Assembly (NCBI RefSeq): GCF_900109365.1
Contig: NZ_FNZR01000001.1
Location: forward strand, 124,001-188,000
Direction of reading: 5' to 3'
DNA length: 64,000 nt
Source: Parapedobacter koreensis
GTDB taxonomy: Bacteria > Bacteroidota > Bacteroidia > Sphingobacteriales > Sphingobacteriaceae
Below the pieces are notes generated by a model. It ran no database searches. It was not told the origin of the DNA and saw nothing but the letters and a program-made list of their open reading frames with translations. Within the stretch, counting starts at the first letter, position 1, and each line of letters opens with the position of its first letter. Position numbers and translations under genes: made by a program. Shown here piece after piece: positions 1 through 64,000 of this stretch.

Positions 1-386
1 GGGCTTATGGCCACGTTGCCAATGCGTGCTTCAGGTGGCAGCCCAGTGATAGGGCTTTCCTGGCCGCTTTTTACATCTTTTACCGTAATGCCCGTGAAGC
101 CGGCACCTTCCGCTGCATTGTTGGCCGGATTTAACCGTATGCCTGCCAGCCCCAATACGGGCTGCGAAACATCCACAATCGTAGGAAAATCCGGCCGTTC
201 AAGCAACAGCATCTTATCCCTGTTTTTAGTAAATAACACCGATGGTGTGGTAGGCGCATCCACCAATTCGCGGATACTTGCTGGCGGTGCCTGATAAACC
301 AGGTTGTCTTGGGCGAATACTGCTGAGAAAAATGGCAACAGGAATAACGCCAAGATGCCGCCGAATGGGGTAAATATTCTTTTCAT
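1..386 (-). CDS. Prolyl-oligopeptidase-family (S9) secreted peptidase, N-terminal part only
   Basis: The gene runs off the left edge, leaving the first 128 residues. It starts with a clear Sec signal peptide (MKRIFTPFGG, then a hydrophobic core ending SAVFAQ), so the product is exported. The following stretch has the pattern LLLERPDFPTI...LGLAGIRLNP, which resembles the start of the beta-propeller in glutamyl-endopeptidase-like S9 serine peptidases. The catalytic Ser-Asp-His domain would lie outside the window, so activity cannot be judged. The start ATG (reverse of 384-386) is the only one before the signal peptide. It lies 139 bp downstream of ispF on the same strand and may be read with it. 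The family call rests on a short N-terminal similarity remembered from the family. Confidence 0.6.
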   Translation of the reverse strand, partial: MKRIFTPFGGILALFLLPFFSAVFAQDNLVYQAPPASIRELVDAPTTPSVLFTKNRDKMLLLERPDFPTIVDVSQPVLGLAGIRLNPANNAAEGAGFTGITVKDVKSGQESPITGLPPEARIGNVAIS

Positions 387-525
387 GCGTAAATAATTGT
401 TCAATGCGATAGCTATTCAACGTATTACTGTCAAATATGCCTTTTTTTCAAGTAAAATACACCAGGGTAACCATCAAGTTACGTTTAAATTCACAACATT
501 CCGATCATTTTCCTTTGCTATTCGC

Positions 526-1005
526 CTATTTTCGTTCAATCAGGCAAACAGCATACGCCACGACACCTTCTTTTCTGCCGATAAAACCCATTGTTTCGTT
601 GGTAGTCGCCTTAATGGAAATGTCATCTTCGGCGATACGGGCAGCAATGCCAATTTTTTGTTTCATTTCCGGCAGATAAGGTTTTATTTTCGGCGCTTCT
701 AAGCATAACATCGCGTCGATATTGCCCAATACCCAGCCACGTTCGCCCAGCAGTTTTACACATTCCTCCAACAATATAAGGCTGCTTATCCCTTTCCAAC
801 GGTCGTCCGTGTTGGGAAAGTGGTGCCCGATATCTCCCAAATTTGCCGCCCCTAACAGCGCGTCGCATATCGCATGCACCAACACGTCGGCATCGGAATG
901 CCCAAATGCACCAGCATGGTGTTGTACAAGTACCCCACCCAAAACAAAGGGATGGCCTTCTTTAAGTTGATGTACATCAAAACCGAATCCTACTTTTATC
1001 TTCAT
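526..1005 (-). CDS. ispF: 2-C-methyl-D-erythritol 2,4-cyclodiphosphate synthase
   Basis: IspF is the fifth enzyme of the MEP isoprenoid pathway. It cyclises CDP-methylerythritol 2-phosphate to MEcPP with release of CMP, in the cytoplasm as a trimer. The 159-residue length is typical. The metal-binding DVH of the N-terminal VGFGFDVHQL segment (Asp10, His12), the GHSDADV segment, and the C-terminal KATTNETMGFIGRKEG block that forms the CDP/hydrophobic cavity region are all present, so the enzyme should be active. The ATG at 1005 is immediately before the conserved MKIKVGFGFDVH. Upstream and divergent is the gldJ-like lipoprotein; downstream is the S9 peptidase on the same strand. Confidence 0.97.
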   Translation of the reverse strand: MKIKVGFGFDVHQLKEGHPFVLGGVLVQHHAGAFGHSDADVLVHAICDALLGAANLGDIGHHFPNTDDRWKGISSLILLEECVKLLGERGWVLGNIDAMLCLEAPKIKPYLPEMKQKIGIAARIAEDDISIKATTNETMGFIGRKEGVVAYAVCLIERK

Positions 1006-1156
1006 ATCGTATTTTTGGTATCAACCCCATCACTGAGCACCCATCACCAGCCAAACTTAGGCAAATGCCCCCGTAATCTCAAAGGATACGCCGTATTTCA
1101 ATTGCCGAAAAACAAAAGTTATTTTATTTTGATTGTGATAACTTCGATAATTTATC

Positions 1157-1164
1157 TATTTTTG
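1157..1164 (+). promoter_or_regulatory. Predicted Bacteroidota -7 box upstream of gldJ-like gene
   Basis: TATTTTTG matches the Bacteroidota -7 consensus TAnnTTTG. TTTG at 1128-1131 and ATTG at 1132-1135 are possible -33 elements, with only approximate spacing. The box lies 38 bp before the chosen ATG at 1202. Prediction only. Confidence 0.4.
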
Positions 1165-1201
1165 GTTCTTGGAAAAGAATTGTGTCTTTCTGATGTACCG
1201 A

Positions 1202-2770
1202 ATGAAAACGACAACTACGTATTTCTCTTATTGCCTCGTACTGCTCTGCTGTGGGGCCTTATTGAGTTCCTGTAGAAACCGAAGCGGAGTCTCATCAAAA
1301 ACCGGGGTTGCCTATAACGATCCGTATAACGGCGGATTGCAAATCAACCGGAAAGTGAAAGAAGGGCCCGGCCCGGGCTTGGTTGTTATCGAAGGGGGTA
1401 CCTTCGTCATGGGGGGTAGCCTTAACGAAGACATCACATACGCCCATGACAACCTCAAGCGTAGGGTAACGGTGGCCTCATTCTACATGGATGAGACCGA
1501 AGTATCCAATGCCGATTGGCTGGAATACCTGCAATGGATTCGCCAAAGTTTCCCAGACGACAAAGAAGCCTATTATAATGCCCTCCCGGACACGCTGGTA
1601 TGGCGTCAGCCACTCTCCTACAATGAGCCTTATGTGGATCTTTACCTGCGGCATCCTGCCTACCAAGATTATCCGGTGGTAGGCGTCACCTGGGAGCAGG
1701 CCAATGGCTATTGCGTATGGCGTACCGATCGCGTCAATGAACACATCCTTCGCCAGCGCGGGGCTTTGGTAGACTACCGTCAGCTGGCTGAGGCACAAGC
1801 GCGTCCAAATGAACCGTTTAACACGGACATTTACCTCAATGGCCAATATCGTGGCGAAGGCATCGATGGTGAACGGATGCCCGAAGATAATAGACCCGGC
1901 GCTGAAGATGGTGCGCGCCGCCCCGTACGGATGGAAGATGGTGTGCTTAAACAGCCCTACCGTTTGCCCACCGAAGCAGAATGGGAATACGCAGCACTGG
2001 GATTAGTAGGCAATACCGAATTTGGAAACATAGAAACGAGCAGGGTATATCCTTGGAATGGGTTGGGTGTCCGCTCAGGCAAGAGGCGCACGCAGGGTTT
2101 GATGATGGCCAACTTCAAACCTACCAGTGGGGACAACATGGGCGTGGCTGGTTATCTCAACGACGCAGGGGACATTACCGTGCCCGTCACCAATTACCTT
2201 CCCAACGATTACGGGCTTTATAATATGGCCGGCAATGTCAATGAATGGGTGAGTGACGTATACAGGCAACTGTCCTTCGAAGACTTTGAGGATTTTAACC
2301 CTTTCCGCGGCAACGTATACCTGGACAAACAATATGAAGATGCCGAAGAAGGTGTCATTGCCAAAGATAAATATGGCCGCCCCATCCGGGTGCCGGCCAA
2401 GTCCCCCAGAAAACAGACATGGGAGGAATTACAAGCTGCGTCCACCGCTCCGGACTCCGCACAAACAGGCTTTGACCACGATGTACGCGGACATGCCGAT
2501 GAGACGAATAATGAGCTGTATGGCGTTACTTCCTTGATCAATGACAAATCCCGGGTATATAAGGGAGGCTCCTGGAATGACCGTGCTTACTGGTTGAACC
2601 CCGCGACAAGGCGCTTTATGCAACAAGACGAATCCAGCGCCATGACGGGTTTCCGTTGTGCCATGACATTGGTTGGTTCTCCGGAGGTTTACACCAAAAC
2701 AAAACCAAGCTTCCCGGCCAACCGAACCCGATCACAAGGCAATAACAAAAAAATACTGGGCATCTTTTAA
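1202..2770 (+). CDS. gldJ: Gliding motility lipoprotein GldJ-like (FGE-sulfatase/SUMF1 domain)
   Basis: A 522-residue outer-membrane lipoprotein by prediction: hydrophobic signal with lipobox LSSC. The rest is a formylglycine-generating-enzyme-like (SUMF1) fold recognised by GGTFVMGGS, PTEAEWEYAA, NMAGNVNEWVSD and KGGSWNDRAYW. GldJ and GldK share this fold and serve the gliding/type IX secretion apparatus without FGE chemistry. The two catalytic Cys of true FGEs are not evident, in line with a structural role. GldJ is favoured over GldK because gldL, gldM and gldN do not follow. The track start at 1169 would add 11 residues before the signal; ATG 1202 gives a normal MKT-type signal peptide. 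A strong bidirectional hairpin follows the stop. Confidence 0.75.
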   Translation: MKTTTTYFSYCLVLLCCGALLSSCRNRSGVSSKTGVAYNDPYNGGLQINRKVKEGPGPGLVVIEGGTFVMGGSLNEDITYAHDNLKRRVTVASFYMDETEVSNADWLEYLQWIRQSFPDDKEAYYNALPDTLVWRQPLSYNEPYVDLYLRHPAYQDYPVVGVTWEQANGYCVWRTDRVNEHILRQRGALVDYRQLAEAQARPNEPFNTDIYLNGQYRGEGIDGERMPEDNRPGAEDGARRPVRMEDGVLKQPYRLPTEAEWEYAALGLVGNTEFGNIETSRVYPWNGLGVRSGKRRTQGLMMANFKPTSGDNMGVAGYLNDAGDITVPVTNYLPNDYGLYNMAGNVNEWVSDVYRQLSFEDFEDFNPFRGNVYLDKQYEDAEEGVIAKDKYGRPIRVPAKSPRKQTWEELQAASTAPDSAQTGFDHDVRGHADETNNELYGVTSLINDKSRVYKGGSWNDRAYWLNPATRRFMQQDESSAMTGFRCAMTLVGSPEVYTKTKPSFPANRTRSQGNNKKILGIF

Positions 2771-2791
2771 TCCCTGAACGGGATATCAATA

Positions 2792-2840
2792 ATAAAAGAA
2801 ATGGCTGCGTACCCAGAAGGAACGCAGCCATTTCTTTTAT
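2792..2840. terminator. Bidirectional intrinsic terminator between gldJ-like gene and glmS
   Basis: A perfect 19-bp inverted repeat (2792-2810 with 2822-2840) surrounds an 11-nt loop. The outer arm is A-rich on one side and T-rich on the other, so it gives a GC stem followed by a U-run on both strands. It sits between two convergent genes. Confidence 0.9.
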
Positions 2841-2861
2841 TACCGACCGCTAACAAGCAGC

Positions 2862-4697
2862 CTATTCGACGGTCACGGATTTGGCCAAGTTACGGGGTTG
2901 GTCCACATTACATCCCCGCATGCATGCCGTATAATACGACAGCAATTGAAGTGGGATAGTAGCCAGCAATGGCAGGAATGCTTCATCAGCGTCAGGAATT
3001 TCAATCACATAGTCGGCCAAAGCCTTTACTGCGGTATCCCCTTCGGTGACAATGGCTATGATGCGCCCCTTGCGGGCTTTCACCTCTTGGATGTTGCTGA
3101 TGACCTTCTCATAGGATGAGTTTTGGGTAGCGATCACGACCACAGGCATTTCCTCATCAATCAGCGCAATGGGGCCATGTTTCATTTCGGCCGCTGGGTA
3201 TCCCTCTGCGTGGATGTAAGATATTTCCTTAAGTTTCAATGCACCCTCCAGGGCCACGGGAAACCCGATACCCCTGCCCAAAAAAATCGCGTTGGTTTTA
3301 TCCTTTATTTCAGAAGCAATATACTTAGCAGCACCGTCACATTGCAATGCTTTTTCAACAAGTACAGGGATGTCCTGAAGGGAGGACAGCAATTCCACGA
3401 GCTTGCTTTGAGGCAGCGTACCCCGCAATTGTGCAATATACAGTGCCATTAAGGTCAATACCGTCACCTGTGCCGTGAAAGCTTTGGTAGATGCCACTCC
3501 AATCTCCGGGCCAGCATGGGTATACACCCCGCCGTGGGTCAGCCTGGGAATGGACGAACCCACCACATTGCATATTCCCAATATGGTCGCGCCACGTTCT
3601 TTGGCAAGTTCTATGGCAGCCATGGTATCGGCTGTCTCCCCGGATTGCGAAATCGCAATGACAATATCGCGTTCTGTAATGATCGGATTACGGTACCTGA
3701 ATTCAGAAGCATATTCCACACCTACCGGTACACGTGCATATTCCTCAATGAGATACTCGCCCACCAGTCCAGCATGCCATGATGTACCGCAGGCTACAAT
3801 AATAATCCGGTCAGCATTGCGGAGTTTCTCGGCATATTCCTTTATCCCGCCCAACTGCACCTGACCCGCCTGTGGATAGATCCGCCCACGCATGCAATCC
3901 CGTATCGAACGGGGCTGTTCATGGATTTCCTTGAGCATGAAGTGGTCATACCCCGCTTTTTCAAGCATCTCCAATTGCATTTCCAGTTGCTGCACGTAAG
4001 GCGTTTGCACCTCGTTATGAATGGTCTTTATCAGCATTCCATCTGCATTGATAAATGCGATTTCCTGATCTTTGAGGTAGACTACATTGCGGGTATATTC
4101 GATAATCGGGGAAGCATCAGAAGCAATGAAATATTCTTCCTCCCCGATTCCAATGACCATCGGGCTGCCCTTGCGTGCAGCAACCAATTGATCTGGATGC
4201 TCCCGATCGGCCACGACGATGGCATAGGCTCCCACCACCTGGGTAAGCGCAAGCCGGACAGCTTCCAATAAATCCGTTTTCTCTTCCTTCAAGATATCCG
4301 CAATAAGGTGAACGAGGACCTCCGTATCGGTATCACTACGGAAAACATGGCCCCTGCTTGCCAGCTCCTCCTTTAGGGGCGCATAGTTTTCGATGATCCC
4401 GTTATGCACGATGGCCAGACGCCCATCTCCCGAGAGATGCGGGTGGGCATTGCGATCAGAAGGTTCGCCATGCGTAGCCCAACGGGTATGGCCGATTCCT
4501 ACACGGCCAGCCAATGTTTTACCCTTGGCAAAGGCCTCCAAATCGGCCACCTTTCCAATCTTCTTATAACAGCTTATCTCCTGGGAAACCAGTGCAATAC
4601 CTGCACTGTCATATCCCCGATATTCAAGGCGTTTCAACCCCTTGACAATAATAGGCCAAGCGTCTTTATGGCCGATGTATCCTACAATTCCACACAT
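2862..4697 (-). CDS. glmS: Glutamine--fructose-6-phosphate aminotransferase (isomerizing)
   Basis: GlmS makes glucosamine-6-phosphate from fructose-6-phosphate and glutamine, the first step towards UDP-GlcNAc for peptidoglycan. At 611 residues it has the usual length. It begins MCGIVGYIG, so Cys2 becomes the N-terminal nucleophile of the class II glutaminase domain (about 1-220). Two SIS sugar-isomerase domains follow (about 285-425 and 455-600), with ACGTSWHA and SQSGETADT as phosphate-binding loops. The C-terminus PRNLAKSVTVE is the canonical GlmS tail. A TAnnTTTG box lies about 23 bp upstream. No glmS ribozyme would be expected in this phylum and none is visible. Confidence 0.98.
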   Translation of the reverse strand: MCGIVGYIGHKDAWPIIVKGLKRLEYRGYDSAGIALVSQEISCYKKIGKVADLEAFAKGKTLAGRVGIGHTRWATHGEPSDRNAHPHLSGDGRLAIVHNGIIENYAPLKEELASRGHVFRSDTDTEVLVHLIADILKEEKTDLLEAVRLALTQVVGAYAIVVADREHPDQLVAARKGSPMVIGIGEEEYFIASDASPIIEYTRNVVYLKDQEIAFINADGMLIKTIHNEVQTPYVQQLEMQLEMLEKAGYDHFMLKEIHEQPRSIRDCMRGRIYPQAGQVQLGGIKEYAEKLRNADRIIIVACGTSWHAGLVGEYLIEEYARVPVGVEYASEFRYRNPIITERDIVIAISQSGETADTMAAIELAKERGATILGICNVVGSSIPRLTHGGVYTHAGPEIGVASTKAFTAQVTVLTLMALYIAQLRGTLPQSKLVELLSSLQDIPVLVEKALQCDGAAKYIASEIKDKTNAIFLGRGIGFPVALEGALKLKEISYIHAEGYPAAEMKHGPIALIDEEMPVVVIATQNSSYEKVISNIQEVKARKGRIIAIVTEGDTAVKALADYVIEIPDADEAFLPLLATIPLQLLSYYTACMRGCNVDQPRNLAKSVTVE

Positions 4698-4719
4698 AAT
4701 ATCGCTATAATTTACCCGC

Positions 4720-4727
4720 CAAACATA
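4720..4727 (-). promoter_or_regulatory. Predicted -7 box of glmS promoter
   Basis: Read on the minus strand this is TATGTTTG, a match to TAnnTTTG, 22 bp upstream of the glmS ATG. No clear -33 TTTG was found. Confidence 0.45.
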
Positions 4728-4746
4728 CGATAATTTATTAAAATGA

Positions 4747-4779
4747 GAAAAGCATCCACAAGCCTGCGGATGCTTTTCC
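4747..4779 (-). terminator. Intrinsic terminator after the DUF4270 gene
   Basis: The arms AAAAGCATCC (4748-4757) and GGATGCTTTT (4768-4777) pair perfectly around a 10-nt loop. On the minus strand the hairpin is followed by a T-rich tract. It lies about 30 bp downstream of the DUF4270 stop codon. Confidence 0.75.
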
Positions 4780-4808
4780 GATATATATATACGATAAAGC
4801 GCGCGATA

Positions 4809-6275
4809 CTAATCGCCCACCTGCGTATAATAGATATTCAATTTCATCCTCAAATTGGGGTTATCCATATTGCTGATGATTGTTCTGCCACCTGCGTTCA
4901 ATAGGGGATAATAAGGCACTGTATTGTCAGAAACGGCCGCTGGGGCAATAAAAAATTCATTGCTGTTTATTTTCCCCAAAAGCAAATCCTGGACAAATGA
5001 TGTCAGATGGAAGACATAACGCTGCTTATCCTCATCGATATTGCCACCAAAAGCCCGCCAGTTGCCATACCGATACCACAGGCTACGCCCATCACCGATA
5101 AAGTTGCTGCTGCTCGTACGGGAATCCCCATCAGGAATCGGTTGGCGCTGCCCCGCGATGTCTTCCCGATATAACGTGAGGCGTGGCGCTTGGAGCGAAA
5201 AACCACCATCCGGCGTTTCCGTATCGACATATAACACCAATTCGGCCTTATTTACCGCGATATTGCGGCCTTTCAATGCATCGATATACGGAATGCGCAA
5301 CCGGCCACGGAGTCCAGTAGGTGCCTGGAGATACAATTGCTCATAATTGCCTCCCGGGTTTTCCAATTGGGCCTGTACGTCGGCCGTATACGTCCGTTTA
5401 ATGCTTGTGGACAGCCGTTGGTAGGTACTTCCGCTATAGCTATCTTGTATTGTCGTAGGCAAAAATGCGCGTACCGTATCAATACCGGCGTCATCCCCCT
5501 CCTCACCGTTCGGCTGTCGGTAAGTAAGTTCGATACCGGTCATATTGGTTATACCACGGAGGGTAACCAAACCGCCGACACTGGTCATTGCTCCCTCATC
5601 AACACTTAAGTAAAGCCCCTTTACATGATTGTTAAACCCAGCTTCAGTGGAAAGGGTCGTTGAGTCGATCGACTCGCTGAGCAATTCCTTGAAAAACTCC
5701 GCTGAAAGGGCCAAGCGCAATTGGGGGATTTCTTTCACCAACGAATCCTTGCCATCGATGTATTTAGTGATGCTTACGCTATCCGTTTGTTTATAAGCAA
5801 ACCGATTAATGGTTTTAGCGCCAACGATTGGCTCCCGTACTGCCCATTGTTTTGAGGAAAAATTACCATCGGTATAGACTTCATCCAATTGGCGCACCTG
5901 CAAGGAAAAGGAAGCATTAAGCGTATCACCAAAATATTCCGTTCCATAGGGAAGCACCAGAATGACCGAATCAATCGTTGCATCGGGCCGGATACGGGGT
6001 ACCGTTGCCGGTCTACCAATAGCCAATGCGATATCAGCAACGGTCTTCCCGATTGTCGGATCGTCAAACCAACCGAAGGCGGTTTGATTGAAGGAGGAAG
6101 AACGGGCACTATCATCCAATACCGTCACTGCCTGTAGCGTAAGTGTATCTGTCAATACCCCCACGATCTCATCTTCCGGATTTACATCCAGCCCAATCCC
6201 CGACGGATTCGTACAACTTCCTAAAACAAAAAGACTTATCAACAGTGTCAATAAGTCCTTAATATGACATCTCAT
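4809..6275 (-). CDS. DUF4270 family lipoprotein
   Basis: A 488-residue predicted lipoprotein (MRCHIKDLL signal, lipobox VLGSC). It is beta-rich and matches the DUF4270 pattern of Bacteroidota: an N-terminal DTLTLQAVTVLDDS segment with repeated strands, and a C-terminal part rich in Tyr/Asn strands (LRMKLNIYYTQV). Function is unknown. The order panC - short starch-synthase-like gene - DUF4270 - glmS is, as I recall, a conserved neighbourhood in this phylum, which supports the call. It lies 47 bp downstream of the GT5-like gene on the same strand and is probably co-transcribed. No catalytic motif was recognised. Confidence 0.85.
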   Translation of the reverse strand: MRCHIKDLLTLLISLFVLGSCTNPSGIGLDVNPEDEIVGVLTDTLTLQAVTVLDDSARSSSFNQTAFGWFDDPTIGKTVADIALAIGRPATVPRIRPDATIDSVILVLPYGTEYFGDTLNASFSLQVRQLDEVYTDGNFSSKQWAVREPIVGAKTINRFAYKQTDSVSITKYIDGKDSLVKEIPQLRLALSAEFFKELLSESIDSTTLSTEAGFNNHVKGLYLSVDEGAMTSVGGLVTLRGITNMTGIELTYRQPNGEEGDDAGIDTVRAFLPTTIQDSYSGSTYQRLSTSIKRTYTADVQAQLENPGGNYEQLYLQAPTGLRGRLRIPYIDALKGRNIAVNKAELVLYVDTETPDGGFSLQAPRLTLYREDIAGQRQPIPDGDSRTSSSNFIGDGRSLWYRYGNWRAFGGNIDEDKQRYVFHLTSFVQDLLLGKINSNEFFIAPAAVSDNTVPYYPLLNAGGRTIISNMDNPNLRMKLNIYYTQVGD

Positions 6276-6322
6276 TTGAATATTGTTAATTTAAAAAGCT
6301 GATGGAAACAGCCAATCCAAAA

Positions 6323-7153
6323 CTACGCTTCCAATTCCGTTTCAAGTTCTACGCTTGAAAATTGTTCGTAAAGGTTGCAATAATTTTCGAATTCCGCATT
6401 GTTTTCCACTTCGAATGCAGGAATATCGCTCTTTTTAACAATATTTAACAGTTGCTCATCCACATCATTACCCGCCAAAACTACGGCATCAGAATAGGCC
6501 AAAGCCCCTTGATATAAGTCGGCATAATCACCGGCCCCATAGGCTGCTACATCATCGGCAGTCATATTGCCCGTACGGGCAATTTCCGCAAAATTCGCCC
6601 CCAGGGAAGCACCGAAATCTTCCTTATAGAGCGAATAGATTACTTTAGCGTCCTTGAAAGTCGGGTCGTCCTTATAAGCCGTCTTTATATACGCCGGAAC
6701 CAACGCACTCATCCATCCATGGCAATGCACCACATCAGGGGACCATCCCAATTTCTTCACCGTCTCCAAGGCTCCCTTGCAGAAAAACACCGTGCGCTCA
6801 TTGTTGTCTTCGAAAAATTTGCCGCATTCATCACAGAATACATGCTTACGCTGGAAATATTCCTCATTATCCAAGAAATACACCTGCATACGTGCCGCCG
6901 GGATAGAAGCGACTTTAATAATCAACGGGTTGTCATTGTTATCTACAACAATATTCATCCCTGAAAGCCTGATTACTTCATGCAAACGGTTTCGGCGTTC
7001 GTTGATGTTCCCGAAGCGCGGCATCAAGATACGGATTTCGTAACCTTTTTCTTGCATGGCCTGAGGCAGCTGGCGGGTGATTTCAGAAATTTTACTTAGT
7101 TCGAGGAAAGGCGACATCTCGTGGGTAACAAACAGAATCTTCGTTTTTGCCAT
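6323..7153 (-). CDS. Starch/glycogen-synthase-like protein, N-terminal GT5 domain only
   Basis: A 276-residue cytoplasmic protein matching only the first Rossmann domain of GT5 glycogen/starch synthases: KILFVTHEMSPF at the start, a GYEIRILMPRFG strand, VHCHGWMSALVP (the segment preceding the acceptor site) and a C-terminal EFENYCNLYEQFS tail. The nucleotide-sugar-binding second GT-B domain (usually another 200 residues) is absent, and the KxGGL loop of real GlgA reads LSKIS here. Glucan synthesis is therefore unlikely, and a regulatory or binding role is an inference. ATG 7153 is chosen because it sits right before MAKTKILFVTHE; an upstream in-frame extension to 7204 reads through the predicted promoter. 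Confidence 0.8.
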   Translation of the reverse strand: MAKTKILFVTHEMSPFLELSKISEITRQLPQAMQEKGYEIRILMPRFGNINERRNRLHEVIRLSGMNIVVDNNDNPLIIKVASIPAARMQVYFLDNEEYFQRKHVFCDECGKFFEDNNERTVFFCKGALETVKKLGWSPDVVHCHGWMSALVPAYIKTAYKDDPTFKDAKVIYSLYKEDFGASLGANFAEIARTGNMTADDVAAYGAGDYADLYQGALAYSDAVVLAGNDVDEQLLNIVKKSDIPAFEVENNAEFENYCNLYEQFSSVELETELEA

Positions 7154-7201
7154 CTCCAATTTCTTGTTTTTAATTTTTATTAGAAAAGTAAAATCGGTTT
7201 G

Positions 7202-7209
7202 CAAAGATA
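7202..7209 (-). promoter_or_regulatory. Predicted -7 box for the GT5-like/DUF4270 operon
   Basis: The minus strand reads TATCTTTG, an exact TAnnTTTG match, 48 bp upstream of the chosen ATG at 7153. It lies inside the 152-bp divergent region shared with panC. Confidence 0.5.
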
Positions 7210-7305
7210 ATCATTTTTTATCATTATACCAATTAGTTACCCAATTCATCAATGAGATAACCTAAAAATTTATCATTTTTGCCAAACAAAAAAGGAGTTA
7301 GTCTG

Positions 7306-8145
7306 TTGGAAATCGTTAAGACCAAACATTCGTTGCGCAGCCAACTGCAACATTATCGTACCCAGCAATTGCGCATTGCATTTGTCCCCACCATGGGTGC
7401 ACTGCATGCCGGTCACATAGCGCTCGTTAGCCATGCAAAAAAGCTAGCCGATGTCGTAGTATGCAGTATCTTTGTCAATCCTACCCAATTCAATGATCCC
7501 GCCGATTTGGAGAAGTATCCCCGCCCCATTGAAAAGGATATCGCCCTACTGCAAGACGCACGCTGCGATGTGCTTTTCCTCCCGGAGGTGACGGAGATGT
7601 ATCAACCGGGCGAGCACTGGCATATCGAGCTGGGCGGTTTGGACGATGTGCTGGAAGGTCTCCACCGTCCGGGACATTTCCAAGGCGTCACACAGATTGT
7701 GAAAAAACTCTTCGATGCCGTACAGCCTGATGTCGCTTGCTTCGGCCAAAAAGATTTCCAGCAGTACAAAGTGGTAGCGTACATGATTGCCAGTCTTCAT
7801 CTGCCCGTGGCATTGGAGATGTGCCCAACAGTAAGGGAGCCGGATGGCCTGGCCATGAGCTCACGCAATATACGGCTGACACCGCAGGGACGGACACAAG
7901 CCCTGGCCCTCTATCGTACGCTATTACAAGCCAAAGCCGACTTGGGCAAAGAGGGCATACACAGCTTGCAGGAAGCCGCCCGTCAAACGCTGGAAAACAG
8001 CCCCGGAATCCGGTTGGAGTATTTCGTCGTCTACGATGCAGACACGTTCGTGGAAGCAGACAGCACCGTAACCGGGCAACGGCTCGTGGCATTGGTAGCC
8101 GCTTGGGTAGACGGCGTGCGACTGATTGACAATATGTTGTTGTAA
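7306..8145 (+). CDS. panC: Pantothenate synthetase (pantoate--beta-alanine ligase)
   Basis: PanC condenses pantoate with beta-alanine using ATP, giving pantothenate for CoA. The nucleotidyltransferase fold motifs are intact: FVPTMGALHAGH (HxGH), the FVNPTQFN loop, FGQKDFQQ and the KMSKS-equivalent MSSRN. The 279 residues fit the family. No ATG is available at the N-terminus. TTG at 7306 is preferred because AAAGGAG (7291-7297) lies 8 nt upstream and the protein then begins with the usual EIVKTKHSLR strand; TTG 7279 is the alternative. PanD, which makes the beta-alanine substrate, lies downstream on the same strand. Confidence 0.95.
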   Translation: MEIVKTKHSLRSQLQHYRTQQLRIAFVPTMGALHAGHIALVSHAKKLADVVVCSIFVNPTQFNDPADLEKYPRPIEKDIALLQDARCDVLFLPEVTEMYQPGEHWHIELGGLDDVLEGLHRPGHFQGVTQIVKKLFDAVQPDVACFGQKDFQQYKVVAYMIASLHLPVALEMCPTVREPDGLAMSSRNIRLTPQGRTQALALYRTLLQAKADLGKEGIHSLQEAARQTLENSPGIRLEYFVVYDADTFVEADSTVTGQRLVALVAAWVDGVRLIDNMLL

Positions 8146-8210
8146 ATCGGGAACATTAAATACCGACTCCATATCTATTTCATACCTTCTTCGGGATGAG
8201 TCCATAAACA

Positions 8211-8260
8211 GTCCATAATGAGCCCATGTTTTCCGATAAAAAGATGGACTCATTATGGAC
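8211..8260. repeat. 17-bp inverted repeat between panC and panD
   Basis: The arms 8211-8227 and 8244-8260 are complementary except at one position, around a 16-nt loop. No U-run follows on either strand, so a standard terminator is not supported. A processing or regulatory hairpin is possible. Confidence 0.7.
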
Positions 8261-8428
8261 GCAAAGCGGTGTCACCATTTTGTCATGGCGAACAGGATTA
8301 GGACAGGGTACGCGTCCGGTGCGTATTCAGATAAGTGCTCTATGCAGATAAAGAGGGAATGGCCGTCAGGATAGCGTAAAGATAAGTAAACGGCACCGAA
8401 ACCAAAAACAATCCTTATTTATTTTCCG

Positions 8429-8436
8429 TATCTTTG
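8429..8436 (+). promoter_or_regulatory. Predicted panD -7 box, probably giving a leaderless mRNA
   Basis: TATCTTTG is an exact TAnnTTTG match and ends only 4 nt before the panD ATG at 8441. Because transcription normally begins a few bases after this box, the mRNA would start at or next to the ATG. Confidence 0.55.
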
Positions 8437-8440
8437 CACC

Positions 8441-8788
8441 ATGGTTATCGAGGTATTAAAATCCAAGATTCATCGGGTGCGTGTCACACAGGCGGAATTG
8501 AATTATGTGGGAAGCATCACGATTGATGAGGATTTGATGGATGCGGCAAATATCATTGCCAATGAGAAGGTGCAAATCGTCAATAACAATAATGGCGCAC
8601 GTTTTGAAACCTATGTCATCAAGGGTGAGCGAGGCTCAGGCACGGTTTGCCTTAACGGCGCAGCGGCACGCTTGGTGCAAGTAGGCGATGTAATCATTGT
8701 CATTTCGTATGCGCTCATGGACTTTGAGGAAGCCAAGAAATACGAACCGATATTGGTATTCCCTGATGAAAATAACCAGCTAATATAG
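8441..8788 (+). CDS. panD: Aspartate 1-decarboxylase (proenzyme)
   Basis: PanD makes beta-alanine from L-aspartate for pantothenate synthesis. It is a self-cleaving pyruvoyl enzyme, and the cleavage site Gly24-Ser25 is present in YVGSITID, so Ser25 can become the pyruvoyl group. Other active-site features are visible: Lys9 in KSKIHR, Tyr22 and the NGAAARL turn near residue 72. Length (115) is slightly short but normal for the family. A -7 box touches the start codon. It pairs functionally with panC 295 bp upstream. Confidence 0.97.
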
Positions 8789-8838
8789 TTCACAACTGCG
8801 CAGCAGTGTCATTGCCGGAAATCCAAAAAAATGTTAGA

Positions 8839-8865
8839 TTAATCAAACTTTTTCGATTAACTTTG
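8839..8865 (+). promoter_or_regulatory. Predicted promoter with overlapping inverted repeat for the TonB-receptor operon
   Basis: TAACTTTG at 8858-8865 fits the -7 consensus. The inverted repeat TTAATC (8839-8844) and GATTAA (8855-8860) overlaps it, which is the position expected of a repressor operator. The identity of any metal regulator is not known. Confidence 0.4.
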
Positions 8866-8910
8866 CTACATCGTATCCAATAAGGGTAAAACAAGCTTTA
8901 ATAAGTTACG

Positions 8911-9273
8911 ATGTGGAATAGCACCATCCGTTCGAGGCTTGCCCGGTTTCAAGCCATCCTGTTCTGCCTGCTTGTTGCAAGTGGAACAGTCTTCATGCAT
9001 AAGCATAAGACGGCTGACGGACGGATTATTATCCACACACACCCTTACAACCTAAAAAAAGATCCGGACACCAATAGGCACCATCAATCGGATACCGAAA
9101 TACACTTATTGGATATTGCCTTCCATGGCAACCTCATCCAGGTGCAGCCCGTGCATTATACACAGCCCGTATTTACCCCTGCCTGTTTGGTTTACCTTCC
9201 CTACCGAACACCAAGTTGGCAGTTCAATAAGCTGCACTATGCTTATTTGAGGGGACCTCCCCAAAGCGTCTAA
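8911..9273 (+). CDS. Small His-rich secreted protein ahead of a TonB receptor
   Basis: A 120-residue protein with an N-terminal hydrophobic segment (about 12-28, ILFCLLVASGTVF), so it is membrane-anchored or periplasmic. Directly after it comes a His cluster: MHKHK, IIIHTHPYN, NRHHQSDTEIHLLD. Thirteen His in 120 residues suggest metal binding. I do not recognise a named family. It is the first gene of an apparent operon with a TonB-dependent receptor and a thioredoxin-fold protein, a context that suggests metal or metal-chelate sensing or handling at the outer membrane; this is inference. The short Pro-rich C-terminus (RGPPQSV) resembles in style the small proteins near 62 kb. Confidence 0.6.
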   Translation: MWNSTIRSRLARFQAILFCLLVASGTVFMHKHKTADGRIIIHTHPYNLKKDPDTNRHHQSDTEIHLLDIAFHGNLIQVQPVHYTQPVFTPACLVYLPYRTPSWQFNKLHYAYLRGPPQSV

Positions 9274-9431
9274 TCCTATACCTTTTTTCTTACATAAAAT
9301 TTAATGTGAAACTTGTCCCGCAGGCTATTTCCGGGGCAATAAGCCATTCGTGGAAACTTGGTCATCAATGGATCACCAACTTCATGCCATGGCGCTATAA
9401 CAGGTTAGACGTTTTTAATAATTTAATTCCC

Positions 9432-11732
9432 ATGCGTAAAAAATTGACGCTTATATATATCCTTGCAATGACGTTTTTTACCGCCATTGCCTATGGCCAG
9501 ACATCAACCATCCGTGGATCCATTACTGATCGGTACGGCAACGCCGTTCCTTATGCCACTGTCGCCATCCCTTCACTGAAAATCGGCACCACAGCGGATA
9601 GTGTGGGTGGCTATCTATTAACCGGGATTCCCGCCGGCAACTGGGAGATGGAAGTGAAATATGTGGGTTACCAGCCGCATAGCACAAAAGTGCATACCAA
9701 CGGCGCCGCACCGGCCACGAAAGACATCGTATTGACCGATGAAAGTTCATCACTGGATGAAGTGGTGGTATCCGGCACCATGAAGGAGGTATCAAAGCTG
9801 AACAGCCCTGTACCTGTGGAAGTATACACTGCCAAATTTTTCAAGGCCAATCCGGTCCCATCCGTGTTCGACGCACTGCAAAACATCAACGGCGTGCGCC
9901 CCCAGCTCAACTGCAACATCTGTAATACGGGGGATATCCACATCAATGGCCTTGAAGGCCCTTACACCATGGTATTGATAGACGGCATGCCTATCGTCAG
10001 CGGCCTATCTACGGTATACGGTCTAAGTGGCATTCCACAATCGCTCATCGAGCGGGTGGAAATCGTCAAAGGCCCTGCATCAACGCTTTATGGTAGCGAA
10101 GCCGTAGGTGGCCTTATCAATATCATCACCAAAAACCCGAGGACCACTCCTACCCTTGCCGTGGATGCATTCGGAACTAGTTGGGGCGAAATCAATGCGG
10201 ATGTCGCTGTAAAGCTCAACGCTGGCCGGAAAGTGCAATCGCTACTGGGAGCCAATTACTTCAACTACCAGCATCCTACAGACAACAACCACGACAATTT
10301 TACTGATGTGACGCTGCAACATCGCATATCTGTGTTCAACAAATGGAACATCGAACGCGAGGACAACCGTGTTTTCTCATTTGCGGCCCGTTACATTTAT
10401 GAAGATCGCTGGGGCGGCGAGATGAATTGGAGCCCACAATACCGGGGCGGCGATGAAGTATACGGTGAAAGCATTTATACCAGTAGGTGGGAATTGTTTG
10501 GCACCTATCAACTACCTGTCAAAGAACATATTATATTGATGTTTAGCGCAAACGGACATGACCAAAACAGCGTCTATGGAGACACGCCTTTTCTGGCCGA
10601 CCAGTACATCGGATTCGGGCAATTGACATGGAACAAACCGCTTAGCAATCATGATTTGTTGGCGGGGCTGACCTATCGGTACACCTACTACGACGATAAT
10701 ACGCCGGTTACAGCCGATCCGAACGATCTGGGCATCAATAAGCCAACGCACACCCGGTTGCCGGGTGCATTTGTGCAGGATGAAATCAGCCTCAACGACA
10801 ACAACAAATTGCTGTTGGGCATGCGGTACGACTACAATTCCATCCACGGGAGCATCCTCACCCCCCGTGTCAACTACAAATGGAACTCCCTAAACAACAA
10901 CAACGTCCTTCGCCTCAGCTTCGGAAACGGCTATCGTGTAGCCAACGTGTTTACGGAAGATCATTCGGCCCTAACAGGGGCACGGGAAGTGGTTTTTGCG
11001 GCAGATCTCAACCCAGAAACCTCCTGGAACGGCAACCTCAATTTTGTGAAGAAAGTACCCTTCTCAAACGGTGGCATCGTTGGGTTCGACGCGACGGTAT
11101 TTTACACCTATTTCAGCAATAAAATCATTGCCGACTACGACACCGATGCCAATCAGGTCATCTATGATAACCTGGATGGCCATGCCATTTCACAGGGTAT
11201 CTCGCTTAATGTAGATTTCGCCTTTATGAATGGCCTCAAGCTGATGGCCGGCGCTACCGTCATGGACGTCTATAGCGAGGAAGACGGCCAAAAAATCCAA
11301 CAGTTGTTTACCGAACGGTCTACCGGCGTATGGAGTGCCAGCTACACCCACAAAGGTACGGGTCTTACCATCGATTACACCGGAAATTTGTATGGACCGA
11401 TGCGCCTGCCCCTATTAAGCGACAACGATCCAAGGAGTTCCAAATCGCCGTGGTGGAGCATCCAGAATATTCAGGTGAGCAGGGCATTCCGCAATGGCAT
11501 CGAGCTTTATGGCGGGATCAAAAACCTGTTAAACTGGACGCCCAACAAAGGCAATCCATTTATCATCGCCCGCTCGCACGATCCGTTTGACAAATCGGTC
11601 GAATTTGATGAAAGCGGACAGGCCTTGATTACGCCCGAAAATCCTTACGGCCTTACCTTCGACCCTTCTTATGTCTTTGGGCCAAATCAAGGTGCGAGAG
11701 GATTCGTGGGCATCAGGTATAGTTTTTATTAA
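9432..11732 (+). CDS. TonB-dependent outer-membrane receptor (siderophore/metal type)
   Basis: A 766-residue receptor with a signal peptide (MRKKLTLIYI to AYGQ), a CarboxypepD_reg-like domain (about 25-105), the TonB-box-like SLDEVVVSG, a plug domain (about 125-235) and a 22-strand-type barrel ending in the aromatic residue Tyr (IRYSFY). The plug holds NCNICNTGDIHINGLEG, a CxxC-containing segment seen in one subgroup of Bacteroidota receptors. The plug pattern LIDGMPIVSGLSTVYGL resembles colicin I/ferric-siderophore receptors rather than SusC. The ligand is unknown; the His-rich protein upstream and thioredoxin-fold protein downstream suggest metal or heme. ATG 9432 is chosen for the signal peptide; the longer reading frame from 9306 has no signal. 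Confidence 0.85.
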   Translation: MRKKLTLIYILAMTFFTAIAYGQTSTIRGSITDRYGNAVPYATVAIPSLKIGTTADSVGGYLLTGIPAGNWEMEVKYVGYQPHSTKVHTNGAAPATKDIVLTDESSSLDEVVVSGTMKEVSKLNSPVPVEVYTAKFFKANPVPSVFDALQNINGVRPQLNCNICNTGDIHINGLEGPYTMVLIDGMPIVSGLSTVYGLSGIPQSLIERVEIVKGPASTLYGSEAVGGLINIITKNPRTTPTLAVDAFGTSWGEINADVAVKLNAGRKVQSLLGANYFNYQHPTDNNHDNFTDVTLQHRISVFNKWNIEREDNRVFSFAARYIYEDRWGGEMNWSPQYRGGDEVYGESIYTSRWELFGTYQLPVKEHIILMFSANGHDQNSVYGDTPFLADQYIGFGQLTWNKPLSNHDLLAGLTYRYTYYDDNTPVTADPNDLGINKPTHTRLPGAFVQDEISLNDNNKLLLGMRYDYNSIHGSILTPRVNYKWNSLNNNNVLRLSFGNGYRVANVFTEDHSALTGAREVVFAADLNPETSWNGNLNFVKKVPFSNGGIVGFDATVFYTYFSNKIIADYDTDANQVIYDNLDGHAISQGISLNVDFAFMNGLKLMAGATVMDVYSEEDGQKIQQLFTERSTGVWSASYTHKGTGLTIDYTGNLYGPMRLPLLSDNDPRSSKSPWWSIQNIQVSRAFRNGIELYGGIKNLLNWTPNKGNPFIIARSHDPFDKSVEFDESGQALITPENPYGLTFDPSYVFGPNQGARGFVGIRYSFY

Positions 11733-11752
11733 ACAACATCGGAAAAAGGCGC

Positions 11753-12265
11753 ATGTTATTCATCAAAAAAATCATTTTGTTGCTACTTTACATACCCTTT
11801 GCGGACCACGCAATGGGGCAAATCATTGCGACTCCTATTCATGAATTGACTGATAGCATGCGCCTCCATCCGAAACCGGCGCTTATCCTGATTTCCACCA
11901 CTTGGTGCACTTATTGCCAGATGCAAAAAGCGCAGTTACGAAAAAATAAGGCTTTCCAGTCCGCCTCCCGTCAATTCTATTTTACGGAGTTTGACGCCGA
12001 GTTTAAAGAAGACATTCCGTTCAACGGCACCACTTACCGGTTTAAAAGCACGGGGATAGCTACCGGAACCCACGATCTCGCTTTTGTCTTGGGAAATCTG
12101 GCTAACAAACTAACACTCCCTACTTGGGTACTTATCGATGAAAATTTTGAAATACGCCTCAAATATCCAGGTCTATTAAATCCAGAAGACCTGAATAGCC
12201 TGCTTGATGCCATAACCATTTCACAAGCACAAAGCAATAATTTAACGCGAAACGATAAAAAATAA
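11753..12265 (+). CDS. Secreted thioredoxin-fold protein (CTYC active site)
   Basis: A 170-residue protein with a signal peptide (IILLLLYIPFADHAMGQ) and a thioredoxin-like domain with the redox motif TWCTYCQMQK (about residue 55). The cis-Pro loop follows at LPTWVLID. It should act as a periplasmic thiol oxidoreductase. It lies 20 bp behind the TonB receptor, whose plug carries an unusual CNICN motif and whose disulfide is a candidate substrate; this is inference from neighbourhood. The family is close to thioredoxin_7/DUF255-like proteins. Confidence 0.8.
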   Translation: MLFIKKIILLLLYIPFADHAMGQIIATPIHELTDSMRLHPKPALILISTTWCTYCQMQKAQLRKNKAFQSASRQFYFTEFDAEFKEDIPFNGTTYRFKSTGIATGTHDLAFVLGNLANKLTLPTWVLIDENFEIRLKYPGLLNPEDLNSLLDAITISQAQSNNLTRNDKK

Positions 12266-12325
12266 AACAAATATTTGGAATAAAGAGAAAAATTGCGTTT
12301 CTTGCAACGAATTTAACAGCTACCT

Positions 12326-12901
12326 ATGTTAAAATATTTGACGCAAGCAGCGATCTGCTTGTTTGTATTGGTGTCTGCCTGCGAGCCGAACAGTAGTGAA
12401 TCGTTGGAGCCTGTTCCAACGGAGCCTAAGGATATTCCTTCGGGAAAGGAAGACGATGACTCATCAGATACGTTAATAGAAACCGATTCCACCATCATTT
12501 TAGCATTAGCTGAGGTCAATGCATTACGGCAAAAAGGCTGTAATTGTGGAGATCAAACCATGCCGTCCACATCCAAGGTGACCTGGAATGCTGCGCTTTA
12601 CGCTGCGGCATTAGCCCACGCAAAAGACATGCAACTAAACGACTATTTCAACCACACCAGCCCATCCGGTGAAAATGTATACCATCGCCTCATCAAAGCA
12701 GGTTACATCTCCACGAGCAGCGCAGTGCTGGCCTATGGTGAAAACATTGCTTTTGGCAAGTTCGATACGGAAACAGCCGTACAGAAATGGTTTGAAAGCC
12801 CGAGCCACTGTGCAAACCTCATGCGTGACACGTACAAAGAAATGGCCATCGCTCACGATGGCAACTATTGGGTACAGGTCTTTGGCGCAAAGAGGGAATA
12901 A
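12326..12901 (+). CDS. CAP-domain (SCP/PR-1) lipoprotein
   Basis: A 191-residue lipoprotein (lipobox LVSAC) with an acidic, low-complexity linker (about 25-55) and a CAP domain (about 58-190). Typical CAP motifs are visible: ALAHAKDMQLNDYFNHTSPSG (the HxxxxxxxF...HT segment), AYGENIAFG and the C-terminal YWVQVFG. Extracytoplasmic function is unknown for bacterial CAP proteins. It is close to the redox protein gene but separated by 60 bp with no clear promoter. Confidence 0.88.
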   Translation: MLKYLTQAAICLFVLVSACEPNSSESLEPVPTEPKDIPSGKEDDDSSDTLIETDSTIILALAEVNALRQKGCNCGDQTMPSTSKVTWNAALYAAALAHAKDMQLNDYFNHTSPSGENVYHRLIKAGYISTSSAVLAYGENIAFGKFDTETAVQKWFESPSHCANLMRDTYKEMAIAHDGNYWVQVFGAKRE

Positions 12902-13069
12902 AACCGTAAAACCCATCGAAATTTTTCCCTCCCGTGTAGCAACCAGCCGCCCTTTTCCGTTTAGGAAAAGTAGACTTTATGGCTCATTGGTTGTCAATAT
13001 GTTAGCCAAACCTTTGTTTCCATGGTTTGTTAAATAGTGTTAAGGAATTAATTAATTGATTTATTTAAA

Positions 13070-13077
13070 TAACTTTG
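13070..13077 (+). promoter_or_regulatory. Predicted -7 box for the FKBP gene pair
   Basis: TAACTTTG matches TAnnTTTG and lies 27 bp before the ATG at 13105. The -33 element is not obvious. Confidence 0.4.
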
Positions 13078-13104
13078 CAGCTCGCAAGGTTGAATGTGAA
13101 AATT

Positions 13105-13722
13105 ATGAAAAAGATAAACGTATTACTGGTGGGATTGGTGGCAGTTGGAATGTCTTCATGCTTACGGGAGGATGATTTCGACCCTGCTGCACAACAAGAG
13201 ATTGAAAAACCCATCATAGAAGCATATGCCAATGAACACCTGAATGTACCACGATTCCATGAACCAACGGGAATATGGTATGAAATTATCCAACCTGGCG
13301 ATCCAGCTTCCTATCAATATAAAGTAGTACCACGTCAAGACAATCCCTCTCAATTGGTCATAGAAGCTCCTACTGTACATGTAAACTATACGGGGAGGCT
13401 TGTTCAGACCAACACAGTCTTTGATTCTAACGATGATGAAGATGGCGCAGAAATTTCCTTAGCCAATGTCATTCTTGCATGGCAAGCTATCTTTTTTCCG
13501 AAAGAAATTATCTTTGGTGAAGACGGAGAATTATTGGACGAACCTGTTGATTTTGGGGGAATTACGCAGGATGGCCTGAAGGCTGGTGCAGTATTCCGTA
13601 TCGTGACGCCTTCGAGATGGGCTTACCAAAATAGGGGACAAGGAACAGTGCCTGCCAATGCGCCATTATATTTTGAGATTACTGTCCTTGACATTAGCGA
13701 ACCAAGCTCAAACAATCCATAA
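13105..13722 (+). CDS. FKBP-type peptidyl-prolyl isomerase lipoprotein
   Basis: A 205-residue lipoprotein (lipobox GMSSC) with one FKBP domain (about 90-200). Key FKBP positions can be traced: VNYTGRL, the FDS tripeptide, VILAWQ (the Ile/Trp pocket floor) and the C-terminal PLYFEITVLDI strand. Between the pocket Trp and the GLKAG turn lies an insertion of roughly 25 residues (FFPKEIIFGEDG...), longer than the usual spacing. It probably helps fold exported proteins, like the gliding-associated PPIases of this phylum. It is followed 40 bp later by a second FKBP lipoprotein gene. The start 13105 is the Met directly before the signal peptide; the longer frame from 13075 begins at a non-ATG codon inside the promoter. 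Confidence 0.85.
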   Translation: MKKINVLLVGLVAVGMSSCLREDDFDPAAQQEIEKPIIEAYANEHLNVPRFHEPTGIWYEIIQPGDPASYQYKVVPRQDNPSQLVIEAPTVHVNYTGRLVQTNTVFDSNDDEDGAEISLANVILAWQAIFFPKEIIFGEDGELLDEPVDFGGITQDGLKAGAVFRIVTPSRWAYQNRGQGTVPANAPLYFEITVLDISEPSSNNP

Positions 13723-13762
13723 ATCGTTTACGATACATAAAATAGTTATCCCTTATATACTG

Positions 13763-14671
13763 ATGATCAAATCAACTCCTTGTCTTGTAGCAGGTTTCGC
13801 CGCCATCGCATTTTTAATGGGGTGCGAAAAGAAAGAATACCAATCGTTTGAAGAACTGGACAATGCCAATATCCTTGAGTATATCCAACGAAACAACCTC
13901 AACGTAAGCCAATACAAGGAGACTGACTTGTTTTACCAAGTATTGGAGGAAGGTACAGGCAATCCGATTGACTTCACTAAAACGTTCCCAGTAGTGTATA
14001 CCGTAAAAAGCCTGGATGGCGCGTATAATTCGGGCGATACGTTGAGCTTCAATAACCGATATGCAGACTATTTCGGGTACTTTCCGTTCGGATCTTCTGC
14101 TGCTGGTACAGCCACTGTAGAACGGACAGGCGATTTCAAGGAAGTCATCCGTGAAATCCTCCAAAAGACAAATGGTAAAATCCGTATTATCGTCCCTTCC
14201 CGTATCATGTATGGCCGTAATGGCGTACCCAGCCAAGGGATTCCCCCAAATGCATCGCTGGATTATGTGGTGACTGTGCATGATAATTTTGAGGATTTCG
14301 AGGACGATTGGGTTATTCCAAATATGATCAAACGTGCTGGATTGGCTATTGACGAGTTCACAAAAACGGAAGACGGCATCTACTACAACATATTGACGCA
14401 AGGCACAGGAGACGCAGTTCATGTTGATTCAACACTCACCTTAAACTACACACTAAAAAGGCCAGACGGCAGCATAGCGGAATCCAACACGGATTACGAG
14501 GCTAAATTGACCGATTTGATTCCAGCGTGGAACAAAGTTATTCCGTTGTTGAATAAAGGTGGCAAAATACGTTTCTTTACACCAAGTACACAAGCATACG
14601 GTGCTTCAGGATCTTCCAATATTCCATCATATGCATCACTTGATTTCGAAGTGGAAGTGAAAGACGAATAA
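13763..14671 (+). CDS. Tandem FKBP-domain lipoprotein with degenerate active sites
   Basis: A 302-residue lipoprotein (lipobox FLMGC) carrying two FKBP-like domains (about 55-175 and 200-302). In the first, the pocket Trp and the FDS motif are missing (NSGDTLSF, VIREIL). In the second, the Trp survives (LIPAWNKV) but the FDS Asp reads AES. The C-terminal SIPSYASLDFEVEV strands confirm the fold. The protein may act more as a chaperone or binding scaffold than as an isomerase; that is inference. It follows the single-domain paralogue and is terminated by a strong hairpin. Confidence 0.82.
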   Translation: MIKSTPCLVAGFAAIAFLMGCEKKEYQSFEELDNANILEYIQRNNLNVSQYKETDLFYQVLEEGTGNPIDFTKTFPVVYTVKSLDGAYNSGDTLSFNNRYADYFGYFPFGSSAAGTATVERTGDFKEVIREILQKTNGKIRIIVPSRIMYGRNGVPSQGIPPNASLDYVVTVHDNFEDFEDDWVIPNMIKRAGLAIDEFTKTEDGIYYNILTQGTGDAVHVDSTLTLNYTLKRPDGSIAESNTDYEAKLTDLIPAWNKVIPLLNKGGKIRFFTPSTQAYGASGSSNIPSYASLDFEVEVKDE

Positions 14672-14693
14672 AACAAAAAAATAAAAGAACCTT

Positions 14694-14727
14694 AAAGCCC
14701 GCGGACTTAACACCCCGTGGGCTTTTT
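14694..14727 (+). terminator. Intrinsic terminator after the FKBP genes
   Basis: The stem AAAGCCCGCGG (14694-14704) pairs with CCGTGGGCTTT (14715-14725), with one wobble pair and a 10-nt loop, followed by a T-run. The A-run upstream makes it usable for the convergent gldB gene too. Confidence 0.85.
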
Positions 14728-14730
14728 CAT

Positions 14731-15762
14731 TTACCTTCCCCTATACCTCCCCCCATCGAGCACAGCCTGGGCGTCCGTAATACCGAGCAATTCCGTCAAT
14801 GTCGTTTCCGGATGTCGTTCCATGTATTTCCGCACAATCTGCCAGCCGATAAATATACCAAGCTTAGGGGCCGATTCGTTTTGATCGCCCAGTTCAGGTG
14901 TAAAAGGCGCTTCACCCAAATACTTTTGGATACGGTTATAATCGGTCTCGTAGAGCAGGTTCTCCTGTAGGATCCACGCCCAGATATCCCGTTCGAAACG
15001 ATTGGCCCATTCCCACTGCTGGCTTGTATAACCGATTTTCAGGCTATCTGCCACATCGGGCATCGCCCTTTCCATCACATACAGCACTTTGCCTTGGTAA
15101 ACCATGTGCTGCAGCAGGGATACATCCAATTCTTGCTGGGGAAACAGCTCTTCACGAATGTAGCTCTCCGTCACCCTCGGCACGATATTTTCCGGTGTGA
15201 ACCGCCGGGCAAGGTAATAAGGGATACTTTCCCGCAGAGCGGGATAAAATTTTGAATCGGCCCCAAGAAACATATCCAACCCAATGCCGATATAATCCTC
15301 GCCGATGGGGGTCTGCACCGCAAACCCGGAAAAGAAAGCGACAAATCGCGGGATATCGATAGCCGGAAAATAATACTTAAGGTGTTTGAATGCATCGGTC
15401 AACCCAGTTTCCTGTGCCTCCATGCTTGGATAGGTATCATACACGCTGGCTTTTAATGCCTTAAAATCATCCGTTGCAATTACCCGTTCCAGCACCGACG
15501 CCAATTGAACAGTGTCCCGCGGATCGCCCGCCTCCAGTATATATTGCATGTAATCGGCATAGAAAGTGCCATAATAATTAAGCCATTCACTGTTTTTTTG
15601 AAGTATATTGCCGGAGTTAAGGCTGTCCAATGCCTTATCGAACCGTTCGATACTGACCTTAACATTGATGTGACTGACATCCACACGTTCGCGCCTACTG
15701 CACGAAAACAGCACGACAATCAAAAAAAAGCAATAAATTTGCGGTGCAGGGTTTTTGAGCAT
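14731..15762 (-). CDS. gldB: Gliding motility lipoprotein GldB
   Basis: A 343-residue lipoprotein (lipobox LFSCS) matching GldB of the Bacteroidota gliding machinery. Recognisable segments are IERFDKAL near the start, YYFPAIDIPRFVAFFSGF, GEDYIGIGLDMFLGADSKFY and the C-terminal PKLGIFIGWQIVRKYM block. GldB is required for gliding; its biochemical function is unresolved. Neighbours are a PorT-like barrel (divergent) and nadE, a grouping that I recall from other Bacteroidota. GldC is not next to it here. Confidence 0.9.
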   Translation of the reverse strand: MLKNPAPQIYCFFLIVVLFSCSRRERVDVSHINVKVSIERFDKALDSLNSGNILQKNSEWLNYYGTFYADYMQYILEAGDPRDTVQLASVLERVIATDDFKALKASVYDTYPSMEAQETGLTDAFKHLKYYFPAIDIPRFVAFFSGFAVQTPIGEDYIGIGLDMFLGADSKFYPALRESIPYYLARRFTPENIVPRVTESYIREELFPQQELDVSLLQHMVYQGKVLYVMERAMPDVADSLKIGYTSQQWEWANRFERDIWAWILQENLLYETDYNRIQKYLGEAPFTPELGDQNESAPKLGIFIGWQIVRKYMERHPETTLTELLGITDAQAVLDGGRYRGR

Positions 15763-15864
15763 TATTTTTGTTCGTTAGCCGGCAGCGAAGTTAATGATTT
15801 TAGTGGGTATGATGGAACGCGGATGACGCGGATTGAACAGATTTATACGGATATACCAGACAAT

Positions 15865-16539
15865 ATGCAGCACAAGATTTTACCACGCTTTTTTTGGGCG
15901 TTATCGTTTTTCATTTTTGCTTTCAACCAGCAAAGTTTAGCGCAGGACTACTACAGCTCTACCTATCAGTATAAACCCGTATCCTTGGGGATTACGTTTT
16001 CGCCCAACGTGAGTTGGATGCGCTACGGCGATAACGACGGCTACGAAAGCAGCCCCAAATTCGGGTACGCATATGGTTTGCTTGCCGACTTTGCTTTTAC
16101 GGAGAATTATTATTTTTCCACGGGGCTGCTCATCAATACCCTCAATAGCGAAGCCTCCTATCCGAATCCGATATCAAGTGTCCCGAATACCACCATCAAG
16201 ACCGCATACCGACTCCAATATGTCGAAATCCCCCTATCCCTTAAGCTGAAGAGCACCATGCGGTATTTCCGTAGCTACTACGGACAATTTGGCTTCACAG
16301 GTGGGGTCAAGCTCAATGCGAAGGAAAAACCGGAAGATGCTTCACGCCGTACTTCCATGGGCGACGATGCAGATTTCTTCCGCCTGGCCTTACAGATCGG
16401 AGGTGGGATAGAATGGCAGCTCGATCACAATTTGACTATGATGACCGGTTTGAGTTTCAATAACGGATTTACCCGCACCATCAAGGAAGGTGATCCACGA
16501 AATTCATACGTAGCCTTCAATTTCGGCATCTTTTTCTAA
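15865..16539 (+). CDS. PorT-like outer-membrane beta-barrel protein
   Basis: A 224-residue barrel with a signal peptide (MQHKILPRFF...SLAQ) and alternating strands ending in an aromatic residue (FNFGIFF). The YSTSTYQYKPVSLG-like start, YFSTGLLINT and LQYVEIPLSLKLK segments match the OMP_b-brl_2/PorT family linked to type IX secretion. The reading frame continues far upstream (to 15505) but that part overlaps gldB antisense and has no signal; the Met at 15865 is chosen. It sits 33 bp upstream of nadE. Confidence 0.78.
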   Translation: MQHKILPRFFWALSFFIFAFNQQSLAQDYYSSTYQYKPVSLGITFSPNVSWMRYGDNDGYESSPKFGYAYGLLADFAFTENYYFSTGLLINTLNSEASYPNPISSVPNTTIKTAYRLQYVEIPLSLKLKSTMRYFRSYYGQFGFTGGVKLNAKEKPEDASRRTSMGDDADFFRLALQIGGGIEWQLDHNLTMMTGLSFNNGFTRTIKEGDPRNSYVAFNFGIFF

Positions 16540-16572
16540 GTATTACCAAACGTACCAAACGCAAACAACGGC

Positions 16573-18216
16573 ATGATCATCGCCTTAGCTCAGCTCAACT
16601 ACCACATCGGCAATTTTGATTGCAATACCTCGGCCATTACCTGGGCGATACAGGAAGCCAAAGACCACGGTGCCGACATCGTCGTATTCGCTGAATTGGC
16701 CATCGGTGGGTATCCGGCAAAAGATCTGCTGCGCTCGGACGCATTTCTGGATCGATGCGAAGCGGCCGTTGCCGAAGTCGCTGCCCATTGCCAAGGCATT
16801 GCCTGCATCATCGGAGCCCCAGTGCGCAACACCACGGGCAAGGGCAAGCCGCTTTTCAATGCGGCGCTGTTCATCGCCGAGGGTACGGTACAACACATCG
16901 TGCACAAGGGCTTGCTGCCCGATTACGACGTGTTCGACGAGTACCGATATTTCCAGCCGGCCGAAACATTCGGATGCATCCGCTACGGCGGGCATACCAT
17001 CGCGCTCACCATCTGCGAGGATCTTTGGAACATTGCCACGCCGAAGCTGTATCGCAGAAGCCCTATGGATGCGCTACGCGAGGAAAATCCGGATATTATC
17101 ATCAATATTGCCGCTTCCCCGTTTTCGTATAACCACCTGCGTGAGCGCATGGCCGTATTGGCTGCACATGCACAGCAAACACAGGCGCCGCTTTTATACC
17201 TCAATCATGTAGGGGCACATGCCGATATCATTTTTGATGGGCGATCCATCATACTCGATGCGTCCGGTGAATGTGTAGATCTGATGGTTTCATTCCAAGA
17301 AGACCTGCAATGCTATGAACTGAAGGGCAAGACCATCACTCCCTTGCATGAGACGCACACGGTACAGCCCCCGCTCGATACGCCGCTCATCCACCAGGCC
17401 CTGTTGCTGGGTATCCGTGATTATTTCAGCAAATCGGGTTTCAAAAAAGCCGTCGTTGGATTATCCGGCGGGATAGATTCTGCCGTAGTGGCCGCGCTTG
17501 CGTGCGAAGCGCTCGGCCCTGAAAATGTAATGGCCGTGCTCATGCCATCGGTTTATTCAAGCGACCACTCCATTGCCGACGCCTTGGAGTTGGTGCGCAA
17601 TACAGGGTGCCATCACGAAGTCATCCCTATCCAACCCATGGCAGATGCATTCAACGACAGCCTTGAAAAAACGTTCGGTGGATTGGCTCCTGATCTGACG
17701 GAAGAAAATATCCAGGCACGCATCCGTGGGACCTTATTGATGGCGTTTTCCAATAAGCTGGGTTATATCCTGCTCAATACATCCAACAAAAGCGAGGCTG
17801 CCGTGGGGTATGGCACCTTATATGGCGACATGGCCGGGGCGTTGGGTGTCATTGGCGATATCTATAAAACGCAGGTTTATCGACTGGCCGGATATATCAA
17901 CCGCGAAAAGACCGTTATACCCGAACATACCATTAGTAAACCACCGTCTGCAGAATTACGCCCCGGACAAAAGGATAGCGACTCGCTACCGGAATACGAA
18001 CTATTGGATGCCGTACTTTTCCAGTACATTGAAAATGAAAAAAGCGCGGCGCAAATCATCACTTTGGGGTTTGATGAAACGCTGGTGCACCGGGTACTCA
18101 ACCTGGTAGATAAAGCCGAGTTTAAGCGCTACCAAGCACCTCCGATATTGCGCGTAAGCAGTAAAGCCTTCGGTGCCGGGCGGGCCATGCCTTTGGTAGC
18201 CAAATACCCGTTGTAG
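16573..18216 (+). CDS. nadE: Glutamine-dependent NAD+ synthetase
   Basis: A 547-residue two-domain enzyme that amidates nicotinic acid adenine dinucleotide. The N-terminal nitrilase-type glutaminase (about 1-260) shows its triad: Glu in FAELAIGGYP, Lys in VHKGLLPDYDVFDEYRYF and Cys in LTICEDLW. The C-terminal synthetase (about 270-547) has the PP-loop LSGGIDSAVVA (about 296) and the LLNTSNKSE and GDMAGALGVIGD motifs. All look functional. It can therefore use glutamine instead of ammonia. Confidence 0.97.
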   Translation: MIIALAQLNYHIGNFDCNTSAITWAIQEAKDHGADIVVFAELAIGGYPAKDLLRSDAFLDRCEAAVAEVAAHCQGIACIIGAPVRNTTGKGKPLFNAALFIAEGTVQHIVHKGLLPDYDVFDEYRYFQPAETFGCIRYGGHTIALTICEDLWNIATPKLYRRSPMDALREENPDIIINIAASPFSYNHLRERMAVLAAHAQQTQAPLLYLNHVGAHADIIFDGRSIILDASGECVDLMVSFQEDLQCYELKGKTITPLHETHTVQPPLDTPLIHQALLLGIRDYFSKSGFKKAVVGLSGGIDSAVVAALACEALGPENVMAVLMPSVYSSDHSIADALELVRNTGCHHEVIPIQPMADAFNDSLEKTFGGLAPDLTEENIQARIRGTLLMAFSNKLGYILLNTSNKSEAAVGYGTLYGDMAGALGVIGDIYKTQVYRLAGYINREKTVIPEHTISKPPSAELRPGQKDSDSLPEYELLDAVLFQYIENEKSAAQIITLGFDETLVHRVLNLVDKAEFKRYQAPPILRVSSKAFGAGRAMPLVAKYPL

Positions 18217-18302
18217 TCGACAAACAAGGCCTCTATTGATTAAACCATCGCCCCAATCCACAGTCTAATAGTTATAAAAACTGATTATAGGAGATTGTAG
18301 CC

Positions 18303-18884
18303 ATGAAACGGTCATTGTTATATATTGTCCCTTTATTGGTATTGGCATCTTGTTCGTCTTACAAGTACCATACGACCAAAATACAGGGCACTGATTTTTC
18401 CCAATATCACACATACGGATGGCTTCCTCCGGTAGATTCACTGTCTAAGTCTTATTTCGATAACGACATCGCGCAAGCAAACATTATGGAGACAGCAAAC
18501 CGCGAGTTGGAAGCCCGAGGATTGACCTATTCAAAGGATAATCCGGATTTATTATTCCGGTATATCGCCATCGTAAACAACAAAAACCGTCCGCTATACG
18601 GCGGATACCCTTACGGACCATGGGGCTTCTGGGGTTATAATCCGTGGATGTGGGGCCCGGGATGGGGCTTCGGTTACGGATATGGCTGGAACCGGCCGGT
18701 TGGCCAAGAACGCTACCGGGCTGGCCATATCATCATTGAAGCGAAAGATAGGCGAACGAATACCGTGATCTGGCAAGCGCGTGGCACCGGAGAAGTGAGA
18801 AACCCCGAACAGGCAATCAATAAATTACCTGAAGTAATCACCGGCGTGATGAACCAGCTTCCTCTAAAGGCGATTGATCGCTAA
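18303..18884 (+). CDS. DUF4136 lipoprotein
   Basis: A 193-residue lipoprotein (lipobox LASCS) with a DUF4136 domain: YHTYGWLPP, a DNPDLLFRYIAIV strand, and a C-terminal IIEAKDRRTNTVIWQARGTGEV segment. Between them is a Gly/Tyr/Trp-rich loop (about 100-135: GGYPYGPWGFWG and similar). Function is unknown. Its stop overlaps the stop of the convergent GntR gene by 4 bp, so the two transcripts are antisense at their ends. Confidence 0.85.
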   Translation: MKRSLLYIVPLLVLASCSSYKYHTTKIQGTDFSQYHTYGWLPPVDSLSKSYFDNDIAQANIMETANRELEARGLTYSKDNPDLLFRYIAIVNNKNRPLYGGYPYGPWGFWGYNPWMWGPGWGFGYGYGWNRPVGQERYRAGHIIIEAKDRRTNTVIWQARGTGEVRNPEQAINKLPEVITGVMNQLPLKAIDR

Positions 18885-19912
18885 ATCGAAGGCCTCAGGG
18901 TGAGGTAAAAGGGCACGCCTTCGTGGCGCTTGGAATTGTCCAGAATAAGCTGCGCGGCCACCTCACCCATGCGTTTGAAATCCGTGGATATCGTAGTAAT
19001 GCCATTGAGAATGAATTTTTTTAATGGCGTCTCGTTGTACGAAATAATCCCCACTTGTCTGCCAATCTGCAGTTTCAGGGATATCACCCGGTCGAGCAAT
19101 TTTACCAGATCATCTTCCATAAGATTGATATAAACTTCCCCCTCCGATATCGGCTCTTCCAAAATGTCGCTGACCAATAGGTGATTAAATGCATATTGTT
19201 GGCAGAAGCGGTAAAACCCCTTAATGATGCCCTTAGGAAAATAGCTTTTGTCGGGGAAAATGAGTTTCAGCGTATGATATTTGCTAAGCTGTTCTTTTGC
19301 CTGCTCCAACGCATGGTAGATGTCTTTTTCAAAATCCTCATATACAGCAGCATATTCGCCATCGACATCCGGCACCAATTTGTCCAACAATACCAGCTTA
19401 TCTTTGGGAATTGTATTAATAATTTCCGAAGCCTTGTCACGCCCTTCAATAAAATGAGGGATGATGACATAATGTGTATATTCCTGCCTGAGGTTTTGCA
19501 GTAATTTTCTGAAAAGCGAGAGGTCATTGTTATATACATAAAAGTCTACAGCGGCATCGCTGCCAATAGCTTGTACAAACGCATCGTAAACAATCTTCTT
19601 ATGCGCACTCAATTTGTTAAAAAACAACACGATTTGAAGTTTGCGTTTAAAATCTGCATTGGTGATGTAGTAGCCCTTGCCCGGGACTGAACCCAGCACG
19701 CCGAGTTGTTTGAGGTATTTATACCCTTTTTCTGCCGTATCACGGGATATTTCCAATACGTAACTCAACTCATTGATGGACGGAAGCATATCGTCCTTTT
19801 TGATCTTGCCCGTTTCTACTGCCGTGACAATCGCATTCGCCAATTGCAGGTATTTCGGGGTGGCGGAATATTCGTTAATGTGAATGTGCTCAAACATGCC
19901 TGAAAGTTTCAT
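18881..19912 (-). CDS. GntR-family transcription regulator with periplasmic-binding-protein-like sensor domain
   Basis: A 343-residue regulator. The N-terminal winged helix (about 10-85) has the GntR signature SINELSYVLEISRDTAEKGYKYLKQLGVL. The remainder (about 90-343) is a LacI/ribose-binding-like sensor (IVLFFNKLSAHKKIVYDAF, VGIISYNETPLKKFILNGITTISTDFKRMGEVAAQL). In Sphingobacteria such proteins usually control sugar utilisation loci. The nearby run at 20-36 kb is an attractive target, and an AGGACAG-type motif lies 23-32 bp upstream of its own start (19935-19944), compatible with autoregulation; both points are inference. Confidence 0.85.
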   Translation of the reverse strand: MKLSGMFEHIHINEYSATPKYLQLANAIVTAVETGKIKKDDMLPSINELSYVLEISRDTAEKGYKYLKQLGVLGSVPGKGYYITNADFKRKLQIVLFFNKLSAHKKIVYDAFVQAIGSDAAVDFYVYNNDLSLFRKLLQNLRQEYTHYVIIPHFIEGRDKASEIINTIPKDKLVLLDKLVPDVDGEYAAVYEDFEKDIYHALEQAKEQLSKYHTLKLIFPDKSYFPKGIIKGFYRFCQQYAFNHLLVSDILEEPISEGEVYINLMEDDLVKLLDRVISLKLQIGRQVGIISYNETPLKKFILNGITTISTDFKRMGEVAAQLILDNSKRHEGVPFYLTLRPSI

Positions 19913-20160
19913 ACCGATTTAATTCGTAGCATAAATTAGGACAGGGGCTATAGCGTTCTCATCGTTAAAAATAAAACGTTAAATCGATATTGTCATTAAT
20001 TTATTTAGTTAATTTCACGCGTCCTGACATTGGTCAAGTCGGCTTGGCCATTGCCGCTATATAACCTCCTAATCATCGTAATGCTGTGTGGCATACAATA
20101 GTACGCAAGATAGGGAGGATAGCCGAAAGAAGTGTCCTGTGCTTACATGGGGGATGGATA

Positions 20161-21513
20161 TCATGCAAAAACGCTGTTCAAAATCAAATCTTTAACAGCG
20201 ACCGCCTCCATCTCGCCCCCTTCCTGTTGCGTGTTTGTGATCAGCACCGGATAGTAGGTTTCCGGAATATGCGTTGTCCCGTGCGAACCCTTCACCAACG
20301 TGGCATCCAAAGGAATGACATCCAGCACGTAGCGGAATCCTAATTTTTTCCGCAGCAATTTGTATGCTGCCCGTAGCTTGGAGGTCATGAACATCTCCAC
20401 GGGGTCATAGCCCGGTTTCTTGTGGATATCCACCACCCGGGCATAGTCCGGTGCAAGGTTGTCATCCAGCCAGAAGTAGTAGGTAAACCAGCTGTCGGGC
20501 CTGGCAATGGCAACCAGGTCTCCTGTCCGTTCGTGGTCAATGTGTTCCGCTTTTTTTCCGGCATTGTCCAACAATTGGTCAATACCCTCCACATTTGCTA
20601 AAAGCGCCATCACGCGCTGCTTCACTTTCTCATCCTTGGTATAGATGTGGGCGATCTGGTGGTCGGATACGGCAAACGCCTGTGAAGCTCCCGCATCCAA
20701 CAATTCCAATCCACGCTCAATACGGATGTCCAGAAGGCCTGCCTCACGCAATATCCGGTTGATGTGCACCGGGCGCGATACCGGTACGATGCCATATTCT
20801 GAAAGGATGATGATGTTTGCCCCCCGTCGCTCGTAAAAACTCACTAACCGCTCCAGCAACGTATCGATTTCCGTCACTTCCTTACCGATCTTCGTCAAGT
20901 CCGGGCCAAACTTTTGCTGGCAGTAATCCAAGTGCGGCAAGTAGACCAAGCTCAGGGTGGGGTTGTATTTCTCCTCGGTATACATCGCTGCCTCGGCAAT
21001 CCATTGCGACGACGCGATATTCGCTCCCGGCCCCCAAAAACTAAACAGCGGAAACGGACCGAACCTCGCTTGCAACTCGTCACGCAGCGACGCCGGATAC
21101 GAATAACAATCGGGGATCTTCCTGCCGTCGGCCAAGTAATTCGGGCGGGGCGTCACGGAATAGTCGGCCCCGCAATACATATTGTACCACCAGAAAAGCT
21201 GTGCGCAGGTAAAATCGGGATTAAGCCGCTTGGCTTCATCCCAAATGGATACCCCCTGCACAAGTTTGTTGGATTGCTTCCAGAATTTTATTTCACTGTC
21301 TGCCTGATCATACCAGCCGTTGCCCACGATGCCATGTCCGGCTGGCCAACGCCCTGTCACGTAAGTAGATTGCACAGCCGTAGTGACTGCCGGCAACATC
21401 GGCCTTATCTTCGTCAAGTGGTTTCTTTTCAGGTAGGCTGTCAAAAAAGGAGTCTTATCGCCAATCAATGCCGACGACAGGCCTACGACATCCAAAACAA
21501 CGGTTTTGTTCAT
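20161..21513 (-). CDS. eboF: EboF-like alkaline-phosphatase-superfamily protein
   Basis: A 450-residue protein of the type I phosphodiesterase/nucleotide pyrophosphatase branch. The nucleophile region is present (PAVTTAVQSTYVTGRWPAGHGI). The usual metal-ligand motifs are altered: the SDHG block reads LSEYGIVPVS and the PDxxGH block reads LDYCQQKFG, while GSHGTTH near residue 420 is kept. No signal peptide is seen. It is the last gene of the ebo cluster and its ATG overlaps the stop of eboE by 4 nt (ATGA), so it is translationally coupled. The natural substrate is unknown, and whether the altered site binds two metals is doubtful. Confidence 0.8.
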   Translation of the reverse strand: MNKTVVLDVVGLSSALIGDKTPFLTAYLKRNHLTKIRPMLPAVTTAVQSTYVTGRWPAGHGIVGNGWYDQADSEIKFWKQSNKLVQGVSIWDEAKRLNPDFTCAQLFWWYNMYCGADYSVTPRPNYLADGRKIPDCYSYPASLRDELQARFGPFPLFSFWGPGANIASSQWIAEAAMYTEEKYNPTLSLVYLPHLDYCQQKFGPDLTKIGKEVTEIDTLLERLVSFYERRGANIIILSEYGIVPVSRPVHINRILREAGLLDIRIERGLELLDAGASQAFAVSDHQIAHIYTKDEKVKQRVMALLANVEGIDQLLDNAGKKAEHIDHERTGDLVAIARPDSWFTYYFWLDDNLAPDYARVVDIHKKPGYDPVEMFMTSKLRAAYKLLRKKLGFRYVLDVIPLDATLVKGSHGTTHIPETYYPVLITNTQQEGGEMEAVAVKDLILNSVFA

Positions 21514-22727
21514 ACTACTTCAAATTCATGGATCACCCAAAGCAACTCCCGGGAGATCGAATCCGCAATGGGCAATTGTAAATCCCTGGGCAGCACGCCC
21601 CACGTATAGGTTTCTACTTCCAGGTGGTGGGTCAGTTGCCGATCATGCTGCATGTGCAACACTTCGATAATATCGGACTGCGTAGATTTTAGCAGCCCAA
21701 GGTCTTCCAGAAATACCGGCACATGGAAATGTGACCGCCACTCCACGGCACCGTCCTCGTATAAAGCCCCCTGTGCTTCAGGCAAGTCCCTAAAACGGTG
21801 CACATTGCCATCCCGCTGCTTTGCAAGTACTTGGTGGAGGTAGGTAGGCTCATCAAAAGCCATGAATGCCTCGCCGATGGCGAGCCGCTCGCTCTTATCC
21901 ACTGGCAACTCGGCCTTGATGGCTGCGCTGATTTGGAACTTACCTATTTTTATGCCATGGCGGTGGAGTTGGTCAGCAACTTCTTGATGGCTTTCATACC
22001 CCAAGGCAAAATGGCAAACGTCATAACAGAGCCTTATGTGGTCTTTCAGTGCGTCTTCCGCTTCAGCGTATGTCATCCCCAGTCGTTCCGTCAGGCTGGC
22101 CGCGCCCATGGGGACCAATTCCTGCGTAAACCAGGCAATGAATTCCGGACCGGTTTCCAACACCCCGTCGGGTTCCGGCTCGATATCCAAATGCAAGGTC
22201 TTGCCCGATCGTTGCCTTATGTCAATCAGGTAAGCCGCTACATCGACGATTTGTTGCGTAGCACGCTTCCGCATATCCGTCCACTGGCTTGCCGTGTCCG
22301 CATACCCGTGGCGGTATCCCAAAGGCGACGTGGAAATACCCCCATCCATGCCACCGGGAACCAGCTGTTCGAGGATGTCAAACAGCCTCAGGGTATAACT
22401 CAGCCGCTCCGCTGTCATCCAGTCGGGCGTATGCACATGCGCCTTCACCACGTCACCATGGAACGCACCAAAAGGGAAACCATTCATCGTGAAGACATAG
22501 GCATCCTGGCTCAAAAGCCAATCCTTGAAAGCGCGCAATTGCGACGGCTCTTGCAAATCCCGGCTCGCCAAGTCCGACAGCCGCAAACCGATTCCCAAGG
22601 GGTCGCTTGGCGACACTTGTTGCTTGATCAGCGGAAAGGTTGCTTTCAGGATGTCGAAATGGTCTTGCCAGCTTTCCCCGCCATGGATATTGGTACAATA
22701 GGTAAGGTGTCCGTATTTCGTCAGCAT
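21510..22727 (-). CDS. eboE: Metabolite traffic protein EboE (TIM-barrel)
   Basis: A 405-residue xylose-isomerase-like TIM-barrel protein beginning MLTKYGHLTYCTNIHGGESW, the typical EboE start. Other markers are FTMNGFPFGAFHGDVVKAHVHTPDW, LHLDIEPEPDGVLE and VCYDVCHFALGYE-like metal-site segments (RLCYDVCHFALG). EboE belongs to the ebo cluster, implicated in cyanobacteria in moving secondary-metabolite precursors to the periplasm. The reading frame extends upstream to 22985 inside eboD, but the ATG at 22727 lies 4 nt after the eboD stop and is clearly the start. Confidence 0.9.
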   Translation of the reverse strand: MLTKYGHLTYCTNIHGGESWQDHFDILKATFPLIKQQVSPSDPLGIGLRLSDLASRDLQEPSQLRAFKDWLLSQDAYVFTMNGFPFGAFHGDVVKAHVHTPDWMTAERLSYTLRLFDILEQLVPGGMDGGISTSPLGYRHGYADTASQWTDMRKRATQQIVDVAAYLIDIRQRSGKTLHLDIEPEPDGVLETGPEFIAWFTQELVPMGAASLTERLGMTYAEAEDALKDHIRLCYDVCHFALGYESHQEVADQLHRHGIKIGKFQISAAIKAELPVDKSERLAIGEAFMAFDEPTYLHQVLAKQRDGNVHRFRDLPEAQGALYEDGAVEWRSHFHVPVFLEDLGLLKSTQSDIIEVLHMQHDRQLTHHLEVETYTWGVLPRDLQLPIADSISRELLWVIHEFEVV

Positions 22728-22731
22728 GGCT

Positions 22732-23895
22732 TTACAATTGAACTTCAAAATCGTTTTGCAGCATAGAAGCAGCGGCAAGCACCCTGCTGGCATCCATCGT
22801 ATGGACCTCCATCCCCTTCCCGATGCCTTGCAGTAGCATAATGGTGAGTCTTCCCCCCAGGTGTTCCCTAAATTCATCCAGCCCGATAAGCAACGGATGA
22901 TCAGTACCTTCTGCATCCAGCAGCGGATGGAACACCGGCAAGCCCAAGGCTTGCAGCAGTTGCACAATGCGTTGTGCATCGGCATGGGTCAGGTAGCCCA
23001 TTAAATAGGAATAGCTACTATCCAAGGCGATGCCGATGGCCACGGCTTCGCCATGCATGACTTCAAAACCGGAGAGTTGCTCCAACTTGTGGGCGCTCCA
23101 GTGACCAAAGTCCAACGGCCGGGATGAGCCGAACTCAAACGGATCTGCACCTGCAATATGTTGAAGGTGCAATTCTGCACACCGATAGACGAGGTATTCC
23201 ATCGCGTCGGCATCCCGGTTAGTTAATGCGCCCGCATGTTCGGCAATCCATTCAAAAAAAACGGCGTCCTTTATCAATGCCACTTTTACCGCTTCGGATA
23301 TCCCCGAACGCCATGCCCGATCCGACAAAGACTGCAAAAAAGAAAAGTCATTAAACACGGCAAACGGCGGACTGAACGTACCGATGAAGTTCTTTTTACC
23401 TAAATAGTTGATGCCATTTTTTACGCCTATCCCTGAGTCATTCTGGGACAGTACCGTAGTCGGGATACGGATATGCCGGATCCCCCGGTGGGAAATAGCA
23501 GCCGCATAGCCTACCGCGTCCAATACAGCCCCGCCGCCGATGCCGATGACATAAGAATGACGGTCTATACCATGCCTATCTACCGCATCGATAATTCGGT
23601 CGACAAGGGTATGATCATTTTTAGCCTGCTCCCCACCATTTACCACCATCAGTTCATCGGCCAACACGATGCCCTGCAGCGATTCAAAATACGCACGGAT
23701 CTCCTGCAAAAGATTTACATGGTGCTCCACCACGCCATCATCCACCACCACCAGGGCTTTGGCCATGATGTCCGTAGCATGGCTTGCAAAAAAACGGGCC
23801 AGCACAGGATTGGCTATGGAAAACAAGGCCTTGGTAAAATGTACCTGATACCGGTAGGCCACCGTAAACGATTGATTAATCGATTCCTTAATCAT
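22732..23895 (-). CDS. eboD: EboD, 3-dehydroquinate-synthase-like sugar phosphate cyclase
   Basis: A 387-residue member of the dehydroquinate synthase/sugar phosphate cyclase superfamily. The NAD-binding loop IGGGAVLDAVGYAA and the TTVLSQNDSGIGVKNGINYLG segment are present. The residues expected for zinc binding survive: Glu in GISEAVKVALIKD and His in LDFGHWSAHKLEQ and VMHGEAVAIG. The enzyme could therefore be catalytic on a sugar phosphate, giving a cyclitol-like product, but its substrate in ebo clusters is unknown. A second ATG at 23904 is possible. It overlaps nothing and is 58 bp downstream of eboC. Confidence 0.9.
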   Translation of the reverse strand: MIKESINQSFTVAYRYQVHFTKALFSIANPVLARFFASHATDIMAKALVVVDDGVVEHHVNLLQEIRAYFESLQGIVLADELMVVNGGEQAKNDHTLVDRIIDAVDRHGIDRHSYVIGIGGGAVLDAVGYAAAISHRGIRHIRIPTTVLSQNDSGIGVKNGINYLGKKNFIGTFSPPFAVFNDFSFLQSLSDRAWRSGISEAVKVALIKDAVFFEWIAEHAGALTNRDADAMEYLVYRCAELHLQHIAGADPFEFGSSRPLDFGHWSAHKLEQLSGFEVMHGEAVAIGIALDSSYSYLMGYLTHADAQRIVQLLQALGLPVFHPLLDAEGTDHPLLIGLDEFREHLGGRLTIMLLQGIGKGMEVHTMDASRVLAAASMLQNDFEVQL

Positions 23896-23953
23896 ATGAC
23901 ACATTATTCACTATTCATCACGCTTATTGCGTTCAAATCCCCAAAAAAGTCCG

Positions 23954-24847
23954 TTAAGTAACCGAAAACATTTTTGACAACCAAATGGATATCGGAAAAA
24001 GTGACAATACGACGACGGTAAGCCCCCATAAACCAGCGGCAGCGACCCAAACAGCATTCATGAAAATCAGTGCGAGCACACCATATTTAACGGACTTGCG
24101 GATATCCAGTGCGGCGGTCGTTCGGATAGCCTTCAGCAATGGCAGGTATATCATCACGGCAAAGAGCATCAGCACGACCACGCCTAACCAACGCTCGCTT
24201 TTCAGGATGCCGAAATAGGCAATGAGCCCGATGACGACGGCGTATAGCACGGCCGAAAACAACAGCGGACTTTTTTTGCCGCCATGCACTTCTCCCCGGC
24301 TGATGGTGGTGACTGCCGCAATGTAGATGACCGGTATGCCCGCCAGCATCCAGGTTTCGGGCAGGGCAGTGGAAAACAGGCTCATCCCCAATAGGAGATT
24401 CAATCCCCTGCACAATCCCATAGCAATAGGGCCTACCACGACGTGGTGCTTGGCCCATTTGTCGTACAACATGCACATCAATACGATGGAGATCGCTATC
24501 AAGCATGAAATGCAGCCCAAGAAACCCGCTGCAAACACCCCCAATGCAAACAAGGCAACGCCAAGCAAAGCAGCGTGCTTCCGCGGTACCTTTCCACTTG
24601 GGATGGGGCGTTCCGGCCGTTCCATGGCATCCAGCTTGGCATCGAACACATCGTTGAATACTACGCCGCCACCGTATAGCCCTATCGTAGCCAATACAAG
24701 CAGCATCCATGACGCAGCGGGGTGTTGCCACGCACCATCAGCCAGGTAAAGCGTAGCAATAGCAGCCCCTGCTATCACATCCGATACGGCCGTGACGACA
24801 TTTGCAGGCCGCGCAAGCTGGATATATGCTTTCCACACAATGCCCAT
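23954..24847 (-). CDS. eboC: EboC, UbiA-like membrane prenyltransferase
   Basis: A 297-residue polytopic inner-membrane protein with about eight or nine hydrophobic helices. The prenyl-diphosphate Asp motif NDVFDAKLDAMERPERPIPSG is intact. The second UbiA motif is less typical: LYDKWAKHHVVVGP then GLCRGLNLLLG. The family transfers prenyl groups to soluble or membrane acceptors; the Ebo substrate is unknown. ATG 24847 is used; a GTG two codons upstream is the alternative. Stop of eboB lies 8 nt before it. Confidence 0.9.
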   Translation of the reverse strand: MGIVWKAYIQLARPANVVTAVSDVIAGAAIATLYLADGAWQHPAASWMLLVLATIGLYGGGVVFNDVFDAKLDAMERPERPIPSGKVPRKHAALLGVALFALGVFAAGFLGCISCLIAISIVLMCMLYDKWAKHHVVVGPIAMGLCRGLNLLLGMSLFSTALPETWMLAGIPVIYIAAVTTISRGEVHGGKKSPLLFSAVLYAVVIGLIAYFGILKSERWLGVVVLMLFAVMIYLPLLKAIRTTAALDIRKSVKYGVLALIFMNAVWVAAAGLWGLTVVVLSLFPISIWLSKMFSVT

Positions 24848-24855
24848 TTGCACGG

Positions 24856-25836
24856 TTAGGAGATGATAATAGAATCGGTATCCCGCCGGGGTTGTTGCCC
24901 ACCCCGCAGTATCGAGTTGCCTGCAAACTTCTTGCCCTGATCAATGCTTGTCTTTTCGTCAAGCAGGGCTTCGTCCAGCTGCCCGCTTTGGGAAAATGCT
25001 GCCAAGGCGTTTTGGTAGCACACCTGCTCAATGGTTTCCTTGGGTATCCCGCTTTTGACCATCAGTGCAGCGGTTTTGGGTACCGCCAACGGGTCGCTGA
25101 TTCCCCAGTCGGCCGCTGAGTTGACCATGATACGTTCCGGCCCATACTGCCTGACAAGTTCCACCATTCGTTCATTGCCCATCTTGGTAAAGGGGTATAT
25201 CGTAAAAGCAGCCCAAAAACCTCTATCTAATACTTCTTTGACCGTTTCTTCCGTATTGTGGTCAATGATCACCATTCCTGGATCCAGCCCATGTTCGAGG
25301 GCAATATCCATACTCCGGGAAGTGCCTTTGGTTTTGTCACGGTGGGGGGTATGCACCTGTACGGGAAGCCCCGCTTCTTTGGCAAGTTCCAGTTGCAGCC
25401 GGTAATATTTCTCTTCAGCCGCAGTCTGGTCATCAAAGCCAATTTCACCGACACCCACTACCCCCTCCTTGTAAATGAAAAAAGGCAGTAATTCCATGAC
25501 CTGTTCAGCCAATGCTTCATTGTTGGCTTCGCGGGAATTCAATCCAATCGTACAGAAATGTTTTATCCCGAACTGGGAAGCCCTAAACCGCTCCCAGCCA
25601 ATCAGGCTGCTGTAATAATCCCTAAAAGTATCAATACCCGTACGGGGTTGTCCTACCCAGAAAGCCGGTTCGATGACCGCAATTACCCCGGCATCGGCCA
25701 TCGCCTGGTAATCGTCTGTCGTCCGCGAAACCATATGGATGTGCGGATCGAAAAACCGCAGCCCTTTCACCAAATCCAGTTCCAACGCTACCCGCTGTCC
25801 CATCGATGCCCGATCGCGCTCGTTATAATTACACAT
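24856..25836 (-). CDS. eboB: EboB, TatD-family metal-dependent hydrolase
   Basis: A 326-residue TIM-barrel amidohydrolase. Metal-ligand motifs are visible: FFDPHIHM (HxH), VGVGEIGFDD (Glu), PVQVHTPHRD (His), VIIDHNTEE (His) and NSAADWG (Asp). The catalytic centre looks complete. The reading frame begins at TTG 25845, which overlaps the eboA stop; ATG 25836 is preferred. The product may act on a phospho- or acylated intermediate of the ebo metabolite, which is inference. Confidence 0.9.
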   Translation of the reverse strand: MCNYNERDRASMGQRVALELDLVKGLRFFDPHIHMVSRTTDDYQAMADAGVIAVIEPAFWVGQPRTGIDTFRDYYSSLIGWERFRASQFGIKHFCTIGLNSREANNEALAEQVMELLPFFIYKEGVVGVGEIGFDDQTAAEEKYYRLQLELAKEAGLPVQVHTPHRDKTKGTSRSMDIALEHGLDPGMVIIDHNTEETVKEVLDRGFWAAFTIYPFTKMGNERMVELVRQYGPERIMVNSAADWGISDPLAVPKTAALMVKSGIPKETIEQVCYQNALAAFSQSGQLDEALLDEKTSIDQGKKFAGNSILRGGQQPRRDTDSIIIS

Positions 25837-25841
25837 ATGCT

Positions 25842-26720
25842 TCAATTAGTTTGATCCAGCCAGTCATCCCACGGTGTACCTGCTGTATCCAATAAATCCG
25901 TTAATTCGCTATTCCTTGTTATAAAATCAGCTGCCGGGCCAAAGTTGCTTTGCCGGAAAGCATACACAATCGCCTTGTGCGTCAAAAGCGCCATATCTTC
26001 CTGCAAGATCTGCACCATCAGCTGGTGCGCACGGTCATCCAGGTATGGGGCAGCCAATATCCATAGCATGGGATTGATATTCCTTTTGGCAGCATGGAGC
26101 TCATAGGCATAGTCTACCAACGCCTGCGCCAGCCGAAGGTTGTTACGTCGTTTTAGTCCAATGATGTTGGGGATGTCCTCATCTGTGAAAAATGCCTTCA
26201 GCACCAGCTGGTTCCATGCCCCTTCATCCAAAAACTGGCTTGGGTAGTGGTTGTTGACGATGATAGCCTGCCTTACCGGAGCCATATTACTTCGGATGCC
26301 TTCCATGCAACGAAGCTGCCATGCCGCTGGATAGTGGTAGATAGGCAATGCCGCATAGAGCGCCGCCAGTTCTTCCACGTCGCCGTAGCTAAACAGCCGC
26401 TCTATCAGCGATAGGTAGCTTGGCTGTTCCAACGCAGGAACCCTCGTCAGTACCCAGACCCGTACCAGCCGTACCAACGGCCAATCCTTTACCACCAAAG
26501 GCAATGGAGCGGTTTCTGTATGGGTTGGTCCATCCAACGTAATAAATTCCGCTTTACCGGCGGATTTGACCGTTCGGGGAATCGCTGTAAAGATCCTTGC
26601 CAAGGTATTTGGCTGCGGGTCGGCAATAAAATGGCCTACCTGATCGCGCAAAGCTTTCCATTCGCCGTCAGCGACATAGGAAGCCACTTGATTGGCAAAG
26701 CTGGCGTTTACATCGTTCAT
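25842..26720 (-). CDS. eboA: EboA domain protein
   Basis: A 292-residue, largely helical soluble protein matching EboA: WPLVRLVRVWVLTRVP, YGDVEELAALYAALPIYHYP and WNQLVLKAFF near the middle, and DDRAHQLMVQILQEDMALLTH near the end. No catalytic motif is known. It is the first ebo gene and ends within the start region of eboB. The DUF1080 gene ends only 19 bp upstream of its ATG, so the ebo genes are probably read with the sugar genes. Confidence 0.85.
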   Translation of the reverse strand: MNDVNASFANQVASYVADGEWKALRDQVGHFIADPQPNTLARIFTAIPRTVKSAGKAEFITLDGPTHTETAPLPLVVKDWPLVRLVRVWVLTRVPALEQPSYLSLIERLFSYGDVEELAALYAALPIYHYPAAWQLRCMEGIRSNMAPVRQAIIVNNHYPSQFLDEGAWNQLVLKAFFTDEDIPNIIGLKRRNNLRLAQALVDYAYELHAAKRNINPMLWILAAPYLDDRAHQLMVQILQEDMALLTHKAIVYAFRQSNFGPAADFITRNSELTDLLDTAGTPWDDWLDQTN

Positions 26721-26739
26721 AGGGGTTATGAGATTCCTG

Positions 26740-27525
26740 TTAAAGGTTTTTCAATCGTATATTCCTGAAGGCAATTTTCATCGGCGGACCAACGTGCACC
26801 TGAAATCCCATCAAGCCTTCAAATTTACGATTTTTCTCGTCATCGTCAACCACTTCACTCATTAATGTTCCATTGATGTAATGCTGTAAGCGGTTTCCTG
26901 TTGCCACAATGCGGAGTTCATTCCAGTCCTCGTGTTTGATAAGTGTCTTCAGCGAATCGCGCCCCCCTAATGAGCCGGTTTCTACCCCTGCCGTCCAAAT
27001 ATTGCCCTTGGCATAATCACTGATTTCCCCTTCTACCGGTGGGAGATGCATTTGTTGGCCCGGAAAGGCCAATATCGTACGGCCACGTTCTTCATAATTC
27101 TGTCCGGTATACGTATTCGCAGCATCAATATCCGCTTGGTATCCCCGCAAGGCAAAAGGGACGTCGGGCAGCTCTTCGCTCCGGTAGTTAAACCCGCTAT
27201 TACCTTGCCCGGTCAAACGATACTCGGCTATCAATTCAAAGTCTGCTGGCCGACCACCCTCCCAGATGATAAATGAATTTCTTTCCAGTTCTTTACCCGG
27301 TACAATTTCGCCGACGATGGCACCATCTTCCACGCGCCAAAGTGTCGAATCGCCACGCCATCCAGCCAGACTGGTTCCGTCAAAGAGCGCTACAAACTCC
27401 TCTTGGCCCATTGTGCTCACCTCCTGCTGGTTGCCCCCTGAAGTACAGCTTATGAACGCCGAAACCAACAACACAAATCCTCCGGCGCTTATCCAGCTCC
27501 GGAGGCAATTTCCTGATCTTAACAT
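26740..27525 (-). CDS. DUF1080 lipoprotein (3-keto-disaccharide/glycoside hydrolase family)
   Basis: A 261-residue lipoprotein (lipobox FISCT) with a jelly-roll concanavalin-like domain. It has the family start FVALFDGTSLAGWRGD, NSFIIWEG, GNSGFNYRSEE, GYQADID and the closing LMGFQVHVGPPMKIAFRNIRLK. Proteins of this family (3-keto-disaccharide hydrolases) cleave glycosides that have first been oxidised at C3 of the sugar. Its predicted periplasmic or surface location means the oxidised substrate must be outside the cytoplasm. It is the last of four sugar genes and leads directly into eboA. Confidence 0.88.
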   Translation of the reverse strand: MLRSGNCLRSWISAGGFVLLVSAFISCTSGGNQQEVSTMGQEEFVALFDGTSLAGWRGDSTLWRVEDGAIVGEIVPGKELERNSFIIWEGGRPADFELIAEYRLTGQGNSGFNYRSEELPDVPFALRGYQADIDAANTYTGQNYEERGRTILAFPGQQMHLPPVEGEISDYAKGNIWTAGVETGSLGGRDSLKTLIKHEDWNELRIVATGNRLQHYINGTLMSEVVDDDEKNRKFEGLMGFQVHVGPPMKIAFRNIRLKNL

Positions 27526-27526
27526 C

Positions 27527-28678
27527 TTATTCTACCGCTGTATCTTTCCAACTGCGCGATTTGGCCGACTCGATGACCGCTTCACAGACCTTTTGTGTTT
27601 CATATGCATTTTTGAAGTCGGGCTGACAAGGCTCACCCGTCTCCAGGCTTTTCAGGAAATCGGCTGCTTGGTGGACGAAGCTGTGTTCATAGCCAATGCC
27701 CAAGCCCGGAACCCACCATTTTTCCATATAGGGATGGTCCCCATTTGTCACGTGGATGGAACTCCAACCTTTGACATCCGAGTCTACCCCGTTATCGAAA
27801 TATTCCAGTCGGTTCAAATCATGCAAATCCCAACGGATGGAGGCATGTTCTCCATTAATTTCAAAGGTATAGAGGGCCTTATGTCCGCGCGCATAGCGGG
27901 TGGATTCAAACAATCCCAGTGAGCCATTTGCAAAGCGGCAATGGAAAATACACGCATCGTCTATCCCCACTTCCTGCAATTTACCGGTATCCAGGTGGAC
28001 ACGTTGTTTCACGAATGTTTCAGTAACGGCCGAAACTTCCGTAATTCCGCCATTCAGCCACATCGCGGTATCGATGCAATGCGCAAGCAGATCCCCGGTT
28101 ACGCCAGATCCCGCCACGTCGACATCCATCCGCCAAGCGGCATCCCCACCTTGCGGAAGGTCAGCATTGATGGTCCAATCTTGCAGGAAATTTGCGCGGT
28201 AGTGAAAAATCTTGCCCAACTTGCCCGAGGCAATGATTTTTTTGGCCAAGGTGACAGCAGGCAGGCGCCGATAATTATACCATACCGTGTTGGTCACACC
28301 CGCTTTTGAAACGGCGTCAACCATCTTTTTGGCTTCGTCCAGGTTCCGTGCGAGTGGTTTTTCCGTAAGCACCATTTTTCCGGCCTCAGCAGCTGCCACG
28401 GCGATTTCGGCATGCAGGTGGTTGGGCGTACAAATATCCACGGCATCGATGTCGTCACGGGCAATGAGCTTCCGCCAATCCGTTTCATACGAGGCAAAGC
28501 CCCATTGGTCTGCGAAGGCCTTTACTTTTTCCTCCCGCCGCGAACATACCGCCTGCAAAACCGGTTGGTACTGCAATTCGGGGAAGAAATTGGGCACTCG
28601 ATTGTATCCGTTTGAATGGGTACGGCCCATGAAGCCGCAACCAATTAATCCTATTCTCAGTTTCTGCTTATTACTCAT
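27527..28678 (-). CDS. Gfo/Idh/MocA-family NAD(P)-dependent sugar oxidoreductase
   Basis: A 383-residue oxidoreductase. The Rossmann start [18 protein letters not shown], the [15 protein letters not shown] motif with its active-site Lys, and the GDLLAHCID segment with the catalytic His are intact. It has no Tat or Sec signal, so it is cytoplasmic. It probably oxidises or reduces a sugar at C3, matching the DUF1080 and isomerase neighbours. The start at 28678 has a strong SD-like AAGGAG just upstream, unusual in this phylum. One nucleotide separates its stop from the start of the DUF1080 gene. Confidence 0.92.
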
Positions 28679-28708
28679 ATTTTTCTCCTTTATTATATCG
28701 TGCTGTGA

Positions 28709-29743
28709 TTATTCCTGCCATCCATGCGCTTCACGAACACTGATTAGTGCTGCCAAAATATCATTCCATGTCTGTTGTTGGTTCAATACCGCATTGGGAA
28801 ACATGCACCCATCCCAGCAGATGTGGTTGAACGCCTTGGTCAGCTGCCCCTGCTCATCACGCAGCCAATGCCCGGCGTCTTTGGGAATATCCAATTTGCC
28901 GTTCGGATCATTGGGCAAGCAGTGCCTACCGGTCTTGTCGTGCGAGCCGGAGCCGAAAACCGTCCCGTCATTCTGTGCCACGTGGAAATCTATCGTCCAT
29001 GGACGCAATGCCTTGGTAAGCACCCGTAGCCCTTCGGTAATTGCCGCGCGATCGCCCCATTGGAAGTTTTCAGGCAGGATACGATCTTCTGGTTTATTGT
29101 AGCCGAGCAGGTAAAGAAACGTGTGGGACATATCAGCCTGAAAACCAATATTCGGCCGGTCTACCGCTTCCAGCGTAGCTATCATGGCTTTCCAACTGTG
29201 CATACCCCCCCAGCAGATTTCCCCTTCCGCTGCCAATCGCTCCCCATAATCGGCCGCCACGTCACATGCTTCGCGGAATGTCTCGGCAATAATTTTGGTA
29301 TTTCCAGCAGGGTCTTCCGCCCAAGCGGCAGGAGAGCAGGAAGAATCGATGCGAACCACCCCATAGGGGCGGATACCCAATTCCCTCAACTGCTGACCGA
29401 ACTGGCAGGCTTTGCGCACCATGTCAACGAAAACCGTCCGGCTTTCCTTGCTTCCAAGCGCCGACCCAGCCCAAATAGGTGCCACCAGCGAACCGATTTT
29501 CAAGCCATGCCCAGCTACCTTGTCGGCCAATCGCTTCACTTCGTCCGTGCCCCCATTGATGTTGACGTGTGGCTCCAACAGGCCAATATCCACGCCGTCA
29601 AACTTCACACCATTGACCTCCGCTGCCGCCGTATAAGCCAGCAAATCGTCAAAAGGTATCACGGGTTCGGAATCCGGACCCTTGCCCACGATACCAGGCC
29701 AAGTGGCGTTGTGCAGTTTCGGGAAATTATTCGTTGTACTCAT
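28709..29743 (-). CDS. Sugar phosphate isomerase/epimerase family TIM-barrel protein
   Basis: A 344-residue AP-endonuclease-2/xylose-isomerase-like TIM barrel. Visible parts are [19 protein letters not shown], a [14 protein letters not shown] metal-site Glu/His segment, [16 protein letters not shown] and [10 protein letters not shown]. In 3-keto-glycoside loci such enzymes process the released keto sugar. The ATG at 29743 is used; the frame begins 6 nt earlier with GTG. It lies 30 bp upstream of the Gfo/Idh gene. Confidence 0.88.
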
Positions 29744-29782
29744 ATTCACTGTTTTTATTGATTACACATGCTTTTCCGTAGG

Positions 29783-31000
29783 CTATGCCAATACGAGGTC
29801 CGGGTTGCCCGGGCCGAAATGCTTCAGCATCACGATGGGATCTGTCTTCGATAGGTTCGTTATCCGTACACCCGACACCGCCGCAGCCTCGCTCACGAAA
29901 TACTCGTCGTGCGTCAGCTGCCCGTAGCGGATAAGCGACGGTGTCTCGATGTCCCATACACCCAGCTTCCCTCGGCCCTGCATCATGATCAGGCCGTAGG
30001 CCGCTCCGTCATGGATCGTCACCGTCGCCCCCGGCAGCACCGTCAGCTCCTTCGCGCTAAACGCCTCCGATTTGTAGCACACCCACTTCTCCACGTAACC
30101 TGACTCCAGCATCTCCAACTCCGAACGCACGGGAAGCGGTGCCATGAAACGGTTCGCCATCGTATACGGATCCACGTTCAGCTCCCAATCCAGCACAGCT
30201 ATCAGCTCGTCGTAGTCCCCAATCCTGTCCTGGGGTGTACCGTTCCACAGCAGCTCTTCTGGTATTACCGCCTCGTTTACCAGCGACTGGTACATCGCAA
30301 ATACGTCCGAAGCCTTCTGGGGCTCGTATGTACATAGGCTTCCCGGCGCATGAAGCAGCCCCGGTGGGACGTCCCAGCCTGTTCCTGGCTCCAAGCGGTA
30401 CGCCTGCGAGTAGTTCGTTATCTTGTTGTCCCCCTTCGTGAAGTTCACCAGGCAGTCCCTTATCTGATCCCGGCTTGTCCCAGGCGCAATCCCGATGAAC
30501 GTGTATGGGAAATCCCCGCCGTGGTTGTTCAGCTGCGGCGGAAAATAATACGCCTCCGGTTTCCCCTGCTGCCCAATCAACGCCGCTTTCTCGTCGTTGT
30601 GGTGGACGTGGTGTGGCAAGGGCCCCATGTTGTCGAAAAACTTCGAGTACATCGGCCAGGCCCCGTAGGCCTCCCACAGGCGCGCGCCAATGAGTTCGCC
30701 CTTCAGCTCATCCACCGCATCCCGCAGCAAAAATTGCTGCTCCCCACTCCCGGCGCCCAGCACCACCTTGCTCAAGCCCTCGTCTTCCCCCGTCAGCGGG
30801 CCGTTCTTCGCAGGCGTCGTGGAGGATAGCCAACGTTCGTCTATACCCCCACGTATGCCCCCCAATACATAATAATCATCCGGGTGGAGCTTGATCCGAC
30901 GCCCCGGCACACAGAACGAACGCGGGACCCACGTCGGTGCCAACCGTAAAATGCCCTCGCCCTCTTCAATTGCTTGCTTCGATAGCTTGCTTGTTTCCAT
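29783..31000 (-). CDS. Cupin protein resembling type I phosphomannose isomerase
   Basis: A 405-residue protein whose central part carries a cupin metal site like that of type I phosphomannose isomerase: LPHHVHHND (His ligands), EAYYFPP (Glu) and DVPPGLLHAPGSL (His). A second half (about 280-405) looks like another cupin barrel (VTIHDGAAYGLIMMQGRGKLG). A sugar-isomerase role fits the neighbours, but the substrate is unknown. Codon use differs from neighbours: strong preference for G/C in third positions (GAG, AAG, CTG, TAC), which also creates long spurious open frames on both strands. ATG 31000 is preferred over the in-frame Met at 31036 because it precedes ETSKLSKQ and the upstream part is A/T-rich. 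Confidence 0.72.
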   Translation of the reverse strand: METSKLSKQAIEEGEGILRLAPTWVPRSFCVPGRRIKLHPDDYYVLGGIRGGIDERWLSSTTPAKNGPLTGEDEGLSKVVLGAGSGEQQFLLRDAVDELKGELIGARLWEAYGAWPMYSKFFDNMGPLPHHVHHNDEKAALIGQQGKPEAYYFPPQLNNHGGDFPYTFIGIAPGTSRDQIRDCLVNFTKGDNKITNYSQAYRLEPGTGWDVPPGLLHAPGSLCTYEPQKASDVFAMYQSLVNEAVIPEELLWNGTPQDRIGDYDELIAVLDWELNVDPYTMANRFMAPLPVRSELEMLESGYVEKWVCYKSEAFSAKELTVLPGATVTIHDGAAYGLIMMQGRGKLGVWDIETPSLIRYGQLTHDEYFVSEAAAVSGVRITNLSKTDPIVMLKHFGPGNPDLVLA

Positions 31001-31077
31001 ATGTTGATTGATTTGATATTTGGTTATTACCTTCAAATTTAAAAATTTCAGCCGTAAACAGGCATTAAATTGTTTGA

Positions 31078-32577
31078 TTAATAGCCACTATTTTGTGTTA
31101 AGTTTGTGTTATTCCGCACTTCGCTGGTCGGTATGGGAAACAGCAACTCCCGCTCCTTCAATACCGGCCCATAGGTAAACCGATGTCCTACGTAGTCCTC
31201 AAATTGTTTGGTTGCTACATTATACGCCTTGCGTAAGCGCACCATATCATACCAAGTTTTGTTTTCGAAGCACAGCTCATACCAGCGTTCCCGCCAAATG
31301 GCTTCCCGTAGCTGCTCTTTCGAGAGGCCTTCGAGATCGTCCAATTCCGCCCGCGACCGGATAGCATTGACGGCATCATACGCTGCCGTTGTAGGCCCGT
31401 TCACCTCATTGGATGCTTCCGCATACGTCAACAGCACATTGGCGTAGCGTATTACCGGCCAATTCAGGTCGCTGTTGGCCGTGGTGGTTTGGGCCACCTC
31501 GTCAAAAAGCTTCCAGATGAAATACCCACCAAGATCCACCACCTGATTCCGGTTGGATTCGTGGGTAAATTGGGTAAAGAAAAATTGCTTTTCCTCGGCG
31601 CGCAAGTCACCCGGTTCATACGATTCCACGAAGTCTGCCGTCGCATAAATGCCACCCGTTTCATCGGAATATTGCGAAATGTTTTTATTGTAAGGGATAA
31701 TCAATACCTGCCAATTCGGGACAATCAGCTGGGTTTTGAACTGGATCATGAAAATATTCTCGATGATGTTCTTCATACTGGGGTCATGCAATGCAGCGTA
31801 GTCATCAAACAGTTCAAACTCCCCGGAATTGATAACCTCTTCCGCCTTTTCAGCCGCCAGGCTATAGTAAGCTTCGCCCTTCTGCAATGGATAGCCTGCC
31901 ATCGTCAGGTATACTTCCGCCATCAATGATTTTACAGCCCCCAGGCTCACCCTTCCCGATGCGTTTTTCCATGCCAACCCCGCAGCTTCTGCGATGGTAA
32001 GATCATCGATGATTAAGTTATAAACCGCCTCCGGATCAGCTTGTGCCGGACGCAATTGCTCCGATTGCAAGGACATGGGTTCGGTGACCAATGGAATGTG
32101 GCCAAACATCCTGATCAGCTCAAAATAATACCAGGCTCTCAAAAAATGGGCTTCGCCCAACAGCCTCGTCGCTTCTTCGCTGTCCATGGTAATCTCCGGG
32201 ATTTTGGCAATGGACAGGTTCGCGTTGCCTATTCCCCGATAATAAGATGCCCAAAAAGTCTGGCCATATCCATTGTCGGATGTATTGTTCAAATCCTTGA
32301 CGAAATAACTGTTGACCGCTTGCCCTAAATCTGTAGCAGCCAGACCGGTGGCAAACTCGGTCATTGCCCAAGCACCACCCCCAAAACCGCTTGATAGCGG
32401 ATCCCGCATGCTCGCATAAATCGCATTCACCGAGCTTCGGGCATGCGCCGGTTGGGTAAAATAATTCTCTACGGTAAAGTTACTGGGATCCGACTCATTC
32501 AGAAATTCGGAGCAGCTGGTCAATAACACCCCAACACTGAGGGTCATTGTCATGTATTTTATTGCTATTGTTTTCAT
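31078..32577 (-). CDS. SusD/RagB-family nutrient-binding lipoprotein
   Basis: A 499-residue outer-membrane lipoprotein (lipobox LLTSCSEFLNESDPS). It shows the TPR-like SusD pattern: FLRAWYYFELIRMFGHIPLVTEPM, the VYNLIIDDLTIAE repeat, NWPVIRYANVLLTYAEASNEV and the C-terminal LLFPIPTSEVRNNTNLTQN. SusD lids the SusC pore and captures the glycan. The gene follows susC by 37 bp and leads into the cupin gene (77 bp). Confidence 0.95.
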   Translation of the reverse strand: MKTIAIKYMTMTLSVGVLLTSCSEFLNESDPSNFTVENYFTQPAHARSSVNAIYASMRDPLSSGFGGGAWAMTEFATGLAATDLGQAVNSYFVKDLNNTSDNGYGQTFWASYYRGIGNANLSIAKIPEITMDSEEATRLLGEAHFLRAWYYFELIRMFGHIPLVTEPMSLQSEQLRPAQADPEAVYNLIIDDLTIAEAAGLAWKNASGRVSLGAVKSLMAEVYLTMAGYPLQKGEAYYSLAAEKAEEVINSGEFELFDDYAALHDPSMKNIIENIFMIQFKTQLIVPNWQVLIIPYNKNISQYSDETGGIYATADFVESYEPGDLRAEEKQFFFTQFTHESNRNQVVDLGGYFIWKLFDEVAQTTTANSDLNWPVIRYANVLLTYAEASNEVNGPTTAAYDAVNAIRSRAELDDLEGLSKEQLREAIWRERWYELCFENKTWYDMVRLRKAYNVATKQFEDYVGHRFTYGPVLKERELLFPIPTSEVRNNTNLTQNSGY

Positions 32578-32614
32578 CGCTTCTTAGTTTTGATAGTACC
32601 TTGTTACCTTGTTC

Positions 32615-35600
32615 CTACAACCCGATGTTCACGCCCAACATAAATACCCTTGGCCGTGGATAATCGTAGAGGCCGTATCCCTGACCGAAGGCGGATCCGG
32701 AATTGGAAACTTCGGGATCGAAACCACGGTACTTGGTGGATACGAAGAAGTTTTGTACCGATCCGTACAACCGCACCCGTTGCAATTTCAATCGCGAAGC
32801 GAGCTGTGCGGGGAATGCGTAAGCCAACAAGAGATTCCGGCCCCGGATAAATGACCCATCCTGCACTTTGTGGCTATCGTCATACGTGTCATAACCGGCT
32901 GGAATGGGCCGTACCTGTGCAATGGGCGTATTCTGGTTCGTTTCGGTCCACGCATTCAGCACCGTTTTGTAACTATTGGCAATACCCTGCCGGTCCTCGA
33001 TCGAGTGGATGCTTCGGTCAAGCACGTCATTGCCGTACATGTATTGCAAATCTACCGTCAACGACCAGGCTTTGTATTGGAATGTGTTCAGGAAGGTGCC
33101 AAATCCATCCGGGATACCTTTTCCGATAATTGTACGGTCGTTGTCATTGATAATGCCATCATTATTCAGGTCCAAGAACTTTACGTCGCCCGGCAATTTG
33201 TTATAGATTGCTGCTTGCTCGGCTTCGGCCGTAGACCATGTGCCCAAGTGTTCCCGTCCGAAGAACGATCCCACAGGCTCGCCTACCCGGATGATCGTGG
33301 CTGCTCCCGGAAAAATATCGCTGCCCCCGGAAAGTGCCAGCACCTTGTTCTTATTAATCGAAATGTTGAATGTCGTACTCCAGGAGAAATTGTCCGACTG
33401 CAAATTGGTGGTATTCAAACCAATCTCGATCCCTTTGTTTTCCATGCTGCCAATATTCGTGAATATGCTTCCATATCCACTGCTCAGCGGCAGCGGTGCA
33501 TCCAACAACATGTCGTCCACTTTTCTGCGGTAGAGGTCCACTTCGAGGTTTACGCGGTTTGCGAAAAGTCCCAGTTCCAGCCCGACGTCTACTTGATGGG
33601 TTTTTTCCCATTGAAGTGCCGAATTAGCCATCCGTCCCGATCCGATTCCGATTTCGCGGGCCCCATTAAAGATGACCGAATAATTGCTCATGCCAGCCAA
33701 CGCCCGGTATGAGGGAATTTCGGAGTTGCCGGTAGCCCCGTAGCTTGTACGGAGTTTCAGGTTTGAGATAGCGGGTATATCCTTCATGAACTCCTCATCG
33801 CTTATCCGCCACGCCAATGCCGCCGACGGGAAAAACGCATATTGGTTTTGCTCACCAAATTTCGACGATCCGTCCATCCGTCCGGTAAAGGTCACGAGGT
33901 ATTTGCCCATGAGGGAATAATTTATCCGCGTAAAATAGGAGTTCAAGCCATAGGCTGACGCCCCGGAGCTGGGAGCCAATGCCGTAGCCCCGGCACCCAG
34001 GTTATTATACTGGAAGTACACATCGGAGAAGCCCTCGGCATTGGCTTGGCTGTTGAAACTGCCAACATGCTGCCACGAAAGGCCCAGCATTGCATTCAAC
34101 GAATGGATACTCCCAAATTCCTTATTATAAGTCAGGTAGTTTTCAAACTGCCACGAATTAAATCGGTTGTTGGCAACGTATGCATTACCATTGGTAGAAA
34201 TGTATTGCAGCCCCGCGGCGGCAAAATAATCATTACGCTGATTGATGATGTTCGTTCCAAGCGTAGACCGAAGTTCGAGGCCTTCCATCAACCGGATATT
34301 GGCATACATATTTCCCAGCATGGTCTGTGTACGCAGAAAATACAGCCGTTCTTCGGCTATGCGGAAAGGATTATCACCCCCCTCCATACCCGGATAATCC
34401 CGGTTGCTTGCCCATGAACCGTCGGCATACCGCACGGGTATGATAGGCAAGGCCTCCAGGATCTGTCGCACCATGGTGATGCCGCCACCATCCAACTGAT
34501 CCACCTGCTTCTCATCTTGGTCGTTATAACTGAGCGATCCACCTACTTTCAACCAATCCTTAATCTCCGTGTCGAATACAAAGCGCCCGGCATAGCGTTT
34601 TTGCCACGAACCATATATAATGCCATTCTCGTTACGGTAGCTCAGGAATGCCCCATAGGTTCCCTTTTCGTTGCCATTGGTAAAACCGAGCTGATGGTTT
34701 TGCGTAAAAGCATCCTGGAACGCTTCCTCCTGCCAGTTGATGTCATATAATGGGTTTCCTTGCCCATCAAAAAGCAGGGGGTTGGTACGTTTAGTACGGG
34801 GATCCACATATTTCGTGCCCGTTGCCCAGCCGACCGGGTCGTATTTCTGCGCATTGGCGTAAGCAATCTCCTCCACTTCCAAAAATTCCCTTGCATTGAG
34901 CACGGGCAACAATTTGGGAGCCGTCCCCATGCTGAAATCAGCATCGTAGGTCAATCCACCGCCGCCGGACGTCCCCCGTTTGGTCGTCACCAAAATAACG
35001 CCGTTTGCGCCACGGGCGCCGTAAATAGCTGTTGAGGAAGCATCCTTCAGCACTTCGATGGAAGCAATATCGTTAGGGTTGAGGTAGTCAATGGGCGTAC
35101 TGCCATTTTGCAGTCCGGCCGCGTTTAAAATGACTCCATCAATGACATACAATGGGTTGTTGGACACACTGACGGAGCTGGCCCCACGGATACGGACATT
35201 GGTCCTTCCACCAGGCCGTCCAGAGCTTGACGAAACGTTGACACCGGTTACCCGGCCTGCCAATCCCTGATTCAGCGAGGATGCAGGTCGTTCCTGAAGG
35301 GCTTCGGCACGCACCGTCCCTACCGCACCGGTCAGGTCGGACTTCCGCTGGGTTCCATAGCCCACTACCACCACTTCATCCAGGTCGGTTTGGCTATGCT
35401 CCATCACTACGTTTAGCGAAGCACCGGCAACACGCACCTCCTGCGAGTCGTAACCTACACCGCTGAACACCAAGATAGCCCCTTGGCTTTGTTGTAAGGT
35501 GATCGTGTATTCGCCCTGGTCATTCGTGCTGGAACTGTTATTCGTCCCCTTCTCGGTCACGGTCACGCCACTGATTGGCACTTGCCCGGTATCGGTCACC

Positions 35601-35761
35601 CGGCCGTTAACGGTTTGTTGGCGGTTGGGTCCGGCCCATACCGTCTGAACCATCGCTATCATCAATGTCACAAGCAGGTAGCTGCTCGCAACCCTTCGAA
35701 GCTGCCGTCTTTTTCCGACAGAACCATGTTGGTTGATTGGTTTATCATTACACATATTCAT
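32615..35761 (-). CDS. SusC/RagA-family TonB-linked outer-membrane transporter
   Basis: A 1048-residue TonB-dependent transporter. After a long basic N-region and signal (about 1-44) come a CarboxypepD_reg-like domain (about 50-130, NGRVTDTGQVPISGVTV), a TonB-box-like DEVVVVGYG, a plug (about 150-270; LIDGV-type VIDGVILN, DIASIEVLKDASSTAIYG, GARGANGVILVTT) and a barrel ending RPRVFMLGVNIGL. It pairs with SusD downstream. It heads the 15.6-kb minus-strand run ending with eboF, so the imported glycoside is probably the substrate of the 3-keto genes. Confidence 0.96.
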   Translation of the reverse strand: MNMCNDKPINQHGSVGKRRQLRRVASSYLLVTLMIAMVQTVWAGPNRQQTVNGRVTDTGQVPISGVTVTEKGTNNSSSTNDQGEYTITLQQSQGAILVFSGVGYDSQEVRVAGASLNVVMEHSQTDLDEVVVVGYGTQRKSDLTGAVGTVRAEALQERPASSLNQGLAGRVTGVNVSSSSGRPGGRTNVRIRGASSVSVSNNPLYVIDGVILNAAGLQNGSTPIDYLNPNDIASIEVLKDASSTAIYGARGANGVILVTTKRGTSGGGGLTYDADFSMGTAPKLLPVLNAREFLEVEEIAYANAQKYDPVGWATGTKYVDPRTKRTNPLLFDGQGNPLYDINWQEEAFQDAFTQNHQLGFTNGNEKGTYGAFLSYRNENGIIYGSWQKRYAGRFVFDTEIKDWLKVGGSLSYNDQDEKQVDQLDGGGITMVRQILEALPIIPVRYADGSWASNRDYPGMEGGDNPFRIAEERLYFLRTQTMLGNMYANIRLMEGLELRSTLGTNIINQRNDYFAAAGLQYISTNGNAYVANNRFNSWQFENYLTYNKEFGSIHSLNAMLGLSWQHVGSFNSQANAEGFSDVYFQYNNLGAGATALAPSSGASAYGLNSYFTRINYSLMGKYLVTFTGRMDGSSKFGEQNQYAFFPSAALAWRISDEEFMKDIPAISNLKLRTSYGATGNSEIPSYRALAGMSNYSVIFNGAREIGIGSGRMANSALQWEKTHQVDVGLELGLFANRVNLEVDLYRRKVDDMLLDAPLPLSSGYGSIFTNIGSMENKGIEIGLNTTNLQSDNFSWSTTFNISINKNKVLALSGGSDIFPGAATIIRVGEPVGSFFGREHLGTWSTAEAEQAAIYNKLPGDVKFLDLNNDGIINDNDRTIIGKGIPDGFGTFLNTFQYKAWSLTVDLQYMYGNDVLDRSIHSIEDRQGIANSYKTVLNAWTETNQNTPIAQVRPIPAGYDTYDDSHKVQDGSFIRGRNLLLAYAFPAQLASRLKLQRVRLYGSVQNFFVSTKYRGFDPEVSNSGSAFGQGYGLYDYPRPRVFMLGVNIGL

Positions 35762-35842
35762 AACTTGGTTAATTAAATTAATTGGTTAATTGATTGTTTT
35801 TTAAATAGTTTACATATTATTGTAGTAGTTAATTATAGACAT

Positions 35843-35887
35843 GTGATTTCCCTTGAATCACGATAGCGCTATTTCGCCCGGTGATTC
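35843..35887. promoter_or_regulatory. GTGATT half-sites upstream of susC
   Basis: GTGATT (35843-35848) and AATCAC (35856-35861) form an inverted repeat with a 7-nt spacer, and GTGATTC (35881-35887) is a third half-site. They lie about 80-125 bp upstream of susC. They are a candidate operator, with spacing longer than a classic Crp site. Confidence 0.3.
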
Positions 35888-35963
35888 GATTAATGTTTAA
35901 TAGTTCCTGATGTCAGATTTATTTCTTAGTCACACACCCCATTTCTGAAGCATGTCCGGCAAG

Positions 35964-35989
35964 GCTAGGGAGTGCATACGCTCCCTAGC
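35964..35989 (-). terminator. Hairpin downstream of the MFS gene
   Basis: A perfect 9-bp stem (GCTAGGGAG with CTCCCTAGC) and 8-nt loop lie 35 bp past the MFS stop codon. No U-run follows, so it may be a weak terminator or an mRNA-stabilising hairpin. Confidence 0.45.
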
Positions 35990-36024
35990 TATACTTCATG
36001 AAAACGGTGTTACTGTTGGCCGTG

Positions 36025-37269
36025 TCAATGCAACGGCTGCGCTGCTATCGTTGGTGCAGCTTTATCTTTTAAACGCTTTTGCCAAAAGAAGAAAATGATA
36101 AACAATACGATCAAAATCGCAGGGAATGAAATCATCTTGACTAAGGCATCCTGTCCTGTAGCAAGCTCCAGAGCAGAATCTGTTAGTCCCGCAGCCATAT
36201 TTTTTGCCCGCGCACTGTCAATCCACCCACCAATTATGGGTTGGAAAATCGCGGAAGAAAACATGCCGGCACCCCCGATAATTGACATGCCCAGTGCACC
36301 GCTTTTGGGAACGCGTTGCGCCGTCGCTCCTACCATCACGGGCCAGAAATAACAAATTCCAAGTGCGAATATAACCGTTGCCACGTAAGCTAACGGACCC
36401 GTAACTGTACTAAACATGTAGATACCAATCGCGGTCAAGATAGCGCCGCCCAAAAGCACGCCTGTCTGTCCCAGCACCCGGACAACCGGTCCGGCGAAAA
36501 ACCTTCCCGCGGCCATCAGACCACTTGTTAACGCCAAAATCAGCATCGGTTGGGCACCGCTGTTACTCATTATCACACTGACCCATTGGTTTGGACCAAA
36601 CTCCGAAATCGCCGTGAGGAACATGCAAACAAACAAAAACCCAAAAGTAGGCGTGAACATCGCCCGGAAGTTTTCAGCCAGAGAAGTAACCCCTTCAATT
36701 TTAGGTTTAGGAAAGGCTTTCCCGTAAAACAGAATAGCGTATATTACCGTAGGAATCATGGTCACCCAAATTTGGACCTGCCAGCTGAAGCCGATACTTG
36801 TCATCGCTTGGGAAAGCAGGGAGCCCAAAAAAATACCCCCGGGAAACCACATGTGGAACCTGTTTAGCATTTTGTCCATTTTCACCCCTGAATACATATC
36901 TGCGATCATCGGATTACAGGCCGCCTCTGTACATCCGTTCCCGAAACCGATAAACAATGTGGAAATTAGGAGTGTTGAGTAGCCTCCAGCATAAATGGTC
37001 ATGATAATTCCTATCGTATGTGCTATAAAGGCCACCCGCATGATATTTCTTGCACCAAAGGAATGGTAGACTATCCCTCCAATAATCATGGAAATAGGAA
37101 ACCCAAAAAAGAACATGGAATTAATGACCCCAAGCTGGGTAGCACTCAAGCCGAATTCTTCTCCAAGTTGCGGTAAAATCCCCGCCCGGATGGAAAATGT
37201 AAATGCAGTGGTAATGAGGGCAAAGCATGACCCGTTGAACAAAGCAGTCCTATTAATGTTTTCGTTCAT
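36025..37269 (-). CDS. MFS transporter, sugar permease type
   Basis: A 414-residue inner-membrane protein with about 12 hydrophobic helices and no cleavable signal. MFS marks include GVINSMFFFGFPISMIIGG, the cytoplasmic GARNIM loop, FIGFGNGCTEAACNPMIADM and SGLMAAGRFFAGPVVRVLG. It resembles the FucP/sugar-permease branch. It likely imports the sugar released by the flanking loci. A -7 box (37435-37442) and an AGGATAGGACAGGATAG element sit upstream. Confidence 0.88.
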   Translation of the reverse strand: MNENINRTALFNGSCFALITTAFTFSIRAGILPQLGEEFGLSATQLGVINSMFFFGFPISMIIGGIVYHSFGARNIMRVAFIAHTIGIIMTIYAGGYSTLLISTLFIGFGNGCTEAACNPMIADMYSGVKMDKMLNRFHMWFPGGIFLGSLLSQAMTSIGFSWQVQIWVTMIPTVIYAILFYGKAFPKPKIEGVTSLAENFRAMFTPTFGFLFVCMFLTAISEFGPNQWVSVIMSNSGAQPMLILALTSGLMAAGRFFAGPVVRVLGQTGVLLGGAILTAIGIYMFSTVTGPLAYVATVIFALGICYFWPVMVGATAQRVPKSGALGMSIIGGAGMFSSAIFQPIIGGWIDSARAKNMAAGLTDSALELATGQDALVKMISFPAILIVLFIIFFFWQKRLKDKAAPTIAAQPLH

Positions 37270-37434
37270 AGTACTAAAGGTTTTTAATTGGTTTTATAAT
37301 TAGCTATTTGTATCGATAGTTTTAATGCTTCGTTTTTCTGTCTTGCCCTTGTCTGCCAAAAAAGCCGAATATTTTAAAAAACCATTTCGGATATTCAAAT
37401 GCCGATTCGTCCCGTGTCTTCCATGGAACGTACA

Positions 37435-37442
37435 CAAAGATA
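37435..37442 (-). promoter_or_regulatory. Predicted -7 box of the MFS gene
   Basis: The minus strand reads TATCTTTG, matching TAnnTTTG. It lies 166 bp upstream of the MFS ATG, giving a long leader. The AGGACAG element is 20-36 bp upstream of it, near the position of a -33 box, so activation by a bound regulator is possible. Confidence 0.4.
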
Positions 37443-37461
37443 TCGCATCGGCAATACACGG

Positions 37462-37598
37462 CTATCCTGTCCTATCCTGAACTTTCATGGCAGCCCAAAA
37501 TAAAAAAAAATTCGGGTATAAAAAAAGCCCTTTTTGAAAAGGAAACGGCATTTACCTACACAAATCCATACCCGACGGCTAAGGATAGATAAGGACAG
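37462..37598. promoter_or_regulatory. Paired AGGACAG-type elements, candidate operators
   Basis: 37462-37478 is the reverse of AGGATAGGACAGGATAG and 37582-37598 reads AGGATAGATAAGGACAG. Related elements occur at 8295-8308, 19935-19944 and (weaker) 46954-46960. They face outward toward the two divergent genes, as expected for a shared regulator. The regulator is unproven. Confidence 0.4.
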
Positions 37599-37777
37599 AC
37601 CATGATGGTTAGCAAGAAAACAATAATTAACATTGGCTTCAGTTTTAATAACGGCCAATTATGATATAACCTAATGAACTCTACGCAACTGTTTAGTTAT
37701 TTAGGTACCTTAAAGAAAATCAAGAATACAACAAGTAGTTTATCCACTAAACAAACAGCTTTTTTTAAATAGGTACT

Positions 37778-40700
37778 ATGAAAAAGAGACATCCAAGAAT
37801 GAACGTCGTTCGATTACTTACCTTATTTGGAGCAACCTTGACCCTGGTATATGCGCTTCAATGTACTTCAAACTCAAACACATTAAAAATCAAAAAAGAT
37901 GCGCACATTATCCTGATTGGCAATAACCTGGGTTCAAGGATGATGGATTACGGTTACTTTGAAACGGAAATGCAGCTCAGGTACCCGGACAGCCTGCTGT
38001 ATATCCGCAACATGAGCGACGGGGGCAACACGCCTGGATTCCGACCCCATTCCGGCCGCCGTACGCCCTGGGCATTCCCTGGTGCCGAAAAGTTCCAGAC
38101 CGAACTGGCCAATGACCCCAATACCCAGGGACACTTTGAGACGCCCGACCAGTGGATCACACGGCACAAGGCGGACATCATCATCGCCTTTTTCGGATCG
38201 GTGGAGTCGTTCGATGGCGAAGCGGGGCTCCAGCGCTACAAAGACGAGCTCGACGCATTTATCAAATACACCTTGCAGCAGCATTACAACGGAGTCTCCG
38301 CGCCTCAGTTGGCCATCGTCTCGCCCATCGCTTTCGAGGACCTTTCAGCCAAATATGACCTGCCAGACGGCAAACGCGAAAACCAAAACCTCGCTCTGTA
38401 TACCCAAGCGATGAAGGAAGTCGCGGAAACCAACAAGGTGCTTTTCGTGGATATGTACACGCCGTTCAAGAAATTGTTCGACAAGGGCGACCAGCAATGG
38501 ACCATTGACGGCTTGCAGCTCAATGACGAGGGCTACCAGAAATTTTCGTTGCTCCTGACCGATGCGGTCTTTGGCAAGGAAAAGGTGCGGGATGATTCCC
38601 ACCGCACATTGGTGCACGAAGCGGTCATGGAAAAAAACTGGATGTGGCACAAGGACTTCAAAATGCCTAACGGTGTGCAGGCTTACGGCCGCCGCTACGA
38701 TCCGTTCGGGCCCGATAATTATCCAGCGGAAATCACTAAAATCAGGGAAATGACCGCCGTACGCGACGAAGCTATCTGGAAGGCGCTCAAGGGCGAACGC
38801 ATGGATCTGGACAGCGCCGACGCGCTGACGTCCAAACTCCCCGAAGTGGAGACAAACTACGTGCCGAGCAACAAAAACGGTAACCCAAGGTACTTGTACG
38901 GGGAGGAAGCACTTAGTAAATTCCGGATGGCACCGGGTTATAAGATAGAACTCTTTGCTTCCGAAGAAGATTTCCCCGATCTGGAGAAACCCATGCAACT
39001 ATCCTTTGACAACCAAGGGCGTCTCTGGGTGGCCATCATGCCCACCTACCCACACTGGAAACCGGGGGATCCCAAACCCAATGACAAGATCCTCATCTTT
39101 GAGGATACGGACAACGACGGCAAGGCCGATAAGCAAACGGTGTTTGCCGACAGCTTGCACCTGCCCGTCGGGTTCGAATTAGCCCCCGAGGGGGTCTATG
39201 TCTCACAGGGCACCAATTTCGTCTTGCTCAACGACACGGACGGCGATGGCAAGGCGGACAAAAAGGAAGTCCTGCTCAGCGGTTTTGACGACCACGACAC
39301 GCACCATGCCCACCATGCCTATACAGTAGATCCATCGGGTGCCATCTACATGGGCACCGGCGTGTTCCTCATCAGCGACGTCGAAACACCCTATGGCACG
39401 GTCCGCACCACCAACGGTGGCTTCTTCCGTTACGACCCTAACCGCCGCAAGCTGGAATTCACGCAGCTTTCCATCCCGAACCCATGGGGCATCGCCTTTG
39501 ACGACTGGGGCCAGAATTTCTATGCCGAAACCTCCAGTCCCGACGTGAGCTGGATGATGCCCGGGTCTGTCAAACCCATATACGGCAAATTCACCCCGAA
39601 ATCGAGGAATCTCGTCGAGGATGCCCACCGGGTACGCCCCACATCGGGGCTGGAATTCATTTCGAGCCGCCACTTCCCTGACGAGGTGCAGGGCGATTTC
39701 CTCATCAACAACACCATCGGCTTCCTGGGCACCAAGGAGCATACGCTGGAAGACGACGGGACGGGGTACAAAAGCCGCCACCGCCAGGATTTGCTGCGCT
39801 CCGAAGACCCCAATTTCCGGCCGGTGGATCTGGAATTTGCCCCCGATGGCTCCCTTTACCTGATTGATTGGCACAATGTGCTGATTGGCCATATGCAACA
39901 TAATCAGCGCGATCCCCTGCGGGATCATACCCATGGGCGCATTTACCGGGTCACCTACCCTTCCCGGCCATTGGTAAAGCCCGCCCAGGTAGCCGATGCC
40001 CCAATCGACACGCTGCTGGACAACCTGAAGCTGCCGGAATACCGCACCCGGTACCGTACGCGCCGCGAACTCCGCGGGCGGGATTCATCGGAAGTGCTGG
40101 CACACCTGAAAACCTGGATCGGGAAGTTGGATGCAACCGATCCCCACTATGAGCACCACCTCCTGGAAGGGCTGTGGGTAAGCTGGGGGCTCAACCACGT
40201 CGACCAATCGTTGCTCCGCCAGCTCCTCCATGCCAAGGATTACCGTGTGCGTGCCGCAGCCGTCCGCGTGGTGCGCTATACCGGTCACCAGGTCGCGGAC
40301 CAGGCTCAACTGCTGAAGGAGGCTGCCACGGATGAACATGGGCGTGTCCGCCTGGAAGCGCTGGTAGCGGCATCCTGGCTGGACGAGGATCAGGGATTGC
40401 CCGTTTTGGAAGAAGCGGCAAAGAAACCGCTTGATGATTGGATGGCCAATGCCTACGGCGCGGCACTCGCCCGTTTGACCGGAGACGTCATTGTAGCGAA
40501 AAAGGAAGAAACTACGGTGACCGACCTAAAGGGGCGCGACCTTGAACTATACAAAAAAGGCCAACTGCTCTATGCGCAAGATGGGTTCTGCTCCACCTGC
40601 CACCAGCCAAACGGAAAGGGATTACCCAGCTCCGGCTTCCCACCCCTGGCTGCCAGCCCGTGGTTGGATAACGACGAGCGGTTGATTAAGCTGACACTGA

Positions 40701-40948
40701 ACGGCCTCCAGGGCCCCATGGAAGTATCGGGCCAACAATATGCCGGGCAGGTACCGATGACGCCGTTTGGGGGGCTGCTGGATGATGAGGGAGTTGCCGC
40801 CGTGCTCACCTACGTAAAAAACTCCTTTGGCAACAAGGGGGCGGCCGTGGATCCCGAAAAGGTGAAGGCAATACGAGCTGCGATAGCGGATAAAAAGAGC
40901 TTCTATACACCCGAAGAATTGCTCAAGGAACACCCCTTATCGAAGTGA
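37778..40948 (+). CDS. SGNH-like / PVC-type heme-binding / cytochrome c fusion lipoprotein
   Basis: A 1056-residue exported protein (lipobox YALQC) with four parts. First comes an SGNH-hydrolase-like domain (about 40-270), degenerate: block I reads IGNNLGSRM instead of GDSxT, and block V reads DGLQLNDEGY, so the catalytic Ser and His appear lost. Next is a PVC-type six-bladed propeller (about 380-740: FRMAPGYKIELFASEED, NDTDGDGKADK calcium-loop repeats). HEAT-like helices (about 765-905) follow, then a cytochrome c domain (about 910-1020) with heme site CSTCH and a Met ligand in QVPMTPFGG. It should carry electrons in the periplasm, perhaps from sugar oxidation. It ends at a strong terminator. 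Confidence 0.87.
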   Translation: MKKRHPRMNVVRLLTLFGATLTLVYALQCTSNSNTLKIKKDAHIILIGNNLGSRMMDYGYFETEMQLRYPDSLLYIRNMSDGGNTPGFRPHSGRRTPWAFPGAEKFQTELANDPNTQGHFETPDQWITRHKADIIIAFFGSVESFDGEAGLQRYKDELDAFIKYTLQQHYNGVSAPQLAIVSPIAFEDLSAKYDLPDGKRENQNLALYTQAMKEVAETNKVLFVDMYTPFKKLFDKGDQQWTIDGLQLNDEGYQKFSLLLTDAVFGKEKVRDDSHRTLVHEAVMEKNWMWHKDFKMPNGVQAYGRRYDPFGPDNYPAEITKIREMTAVRDEAIWKALKGERMDLDSADALTSKLPEVETNYVPSNKNGNPRYLYGEEALSKFRMAPGYKIELFASEEDFPDLEKPMQLSFDNQGRLWVAIMPTYPHWKPGDPKPNDKILIFEDTDNDGKADKQTVFADSLHLPVGFELAPEGVYVSQGTNFVLLNDTDGDGKADKKEVLLSGFDDHDTHHAHHAYTVDPSGAIYMGTGVFLISDVETPYGTVRTTNGGFFRYDPNRRKLEFTQLSIPNPWGIAFDDWGQNFYAETSSPDVSWMMPGSVKPIYGKFTPKSRNLVEDAHRVRPTSGLEFISSRHFPDEVQGDFLINNTIGFLGTKEHTLEDDGTGYKSRHRQDLLRSEDPNFRPVDLEFAPDGSLYLIDWHNVLIGHMQHNQRDPLRDHTHGRIYRVTYPSRPLVKPAQVADAPIDTLLDNLKLPEYRTRYRTRRELRGRDSSEVLAHLKTWIGKLDATDPHYEHHLLEGLWVSWGLNHVDQSLLRQLLHAKDYRVRAAAVRVVRYTGHQVADQAQLLKEAATDEHGRVRLEALVAASWLDEDQGLPVLEEAAKKPLDDWMANAYGAALARLTGDVIVAKKEETTVTDLKGRDLELYKKGQLLYAQDGFCSTCHQPNGKGLPSSGFPPLAASPWLDNDERLIKLTLNGLQGPMEVSGQQYAGQVPMTPFGGLLDDEGVAAVLTYVKNSFGNKGAAVDPEKVKAIRAAIADKKSFYTPEELLKEHPLSK

Positions 40949-40973
40949 CCGAAACCGAAATAAAACCATAAAA

Positions 40974-41014
40974 AAACCGGGGAATGCAACGAATTCCCCG
41001 GTTTCCTTTTTTTA
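40974..41014. terminator. Bidirectional intrinsic terminator
   Basis: A perfect 12-bp stem (40974-40985 with 40993-41004) has a 7-nt loop. A T-run follows on the plus strand and an A-run precedes, serving the two convergent genes. Confidence 0.9.
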
Positions 41015-41028
41015 AGCAAAACGCGGTA

Positions 41029-41880
41029 CTATCCACCGAAGTGGGATCGCAGGAAAGGGATCCCCTTCAGCGCGATGGCTTCAAGTGAAGGTTCGAAGCT
41101 ACGCCAGATGGATGCCGCTTTGGCTACCACCTTGACTTCGGGCGTAAACGATTCAATGACCAAGCTACCTGAATAATCGATCGCTTGCAGCGCATCCCGG
41201 ATGCCCTCCCAATTGATATGGTCGCCCCCGGGCGCACCGCGATCGCAGCCGCACGCATGAACATGCAACAGGTGTTTGCCCGCTTTACGGATAGCTACCG
41301 CCGAGTCTTTTTCTTCGATATTCATGTGGTAAGTATCCAAAAGCAGGCCAACTGCGGGGTGATCTATCGCTTGGATTAACTCCAAAGCTTGGTCGCAGGT
41401 ATTGATAAAATCCGTTTCATAACGGTTCAATGGCTCGATTGCCAGTTTTCTTCCCAAGCTATCCGCGCGGGATGCCAGTGTTTTCAGATGTGCTGCCACG
41501 GTATCCCACTGTGCTTTATACGCATCTTCCCCCGTTTGCTCTGCCCGGCCTACCGTGGAATAAAGCGGCCCTACCATGACCGGGCAGTCCAAGATGGCCA
41601 TGGCTTCCAATACTTGAGTGATGTAATCTATTGAATTTTGTTGCTCGGCTTTGGTGCCACGGAGATCACGTCCAGGCCCCATAGCGGCACAAATGGAAGA
41701 ACAAACAATATCGTTGTCATCCAACGCTTGCTTGATTAAATGTGCATCGATATGCGAGGCATCCTCAAGCGCAATTTCCACTGCATCGCAGCCCCATGCT
41801 TTGAATTGCCGGATAATATCAATGCGTTCGTTGGTAAACGGAGAGGTAAGTAAGAATGTATTGACGCCGATTTTTAACAT
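41029..41880 (-). CDS. D-psicose/D-tagatose 3-epimerase-like sugar epimerase
   Basis: A 283-residue TIM barrel of the DTE family. The four metal ligands are visible: Glu in KLAIEPLNRYETDF, Asp in LLLDTYHMNIEE, His in LLHVHACGCDRGAPGGDHINW and Glu in SLVIESFTPE. These enzymes epimerise ketohexoses at C3, and related proteins act on 3-keto sugars. The ATG at 41880 directly precedes MLKIGVNTFLL; the frame extends 49 codons further upstream into ThuA without support. It is the last gene of the operon starting with the PVC cytochrome at 46.7 kb. Confidence 0.87.
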   Translation of the reverse strand: MLKIGVNTFLLTSPFTNERIDIIRQFKAWGCDAVEIALEDASHIDAHLIKQALDDNDIVCSSICAAMGPGRDLRGTKAEQQNSIDYITQVLEAMAILDCPVMVGPLYSTVGRAEQTGEDAYKAQWDTVAAHLKTLASRADSLGRKLAIEPLNRYETDFINTCDQALELIQAIDHPAVGLLLDTYHMNIEEKDSAVAIRKAGKHLLHVHACGCDRGAPGGDHINWEGIRDALQAIDYSGSLVIESFTPEVKVVAKAASIWRSFEPSLEAIALKGIPFLRSHFGG

Positions 41881-41902
41881 AGTCTTTTTTATTAATAAAT
41901 AA

Positions 41903-42943
41903 TTAATCTTCTTGCAACTGGTAGTCTGCCGGACGCTTTCCCTTTTTGAAGCTATTGAAACCGAACATGGTAGGTTCATAAGGGGACACGAATGCCACAT
42001 CAGCACGTTCAGGGATTTGATTTTCAAGGTTCATGGCCCAAAAGCATGCATTCACAAGTAATCTTCTTAAATCTTCGTTCAACAAATCGACCGATGCGCC
42101 CATCGTTGTGGTAAAGGCTTTTCCCTCCTTACCTTCCGGGAGCTTGTAGGTCCTGGTCCAAGCGACGGGCAACGCAGCCTTATTTTCATTGATGGGCGAA
42201 TCAGCCGTCATCCCATTGGTAGACTGGCCATACATCAGGATGTCGGCGTCGGCCAATGAGCCCACGGTATAGACATCGGTAGGTCCCCAGATGTCCTTCA
42301 CACCATTCAGGATGGGATTGGCTGCGTGCTCTTCGTTAAAAACACCACGTGTCCCCTCTTTGCCATGGTCACCGTGGTGGCTTACCCAGGTTTCCCCCAG
42401 CACCAGTTTGCCGAATCCTCCTTCCCAGCCGGGCACCTTGCTCTGGAAATCATAGTTAGCCAAGGCATCATTAGGATTCTTCGCATAATGGAAAGCATGC
42501 GTAGCAGTGCGTAAGCCTACCACGGGTTTCCCTGCTTTCAGGTAGTCGTCGATATAACGCATCTGGTCAGGCGGCAATTCGCGGAAGCGCGTAAACATGA
42601 CCATCAAGTCGGCGGATTCCAGGTTGGCCAGGCCTGGTATGTTGGCCTGCTGCATGGCGTCGATTTCTCCCGTCGACGGGTCAACGGAAAAAAGCACGGT
42701 ACAGGTAAACCCAAACTTCTTGGCAAGGAGCTGGCCCAGCATGGGCAATGCTTCTTCAGAGCGGTACTCTTCGTCCCCGCTGATCAGCACGATATGCTTG
42801 CCCTTCCCAGGTCCCTCATAACCCGTATAGGTAACCCATTGTGGTTCGGATACCTCAGGGCGTTCTGTCGCTGAGCAACAGGCAAAACTGACGAGTGCAG
42901 CCAGTAGCAGCGGTAATGATACTATTCGATTTTTCCTCTTCAT
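41903..42943 (-). CDS. ThuA-like (trehalose utilisation) lipoprotein
   Basis: A 346-residue exported protein. The signal ends LVSFACC, so a lipobox Cys is probable. The ThuA fold, a class I glutamine-amidotransferase-like sandwich, shows KHIVLISGDEEYRSEEALPML, DLMVMFTRFRELPPDQ and KPVVGLRTATHAFHY. ThuA proteins participate in oxidation/isomerisation of disaccharides to 3-keto forms in other bacteria. It lies 22 bp before the epimerase gene, in one operon with DUF4432 and PVC cytochrome. Confidence 0.88.
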   Translation of the reverse strand: MKRKNRIVSLPLLLAALVSFACCSATERPEVSEPQWVTYTGYEGPGKGKHIVLISGDEEYRSEEALPMLGQLLAKKFGFTCTVLFSVDPSTGEIDAMQQANIPGLANLESADLMVMFTRFRELPPDQMRYIDDYLKAGKPVVGLRTATHAFHYAKNPNDALANYDFQSKVPGWEGGFGKLVLGETWVSHHGDHGKEGTRGVFNEEHAANPILNGVKDIWGPTDVYTVGSLADADILMYGQSTNGMTADSPINENKAALPVAWTRTYKLPEGKEGKAFTTTMGASVDLLNEDLRRLLVNACFWAMNLENQIPERADVAFVSPYEPTMFGFNSFKKGKRPADYQLQED

Positions 42944-42983
42944 ATGATCATAAATTATTGGTTTTCAATCGGTATTATTTATT

Positions 42984-44036
42984 TCAGGTGACACGTAAAA
43001 AAGCAGCGATGTCGGCCGGTTGATCCAATACCTGGATGGTCACACCGTAATCCCGCCGTTCCTTCGGCTGCAAGAAGATAAGGGAGCCATCGCTCCGGGC
43101 TTGGGACTGGCCGATGGGGGGATGCGTGCCGGGTTCCAACCCCACCACATATTCCCCCGGCCCCCAATGCTGCCAGTTGGTCAACCAAGGCAACTGCGCT
43201 TTTTCAAAAGCAACCGTCAAGGCGATGCCAAGCTCCGGATTGTGGATTCCGCATAGACATGTTCCCTCAGCATCGGCTTCCACATCAATGAACGCCGCTT
43301 CTTCACCGTCTCCCACATGATCTGCCAGCGGTGGGCGCCCTTTCCGGAAAGGCTGCCCTTCTCGGAAAATTCGCGCCTTGTCGTCCCCTTCCCTCGAAGT
43401 CCATGGCCCTTTCCAACAAATATCCACCCCCTCGTCAACCAACGGCCAACCCAAATTGATGTGGTAAAGGAGCATATGGGGAGCAGGTATGTTACCGTAG
43501 TTGACGACTTCGTCTTGGATACGAATCGTCGACTCGCCCAGCTTACCCGAAATCGTGCGTTTCAGCACAAGCTGTGCGCCCAACGGCTGGGATTGTTTGA
43601 CAATACCGGTGATATGCATGTCCAAACGCCCCGTCAGCAGATCCGGCTGGACAATAGACTCAATCGTGGCCGATAACCCACTGAACTGGCTGTGAAGGCC
43701 TCTTTCACCATATTCATCCGACTCCGGGCCACCCACATGATCCAGTCCACAGGTAGTCACCAACCCGCCGCCGAATGCATTCAACCATTCAATGCCGCGA
43801 TATCCGCCGGACCGGGGTGCTGTCACCCCCTGGTGGCTTATCCATGCTAAACCATGGGCATTGTAGAATGCCTCGGCGATGTCGAGCCCGCGATCGATAA
43901 TCACTTTGTATCGGAGGCCCGTACCGGTATTTATCCAGGCGATGCGTGTACCCTTGCCCGGTCCGTTGTCGAGGATGGCGGTTTCTATCCCACCTACCTG
44001 CAAGGGATTTGATAATTTATCTTTCCAGTCACCCAT
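42984..44036 (-). CDS. DUF4432 (aldose 1-epimerase-like) protein
   Basis: A 350-residue protein with the galactose-mutarotase-like fold. IDRGLDIAEAFYNAHGLAWIS, YRGIEWLNAFGGGLVTTCGLDHVGGP and NWQHWGPGEYVVGLEPGTHPP are typical of DUF4432. His in GLDHVGG and the Glu in GLEPG are the likely catalytic pair by analogy with mutarotases. No signal peptide, so cytoplasmic. Its start is 12 bp from the PVC cytochrome stop. Confidence 0.87.
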   Translation of the reverse strand: MGDWKDKLSNPLQVGGIETAILDNGPGKGTRIAWINTGTGLRYKVIIDRGLDIAEAFYNAHGLAWISHQGVTAPRSGGYRGIEWLNAFGGGLVTTCGLDHVGGPESDEYGERGLHSQFSGLSATIESIVQPDLLTGRLDMHITGIVKQSQPLGAQLVLKRTISGKLGESTIRIQDEVVNYGNIPAPHMLLYHINLGWPLVDEGVDICWKGPWTSREGDDKARIFREGQPFRKGRPPLADHVGDGEEAAFIDVEADAEGTCLCGIHNPELGIALTVAFEKAQLPWLTNWQHWGPGEYVVGLEPGTHPPIGQSQARSDGSLIFLQPKERRDYGVTIQVLDQPADIAAFLRVT

Positions 44037-44048
44037 ATCGTTGTACGC

Positions 44049-46736
44049 TTATTTTGTCTTGTAGGCCGGACTGCTCTCATTTCCGCCGGCCATCAGATAG
44101 GCTATCAAATCCTTCAGCTCTTCTTCGTTCAACACATTCAGCGTCCCCGGCGGCATTGTAGAAACCTTAGATACCCGCATTTCCTTGACATCATTTTTAG
44201 GTATCTCCCGCAATACCTGCGGTGCATAAGGATTTTGGGATACCGAATATACATCGCCCTCTTCACTCACCAGCCTGCCCAACACAGACGAACCATCTTT
44301 TAACACCAAAACTTTGGATTCATATTGGTCGGAAATCACCTCGTTGGGTTCAATAATGGATTCCAGCATATCGCGCACGGAAAACCGTGTGCCCAGTTGC
44401 GTAAGATCAGGCCCTATCGCTCCGCCTTCGCCACGCATGGTGTGACATGAAATGCAGCGTATAGCTGCAAATAAGGATTTTCCACGCTCAAAATCGCGCT
44501 TTCCTTTGTCTTTTTCGACGGCTTTCAACGCCGTATCGATTTCCCAGTTTCTACCCGGTCCTTTGGGCGGCTCCACATTTTCAAGCAAGGCTTTACCGGA
44601 CTCGGCGAGGAGCGAATCCCCGGATATGGCATTATAATGGGCAAATTGTTCTTTGGGCACGTTTTCCAACGCCAGCTTCCGCGCTGCATCAAGGAAACCA
44701 ATGAAACTGTTGCCGCCTTTGTAGCCAAACGCATCATAGTACCACTTGAAATAACGTTCATACAACTCCGGGGTCCATCCTGTCGTTGCCTTGCTCAATG
44801 CCGTCGCAAAATAAATCTGCTGAGCCGGAGGTGTCTTGACTAATGTATTGGCAATGTCCAACCCATATTGCGGATTCCGCAGTATCAAATCGGACGAACT
44901 GGTTAATGTTGCGGCCACCACGGTCGAATCATCCTTTGCGCTGTCCAACAAGGCTAATGTGCGCGCTACCACATAAGGGGCGTCTACCTGAATTAATATT
45001 TTACTGAGTTCCCGGTTCAGGGCATTGTCCGCTGCAGGATAGGAATCCGATAGATAAGCCGTCAATCGGTTCGCGAGCACAGGTTCGGGATCCCCCATGC
45101 GGTACAAGGCCAGCTCAAATGCCCGCAACAAGCCCAGCTTGTTTTCCCTTGAAATCCGATTGATATCCACCGTCATGAGCTTACGCAAAACAACGGATTG
45201 CAGTGCCGGGTCGCCCATCTTGGCCATGGCAATCATGGCTTGTGTCACCGTGCGAATATTCCGTTCGCGGAAGGCTTTCCTTCCCCACAATTTGAGCGGC
45301 TGGTGCATCAGCGCGACGGTTGCCGCATACCGGACATGCCGATCATCATGGTTGAGATAGGGCCAAATTCCATTGACTACGTTGGAATCAGCCGCGTGTT
45401 CAAAATATCCCTCAAGCTGCCTACGCACAGCCATCTCTTCGGTGATATCACCCGCTTCCCGATTTGGTTCTTCCTTCACTTCACCGTGATTGCGGTAATA
45501 TACCCGGTATAGATCAGAGTCCAGCTTCCGGCCACCCGTGAGGAAATAAAGGGCACCGTCCGGACCAATTTCACCATCGGTAAGTGGCAAGGGAGCTCCG
45601 GAGAGAAATTCTTCCGCTGAAGCATGATAGGTTGCGCCCTGCTGTTCCAGGTGTACGGCATAGATGATGCCGAAACTCCAGTCAAAGGCCAGCAAGCTGT
45701 TGCGGTATTTGTCCGGAAATGCGGCTTTGCCGGCATGAACCAGGTTCGTCGGCGATCCCTGCCCGATATTGAGCAAGGGGGGCAGGTTGTCCGGATAGTA
45801 GGTTGCCCATTTTTCCGTACCCGTACGCCAGCCAAACTCTGCTCCCTTCGTCACATGCAACAGCCGGGTTGGCCGGTACCAAGGCATCCCGAAGTCCCAT
45901 TCCATATCCGAATCATAGGCAAATAATTCGCCCTCATCATTAAACGCGATATCAAACGTATTCCGGAATCCGCCGGCCACGAATTGCCAATGTCGTCCCA
46001 ACGAATCAGTTTCGGCTATCCATCCGCCCGGAGCCATGCGATCCACGGCATGGCCACGCGGATCTTTAATCGATTGGAACACATTGTCTTCATCCCAGTT
46101 AGAGGGCAGCAAGTAGCTGTCCATCTTAGGTACGTCGGTATGGTTGCCGCATACAAGGTAGATTGACTGCCCGTCGGGAGCCAAAATGATGCTGTGCGGC
46201 CCATGCTCGCCTTCCCCTTCGAACGACTTTAATAACGTAATTTCATCAAATTGGTCATCACCGTCATTATCCTTCAGCCGATACAGCCCACTGCTCTTTT
46301 CAAATGTGGTATCGCTCTTGTGATTCACCATCACATACAGGCTATTGAACGCCCAAAGTAACCCTTGCGCATACCCCATCCCCACTTTGGTCTGGGTGGT
46401 ATCATCCTTCCACTCGTCCCCCGGAAAAGCAAGCCGCTGTGGCTTAACCGCCAGCGTGTCCATCCCGATTTCGGGCATATCCAGCCGGTATAGGGATCCA
46501 TACTGATCGGATACGATCATCCGTCCTTTGTCATCGAATGTCATCGCCACCCACGAACCCTCTTTATTTTCAGAAGGGCTGTAAAGGTGTTCCACAACGA
46601 AATCCGGGGCGATGGTGATTTTTTCCACTTTTGGGCCCGTATCTACGTTAGCCGATCCATCTTCCTTTTCGGTCTGGCATGCCGAAGCGAGCAGCAATAG
46701 CTGGAGTCCTGCTACTAGACCGGCGGGTTTTTTCAT
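44049..46736 (-). CDS. PVC-type heme-binding cytochrome c lipoprotein
   Basis: An 895-residue lipoprotein (MKKPAGLVAG signal, lipobox ASAC). A propeller (about 30-415; SWVAMTFDDKGRMIVSDQYGSLYRL) is followed by HEAT-like helices (about 430-730) and a C-terminal cytochrome c domain with heme site CISCHTMRGEGGAIGPDLT and Met ligand in TMPPG. It lacks the SGNH-like domain of its partner at 37.8 kb. It heads an operon with the DUF4432, ThuA and epimerase genes and probably accepts electrons from a periplasmic sugar dehydrogenase not visible here. ATG 46748 is an alternative start. Confidence 0.9.
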   Translation of the reverse strand: MKKPAGLVAGLQLLLLASACQTEKEDGSANVDTGPKVEKITIAPDFVVEHLYSPSENKEGSWVAMTFDDKGRMIVSDQYGSLYRLDMPEIGMDTLAVKPQRLAFPGDEWKDDTTQTKVGMGYAQGLLWAFNSLYVMVNHKSDTTFEKSSGLYRLKDNDGDDQFDEITLLKSFEGEGEHGPHSIILAPDGQSIYLVCGNHTDVPKMDSYLLPSNWDEDNVFQSIKDPRGHAVDRMAPGGWIAETDSLGRHWQFVAGGFRNTFDIAFNDEGELFAYDSDMEWDFGMPWYRPTRLLHVTKGAEFGWRTGTEKWATYYPDNLPPLLNIGQGSPTNLVHAGKAAFPDKYRNSLLAFDWSFGIIYAVHLEQQGATYHASAEEFLSGAPLPLTDGEIGPDGALYFLTGGRKLDSDLYRVYYRNHGEVKEEPNREAGDITEEMAVRRQLEGYFEHAADSNVVNGIWPYLNHDDRHVRYAATVALMHQPLKLWGRKAFRERNIRTVTQAMIAMAKMGDPALQSVVLRKLMTVDINRISRENKLGLLRAFELALYRMGDPEPVLANRLTAYLSDSYPAADNALNRELSKILIQVDAPYVVARTLALLDSAKDDSTVVAATLTSSSDLILRNPQYGLDIANTLVKTPPAQQIYFATALSKATTGWTPELYERYFKWYYDAFGYKGGNSFIGFLDAARKLALENVPKEQFAHYNAISGDSLLAESGKALLENVEPPKGPGRNWEIDTALKAVEKDKGKRDFERGKSLFAAIRCISCHTMRGEGGAIGPDLTQLGTRFSVRDMLESIIEPNEVISDQYESKVLVLKDGSSVLGRLVSEEGDVYSVSQNPYAPQVLREIPKNDVKEMRVSKVSTMPPGTLNVLNEEELKDLIAYLMAGGNESSPAYKTK

Positions 46737-46895
46737 AAAAGTTTGCATATATCTGTTAGTACAATTGTTTTGTTTATGCGAATGTAACGATTCTGGCAGT
46801 GGTTACCATCCTGGATTTTGTTCAAAATCATTAAGCCGGATCTGCTTCGTTGCATCGTCTATTCAGCGCTATAAGTTGGAGTATAGGTAACCCAA

Positions 46896-46920
46896 ATTGC
46901 AATAACTGGTGTATTGCAAT
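46896..46920. promoter_or_regulatory. Palindromic operator-like site upstream of the PVC-cytochrome operon
   Basis: ATTGCAATA (46896-46904) and TATTGCAAT (46912-46920) form a perfect 9-bp inverted repeat with a 7-nt spacer, about 160 bp upstream of the operon start. AGGACAG in reverse orientation lies at 46954-46960. Confidence 0.4.
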
Positions 46921-46990
46921 ACTACTAGCTTTCTTACAAAGAGGCAACCTGTGCTGTCCTGCGTGGGCGACGTTACCTCCGTTAAATGAT

Positions 46991-49900
46991 TCATTCGTAG
47001 AACAAATATACTTCTACATCTTCCATTAGCCCATAGTCATAACTATCATACGCATCGCCAGCAGGGTAGTTTTTGACATTGCGCCAATGCCATGGCGATA
47101 CCATGCCCGGCCGTGGACTGCCGTGATGGGGGCCTAATGTGTTTTTGAGGCTACCGACGATGATAATTTCCAGCTCATTCCTACCATCTCGTATGCCTTT
47201 GCCTAATTCCAGTTGATGGGGAGGGTAGTGCAGGTAACCAACCGTTTTGCCATTCAGCTTGACGATGGCAGCAGTACCCTTCCACGCGCCGAGCTTCACG
47301 AGGTAGTGTTCGCCGGCTTTGCCTTCAAACTGCTTGGTGTAGGACACCTCATGCCCATAAAACGGCATGCCTGCTTCCTTCCAACTACCCAATGACAGCG
47401 GCGTACTGGCCGATAGGCCCCACCCTTTCTCCAGCGGATGGAGTGCAAAATCGCCTAAGACATATACAGGTTCGATTTCCGCATGGACGCTCATCCGGTT
47501 TGCCCGCAGTTCAATGGTATTATTCCCTGCTTTGCATACCTGCCGATGTCAAACACGGCAAAATCACGATCCAGCCACCATTGATCGGGAATTGGATGGA
47601 TCACCTGCCCATTGATAGCCACCTGCCAAAGATGTGGCCGTTCCACCACGGCCTGTAATCCAACCGTCGCCGTTCCGGCGGCCAGCTGAAAATGGTAACT
47701 TGCGGCAAAACCCGTCCCTTGGCCGAAGGTATCCCTTCGGATAGTGTGGTCTTTATATTGGACGGATGTATTCCACGGATTGCCATCCGCAAACCCATAA
47801 TGCTTGAAAACCGTATCTGCCGCATAAAATGTGTTGACGTCCTTCAGCAACGTATCGCCGATAGCAACATCGCAGAAGTCAATGGTCAATACATTCGGCC
47901 GTAGCCGCTTCACCCGGCTCTGCCGGGTGGCAATCGCCCGTGCCTGCGTTGCCGGGGCCTTCCAAGCCGGATAGGCATCCCGGGCCTCGTCTGCGATAAA
48001 AAATAAGGCGCTGCCAGCCGCCGGAAGATGATACCGTAGCAGTTGGGTGGAATCCGAGCGGGCACCCGGGAAATCGAGCACATCACCGGTTTCCGTATCC
48101 AAAAAAAGCACCTGCTTGCCCTGTACCGCTACGGCAACGTCCCTGGCTTCATCCAGGCTGGAATTAGCCAAAAACAGCAATTGCCCATCTTGTAGCCTCC
48201 TCCTGTGGTGGTATAGCTGCGGTTGCAGGAGATCTTTCCCTTTGAATACCACATCTTCCGGCAAGAAATAATCGCGTATCACGTGCTCGTCCAGCGTTTC
48301 AACCGCACGCACATCGCCAAAGGCTTGCAGTTGTGCAATTTCCGTTTCGGCAGCTGCGCCATCAATGTATCTCATGGCTTCGAAAAGTAAGATTTGCCCC
48401 CCTTGCTTGGCATATTGTAGCAACAGGCTAAAGGTAGACCTGTCGATATTCTCCATGCCCGGTGGGATGACCACGGTACGGTATCCACGCTCGCCAATGA
48501 CGAACCGCGTTCCACGCACGCTCCCGTGATCCTTGATGATATTTTCCGAGCCGAGATCGTATTCCGATTGGGCGCGCTCCAAGGTGGTTATAAACGCCTG
48601 GAATTGTCGGCCAATCGTATCCCGGCGGGGATTGGCCGATTGGAAGGCAGAATACAGCCAAGCCGAGGTGGTCGGTTCGATAACCAAGATATCGTTGATC
48701 TGCTTGCCCGCCGAAAGCGCCAGCGACAGCCTGGCGAAATAGCTGTTTTGCACCCAATAATACGGCCACCACGGGTTGTGGTAGGAGAATGACTGCGGAT
48801 AGTCATATTTGCGGGCACCCAATAGCGTCATGTCAGCCAAGTGCTGGTTTAACGTATTGACGCCCAGCGCATACTGCCAATCCCTCAGGCGTTTCATGTC
48901 CGTCATCGTCAACTCCCATCCTCCGCCTCCATAGGTCTCGCTCAGGGTACGCTTCCGCCCGAGTTGATTGGCTACGCTGGCCAGCTCCTTGACTGCCCGG
49001 ATATTCCCAAACTGGGCATTGGGACTTGTCTCGTCAAATTGGTTGAATAGCATATCGATTGCCGGACGTTGGTGCCAGGCGTACATCGCCATGTTATCGC
49101 CGCCATGGTTCGGGCTGGGCCAGCCGTGCTCCCAATAGTGCCCCGTCCATTCCAAGCCGTTCTTCTCGGTATAGGCGTACCATGGTTTGGACCACCGGTC
49201 GATAAACAGCTGGAGCAGCACCTGGTAGTAATTATGCCTGATTTTCCGCCATGCGCCCACCTCTTCATACAGGGATGGAAGATGAGGCACTAAATCGTAT
49301 CCCCACCGTTGCTTGAACTGCTCAAATAAGTCAGGCGTCCAGCGGATATTATTTTCACCCTGCACTTCGATATTGGGTTCGTCCGTAAATACACCGGGTA
49401 CAGTATGTCCAAATTCCTTTCCGAAATGCCGTTCATATCCGGCCATGGTTACTTCAATGAACTTTTCCGTCACCCCTGCTTTCAACAAATCCACATAGGA
49501 AAACCCGGCATACCACGGAGACTGGTCATAAAAAGCTTTTTTAAACAAAAAATACGTCCCCAAACTATCCGCATATCGATCAGCACGGCCTGAAATATCA
49601 AGGTAGCCGTTGGAAGTTTCGCGGAGGACAACGAAATACGGGCTCATGTTATGCGGCAGCCGATCCGTCTTTGTCAGGTTGAGCATCTGCCCTTGGTTGT
49701 AAGATTCGGGCATTTCCGCCGGCACATGTCCCCCTGCGAAGCCGCTGGGATATGAATTCTCGTCATAAATCCATACGTGCAGCCCCAATGCTTTTCCTTT
49801 GGCCACGGTATAGGTAAAAAGCCGGTGCCATTCGTCGGAAAGGTACGGGGTGATGAGTCCCGGGCGCGGATGGACAAACACACCACCAAATGCCTTGTCC

Positions 49901-50124
49901 TTGAAGTCTTGCATCATGCTATCGATGATGGCTTCGGTGACATCCGTATGCCATACCCACAGCGGGGCACTCCCAAAGGACTTATCTGGTTGCTTGAACG
50001 CTTCTGCCAATTGCCGAATGGTAGCGATTTCCGCTTTTTGCTGGGCATGCCCCAATTGGCTATGGCATAATACTGCAAGGATCACCAAGCAGCACATCCC
50101 GCTGGTATAACGTTGTGTTTTCAT
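46991..50124 (-). pseudogene. GH106-type (alpha-L-rhamnosidase-like) glycoside hydrolase with a frameshift
   Basis: Two adjacent frames form one protein of about 1044 residues. The 5' part (to 47491) has a signal peptide ending GHAQ, and APLWVWHTDVTEAIID, VFVHPRPGLI and WIYDENSYPSGFAGG, resembling GH106 enzymes. It ends with a short garbled tail after FDIGRYAKQG. The 3' part continues in another frame with the galactose-binding-like lid domain (VHAEIEPVYVLGDFALHP to LMEDVEVYLFYE). One base seems missing near the C-run at 47525-47527; restoring it gives KQGxNNTIELRANRMSVHAEIE. A real mutation or a sequencing error both fit. ATG 50124 is chosen for the signal peptide. It lies 8 bp behind the isomerase gene. 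Confidence 0.8.
47525..47527 (-). other. Frameshift position in the GH106-type gene
   Basis: The CCC run (GGG on the coding strand) is where the frame must change by one missing base to join the two parts. The homopolymer makes either indel mutation or base-calling error plausible. Confidence 0.7.
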
Positions 50125-50132
50125 CGTGCTAA

Positions 50133-51551
50133 TCAACAAATCTTAATGGTTTCCATACGAAGTAATTTTCCCAATTTTTCAATCTTGCCTGCAACATGGC
50201 CAGTCCCCACGGCACAATGGTGTGCCGGGCCATACGTATTCCAGTTTTCTACAAATCGGCGGGCCCCGATGGGAAAACGGTAACGGCTATTGGTATTGCC
50301 GATTTCCAGGATAGGGCCTGATACCGATTCGGCTTCAGCTACCAGAAAAGCCAGTTTTCCCCTGCCATCTTCCACCACCGATAATAAGGTAACCGGCCCA
50401 TGCTTTACCGACATTTCCACGGATAGCCCGTTGCCTACCTTTCCGTGATAAACTTGCAATGGTTTTACCTTGATCTTTCCCTCAGCAATCCGGAAATGTC
50501 CCGGACCATCATGTCCCATCAGTACCACATCAGCGTCAAAATCCATGGCATAGTATTCGGTAAATGACCCTCCGGCACCGAAACCGTCCAGTATTTTCAT
50601 CGCTTGGGCATTCTTGATTTCGTATTCACCCGCCACCGGAATACCCCTGGCCGTCAGATACGTGCTCCCGAGGATAATCGAGCTCATGGTATTTTCATTT
50701 TCGGCGATGCCACGTCCTTTGTAGTAATAGGCCAACGAACCCAAGTGATACTTGGCCGCTAACTCGTCAAGCGCCACAGACGTGCGGGCAGCCCGTTCCA
50801 ATTCAGCAAGGCTGCAATCCGGCCAGACATCAAAAGCCGCATAAAAATCCCTTACCCGTTCCTCGATTTGCGCCGCCGTTACATAGGTTCGTAGGGATGA
50901 CAGCTCGTCTACCTCAAGATGTTCAATATGGCCTCCAAAAGTGGATAGCTGGAGGGTCAAGTCGGTATAAATATCCAGCATACCCGAATAATACGTCCCC
51001 ATTGCACCCAGTCGGTTATGCGCCATCGTGTTGGCTACCTTCGCGGCCTCCACCCACCCCGCCACTTCTTGCCAGCATTCATCTTCTTCACCCAACAAGC
51101 CCGTCACCTGATAAAACTGAATACCGGCCCGGTTAAATACGTTGGCCAGCTCGGGCACCGGACAAGCCGAGCAGTAGGCCAGCCATTCACCCGTCATGTC
51201 GTGTCTATCGAGGCTATTGAAATATCGATAGTCAATAGCCGATTCGGGCGAAAGGTTCAATACGATAACAGGAACCTTGGCGCGTTGTACCACAGGAAGC
51301 ACTGTGGCGGATAATGCATAGGTAGTCACATACAGAAAAATGATATCCACATCCGCCTGCCGAAAACGATGGCCTGCATCCATGGCTTTACCGACGGTAT
51401 CAATGAGGCCCAGGTTGATGATAGCTGCATCATAAGCCTCCAAGCGATGGTGCACCTGATGCAAATAAGTCAGCAACCGATTTTTCAACCCTTCGAACTG
51501 CTCCCAGTAAACGTCGAGCCCTATGCCGAACAAACCTATCTTTAACCGCAT
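50133..51551 (-). CDS. L-fucose/L-arabinose isomerase-family protein
   Basis: A 472-residue protein of the FucI/AraA-like family. MRLKIGLFGIGLDVYWEQFEGL is the typical start of this subgroup, and VVLMGHDGPGHFRIAEG carries the metal-site His. Other marks are MGTYYSGMLDIYTDLT and RGIAENENTMSSIILGSTYLTARGIPVAGE. It should interconvert an aldose and ketose in the cytoplasm; the exact sugar is uncertain. With the rhamnosidase-like gene behind it, a deoxy-sugar is likely. Confidence 0.82.
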   Translation of the reverse strand: MRLKIGLFGIGLDVYWEQFEGLKNRLLTYLHQVHHRLEAYDAAIINLGLIDTVGKAMDAGHRFRQADVDIIFLYVTTYALSATVLPVVQRAKVPVIVLNLSPESAIDYRYFNSLDRHDMTGEWLAYCSACPVPELANVFNRAGIQFYQVTGLLGEEDECWQEVAGWVEAAKVANTMAHNRLGAMGTYYSGMLDIYTDLTLQLSTFGGHIEHLEVDELSSLRTYVTAAQIEERVRDFYAAFDVWPDCSLAELERAARTSVALDELAAKYHLGSLAYYYKGRGIAENENTMSSIILGSTYLTARGIPVAGEYEIKNAQAMKILDGFGAGGSFTEYYAMDFDADVVLMGHDGPGHFRIAEGKIKVKPLQVYHGKVGNGLSVEMSVKHGPVTLLSVVEDGRGKLAFLVAEAESVSGPILEIGNTNSRYRFPIGARRFVENWNTYGPAHHCAVGTGHVAGKIEKLGKLLRMETIKIC

Positions 51552-51679
51552 TGAAATGATGTTTTATACGTGCTTATAACTGTATTAATGGTAGGCTAAG
51601 TTATTTTTTATAATTTTAACATCCATACACGATTTGACATTATCGATGTACATTTTGAACCAATTAGGAATGATAACAT

Positions 51680-52579
51680 ATGAAGACATACCATAAATAC
51701 CTACCCGTGAGCACCCGCGATGAGCAATGGGGTTTATATACGTTAAATACGGGATTCGGCCAAATCCCACTGTCTTCTGCCTACCCCAGTAGAGACCACC
51801 CGGCTACTTATTATTTCGATTGGCAGCACGGCCGTGTACTGGATGAATACCAATTGATTTACATCACACACGGTGAAGGCTTATTCGAATCAAAAACCAG
51901 TGGAGCAATAGCCATCCAGGAAGGTTCCATCATTTTGTTGTTTCCGGATGAATGGCACCGTTATAAACCGAATGAAAACACGGGGTGGAATGAGTATTGG
52001 GTTGGGTTCAAGGGCCCCATAGCAGACCAACTGGTGAAAAATAAATTTTTTAGTAGGCAAAACCCGATTATACGCATCGGGTTCCGGGAAGAAATCGTTG
52101 CTTTCTTCAATGATATCTGTGCGCGCACCAATACCGAGCTTACCGGCTACCAACCACTCATTTCCGGGGAAATCCTGCATCTCTTGGGATCCGTGCATGC
52201 CATCTCCAAAGAAAATGCACTGCATGCCAATAGGGATTATGAAGACAGCATAGTAAATAAAGCCCGGATAATATTCCGCGAAAATGTCGAGACTTCCATA
52301 TCAGCCGAGCAAGTTGCCCAAGATTTAGGCTTGAGTTATTCCCAGTTCAGGAAGGTGTTCAAAAAATACACCGGCATCTCCCCGGGACAATACTTGATCC
52401 AGCTCAAAATCGAAAAAGCCAAATTATTGCTGACATTTCCGAATAAGCTCATCAAGGAAGTAGCCTATGACCTGGGATTCGATTCATGCTTTTATTTCTC
52501 CAAGCTGTTTAAGGAGAAAACGGGATTGTCGCCCGCCAACTATCGTGATCGATACATGCGACCCGTATCGGGCCGTTAG
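51680..52579 (+). CDS. AraC-family transcription regulator
   Basis: A 299-residue regulator with an AraC-type cupin sensor (about 25-150: YQLIYITHGEGLFESKTSG, LFPDEWHRYKP) and two helix-turn-helix motifs (about 195-295: SAEQVAQDLGLSYSQFRKVFKKYTGISPGQYL; KEVAYDLGFDSCFYFSKLFKEKTGLSP). It is divergent from the isomerase/glycosidase operon across 128 bp and is the likely local activator of it. Confidence 0.93.
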   Translation: MKTYHKYLPVSTRDEQWGLYTLNTGFGQIPLSSAYPSRDHPATYYFDWQHGRVLDEYQLIYITHGEGLFESKTSGAIAIQEGSIILLFPDEWHRYKPNENTGWNEYWVGFKGPIADQLVKNKFFSRQNPIIRIGFREEIVAFFNDICARTNTELTGYQPLISGEILHLLGSVHAISKENALHANRDYEDSIVNKARIIFRENVETSISAEQVAQDLGLSYSQFRKVFKKYTGISPGQYLIQLKIEKAKLLLTFPNKLIKEVAYDLGFDSCFYFSKLFKEKTGLSPANYRDRYMRPVSGR

Positions 52580-52626
52580 CAATCCTTTGCTTAAAGCAAC
52601 ATCATGCAGGCGTCGAGTTAGGCTCG

Positions 52627-53649
52627 TTAATCCGACAAACCACCACTGCCGCGTACGCCAAACGCATAACGCTGGTAATCGATAAGCTGCCGGTCGCCTT
52701 CATTAGCTTTCCATGCCTGCTCCTCGTGGCTAAGGCGAACAATGTCGCCAGTATTCTTGTCGCTGAACAGCTTGGCAACGGACTGTAGAATGCGATTCTC
52801 CTCCTCCGAAAATTGACCACCGTCAAACGAGATATTGGGATGATAAACCTCCACGTACTGGTCATCCTTGCCCTTGCGTTCTTCTATGGAAACCTTTCCT
52901 TCATCCTGTAGCCGAAGGAAAAGCCGCCCGTATTCGGCTGGCACCGGCCCGAACGGGATGGCACGGTATTGCAAACCGGTAATAGAGTAGCCATGATTCC
53001 TGTATGCAAAAAAATCCATGTAAAACAACAGCTTGTTGAGCTTGGTCTTATACAGGTTGCCGATGTGCTGTTCAAAATAGGCGATGGCTTGGGCGACACG
53101 CGGCAGGCTAAGGCGTCGGTATCCATTGTAAGAATTGGGGGGCTCCTCACGCAACACAATCTGCGAAAGTCCAATATCATATAGTATATCACGACGGCGC
53201 TCAATCAATGCCTCTGCCTTTGCGATAAACTTGTTTGCCTCCTGCTCTTCTAAAAAATGGCTGCTTGCCTTTACCTGCTTGATGAATTCCTCCGGCTCGC
53301 GTACGGACAGGATGAGCCGCCCATTGGCTACCGTGGGCATTTCCCCCGCTTCGTAAAGCCGGTAGGTATTGGCTCCCAATCCCAATATCTCCGACATCTT
53401 GCTGGCCGATACGCCGTACTGCCCGCGGATCTGCCGGATTTCCTCCGGAAACGGGATACCGTATTTTTCCCGGTATTGGTTGGTGGCCTGCACCGTATTG
53501 AGTGCATCCAGCCGGTCGTCGGTAAACCGCTCGCCACTGCTTTCGCACAGGTAATAATGGTACATGATGTTGAACGTTTCCTTACGGAACGTGAGGGTGT
53601 CCGCCTCGCGGACCAATTTCATTGGTTTTCCTGTGATTGGGCTGTTCAT
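52627..53649 (-). CDS. MqsA-like / HTH / Panacea (DUF4065) antitoxin
   Basis: A 340-residue three-part protein. Residues 1-60 resemble the MqsA-type zinc-binding start (MNSPITGKPMKLV, YHYYLCESSGERFT) but the CxxC pairs are reduced to one Cys. Residues about 70-120 are an XRE HTH (IRQIRGQYGVSASKMSEILGLG, YRLYEAGEMP). Residues about 190-300 match the SocA-like Panacea domain (KLNKLLFYMDFFAYRNHGYSITGLQYRAIPFGPVPAEYGRLF). It should neutralise the upstream toxin and repress the operon. Its ATG overlaps the toxin stop by 4 nt, and the upstream 20-codon extension is unneeded. Confidence 0.85.
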   Translation of the reverse strand: MNSPITGKPMKLVREADTLTFRKETFNIMYHYYLCESSGERFTDDRLDALNTVQATNQYREKYGIPFPEEIRQIRGQYGVSASKMSEILGLGANTYRLYEAGEMPTVANGRLILSVREPEEFIKQVKASSHFLEEQEANKFIAKAEALIERRRDILYDIGLSQIVLREEPPNSYNGYRRLSLPRVAQAIAYFEQHIGNLYKTKLNKLLFYMDFFAYRNHGYSITGLQYRAIPFGPVPAEYGRLFLRLQDEGKVSIEERKGKDDQYVEVYHPNISFDGGQFSEEENRILQSVAKLFSDKNTGDIVRLSHEEQAWKANEGDRQLIDYQRYAFGVRGSGGLSD

Positions 53650-54005
53650 ATTTTTTCCTTTTTGAAGGGATAGCTGATAGGATGCGCTGCCGGATGGAAT
53701 GAGATGCAAATGACCGGATTGCCTGATGTCCCCATTGATATTTTTATATACAGTTCGTTATCCTTATATATTTTGCCGAATACCCACATGCTGGCTATTC
53801 CGTACAACTGATCGTCCAGCGGGCCTTCGCTATAGTCAGTAATCGTAATGGACTCCACGATTTCGCGCCGCTTGACCGGAGTGATTTCCAAACCCAACAG
53901 TGTCTGTGCATTCTTTGGCCTGCTGTCCCTGAAAATGATATCAAATACCCGGTACTTGGCAAAGAACGCTTGTAGGAAATGGGAAACGTCGTCTCTTGTC
54001 GCCAC
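53646..54005 (-). CDS. MqsR-family-like toxin of a toxin-antitoxin pair
   Basis: A 119-residue protein preceding the antitoxin and coupled to it by an ATGA overlap. The C-terminal SMWVFGKIYKDNELYIKISMG...VICISFHPA is like the core of MqsR-type ribonucleases (YLKI...LIVSFK) and of Bacteroidota relatives. A full catalytic assignment is not possible by eye. The frame starts with GTG at 54005, within an A/T-rich region with palindromic sites; no better ATG is in frame. Toxin-first order is the same as in mqsRA. Confidence 0.7.
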   Translation of the reverse strand: MATRDDVSHFLQAFFAKYRVFDIIFRDSRPKNAQTLLGLEITPVKRREIVESITITDYSEGPLDDQLYGIASMWVFGKIYKDNELYIKISMGTSGNPVICISFHPAAHPISYPFKKEKI

Positions 54006-54360
54006 GGCAATACGGAATTAAATAAATACATCGAACATTATCCCATCTCTTCGCAAACAAACAACTTATTCGTGATAAGGTTGTTTGGCGATAGACGTTT
54101 TTACATCTTTTATGCGGTCACAAAAATATAACTAATAAGTTGAATTATAAAATATTTTATCAATTTTTTAAACTTATTAGTTTATTTTTCATACACTAAA
54201 TGGTATTTATTCAACTAAAAAGTGTAAAGGAAAGTAGGTGTTAATTAATGACCGGGAAAGGCGGTAAAATCATGCCCGATATATTTGGAAGCTCACAATT
54301 TATTATAAAATTTCCTTGCATTAATTATTAATCGTAATATTGCAATACATTTATATAGTA
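54006..54360. other. A/T-rich divergent region between toxin-antitoxin and arsenic operons
   Basis: No gene was seen. It contains a hairpin (ACAAC CTTAT stem, 54061-54084) just upstream of the toxin, two perfect palindromes (54130-54141, 54171-54182), a third imperfect copy (54213-54224) and the arsR promoter region near the right end (TAATATTG at 54335-54342, a near match to the -7 consensus). Confidence 0.6.
54130..54224. promoter_or_regulatory. Repeated AACT-N4-AGTT palindromes, candidate antitoxin operators
   Basis: AACTAATAAGTT (54130-54141) and AACTTATTAGTT (54171-54182) are each palindromic at their ends and are reverse complements of each other. AACTAAAAAGTG (54213-54224) is a near copy. 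The layout resembles mqsRA operators (AACCT-N3-AGGTT) in style but the sequence differs. Confidence 0.5.
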
Positions 54361-54690
54361 ATGGGGATTACCAAAACAGAAATATTCAGCGAAAAGCAAA
54401 ATGAGCTGGCCATCACATTTAAGGCATTGGCTCATCCCGCACGGATTGCCATTTTGCAGCACATTATCAAGCAGCAAGCCTGCATCTGCAATGATTTGGT
54501 GCAGGAACTCGGATTGGCCCAGCCAACCATATCGCAGCATCTCCGCGAATTGAAGAATATCGGTATCATCAAGGGTAGTATTGAGGGCACCAGTATATGC
54601 TACTGCATTGACGAAGTGGTATGGCATTCCGTGAAAAACGAGCTAACTGCTTTCTTTTCGCAGAATGTATCCGTTGAAAAGTGCTGCTGA
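54361..54690 (+). CDS. arsR: ArsR-family metalloregulator
   Basis: A 109-residue winged-helix repressor: FKALAHPARIAILQHI, then ACICNDLVQELGLAQPTISQHLRELKNIGII. The CxC pair in ACICNDL matches the arsenite-binding position of ArsR proteins, and the C-terminus adds KCC. It should release DNA on As(III)/Sb(III) binding and control the four-gene arsenic operon that follows. ATG 54361 is chosen; the frame from 54340 begins in the promoter. Confidence 0.93.
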   Translation: MGITKTEIFSEKQNELAITFKALAHPARIAILQHIIKQQACICNDLVQELGLAQPTISQHLRELKNIGIIKGSIEGTSICYCIDEVVWHSVKNELTAFFSQNVSVEKCC

Positions 54691-54750
54691 TTTTTTTATT
54701 CTGATTCATCGTAATAAAGCATTAAAACAATAAATAGAGTCCATTAAATT

Positions 54751-55197
54751 ATGAAACTATCCGAAGTAAAACAGCTTTTGCCCACGTTGGACAATGTAGC
54801 GTTTCAATTGGAAGACGGTACGTTTGTCCCCGAACATTTCCATGTCACCGAGGTGGGGGTGACAACCAAACATTTCATCGACTGTGGCGGGATCATCCGT
54901 AGTGAGGAAGCGGTCAATTTCCAATTGTGGAATGCCGAGGATTACGAGCATCGGCTGAAGCCTGCAAAACTACTCCGGATTATCTCGCTTTCGGAGGATA
55001 AACTGGACATAAAGGATGCCGAAGTGGAAGTAGAATACCAAAGCAATACGATAGGCAGGTATGATCTTAGTTTCAATGGCAGTCATTTCGTATTGAAAAG
55101 TAAGACTACGGCCTGTTTGGCGCAGGACGCCTGTGGTAATTTTAAGGAGATATCGGTGGCTGCATCTTCTTGCTGTACCCCGGGAGGCAACTGCTAA
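54751..55197 (+). CDS. DUF6428 protein of the arsenic operon
   Basis: A 148-residue cytoplasmic protein of DUF6428, typically between arsR and arsC in Bacteroidota. VAFQLEDGTFVPEHFHVTEVG is the recognisable start. The C-terminus is Cys-rich (TACLAQDACG, SSCCTPGGNC), suggesting As(III) or thiol binding; this is inference. It is 60 bp behind arsR and overlaps nothing. Confidence 0.85.
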   Translation: MKLSEVKQLLPTLDNVAFQLEDGTFVPEHFHVTEVGVTTKHFIDCGGIIRSEEAVNFQLWNAEDYEHRLKPAKLLRIISLSEDKLDIKDAEVEVEYQSNTIGRYDLSFNGSHFVLKSKTTACLAQDACGNFKEISVAASSCCTPGGNC

Positions 55198-55198
55198 T

Positions 55199-55624
55199 AT
55201 GGAACGGAAAAAGAATATCCTGGTATTGTGCACTGGCAACAGCTGCCGAAGCCAATTGGCTGAAGGATACCTGCGGCATTTCGCTGGCGATCGTGCTGAC
55301 ATCTACAGTGCAGGTATCGAAACACACGGTGTCAATCCAAAGGCCGTACAAGTGATGGCGGAAGATGGGATAGATATTTCGGGCCATACCTCCAACCATG
55401 TCGATGAATATCGTGACGTTGATTTCGACTATGTGATTACGGTATGTGACAACGCAAAGGAAAGCTGCCCTTATTTCCCCACAAAGGCGCAAAAGTTTCA
55501 TCATAATTTCCCCGATCCGGCCAAAGCTGTGGGTACTGAAGAGGAAATAAATGGAGTATTCCATCATGTGAGGGATATGATTCGGGATTATGCAGAACGC
55601 TTTGTCCGAGAACAGTTGAATTAA
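55199..55624 (+). CDS. arsC: Arsenate reductase, low-molecular-weight phosphatase type
   Basis: A 141-residue LMW-PTP-like arsenate reductase. The P-loop nucleophile is in VLCTGNSCRSQLAEG (Cys about 11), and DYVITVCDNAKESCPYFP carries the partner Cys pair. The catalytic Asp loop is FPDPAKA. It reduces arsenate to arsenite, likely with thioredoxin. The frame starts far upstream in DUF6428 but ATG 55199, 1 nt after its stop, is the true start. Confidence 0.95.
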   Translation: MERKKNILVLCTGNSCRSQLAEGYLRHFAGDRADIYSAGIETHGVNPKAVQVMAEDGIDISGHTSNHVDEYRDVDFDYVITVCDNAKESCPYFPTKAQKFHHNFPDPAKAVGTEEEINGVFHHVRDMIRDYAERFVREQLN

Positions 55625-55657
55625 CATAGACGAAGAGCCATCACGCAAAAGAAGAAT

Positions 55658-56755
55658 ATGTTTGCAAATAACTATGCGCCTGCGGCAAAAAGAAAAAAAT
55701 TGAGCTTCTTGGATAGATACCTGACCTTATGGATTTTCCTTGCCATGGCCCTTGGCGTCGGGATAGGTTATTTTATCCCCGCTTCTGCAGATTTTATTGA
55801 TTCCTTTTCCAGTGGGACTACAAATATTCCCCTGGCCATCGGCCTCATCCTTATGATGTATCCTCCATTGGCCAAGGTCAGGTACGAACAGCTGGGAAAG
55901 GTTTTCAAGGATGTTAGAATCCTTGGTCTTTCATTGTTGCTTAATTGGGTACTTGGCCCCATACTGATGTTCATCCTTGCCTTGACATTCCTGCGGGACT
56001 ATCCGGAATACATGGTCGGACTGATACTCATTGGGCTTGCAAGATGCATTGCCATGGTGGTGGTGTGGAATGAACTGGCCGAGGGAAACCGGGAGTATGG
56101 AGCGGGCCTGATTGCCTTGAATAGCATTTTCCAAGTCTTGTTCTACAGTGTGTTTGCTTATTTATTCATCACGGTACTGCCTCCCCTGTTTGGCATCGAA
56201 ACCACGGAGATTAACATTACAGTTGGACAGATTGCGGAAAGCGTGGGCATTTACCTTGGAATCCCTTTCGCATTGGGCGTAATCAGCCGGTATGCACTCA
56301 TTGCCTGGAAAGGGGAAGAATGGTTTACCAAAACCTACATGCCGTTTATCTCGCCAATCACGTTGATTGCATTGCTATTTACCATCGTTGTGATGTTCAG
56401 CCTCAAAGGGGAATTGATTGTTCAGATTCCCATGGACGTGGTACGTATTGCTATCCCATTGGTGATCTATTTCGTATTCATGTTCGTGTTCAGTTTTCTC
56501 GTCGGGAAACGCGTTGGCACGGATTACTCAAAAAATACGGCCATTGCCTTTACAGCAACTGGCAATAATTTTGAGCTGGCAATCGCTGTGGCCATCGGTG
56601 TCTTTGGTATCAACAGTGGGCAAGCTTTTGCGGGGGTCATTGGCCCACTCGTGGAAGTACCGGCATTGATTGCATTGGTCAACCTCGCTTTCTGGTTCAG
56701 GAAGAAGTATTACGGCACCAACGTTGCGGTTAATCAGCTAAAAACAAAAGGATAA
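55658..56755 (+). CDS. arsB: ACR3-family arsenite efflux transporter
   Basis: A 365-residue inner-membrane protein with ten predicted helices. Family marks are [21 protein letters not shown], the invariant Cys in [13 protein letters not shown], and [37 protein letters not shown]-type segment near the end. It exports As(III)/Sb(III) made by ArsC. It ends the arsenic operon. Confidence 0.96.
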
Positions 56756-56790
56756 TGCTGTAAAAAGAATGATTTGGCTTGGAAAGACAA

Positions 56791-56816
56791 AAAGCCGCCC
56801 AAGGATGGACGGCTTT
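56791..56816. terminator. Hairpin terminator between arsenic and copper loci
   Basis: AAAGCCGCCC (56791-56800) pairs with GGACGGCTTT (56807-56816) with one mismatch and a 6-nt loop, flanked by A-rich sequence on the left. It serves the convergent ends. Confidence 0.6.
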
Positions 56817-56848
56817 GGGGTATAGATCTTTGCGCTTGCCTGAATAGT

Positions 56849-57793
56849 TTAAAAACTGAATGAAACATGTGCCATCCACCGGTCACCTGCCTTGACCCTG
56901 CCATCTGCGAGGTTCTGTGACAGGGGTGACTGGTAATTGCCCCCGAAAGAGACACGCCCGGCATTCACTTCCACACCCGCTACGCCGGTCAGCGAATTAC
57001 CTCCGGACTGTGCCACATCATACCTGCCGTATATCACGTCCTTGGTCTGTGTTTCATACATTGCCCCCGCATTGGGCGCGATGCGCACCTTGTTCTTGAT
57101 ATTGAATTTATAATACGCAAGCACGTTGGCAGTGAATTTATTTCCGTAGCGGTATTCATACCTGTTCTCCGTATTGATCTTGTAGCTCACATTGGCATTC
57201 AGACCCAAATCCATTAAGCGGATGTCGTATGCAAGGTTGGCCATAAAGTCCGTGCTGGCTGTTCCCAACTGGAAATTATTCGGTGCATCCTGCGATACCG
57301 ATGTCCGTTCACCATCGTCGTATTTGCCCGTGGGCGCCTTGACACCGATACCCGCCCAAAGCGAATGCACAAGCAGTTTGCTGCCGTTCGTGGCAGCCGC
57401 CTGTTCGAAGATCTTATAGAATCCCATCAGCGCGACATCGCCCATACCGTCCTTATGTCCGGTCTGTCCACTGCCCGGCACATGGCGGGTGTTGAAGTTG
57501 TAGGGCAGGATGGCCATCGCCCGCCAGCGGGTGCCGAAGTTCCATGCTCCCCAGAGTTCCATGCTCTCGTAAGTTTCGTCAGCAGTGATGGGTGTACGGT
57601 TGCCTGAGGCGCCGAGGTGCGTGGTGAGCAGCTTGTGCTGGTAACGCAATCCGATAAAACGTTTGTTGAAATCGGGCAGTATGCCGAGGTAGTAGCTGCC
57701 CACGCCGCATCCGCAGATGTCGCAGGCTTTGGTGGCAAGCGTTGTTGCCGACACCAATATGCATGTAATAACTATTTTCCGAGTGTATTTCAT
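56849..57793 (-). CDS. CDICGCG-containing outer-membrane barrel protein
   Basis: A 314-residue barrel: signal peptide (MKYTRKIVIT to ATKA), then at the mature N-terminus CDICGCGVGSYYLGILP with three Cys, then repeated amphipathic strands ending HVSFSF. It has no TonB features. The Cys motif recalls metal sites. It is last in a minus-strand operon with two MbnP/MbnH pairs, so an outer-membrane role in copper or metallophore transport is plausible. Its function is not established. Confidence 0.7.
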   Translation of the reverse strand: MKYTRKIVITCILVSATTLATKACDICGCGVGSYYLGILPDFNKRFIGLRYQHKLLTTHLGASGNRTPITADETYESMELWGAWNFGTRWRAMAILPYNFNTRHVPGSGQTGHKDGMGDVALMGFYKIFEQAAATNGSKLLVHSLWAGIGVKAPTGKYDDGERTSVSQDAPNNFQLGTASTDFMANLAYDIRLMDLGLNANVSYKINTENRYEYRYGNKFTANVLAYYKFNIKNKVRIAPNAGAMYETQTKDVIYGRYDVAQSGGNSLTGVAGVEVNAGRVSFGGNYQSPLSQNLADGRVKAGDRWMAHVSFSF

Positions 57794-57814
57794 CTATTTT
57801 CCAATTATTAATCA

Positions 57815-58879
57815 TCAATTCACAATCATGTCCCCGCCCAGTTCGGGTTCGGCAAACAATGGGTTAGTGACAAACTCCCGGTCGTTCAATGTTTGCAGGA
57901 AGGCCGTGAGGTCTTCTTTTTCCGCGTTGGTCATGGGAATGCCGATGCTTCCGTCCGGTTGCCTGAACACGGGGTCGAGCGTCTCCGAATCGACCATGCC
58001 GTTGCGGTAATGCTCCAATACCCTGTTCAGGGTGAGGAAGCGCCCGTCGTGCATGTACGGCGCGGTGTACTGCCAGTTGCGCAGGCTGGGCACCTTGAAT
58101 CTGTACCTGTCCTGCGGGTTGAGCGTCACCGAATCGCGGCCGATGTCATTCATCCGGTTGGGCCCGATTCCGTTGTTGCGGTAGCTGCGGTCGGTGAACA
58201 GCGGTTCGCTGTGGCAGGCGACGCAGTTTTCCTGGAAAAACAGGTACCCCCTTTGCTCTGATTCGGTAAAGGCTGCCCCATCTTCGCCCCGCATCACCTT
58301 GTCGTATTTGGAGTTTGCGCTCACGGCCATCAGCATGAACTGCGACAGCGCCATGAACATCCGCGCATCGGTGATTTCATCCGTGCCGAACGCTTTTTTG
58401 AACAGGGCCGGATAGTCAGGATGCTCGCGCAGTTTACGGATGACGTTGGGTACCGTCTCATCCATTTCCACCGGGCTGGTGATAGCATTGATGGGCGAAA
58501 GGTCGAGGTCGAATACGCCACCGTCCCAGAAAAACTCCCGCTGCCATGCCATGTTGACAATCGGCATGGGATTGCGCGTGCCCAGCCGATCATCGATGCC
58601 GTGGCTCACGTCATGCCCATGGTGGGTGAAGGAAGCCGACTGGATGTGGCAGCTCCCGCAGGCAATCGTGTTGTTGCGCGACAGCCGGGGTTCGTAAAAA
58701 AGCCGCTTGCCCAGCTCAAAGCCCGCCTCCGTCACCGGATTGCGGGAAAAATCGTATTCCGGTTCGGGGAAGTTGGCCGGTCTTGCGAAACCGCCAAAAA
58801 TATCGGGCAGCACATCATTTCCCTTTTTGCACGCAAATACCAGCCCGACCAGTATCCCCAGTACCAACAGCTTTTTCAT
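57815..58879 (-). CDS. Di-heme cytochrome c peroxidase-like lipoprotein (MbnH-like)
   Basis: A 354-residue lipoprotein (lipobox VFAC). Two heme sites are present: CGSCHIQSASFTHHGHDVSHG and CVACHSEPLFTDRSYRNNGIG. MbnH enzymes use two hemes to oxidise a Trp in the partner MbnP, creating a copper site in methanobactin loci; many CcpA-type enzymes instead reduce peroxide. It follows an MbnP gene by 30 bp. The C-terminal FLQTLNDREFVTNPLFAEP resembles the family end. Confidence 0.85.
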   Translation of the reverse strand: MKKLLVLGILVGLVFACKKGNDVLPDIFGGFARPANFPEPEYDFSRNPVTEAGFELGKRLFYEPRLSRNNTIACGSCHIQSASFTHHGHDVSHGIDDRLGTRNPMPIVNMAWQREFFWDGGVFDLDLSPINAITSPVEMDETVPNVIRKLREHPDYPALFKKAFGTDEITDARMFMALSQFMLMAVSANSKYDKVMRGEDGAAFTESEQRGYLFFQENCVACHSEPLFTDRSYRNNGIGPNRMNDIGRDSVTLNPQDRYRFKVPSLRNWQYTAPYMHDGRFLTLNRVLEHYRNGMVDSETLDPVFRQPDGSIGIPMTNAEKEDLTAFLQTLNDREFVTNPLFAEPELGGDMIVN

Positions 58880-58909
58880 CGTTGTTTCCGTTTAGTAGTC
58901 TCCATTGCC

Positions 58910-59785
58910 TTAAAGTTCGTCTTCGCTCCGGACGAAGTTTTCCGTATGGTCGTGGGTGAACATCGAGGGGAAATTGTTCGCAATGTTCACGCTGTATTCG
59001 CTGAACATCACATTAGGGTGTTCAGGGATGCTGAACGTATGCGGCCCATTGAACACCTCCATGATGTCCACGAACAGGTGCACGTTGCTGCGTAGCCCTT
59101 CGCGTACCTGTGCGGTTCCTGCCTGCGCAAGGTCCACTGTGATGACCTTGATGTTGTTGATAGTGGGCGCACTGTACCCACCGAAACCGCCGATGTGGTA
59201 CTTGAACTGCTTGTTGCCCGTGGGGTCGCCCTGCTGGTCGTCCGAAATCAGGTTGCAATATCCCTCGAACTTGAAGAAGATATACCCGCTGTTCCACCCC
59301 CAGTACATACCGCCGCCCTCGTGGCCCTCATCCGGGTTGAAGGAAAGCACACCCTTCCGCTCTTCGACCGGCATCTTACTGCGCTCGGCATCCACGCCGA
59401 GGATGAAGGACACCTTCGTGTAATCGCCCTCCGGCGCCTCCACTTTGGTGAACCGCGTGGTGCGATCTCCGCCGTTGACCAGAAAATAACTATCCTCCTG
59501 CGGCACCGTGTATTCGCTTCCGTCCGCTTTGTACAGCTTGATATTGCTGATGAAATAGTACAGCAGCTTGATGCTGAATTTCTCGCCCTTTGCATTGGTG
59601 TATTCACGCGGGTGGAAGCCAAGTGTTTCCTCGCCCGCGATGTTGTCAAATTCGATGGAAAACGCCCCTGTCTTTCCGGCATCCGGTTCAGGAGTATCCT
59701 TCTTGCTGCAAGCCGTAGCCATCAGCACGGCAGCTATAAGCAGTGCCGCTTTTCCTATAATTCTCATTTTTCTGTTCGTTTTCAT
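58910..59785 (-). CDS. MbnP-family copper-binding lipoprotein
   Basis: A 291-residue lipoprotein (lipobox MATAC). MbnP-like features are FSIEFDNIAGEETLGFHPREYTN, KLLYYFISNIKLYKADGSEY, FILGVDAERSK and GMYWGWNSGYIFFKFEGY, with Trp residues in the latter that correspond to the region modified by MbnH. His residues near the end (FTHDHTENF) are possible metal ligands. It is placed between the two MbnH-like genes. Confidence 0.85.
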   Translation of the reverse strand: MKTNRKMRIIGKAALLIAAVLMATACSKKDTPEPDAGKTGAFSIEFDNIAGEETLGFHPREYTNAKGEKFSIKLLYYFISNIKLYKADGSEYTVPQEDSYFLVNGGDRTTRFTKVEAPEGDYTKVSFILGVDAERSKMPVEERKGVLSFNPDEGHEGGGMYWGWNSGYIFFKFEGYCNLISDDQQGDPTGNKQFKYHIGGFGGYSAPTINNIKVITVDLAQAGTAQVREGLRSNVHLFVDIMEVFNGPHTFSIPEHPNVMFSEYSVNIANNFPSMFTHDHTENFVRSEDEL

Positions 59786-59791
59786 TTTTTC

Positions 59792-60901
59792 TTAGTTGTT
59801 TGGATTTGAAAAATCCCTGTTATTGAGGAACACCTCATCTGTCAGCGTGTGCAGGAAAGCGATGATGGCCGTTCTTTCCTCGCCGGTCATCGGGATGCCC
59901 GGCCCGTCACCGTTTTGGTACAGCAGCCTATCGGTCACTTCCGTGTCCCTTATCCCCTTGGCGTAATGATCAAGTACCCCCCCGATGGTGGCAAACCGTC
60001 CATCGTGCATGTAGGGGGCACTGACCATCACATTCCGCAGGGACGGCGTCTTGAACGCACCGAGATCCATCGGGTTCAATGTGATGCGGTAGCGGCCACG
60101 GTGTATCCATTCGTGGGAGCCGTCGCTGAAATCATCATCTATGCCGTTGTTATGGTACCCGTTGTCCGTGAACAATTCACCGCTGTGGCACCCCCCGCAT
60201 TTCTGCCTGACGAGGGATAGTCCGTGAAGCTCCTTTTCGCTGAGTGCTGACGTGCCTGTGTCATTCAGGATATAGCGGTCATAGTGGGAATTTCCCGATA
60301 CCAGCGTCCGTTGGAATTGGGCAAGGGCTTTGGCAACATTTGCCGCGGTAACCCCGTCGGTGAACGCCTCTCCAAAAAGGCTGGGATAGGTGGCATCCTC
60401 GCGCAGCCTTGCTTCCAGCAAGCCGAGATCCATGCCCATCTCGTCGACATGGGTGAGCGGCCCAAATGCCTGCGATTCGAGGTTCTTGGAACCGCCGTCC
60501 CAGAACAACCCGGTGTCATGCCAGGCAAGGTTGAACAGCGCCGGGGCATGCCTTTCCAGCGGCTTGCCGGACACGCCATGCGCGGCAATGGCCACACCAT
60601 CCGAAAATGCAAGCTCCTGCCGGTGGCAGGTGGCGCAGGAAACCTTGCCGTTGGCCGACAGCAAACCGTCGTAAAAGAGTTTCCGGCCCAGCGCCACGCC
60701 CTGCACGGTCAGCGGATTGTCGGCAGCCGATTCCGGCAACGGGAAATGGGAAGGGATGGCAAGGGTATAAGGTTCCCGGCCGAAGGGCTCCGGTTCGGGC
60801 ATGGGCGTTTCCTTGCGGCAGCCCTGCGCGGTCAGCATGGCTAATAGTGCCGCCGCGACGGGATATACCCACTCCTTTTTCCGGTTCCGTTTAACTGCCA
60901 T
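59792..60901 (-). CDS. Second di-heme cytochrome c peroxidase-like lipoprotein (MbnH-like)
   Basis: A 369-residue lipoprotein (lipobox TAQGC). Heme sites CATCHRQELAFSDGVAIAAHG and CGGCHSGELFTDNGYHNNGID are intact. It is paralogous to the 57.8-kb gene, mostly outside the heme sites diverged. ATG 60901 is used; the frame begins 6 nt earlier with GTG. It lies 6 bp from the next MbnP gene's end-to-start neighbour and forms pair two. Confidence 0.85.
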   Translation of the reverse strand: MAVKRNRKKEWVYPVAAALLAMLTAQGCRKETPMPEPEPFGREPYTLAIPSHFPLPESAADNPLTVQGVALGRKLFYDGLLSANGKVSCATCHRQELAFSDGVAIAAHGVSGKPLERHAPALFNLAWHDTGLFWDGGSKNLESQAFGPLTHVDEMGMDLGLLEARLREDATYPSLFGEAFTDGVTAANVAKALAQFQRTLVSGNSHYDRYILNDTGTSALSEKELHGLSLVRQKCGGCHSGELFTDNGYHNNGIDDDFSDGSHEWIHRGRYRITLNPMDLGAFKTPSLRNVMVSAPYMHDGRFATIGGVLDHYAKGIRDTEVTDRLLYQNGDGPGIPMTGEERTAIIAFLHTLTDEVFLNNRDFSNPNN

Positions 60902-60914
60902 CCCCACCGTCTCC

Positions 60915-61772
60915 CTATTTGGCCGATGAAACCGCCGCGCGCAGGCTGATGGCTTTGTCGAGGTAGTTGGCTGTCAATTCTTCCATCAAATCCGGCGTGG
61001 TTGCGCCTATCACGCTGTTGCTCCAAGGGTATTCGAAGCCGATGAGCTGCTCCACGTCCACCTCCAGTTCCACGTTGGATGCTGCCTGCGAATTGATGGT
61101 GATGGACGATTCGAACGTGACGGTCTTTTCCTTGTACTGTTCGTTTGATCCCGTCTCCCAGAAGAACGTCTTGGATTCCGGCGTTTCCTTTACCCATGTC
61201 ATCTCGCCCGACAGCGAGGTGAAGATGTAGCTAGTAAACCACATCCAGCTATCGGACGCCATGCCGTTCAGCGGGGTGAGCTCCCCAGCCTGCAACGTCA
61301 GGTTGTCGTTGTACTTTGGGGCTACGCCTATGGAAAACTTCACTCCCACGTAATCACCGGCGGGGATACCCCGTATCGCTATAGCTTCCCTTTTGTTGGC
61401 CGGGTATATCTTGCCATGGGTACCGTCTTGCACGGGTATTTCATTGTTTTCCTCGATAAGGTAATACGAATCGGGAATGAGTACCTCTTCTCCGGCTGCA
61501 TTGATGAATTTTACATTGCTCACCCAGTAGCGGAGCCTCGTGAAGGTGTATTGCAGGTCAAACTCCCCATCCGGATTGGTGAGCTTGTAGTCGTAGGCTT
61601 TATTCAGTTCGAAATCGGCATCACCGTAGCGCGCATCGAAGACGAGTGTCGTCATACCCTCCTGGTGGATGGGTTCTGCCTCCACGTATTCGGTCTTTTC
61701 GCAGGACACCGCGATGAGGGCCATGCCGGCTATCCCATAAATCCAGAAATGTTGCATTACATTGGCTTTCAT
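60915..61772 (-). CDS. Second MbnP-family lipoprotein
   Basis: A 285-residue lipoprotein (lipobox IAVSC). TTLVFDARYGDADFELNKAYD, FTRLRYWVSNVKFINAAGEEV, FSIGVAPKYNDN and DSWMWFTSYIFTSLSG follow the MbnP plan with a Trp-rich SWMWF segment. It precedes the 59.8-kb MbnH gene by 13 bp. It is distinct from the other MbnP, so the pair duplication is old. Confidence 0.83.
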   Translation of the reverse strand: MKANVMQHFWIYGIAGMALIAVSCEKTEYVEAEPIHQEGMTTLVFDARYGDADFELNKAYDYKLTNPDGEFDLQYTFTRLRYWVSNVKFINAAGEEVLIPDSYYLIEENNEIPVQDGTHGKIYPANKREAIAIRGIPAGDYVGVKFSIGVAPKYNDNLTLQAGELTPLNGMASDSWMWFTSYIFTSLSGEMTWVKETPESKTFFWETGSNEQYKEKTVTFESSITINSQAASNVELEVDVEQLIGFEYPWSNSVIGATTPDLMEELTANYLDKAISLRAAVSSAK

Positions 61773-61914
61773 TATTCTTGTTTTTTCAGTTTCTTTTATT
61801 TCAATTAATTGAATAGTTCTCCGTCAACCGACGGCATCCATCTTGAATCCCCTGCATACCTTCCCTCTTCCGCCGCATCAAATGCAACGGTGTGTATAAT
61901 CTTGGGTTATTTTG

Positions 61915-62328
61915 TCAGGCGAATGGAGATGATGGGCACGGGGGACGGAAATTGTCCGCTGAATATAGGTATTGGTAGGATGCTTCCCGCGGGAAGGGTG
62001 TAGTGGTCCTGGATACAGTGGGTGCGTGGAGGACGAATGATTCCGGTAGCAAGAAAGCTACCGTTTCCGATTTGGGGTTCGCGTGGCTGTCACCCGTGCG
62101 CTGAGTTTCCTTGTCTTCCAGCGCCTTCAGTTTTTCCATCAGTATGCACTGGCCGTTGCAGTGCAGTTCGGGCCTGCCACGGTTTTCGCACAGTTCTTCC
62201 GCGATACGCTGCTTATTGGCACCGTACCAGGCGAACACACCAAGGCAGCCGAGGCATTGGTACACCAGTGAAAGCAGAATCAGTATGGAAATAGTCTTTG
62301 TCAAACTCCTATTTGAGCAGTTTCTCAA
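61915..62328 (-). CDS. Small secreted CxGQC protein, copy A
   Basis: A 137-residue protein with a hydrophobic N-terminus (ISILILLSLVYQCLGCLGVF) and the motif CENRGRPELHCNGQCILMEKLKALE. It ends with a Pro-rich tail (RPPCPSSPFA). No named family was recognised. It is paralogous to the protein at 62410. The start is TTG 62328 or TTG 62304; no ATG fits. The three-Cys core is a candidate metal site. Confidence 0.6.
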   Translation of the reverse strand: MRNCSNRSLTKTISILILLSLVYQCLGCLGVFAWYGANKQRIAEELCENRGRPELHCNGQCILMEKLKALEDKETQRTGDSHANPKSETVAFLLPESFVLHAPTVSRTTTPFPREASYQYLYSADNFRPPCPSSPFA

Positions 62329-62409
62329 TAATCATAAAGCCCACGAATCCACCTTGTTTTGGAGAAACCAAAACTGCAGATCAGTACGGCATTGCAAGGT
62401 TGGCGTCTG

Positions 62410-62781
62410 TCAGGAAATCGGGGGGTGGAAAATGGCTTGTTCCGTTTGGAACAGGTAGTGTGGCTCCGGTTGTGGATAATAGCGGACGATATGCTCAAAA
62501 TGGGGGAGCCCTTCCGTGTCTATGCGTTCCGAAGCCTGCGAAAACAAGATGATCTCTTTGAGTTTGAGGTCAGGTTGCTGCTGTTCTTTCTCCTGTTGTT
62601 CCTTCAACTTCTTCATTAGCACGCATTGACCTTTGCAGGGACTGTCCAGGACAAAGCGGTTTTCGCATTGGTTTTTGGCGATGAAATCCCGGTTTGCATA
62701 GAAACCCGCTGTAACCCACAGGGCCGAAAGGCTCTGCGAAAGCATGGCAAGGGCTAAAATCAATGCAAAAGGCTTATTCAT
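62410..62781 (-). CDS. Small secreted CxGQC protein, copy B
   Basis: A 123-residue protein with signal segment (FALILALAMLSQSLSALWV) and the shared core YANRDFIAKNQCENR...CKGQCVLMKKLKEQQ. Tail FHPPIS. Together with copy A it leads the MbnP/MbnH genes. ATG 62781 is chosen. A -7 box (TACATTTG) lies 6 nt upstream, so the transcript may be leaderless. Confidence 0.65.
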   Translation of the reverse strand: MNKPFALILALAMLSQSLSALWVTAGFYANRDFIAKNQCENRFVLDSPCKGQCVLMKKLKEQQEKEQQQPDLKLKEIILFSQASERIDTEGLPHFEHIVRYYPQPEPHYLFQTEQAIFHPPIS

Positions 62782-62787
62782 TGCAGG

Positions 62788-62795
62788 CAAATGTA
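62788..62795 (-). promoter_or_regulatory. Predicted -7 box for the CxGQC/MbnP/MbnH run
   Basis: The minus strand reads TACATTTG (TAnnTTTG match), 6 nt upstream of ATG 62781. Confidence 0.45.
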
Positions 62796-62877
62796 ATGAT
62801 TTTTTGTTTTAGGGCAAATCCTGTGATGCTTTCATTATCGGTCGCAATATCCCAACACAGGAATGCTGCGATTTCTT

Positions 62878-62885
62878 TATCTTTG
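62878..62885 (+). promoter_or_regulatory. Predicted -7 box for ynfA-like gene
   Basis: TATCTTTG exactly matches TAnnTTTG and lies 65 bp before the ATG. Confidence 0.4.
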
Positions 62886-62950
62886 GCTTATCCGTCAGCG
62901 CTGATAAAAGTAAGCATTTCCAGGCCTGCGGAACTTGGACGATAACACGA

Positions 62951-63280
62951 ATGGATGTAGCTCGATCAATACCAATCTTCATACTCGCGGGACTATGTGA
63001 AATAGGCGGCGGTTACCTCGTGTGGCTTTGGCTGAAGGAAGGCAAGCCGTGGTGGTTTGGCTTGCTTGGTGGTCTGGCACTTGCATGTTACGGTATTGTG
63101 GCGACTTGGCAAACCTCGAACTTCGCGAGGGTATATGCGACATATGGTGGATTTTTCATTGTCATGTCTATTCTTTGGTCCATGAAGTTTGATAACTATT
63201 CGCCAGATAAATACGACATCGTCGGCGCTTTAGTAGCTTTACTGGGCGTTTGCATTATTTATTATGCGCCGAGATCGTGA
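62951..63280 (+). CDS. YnfA-family (UPF0060) membrane protein
   Basis: A 109-residue protein with four hydrophobic helices. FILAGLCEIGGGYLVWLWLKEGK and ATWQTSNFARVYATYGGFFIVMSI match the YnfA family, small EmrE/SMR-like inner-membrane proteins linked to drug efflux in some bacteria. The GGYLVW motif is intact. It may be independent of neighbours. Confidence 0.93.
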   Translation: MDVARSIPIFILAGLCEIGGGYLVWLWLKEGKPWWFGLLGGLALACYGIVATWQTSNFARVYATYGGFFIVMSILWSMKFDNYSPDKYDIVGALVALLGVCIIYYAPRS

Positions 63281-63385
63281 GTGAAAATAACGTGGTGTCT
63301 TGCCGCTGATGGAGCTGCACGTTGACAATGACTGTGATTAATGTACTGATGAACATAAAACAATAGCTATTAAACCCTGACAGAC

Positions 63386-63745
63386 ATGCTTAGCGACATT
63401 ATCCCCAAATTGCCCATGCGCAACAAGGCTGCGACATTGGACTTTTACATCGACCAGATGGGTTTCCAACTGTTCGGCAGTGGCGACTACAACGACTACC
63501 TGATGATCCAACGGGACAACATCCAAATCCATTTCTTCCTATTCGAGGCGCTTGACCCGAAAGAAAATTATGGGCAGGTCTATATCAGAACGGATGATAT
63601 TGACGGGTTGTATCAGTCGATGCTGGACAAAAATCTAAGTATACACCCCGCCGGACATTTACAGACAAAGCCTTGGGGGCAAAAAGAATTTTCGATGCTC
63701 GACCCGGACAATAATTTGCTGACCTTTGGGCAATCTATGGCTTAA
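63386..63745 (+). CDS. VOC-superfamily (glyoxalase/bleomycin-resistance-like) protein
   Basis: A 119-residue protein with the paired beta-alpha-beta-beta-beta modules: IIPKLPMRNKAATLDFYIDQMGFQLFGSGDYNDYLMIQRDNIQIHFFLFEA and YIRTDDIDGLYQSMLDKN, ending KEFSMLDPDNNLLTFGQ. It resembles bleomycin-binding dimers. His and Glu near the metal positions are present. The substrate is unknown. Its stop overlaps the stop of the convergent YceI gene. Confidence 0.9.
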   Translation: MLSDIIPKLPMRNKAATLDFYIDQMGFQLFGSGDYNDYLMIQRDNIQIHFFLFEALDPKENYGQVYIRTDDIDGLYQSMLDKNLSIHPAGHLQTKPWGQKEFSMLDPDNNLLTFGQSMA

Positions 63746-64000
63746 TATGAACGTTTTATTACCGGCACAACCAGTTCAACATCGATGACTTCGCCAATCC
63801 GGTTCTTTTCCAGATTATAATCTTTCCTGTTTAGTTTGAAATTCCCCCTGAAAACGCCTTCGCTACCCGTGTCATCAAAGGTGAAAGGTATTGTCATTTC
63901 TTTCGAGACATTCTTTATGGTGAGTGTGCCTTGAGCGATGAAACCGTCATTGGAAGGAGTAATCTTGGAGGAAGCAAATCGTATGGTCGGATATTGTTCC
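63742..64000 (-). CDS. YceI-family protein, C-terminal part
   Basis: The gene runs off the right edge, leaving 86 residues: EQYPTIRFASSKI, GTLTIKNVSKEMTIPFTFDD and NRIGEVIDVELVVP. These match the C-terminal strands of YceI lipocalin-like proteins, which bind isoprenoid or amphiphilic molecules in the periplasm. The N-terminus and any signal lie beyond the window. Confidence 0.85.
   Translation of the reverse strand, partial: EQYPTIRFASSKITPSNDGFIAQGTLTIKNVSKEMTIPFTFDDTGSEGVFRGNFKLNRKDYNLEKNRIGEVIDVELVVPVIKRSY

Follow-up and report, generated by a model that had tools for sequence, protein, structure and literature searches.

A keto-sugar gene block adjoining a complete ebo cluster in Parapedobacter koreensis, and its near-strict one-way association with ebo in the genomes sampled

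Introduction

Clusters of ebo genes occur in bacteria of more than one phylum, several being known, and also in the plastids of some algae. The ebo literature that we found, in the portions available, describes one worked-out role, in one cyanobacterium. According to the available text, ebo is required in Nostoc punctiforme for export of the scytonemin monomer across the inner membrane; the ebo mutants tested keep the monomer in the cytoplasm, whereas ScyE, the oxidising protein, resides in the periplasm (PMC6282210). In the excerpts at hand, Yurchenko et al. propose an isoprenoid-cyclitol ebo product (PMC5133447), and a flavobacterial EboC is described as farnesylating quinoline acids (PMC9235831), a reaction that suggests aromatic acceptors and not sugars.

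Keto-sugar pathways form the second group of related systems. Again in the text available, periplasmic 3-keto-sugar hydrolysis is proposed for DUF1080 proteins (PMC9007349), and in the levoglucosan and Agrobacterium pathways Gfo dehydrogenases and TIM "sugar phosphate isomerase" proteins act on 3-keto sugars (PMC7676230, PMC10628242). Here we describe a locus in which genes of both kinds adjoin each other. Across the genomes sampled, the keto-sugar block almost never occurs without ebo, often far apart from it on the chromosome; a near-strict dependence of this kind was not found in the available portions of the ebo literature. The block thus provides a concrete handle on the role of ebo and a second, chemically different system for testing it, in cultured bacteria in which ebo and block are separately deletable.

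Results

The DNA analysed (the window) is a stretch of 64,000 nt from P. koreensis (GCF_900109365.1, NZ_FNZR01000001.1, positions 124,001-188,000, forward strand). Gene families were assigned with Pfam and NCBIfam profiles against curated cut-offs. An earlier note on this DNA had described twelve co-directional genes from susC to eboF, closely spaced and ending in a complete ebo cluster. All twelve were found, on the minus strand at 20161-35761, and eboABCDEF were all identified. The intergenic gaps of 1-77 bp hold provided that the cupin gene starts at the ATG at 31000; the spacing from DUF1080 to eboA is 19 bp as described, and overlaps of 4 bp occur at eboA/eboB and at eboE/eboF. After susC and susD, the run falls into two units, one the keto-sugar block with genes for cupin, TIM, Gfo/Idh and DUF1080 and the other the full eboABCDEF cluster:

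32615..35761, minus strand: susC-like TonB-dependent receptor (Pfam TonB_dep_Rec_b-barrel, Plug, CarbopepD_reg_2)
31078..32577, minus strand: susD-like lipoprotein (Pfam SusD_RagB, 122.7 bits)
29783..31000, minus strand: cupin x417, phosphomannose-isomerase fold (structure model and Foldseek), used as the block marker
28709..29743, minus strand: xylose-isomerase-like TIM barrel protein (PF01261, AP_endonuc_2, 49 bits)
27527..28678, minus strand: Gfo/Idh/MocA dehydrogenase, levoglucosan-dehydrogenase-like (NF052479, 348 of 650 bits; PDB 4h3v, 6a3f)
26740..27525, minus strand: DUF1080 protein, 3-keto-disaccharide hydrolase family, lipoprotein-type N-terminus (PF06439, 121 bits)
25842..26720, minus strand: eboA (NF035938, EboA domain, 141 bits, cut-off 50)
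24856..25845, minus strand: eboB, TatD-like hydrolase (PF01026, 62 bits)
23954..24853, minus strand: eboC, UbiA-like prenyltransferase (NF035940 equivalog, 370 bits, cut-off 250)
22732..23904, minus strand: eboD, sugar-phosphate-cyclase family, 3-dehydroquinate-synthase-type (NF004852, 570 bits, cut-off 333)
21510..22727, minus strand: eboE (NF035939 equivalog, 474 bits from ORF residue 94, cut-off 250)
20161..21513, minus strand: eboF, phosphodiesterase family (PF01663, 200 bits)

The ebo unit corresponds to the ABCDEF type known from Bacteroidota and cyanobacteria, with six genes on one strand in the order A-B-C-D-E-F. EboC, EboD and EboE exceed their cut-offs, EboF matches PF01663 and EboB is TatD-like; EboA exceeds the EboA domain cut-off but falls short of that of the EboA_family subfamily (157 of 320 bits). 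The listed eboE reading frame (21510-22985) opens 86 codons early, the conserved start lying at about 22727, 4 bp past the eboD stop. In the loci inspected, eboE and eboF are contiguous genes, as are cupin and TIM in locus L112. As with the scytonemin ebo genes, the partner genes in the window include one for an oxidising protein of the periplasm, here a predicted one; the partners in the scytonemin system are the scytonemin genes, whereas here they are the keto-sugar block.

Within the block, cupin x417 matches no Pfam or NCBIfam model and does not group with type I phosphomannose isomerases by sequence family, and its profile gave only weak matches to PDB sequences (E 0.03 and above). A moderate-confidence structure model nevertheless matches the type I phosphomannose isomerase-type cupin fold (Foldseek E 3.7e-10, TM 0.4-0.6); mean pLDDT was 68.6 with 42 alignment rows and 35.4 with 14 close rows. 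For the TIM protein, a PDB sequence search found no relative at E 0.01. The Gfo protein lies below every NCBIfam cut-off, its best model being levoglucosan dehydrogenase; because the NF052479 equivalog cut-off is not reached, we name it only levoglucosan-dehydrogenase-like. The DUF1080 protein combines its domain with an export signal, the pairing looked for in a 3-keto-glycoside pathway, according to a simple motif test, and a lipobox with a hydrophobic N-terminus is present in 13 of 17 orthologues.

Beyond the twelve genes, at 42984-46748, the keto-sugar block also takes in a DUF4432 gene and one for a heme protein, with accessory genes beside them:

44049..46748, minus strand: putative PVC-type heme-binding protein, CxxCH, lipoprotein-type N-terminus (TIGR02603, 102 bits, cut-off 68)
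42984..44036, minus strand: DUF4432, aldose-1-epimerase-like, block core member elsewhere (PF14486, 289 bits)
41903..42943, minus strand: ThuA family protein, accessory (PF06283), in 13 of 55 full-flank block loci
41029..42027, minus strand: second TIM protein, ketose-3-epimerase-like, accessory (NF051856, 160 of 300 bits)

DUF4432 is present in 53 of the 55 full-flank block loci. The heme protein, which scores 75 bits on the TIGR02604 N-terminal domain (cut-off 122), is 57.6% identical to its homologue in locus L086, and in two related genera (g15 and g16) a homologue comes before DUF4432 and cupin. A search of the available literature on TMEM220 and DUF4432 found nothing relevant.

Judged from their N-termini, the cupin, TIM, Gfo and DUF4432 proteins are predicted to be cytoplasmic, and the heme and DUF1080 proteins to be periplasmic lipoproteins. 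The test is crude, since its hydrophobicity part flags EboF in 17/17 and EboD in 1/17, the lipobox part alone being selective; EboD has no lipobox.

Compared with described keto-sugar systems, the block shares a Gfo dehydrogenase and TIM proteins with the levoglucosan lgd pathway and the Agrobacterium glycoside beta-elimination operon, as these appear in the text available, but adds the phosphomannose-isomerase-fold cupin, DUF4432, the heme protein, DUF1080 and ebo, and its Gfo protein lies far below the levoglucosan dehydrogenase cut-off. With the DUF1080 3-keto-disaccharide hydrolases BT2157 and CCNA_01705, the DUF1080 protein shares PF06439 and a lipoprotein-type N-terminus, although the Gfo protein is not of the BT_2158 or BT_2159 type found in clusters of the BT2156-2160 type, scoring 42 bits against a cut-off of 750 and 30 bits against one of 650.

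Failure of the linkage to recur in relatives was half of what the earlier note had named as counting against its reading. Of the 95 ebo loci of the family, 17 carry the block immediately upstream of eboA, 15 of them with a gap of 11-47 bp. A second scan found ebo following the block in 3 of 80 loci, all Cyclobacteriaceae-type, with a different gene order and the units 0.25-0.6 kb apart. Because it recurs in both sets, the junction is more than chance.

Co-occurrence at the level of genomes was scored as cupin, the sole gene tested for nesting, against EboE. In the class sample, cupin x417 was rare (8 of 395 genomes), and 8/8 genomes with cupin had EboE, or 7/7 when the genome of the window is left aside (EboE overall, 22/395); counted by genus, the proportions were 6/6 and 16/197. 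All 27 cupin genomes of the order sample had EboE (overall 56/136; genera, 14/14 against 31/72), as did 33 of 36 in the family sample (overall 95/301), 17 of 19 in genus g16 (overall 19/89) and, for ebo, all 36 of the named genomes. These class, order, family and g16 samples overlap; among distinct genomes, 97 of 99 with cupin had ebo, one (G148) being counted through EboC. The two with a block and neither EboE nor EboC above cut-off are sister genomes (G195 and G300). Of the 95 EboE-bearing genomes of the family, 62 had no cupin, so ebo can do without the block. The relation runs one way, in that cupin implies ebo whereas ebo is often found in genomes that have no block. The dependence is therefore that of the block on ebo, a near-strict nesting across the genomes sampled, unlinked ones included. 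The view of the earlier note that the keto-sugar genes and ebo belong together is therefore supported by the recurrent linkage and by a dependence that holds even where they are unlinked.

On a quick rpoB tree of g16, seven independent pairs differ in cupin; ebo changed the same way in six, the opposite way in none, and was unchanged in one (median p 0.031, range 0.031-0.0625), a test of only seven pairs in which co-loss in linked genomes can be one deletion. On the same tree, both cupin and ebo are missing from neighbours of the unlinked genomes G074, G249 and G192/G682. An apparent joint decay in G686 (stops in EboE, a split cupin) was set aside as most likely an assembly error, because rpoB is split there as well.

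For the promoter motif TTTG-N17-25-TAnnTTTG, a strict scan of the minus strand gave no match between 18500 and 38000. A sigma-70-like match (9 of 12) at 26849-26822 and a TAnnTTTG match at 26827 lie within DUF1080, 100-130 bp upstream of eboA; matches of both kinds also arise by chance in this region. The sigma-70 scan gave 29 against 21.5 (sd 4.1) and the terminator scan 19 against 19.8 (sd 5.4), and neither is counted as evidence. If functional, the promoter-like matches within DUF1080 would count against one susC-eboF transcript.

Discussion

Tentatively, we prefer to read the run as a Bacteroidota keto-sugar block joined to ebo in an operon-like arrangement, and the block as a client of ebo. 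Judging from its protein families, the block would work by way of a keto intermediate, oxidising a sugar or a glycoside and cleaving or remodelling it, much as Gfo and TIM enzymes do in the levoglucosan and plant-glycoside pathways. If scytonemin is taken as the model, ebo may supply a step at the inner membrane, probably one that uses a prenylated product of cyclitol type, and this step could let an intermediate cross between the cytoplasmic and periplasmic halves of the block. Several observations weigh against this reading: the block without ebo in the sister genomes G195 and G300, the rhamnosidase genes after DUF1080 in G078, the farnesylation of quinoline acids by a flavobacterial EboC, and the scores of the Gfo protein below every NCBIfam cut-off.

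That the block nests inside ebo would be explained equally well if it tailored or salvaged the ebo product, a cyclitol-type ring made by EboD being oxidised, epimerised or degraded by the Gfo, TIM and cupin proteins. These families include inositol and ketose enzymes: the Gfo protein has matches below cut-off to inositol 2-dehydrogenase models and matches scyllo-inositol dehydrogenase structures; for the second TIM protein, models of ketose epimerase score below cut-off, as do those of IolE, to which the match is weak. The isoprenoid-cyclitol proposal cited above, as far as its available text goes, would also fit. We nevertheless consider this rather unlikely, in that the best Gfo match is to levoglucosan dehydrogenase, not inositol dehydrogenase; the DUF1080 and heme proteins look periplasmic while EboD lacks a lipobox; and salvage by non-producers should be common, yet only 2 of 99 genomes carry the block without ebo.

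Both units are patchy and accessory, and most ebo genomes of the family lack cupin, as might be expected if the association were indirect, through shared habitats or lifestyles, with adjacency reflecting shared regulation or chance and no common metabolite. In genome G078, two rhamnosidase genes, not ebo, occupy the position after DUF1080, so the slot is not reserved for ebo. An indirect association also appears rather unlikely to us, given that the nesting runs almost strictly one way in four samples that overlap, and given the paired gains or losses within a single genus (g16), and the joining of block and ebo in two lineages with different gene orders.

A further reading, improbable in our estimate, has ebo producing a cofactor or carrier, either diffusible or retained in the membrane, on which periplasmic oxidation systems rely; the heme-protein keto-sugar block of Bacteroidota and scytonemin oxidation of cyanobacteria would then be unrelated clients, two in number, of one ebo molecule. 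If this were true, clients of ebo would be findable simply by their nesting inside ebo.

The earlier note had gone beyond the pairing of keto-sugar genes with ebo, which stands, to propose that SusCD imports a glycan or glycoside and that this molecule or a cyclitol derivative of it is the ebo ligand. The window does have the tandem TonB-dependent receptor and SusD lipoprotein of a SusCD importer directly upstream, 82-91% conserved at three further loci where the genus has the block (L035, L040, L336); a SusCD of one sort or another is a frequent neighbour of the block, with SusC near enough to be seen at 23 of the 55 full-flank block loci, and rhamnosidase genes near the block, in the window (47491-50139) and in L336, fit a plant-glycoside diet. 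However, SusCD was not found in the retrieved stretch at 4 of the 17 linked loci (L036, L053, L086, L112), and the SusCD next to the block in genera g15 and g16 shares only 29-36% identity with that of the window, against 67-80% for cupin, TIM and Gfo; one or the other holds at 14 of the 17. SusCD is thus the least constant, replaceable part of the run, and we rejected it as the main thread of the locus. An imported glycoside as the ebo ligand is highly doubtful, because SusCD is divergent, or not found in the stretch retrieved, while the block persists, and an ebo that required such a ligand should not be common without the block.

Two further neighbours were noted:

36025..37269, minus strand: MFS transporter (PF07690), kept with the block in the genus
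18881..19912, minus strand: GntR regulator after eboF, with a periplasmic-binding-like ligand domain (PF00392; PF13377 just below cut-off)

The transporter is 78-87% identical in L035, L036, L040 and L336. Relatives of the GntR regulator occur in L035, L106, L112 and L336 and in 5 of the 55 full-flank loci. We dropped a comparison in which G078 would have GntR straight after DUF1080 and the window would carry an ebo insertion at precisely that point, since in G078 the two rhamnosidase genes intervene. GntR relatives also occur in block loci without adjoining ebo.

The twelve-gene run and its surroundings

All twelve genes that the earlier note had placed in one co-directional run from susC to eboF are present on the minus strand at window positions 20161-35761; their profile matches agree with the families it named, and the gap between DUF1080 and eboA is 19 bp, as it had stated. 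The cupin had no sequence-family match in Pfam or NCBIfam; because its modelled structure (mean pLDDT 68.6) gives a match to type I phosphomannose isomerases, the name holds at the level of the predicted fold. In the mechanical ORF list, eboE is given a start 86 codons too early; counted from its conserved start, the gene begins 4 bp past eboD and shares 4 bp with eboF. The run is surrounded by the following features:

18881-19912, GntR regulator, next after eboF
36025-37269, MFS transporter, adjoining the run
37778-40948, plus strand, 1056-aa heme-type protein encoded divergently from the MFS gene, with GDSL lipase, DUF7133, HEAT-repeat and cytochrome c domains
41029-46748, minus strand, second TIM, ThuA, DUF4432 and a PVC-type heme protein of 899 aa; a 167-aa ORF comes next
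47491-51551, same strand, GH106 rhamnosidase-family and arabinose/fucose-isomerase-like genes, possibly a neighbouring sugar locus
52627-53709, protein with a SocA/Panacea domain and an MqsA-antitoxin-like domain (the latter under the cut-off)

Homologues of the 1056-aa GDSL/heme-type protein lie near the keto-sugar block (cupin, TIM, Gfo, DUF1080) in other families in 12/55 full-flank loci. In 13/13 loci of the related genera g15 and g16 in which block and ebo are linked, the cupin has DUF4432 and the heme protein immediately before it, and in genome G028 the whole stretch is contiguous across two overlapping loci. This locus comparison shows both genes to be part of the keto-sugar system.

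Recurrence and origin of the junction

EboE was found in 95/301 genomes of the family, and linkage was counted over 95 family ebo loci (94 fetched neighbourhoods and the window). The linkage seen by the earlier note recurs in relatives: the block lies directly before eboA in 17/95 loci, all in the genera g1, g15 and g16, with TIM-Gfo-DUF1080 at the junction. The cupin belongs to 16/17 linked runs, and in the 17th (locus L035) it lies upstream within the same stretch. The DUF1080-eboA gap is 11-47 bp in 15/17 linked loci and 394-433 bp in both g15 loci, whose two genes are separated by a small membrane ORF. A FastTree tree of EboB-F places the 17 linked loci and five unlinked ones together in a single supported set of 22 family rows. 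Most simply, the family linkage would go back to one ancestral joining, with separations later.

Among named genomes, ebo follows the block in 3/80 loci with close cupin relatives; here ebo comes next after Gfo, with DUF1080 upstream, and the Gfo-eboA gap of ~250-570 bp leaves room for a promoter. Since these three ebo clusters group on the tree with ebo from genomes having the block elsewhere, their joining would most simply be separate from that in the family.

The place after DUF1080 is not reserved for ebo. In G078, a genome of the window's genus, a divergent heme protein-MFS-SusC-SusD-cupin-TIM-Gfo-DUF1080 order is followed by two alpha-L-rhamnosidase genes (GH78-type and GH106; L336:1060-5894), in place of the window's ebo, and by GntR, while its ebo lies elsewhere (locus L038). 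The window and L035 have ebo between DUF1080 and GntR, and a 65-aa stretch between eboF and GntR of L035 (L035:18729-18923) has 75% identity to the GH106 protein. By these gene orders, ebo and sugar-cleaving genes have held the same place in the locus, and the comparison hints at rhamnosides as the original diet of the block.

Genomes with the block are nearly all nested within genomes with ebo

In 55 full-flank loci, the neighbours of the cupin were DUF4432 (53), TIM (53), Gfo (53), DUF1080 (52), the heme protein (37), SusC (23) and ebo (3). The block is therefore a stable unit of Bacteroidota, to which SusCD is optional and which ebo rarely adjoins.

At the genome level, the block implies ebo. 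Counts of the two markers are given below; the samples overlap, and their counts are not independent.

EboE and cupin in the genome samples
Class (window's own genome counted): EboE 22/395, cupin 8/395, cupin genomes with EboE 8/8; by genus 6/6 vs 16/197, chance 1e-7 if genera were independent
Order (around G581): EboE 56/136, cupin 27/136, cupin genomes with EboE 27/27; by genus 14/14 vs 31/72, chance 9e-7 if genera were independent
Family: cupin 36/301, both markers 33
Genus g16: EboE 19/89, cupin 19/89, both 17
Named genomes: cupin genomes with EboE 36/36

Over all samples, 96 of the 99 distinct cupin genomes have EboE and 97 have ebo. Of the three lacking EboE, G148 has EboC above the cut-off; G195 and G300 have neither EboE nor EboC above it. 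The latter two (loci L331 and L332) are sisters on the rpoB tree and keep the block. In twelve listed unlinked cases with both loci on the same contig, these are 31-2897 kb apart in contig coordinates. The converse does not hold, as ebo is frequent in genomes lacking the cupin.

On a quick rpoB tree of 88/89 g16 genomes, cupin and EboE each undergo 8 changes. Among 7 independent pairs differing in cupin, EboE differs the same way in 6, the opposite way in 0 and not at all in 1 (paired test, median p 0.031, range 0.031-0.0625). In linked genomes, a single deletion could remove both genes; G074, G249 and G192/G682 are unlinked, and their tree neighbours are without both.

Proposed relation between block and ebo

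By an N-terminus motif test, none of the linked orthologues of cupin, TIM and Gfo carries an export signal, and the window's DUF4432 also lacks one. A lipobox and a hydrophobic N-terminus occur together in DUF1080 of 13/17 linked orthologues and in the window's heme protein. This is a crude test: hydrophobicity by itself flags EboF in 17/17 as well. Gfo and TIM proteins are described as working on 3-keto sugars when levoglucosan and plant glycosides are broken down (PMC7676230, PMC10628242), and DUF1080 proteins as proposed 3-keto-sugar hydrolases (PMC9007349). Taken with these family roles, the predicted compartments make it probable that the block works on a keto-sugar in the cytoplasm as well as in the periplasm. 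Since the nesting runs one way, with the block inside ebo, ebo would be what the block needs, and not vice versa. In scytonemin production, the ebo mutants tested retain the monomer in the cytoplasm, and the oxidising protein ScyE is periplasmic (PMC6282210). This parallel suggests, by analogy, that ebo serves the membrane step for the block too.

Yurchenko et al. defined ebo, proposed an isoprenoid-cyclitol product and set inserted genes aside; the main text has no mention of Gfo, SusD, TonB or TMEM220 (PMC5133447). The accessible text of the farnesyltransferase paper does not mention oxidoreductase, sugar, SusD or TMEM220 (PMC9235831), and that of the Phycorickettsia paper neither oxidoreductase nor TMEM220 (PMC6092422). 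The dependence of the block on ebo was not reported in the accessible parts of the literature searched, which excluded preprints and most subscription papers.

A TMEM220-like protein near ebo

A ~123-aa membrane protein lies directly upstream of eboA in 64/78 family ebo loci without the block (loci L041-L127), and its L041 member belongs to the TMEM220 family (PF15071, 83 bits). TMEM220 exists as a human protein too. No copy turned up in either the window or the g1/g16 linked loci; in both g15 linked loci, it lies between DUF1080 and eboA. Coordinates of the protein include:

L052:6551-6910, minus strand
L054:7849-8214, minus strand

It is possibly an ebo gene that has gone unrecognised. TMEM220-like stretches also occur after eboF in Cyclobacteriaceae-type loci (L160:20669-20935 and L172:21076-21186).
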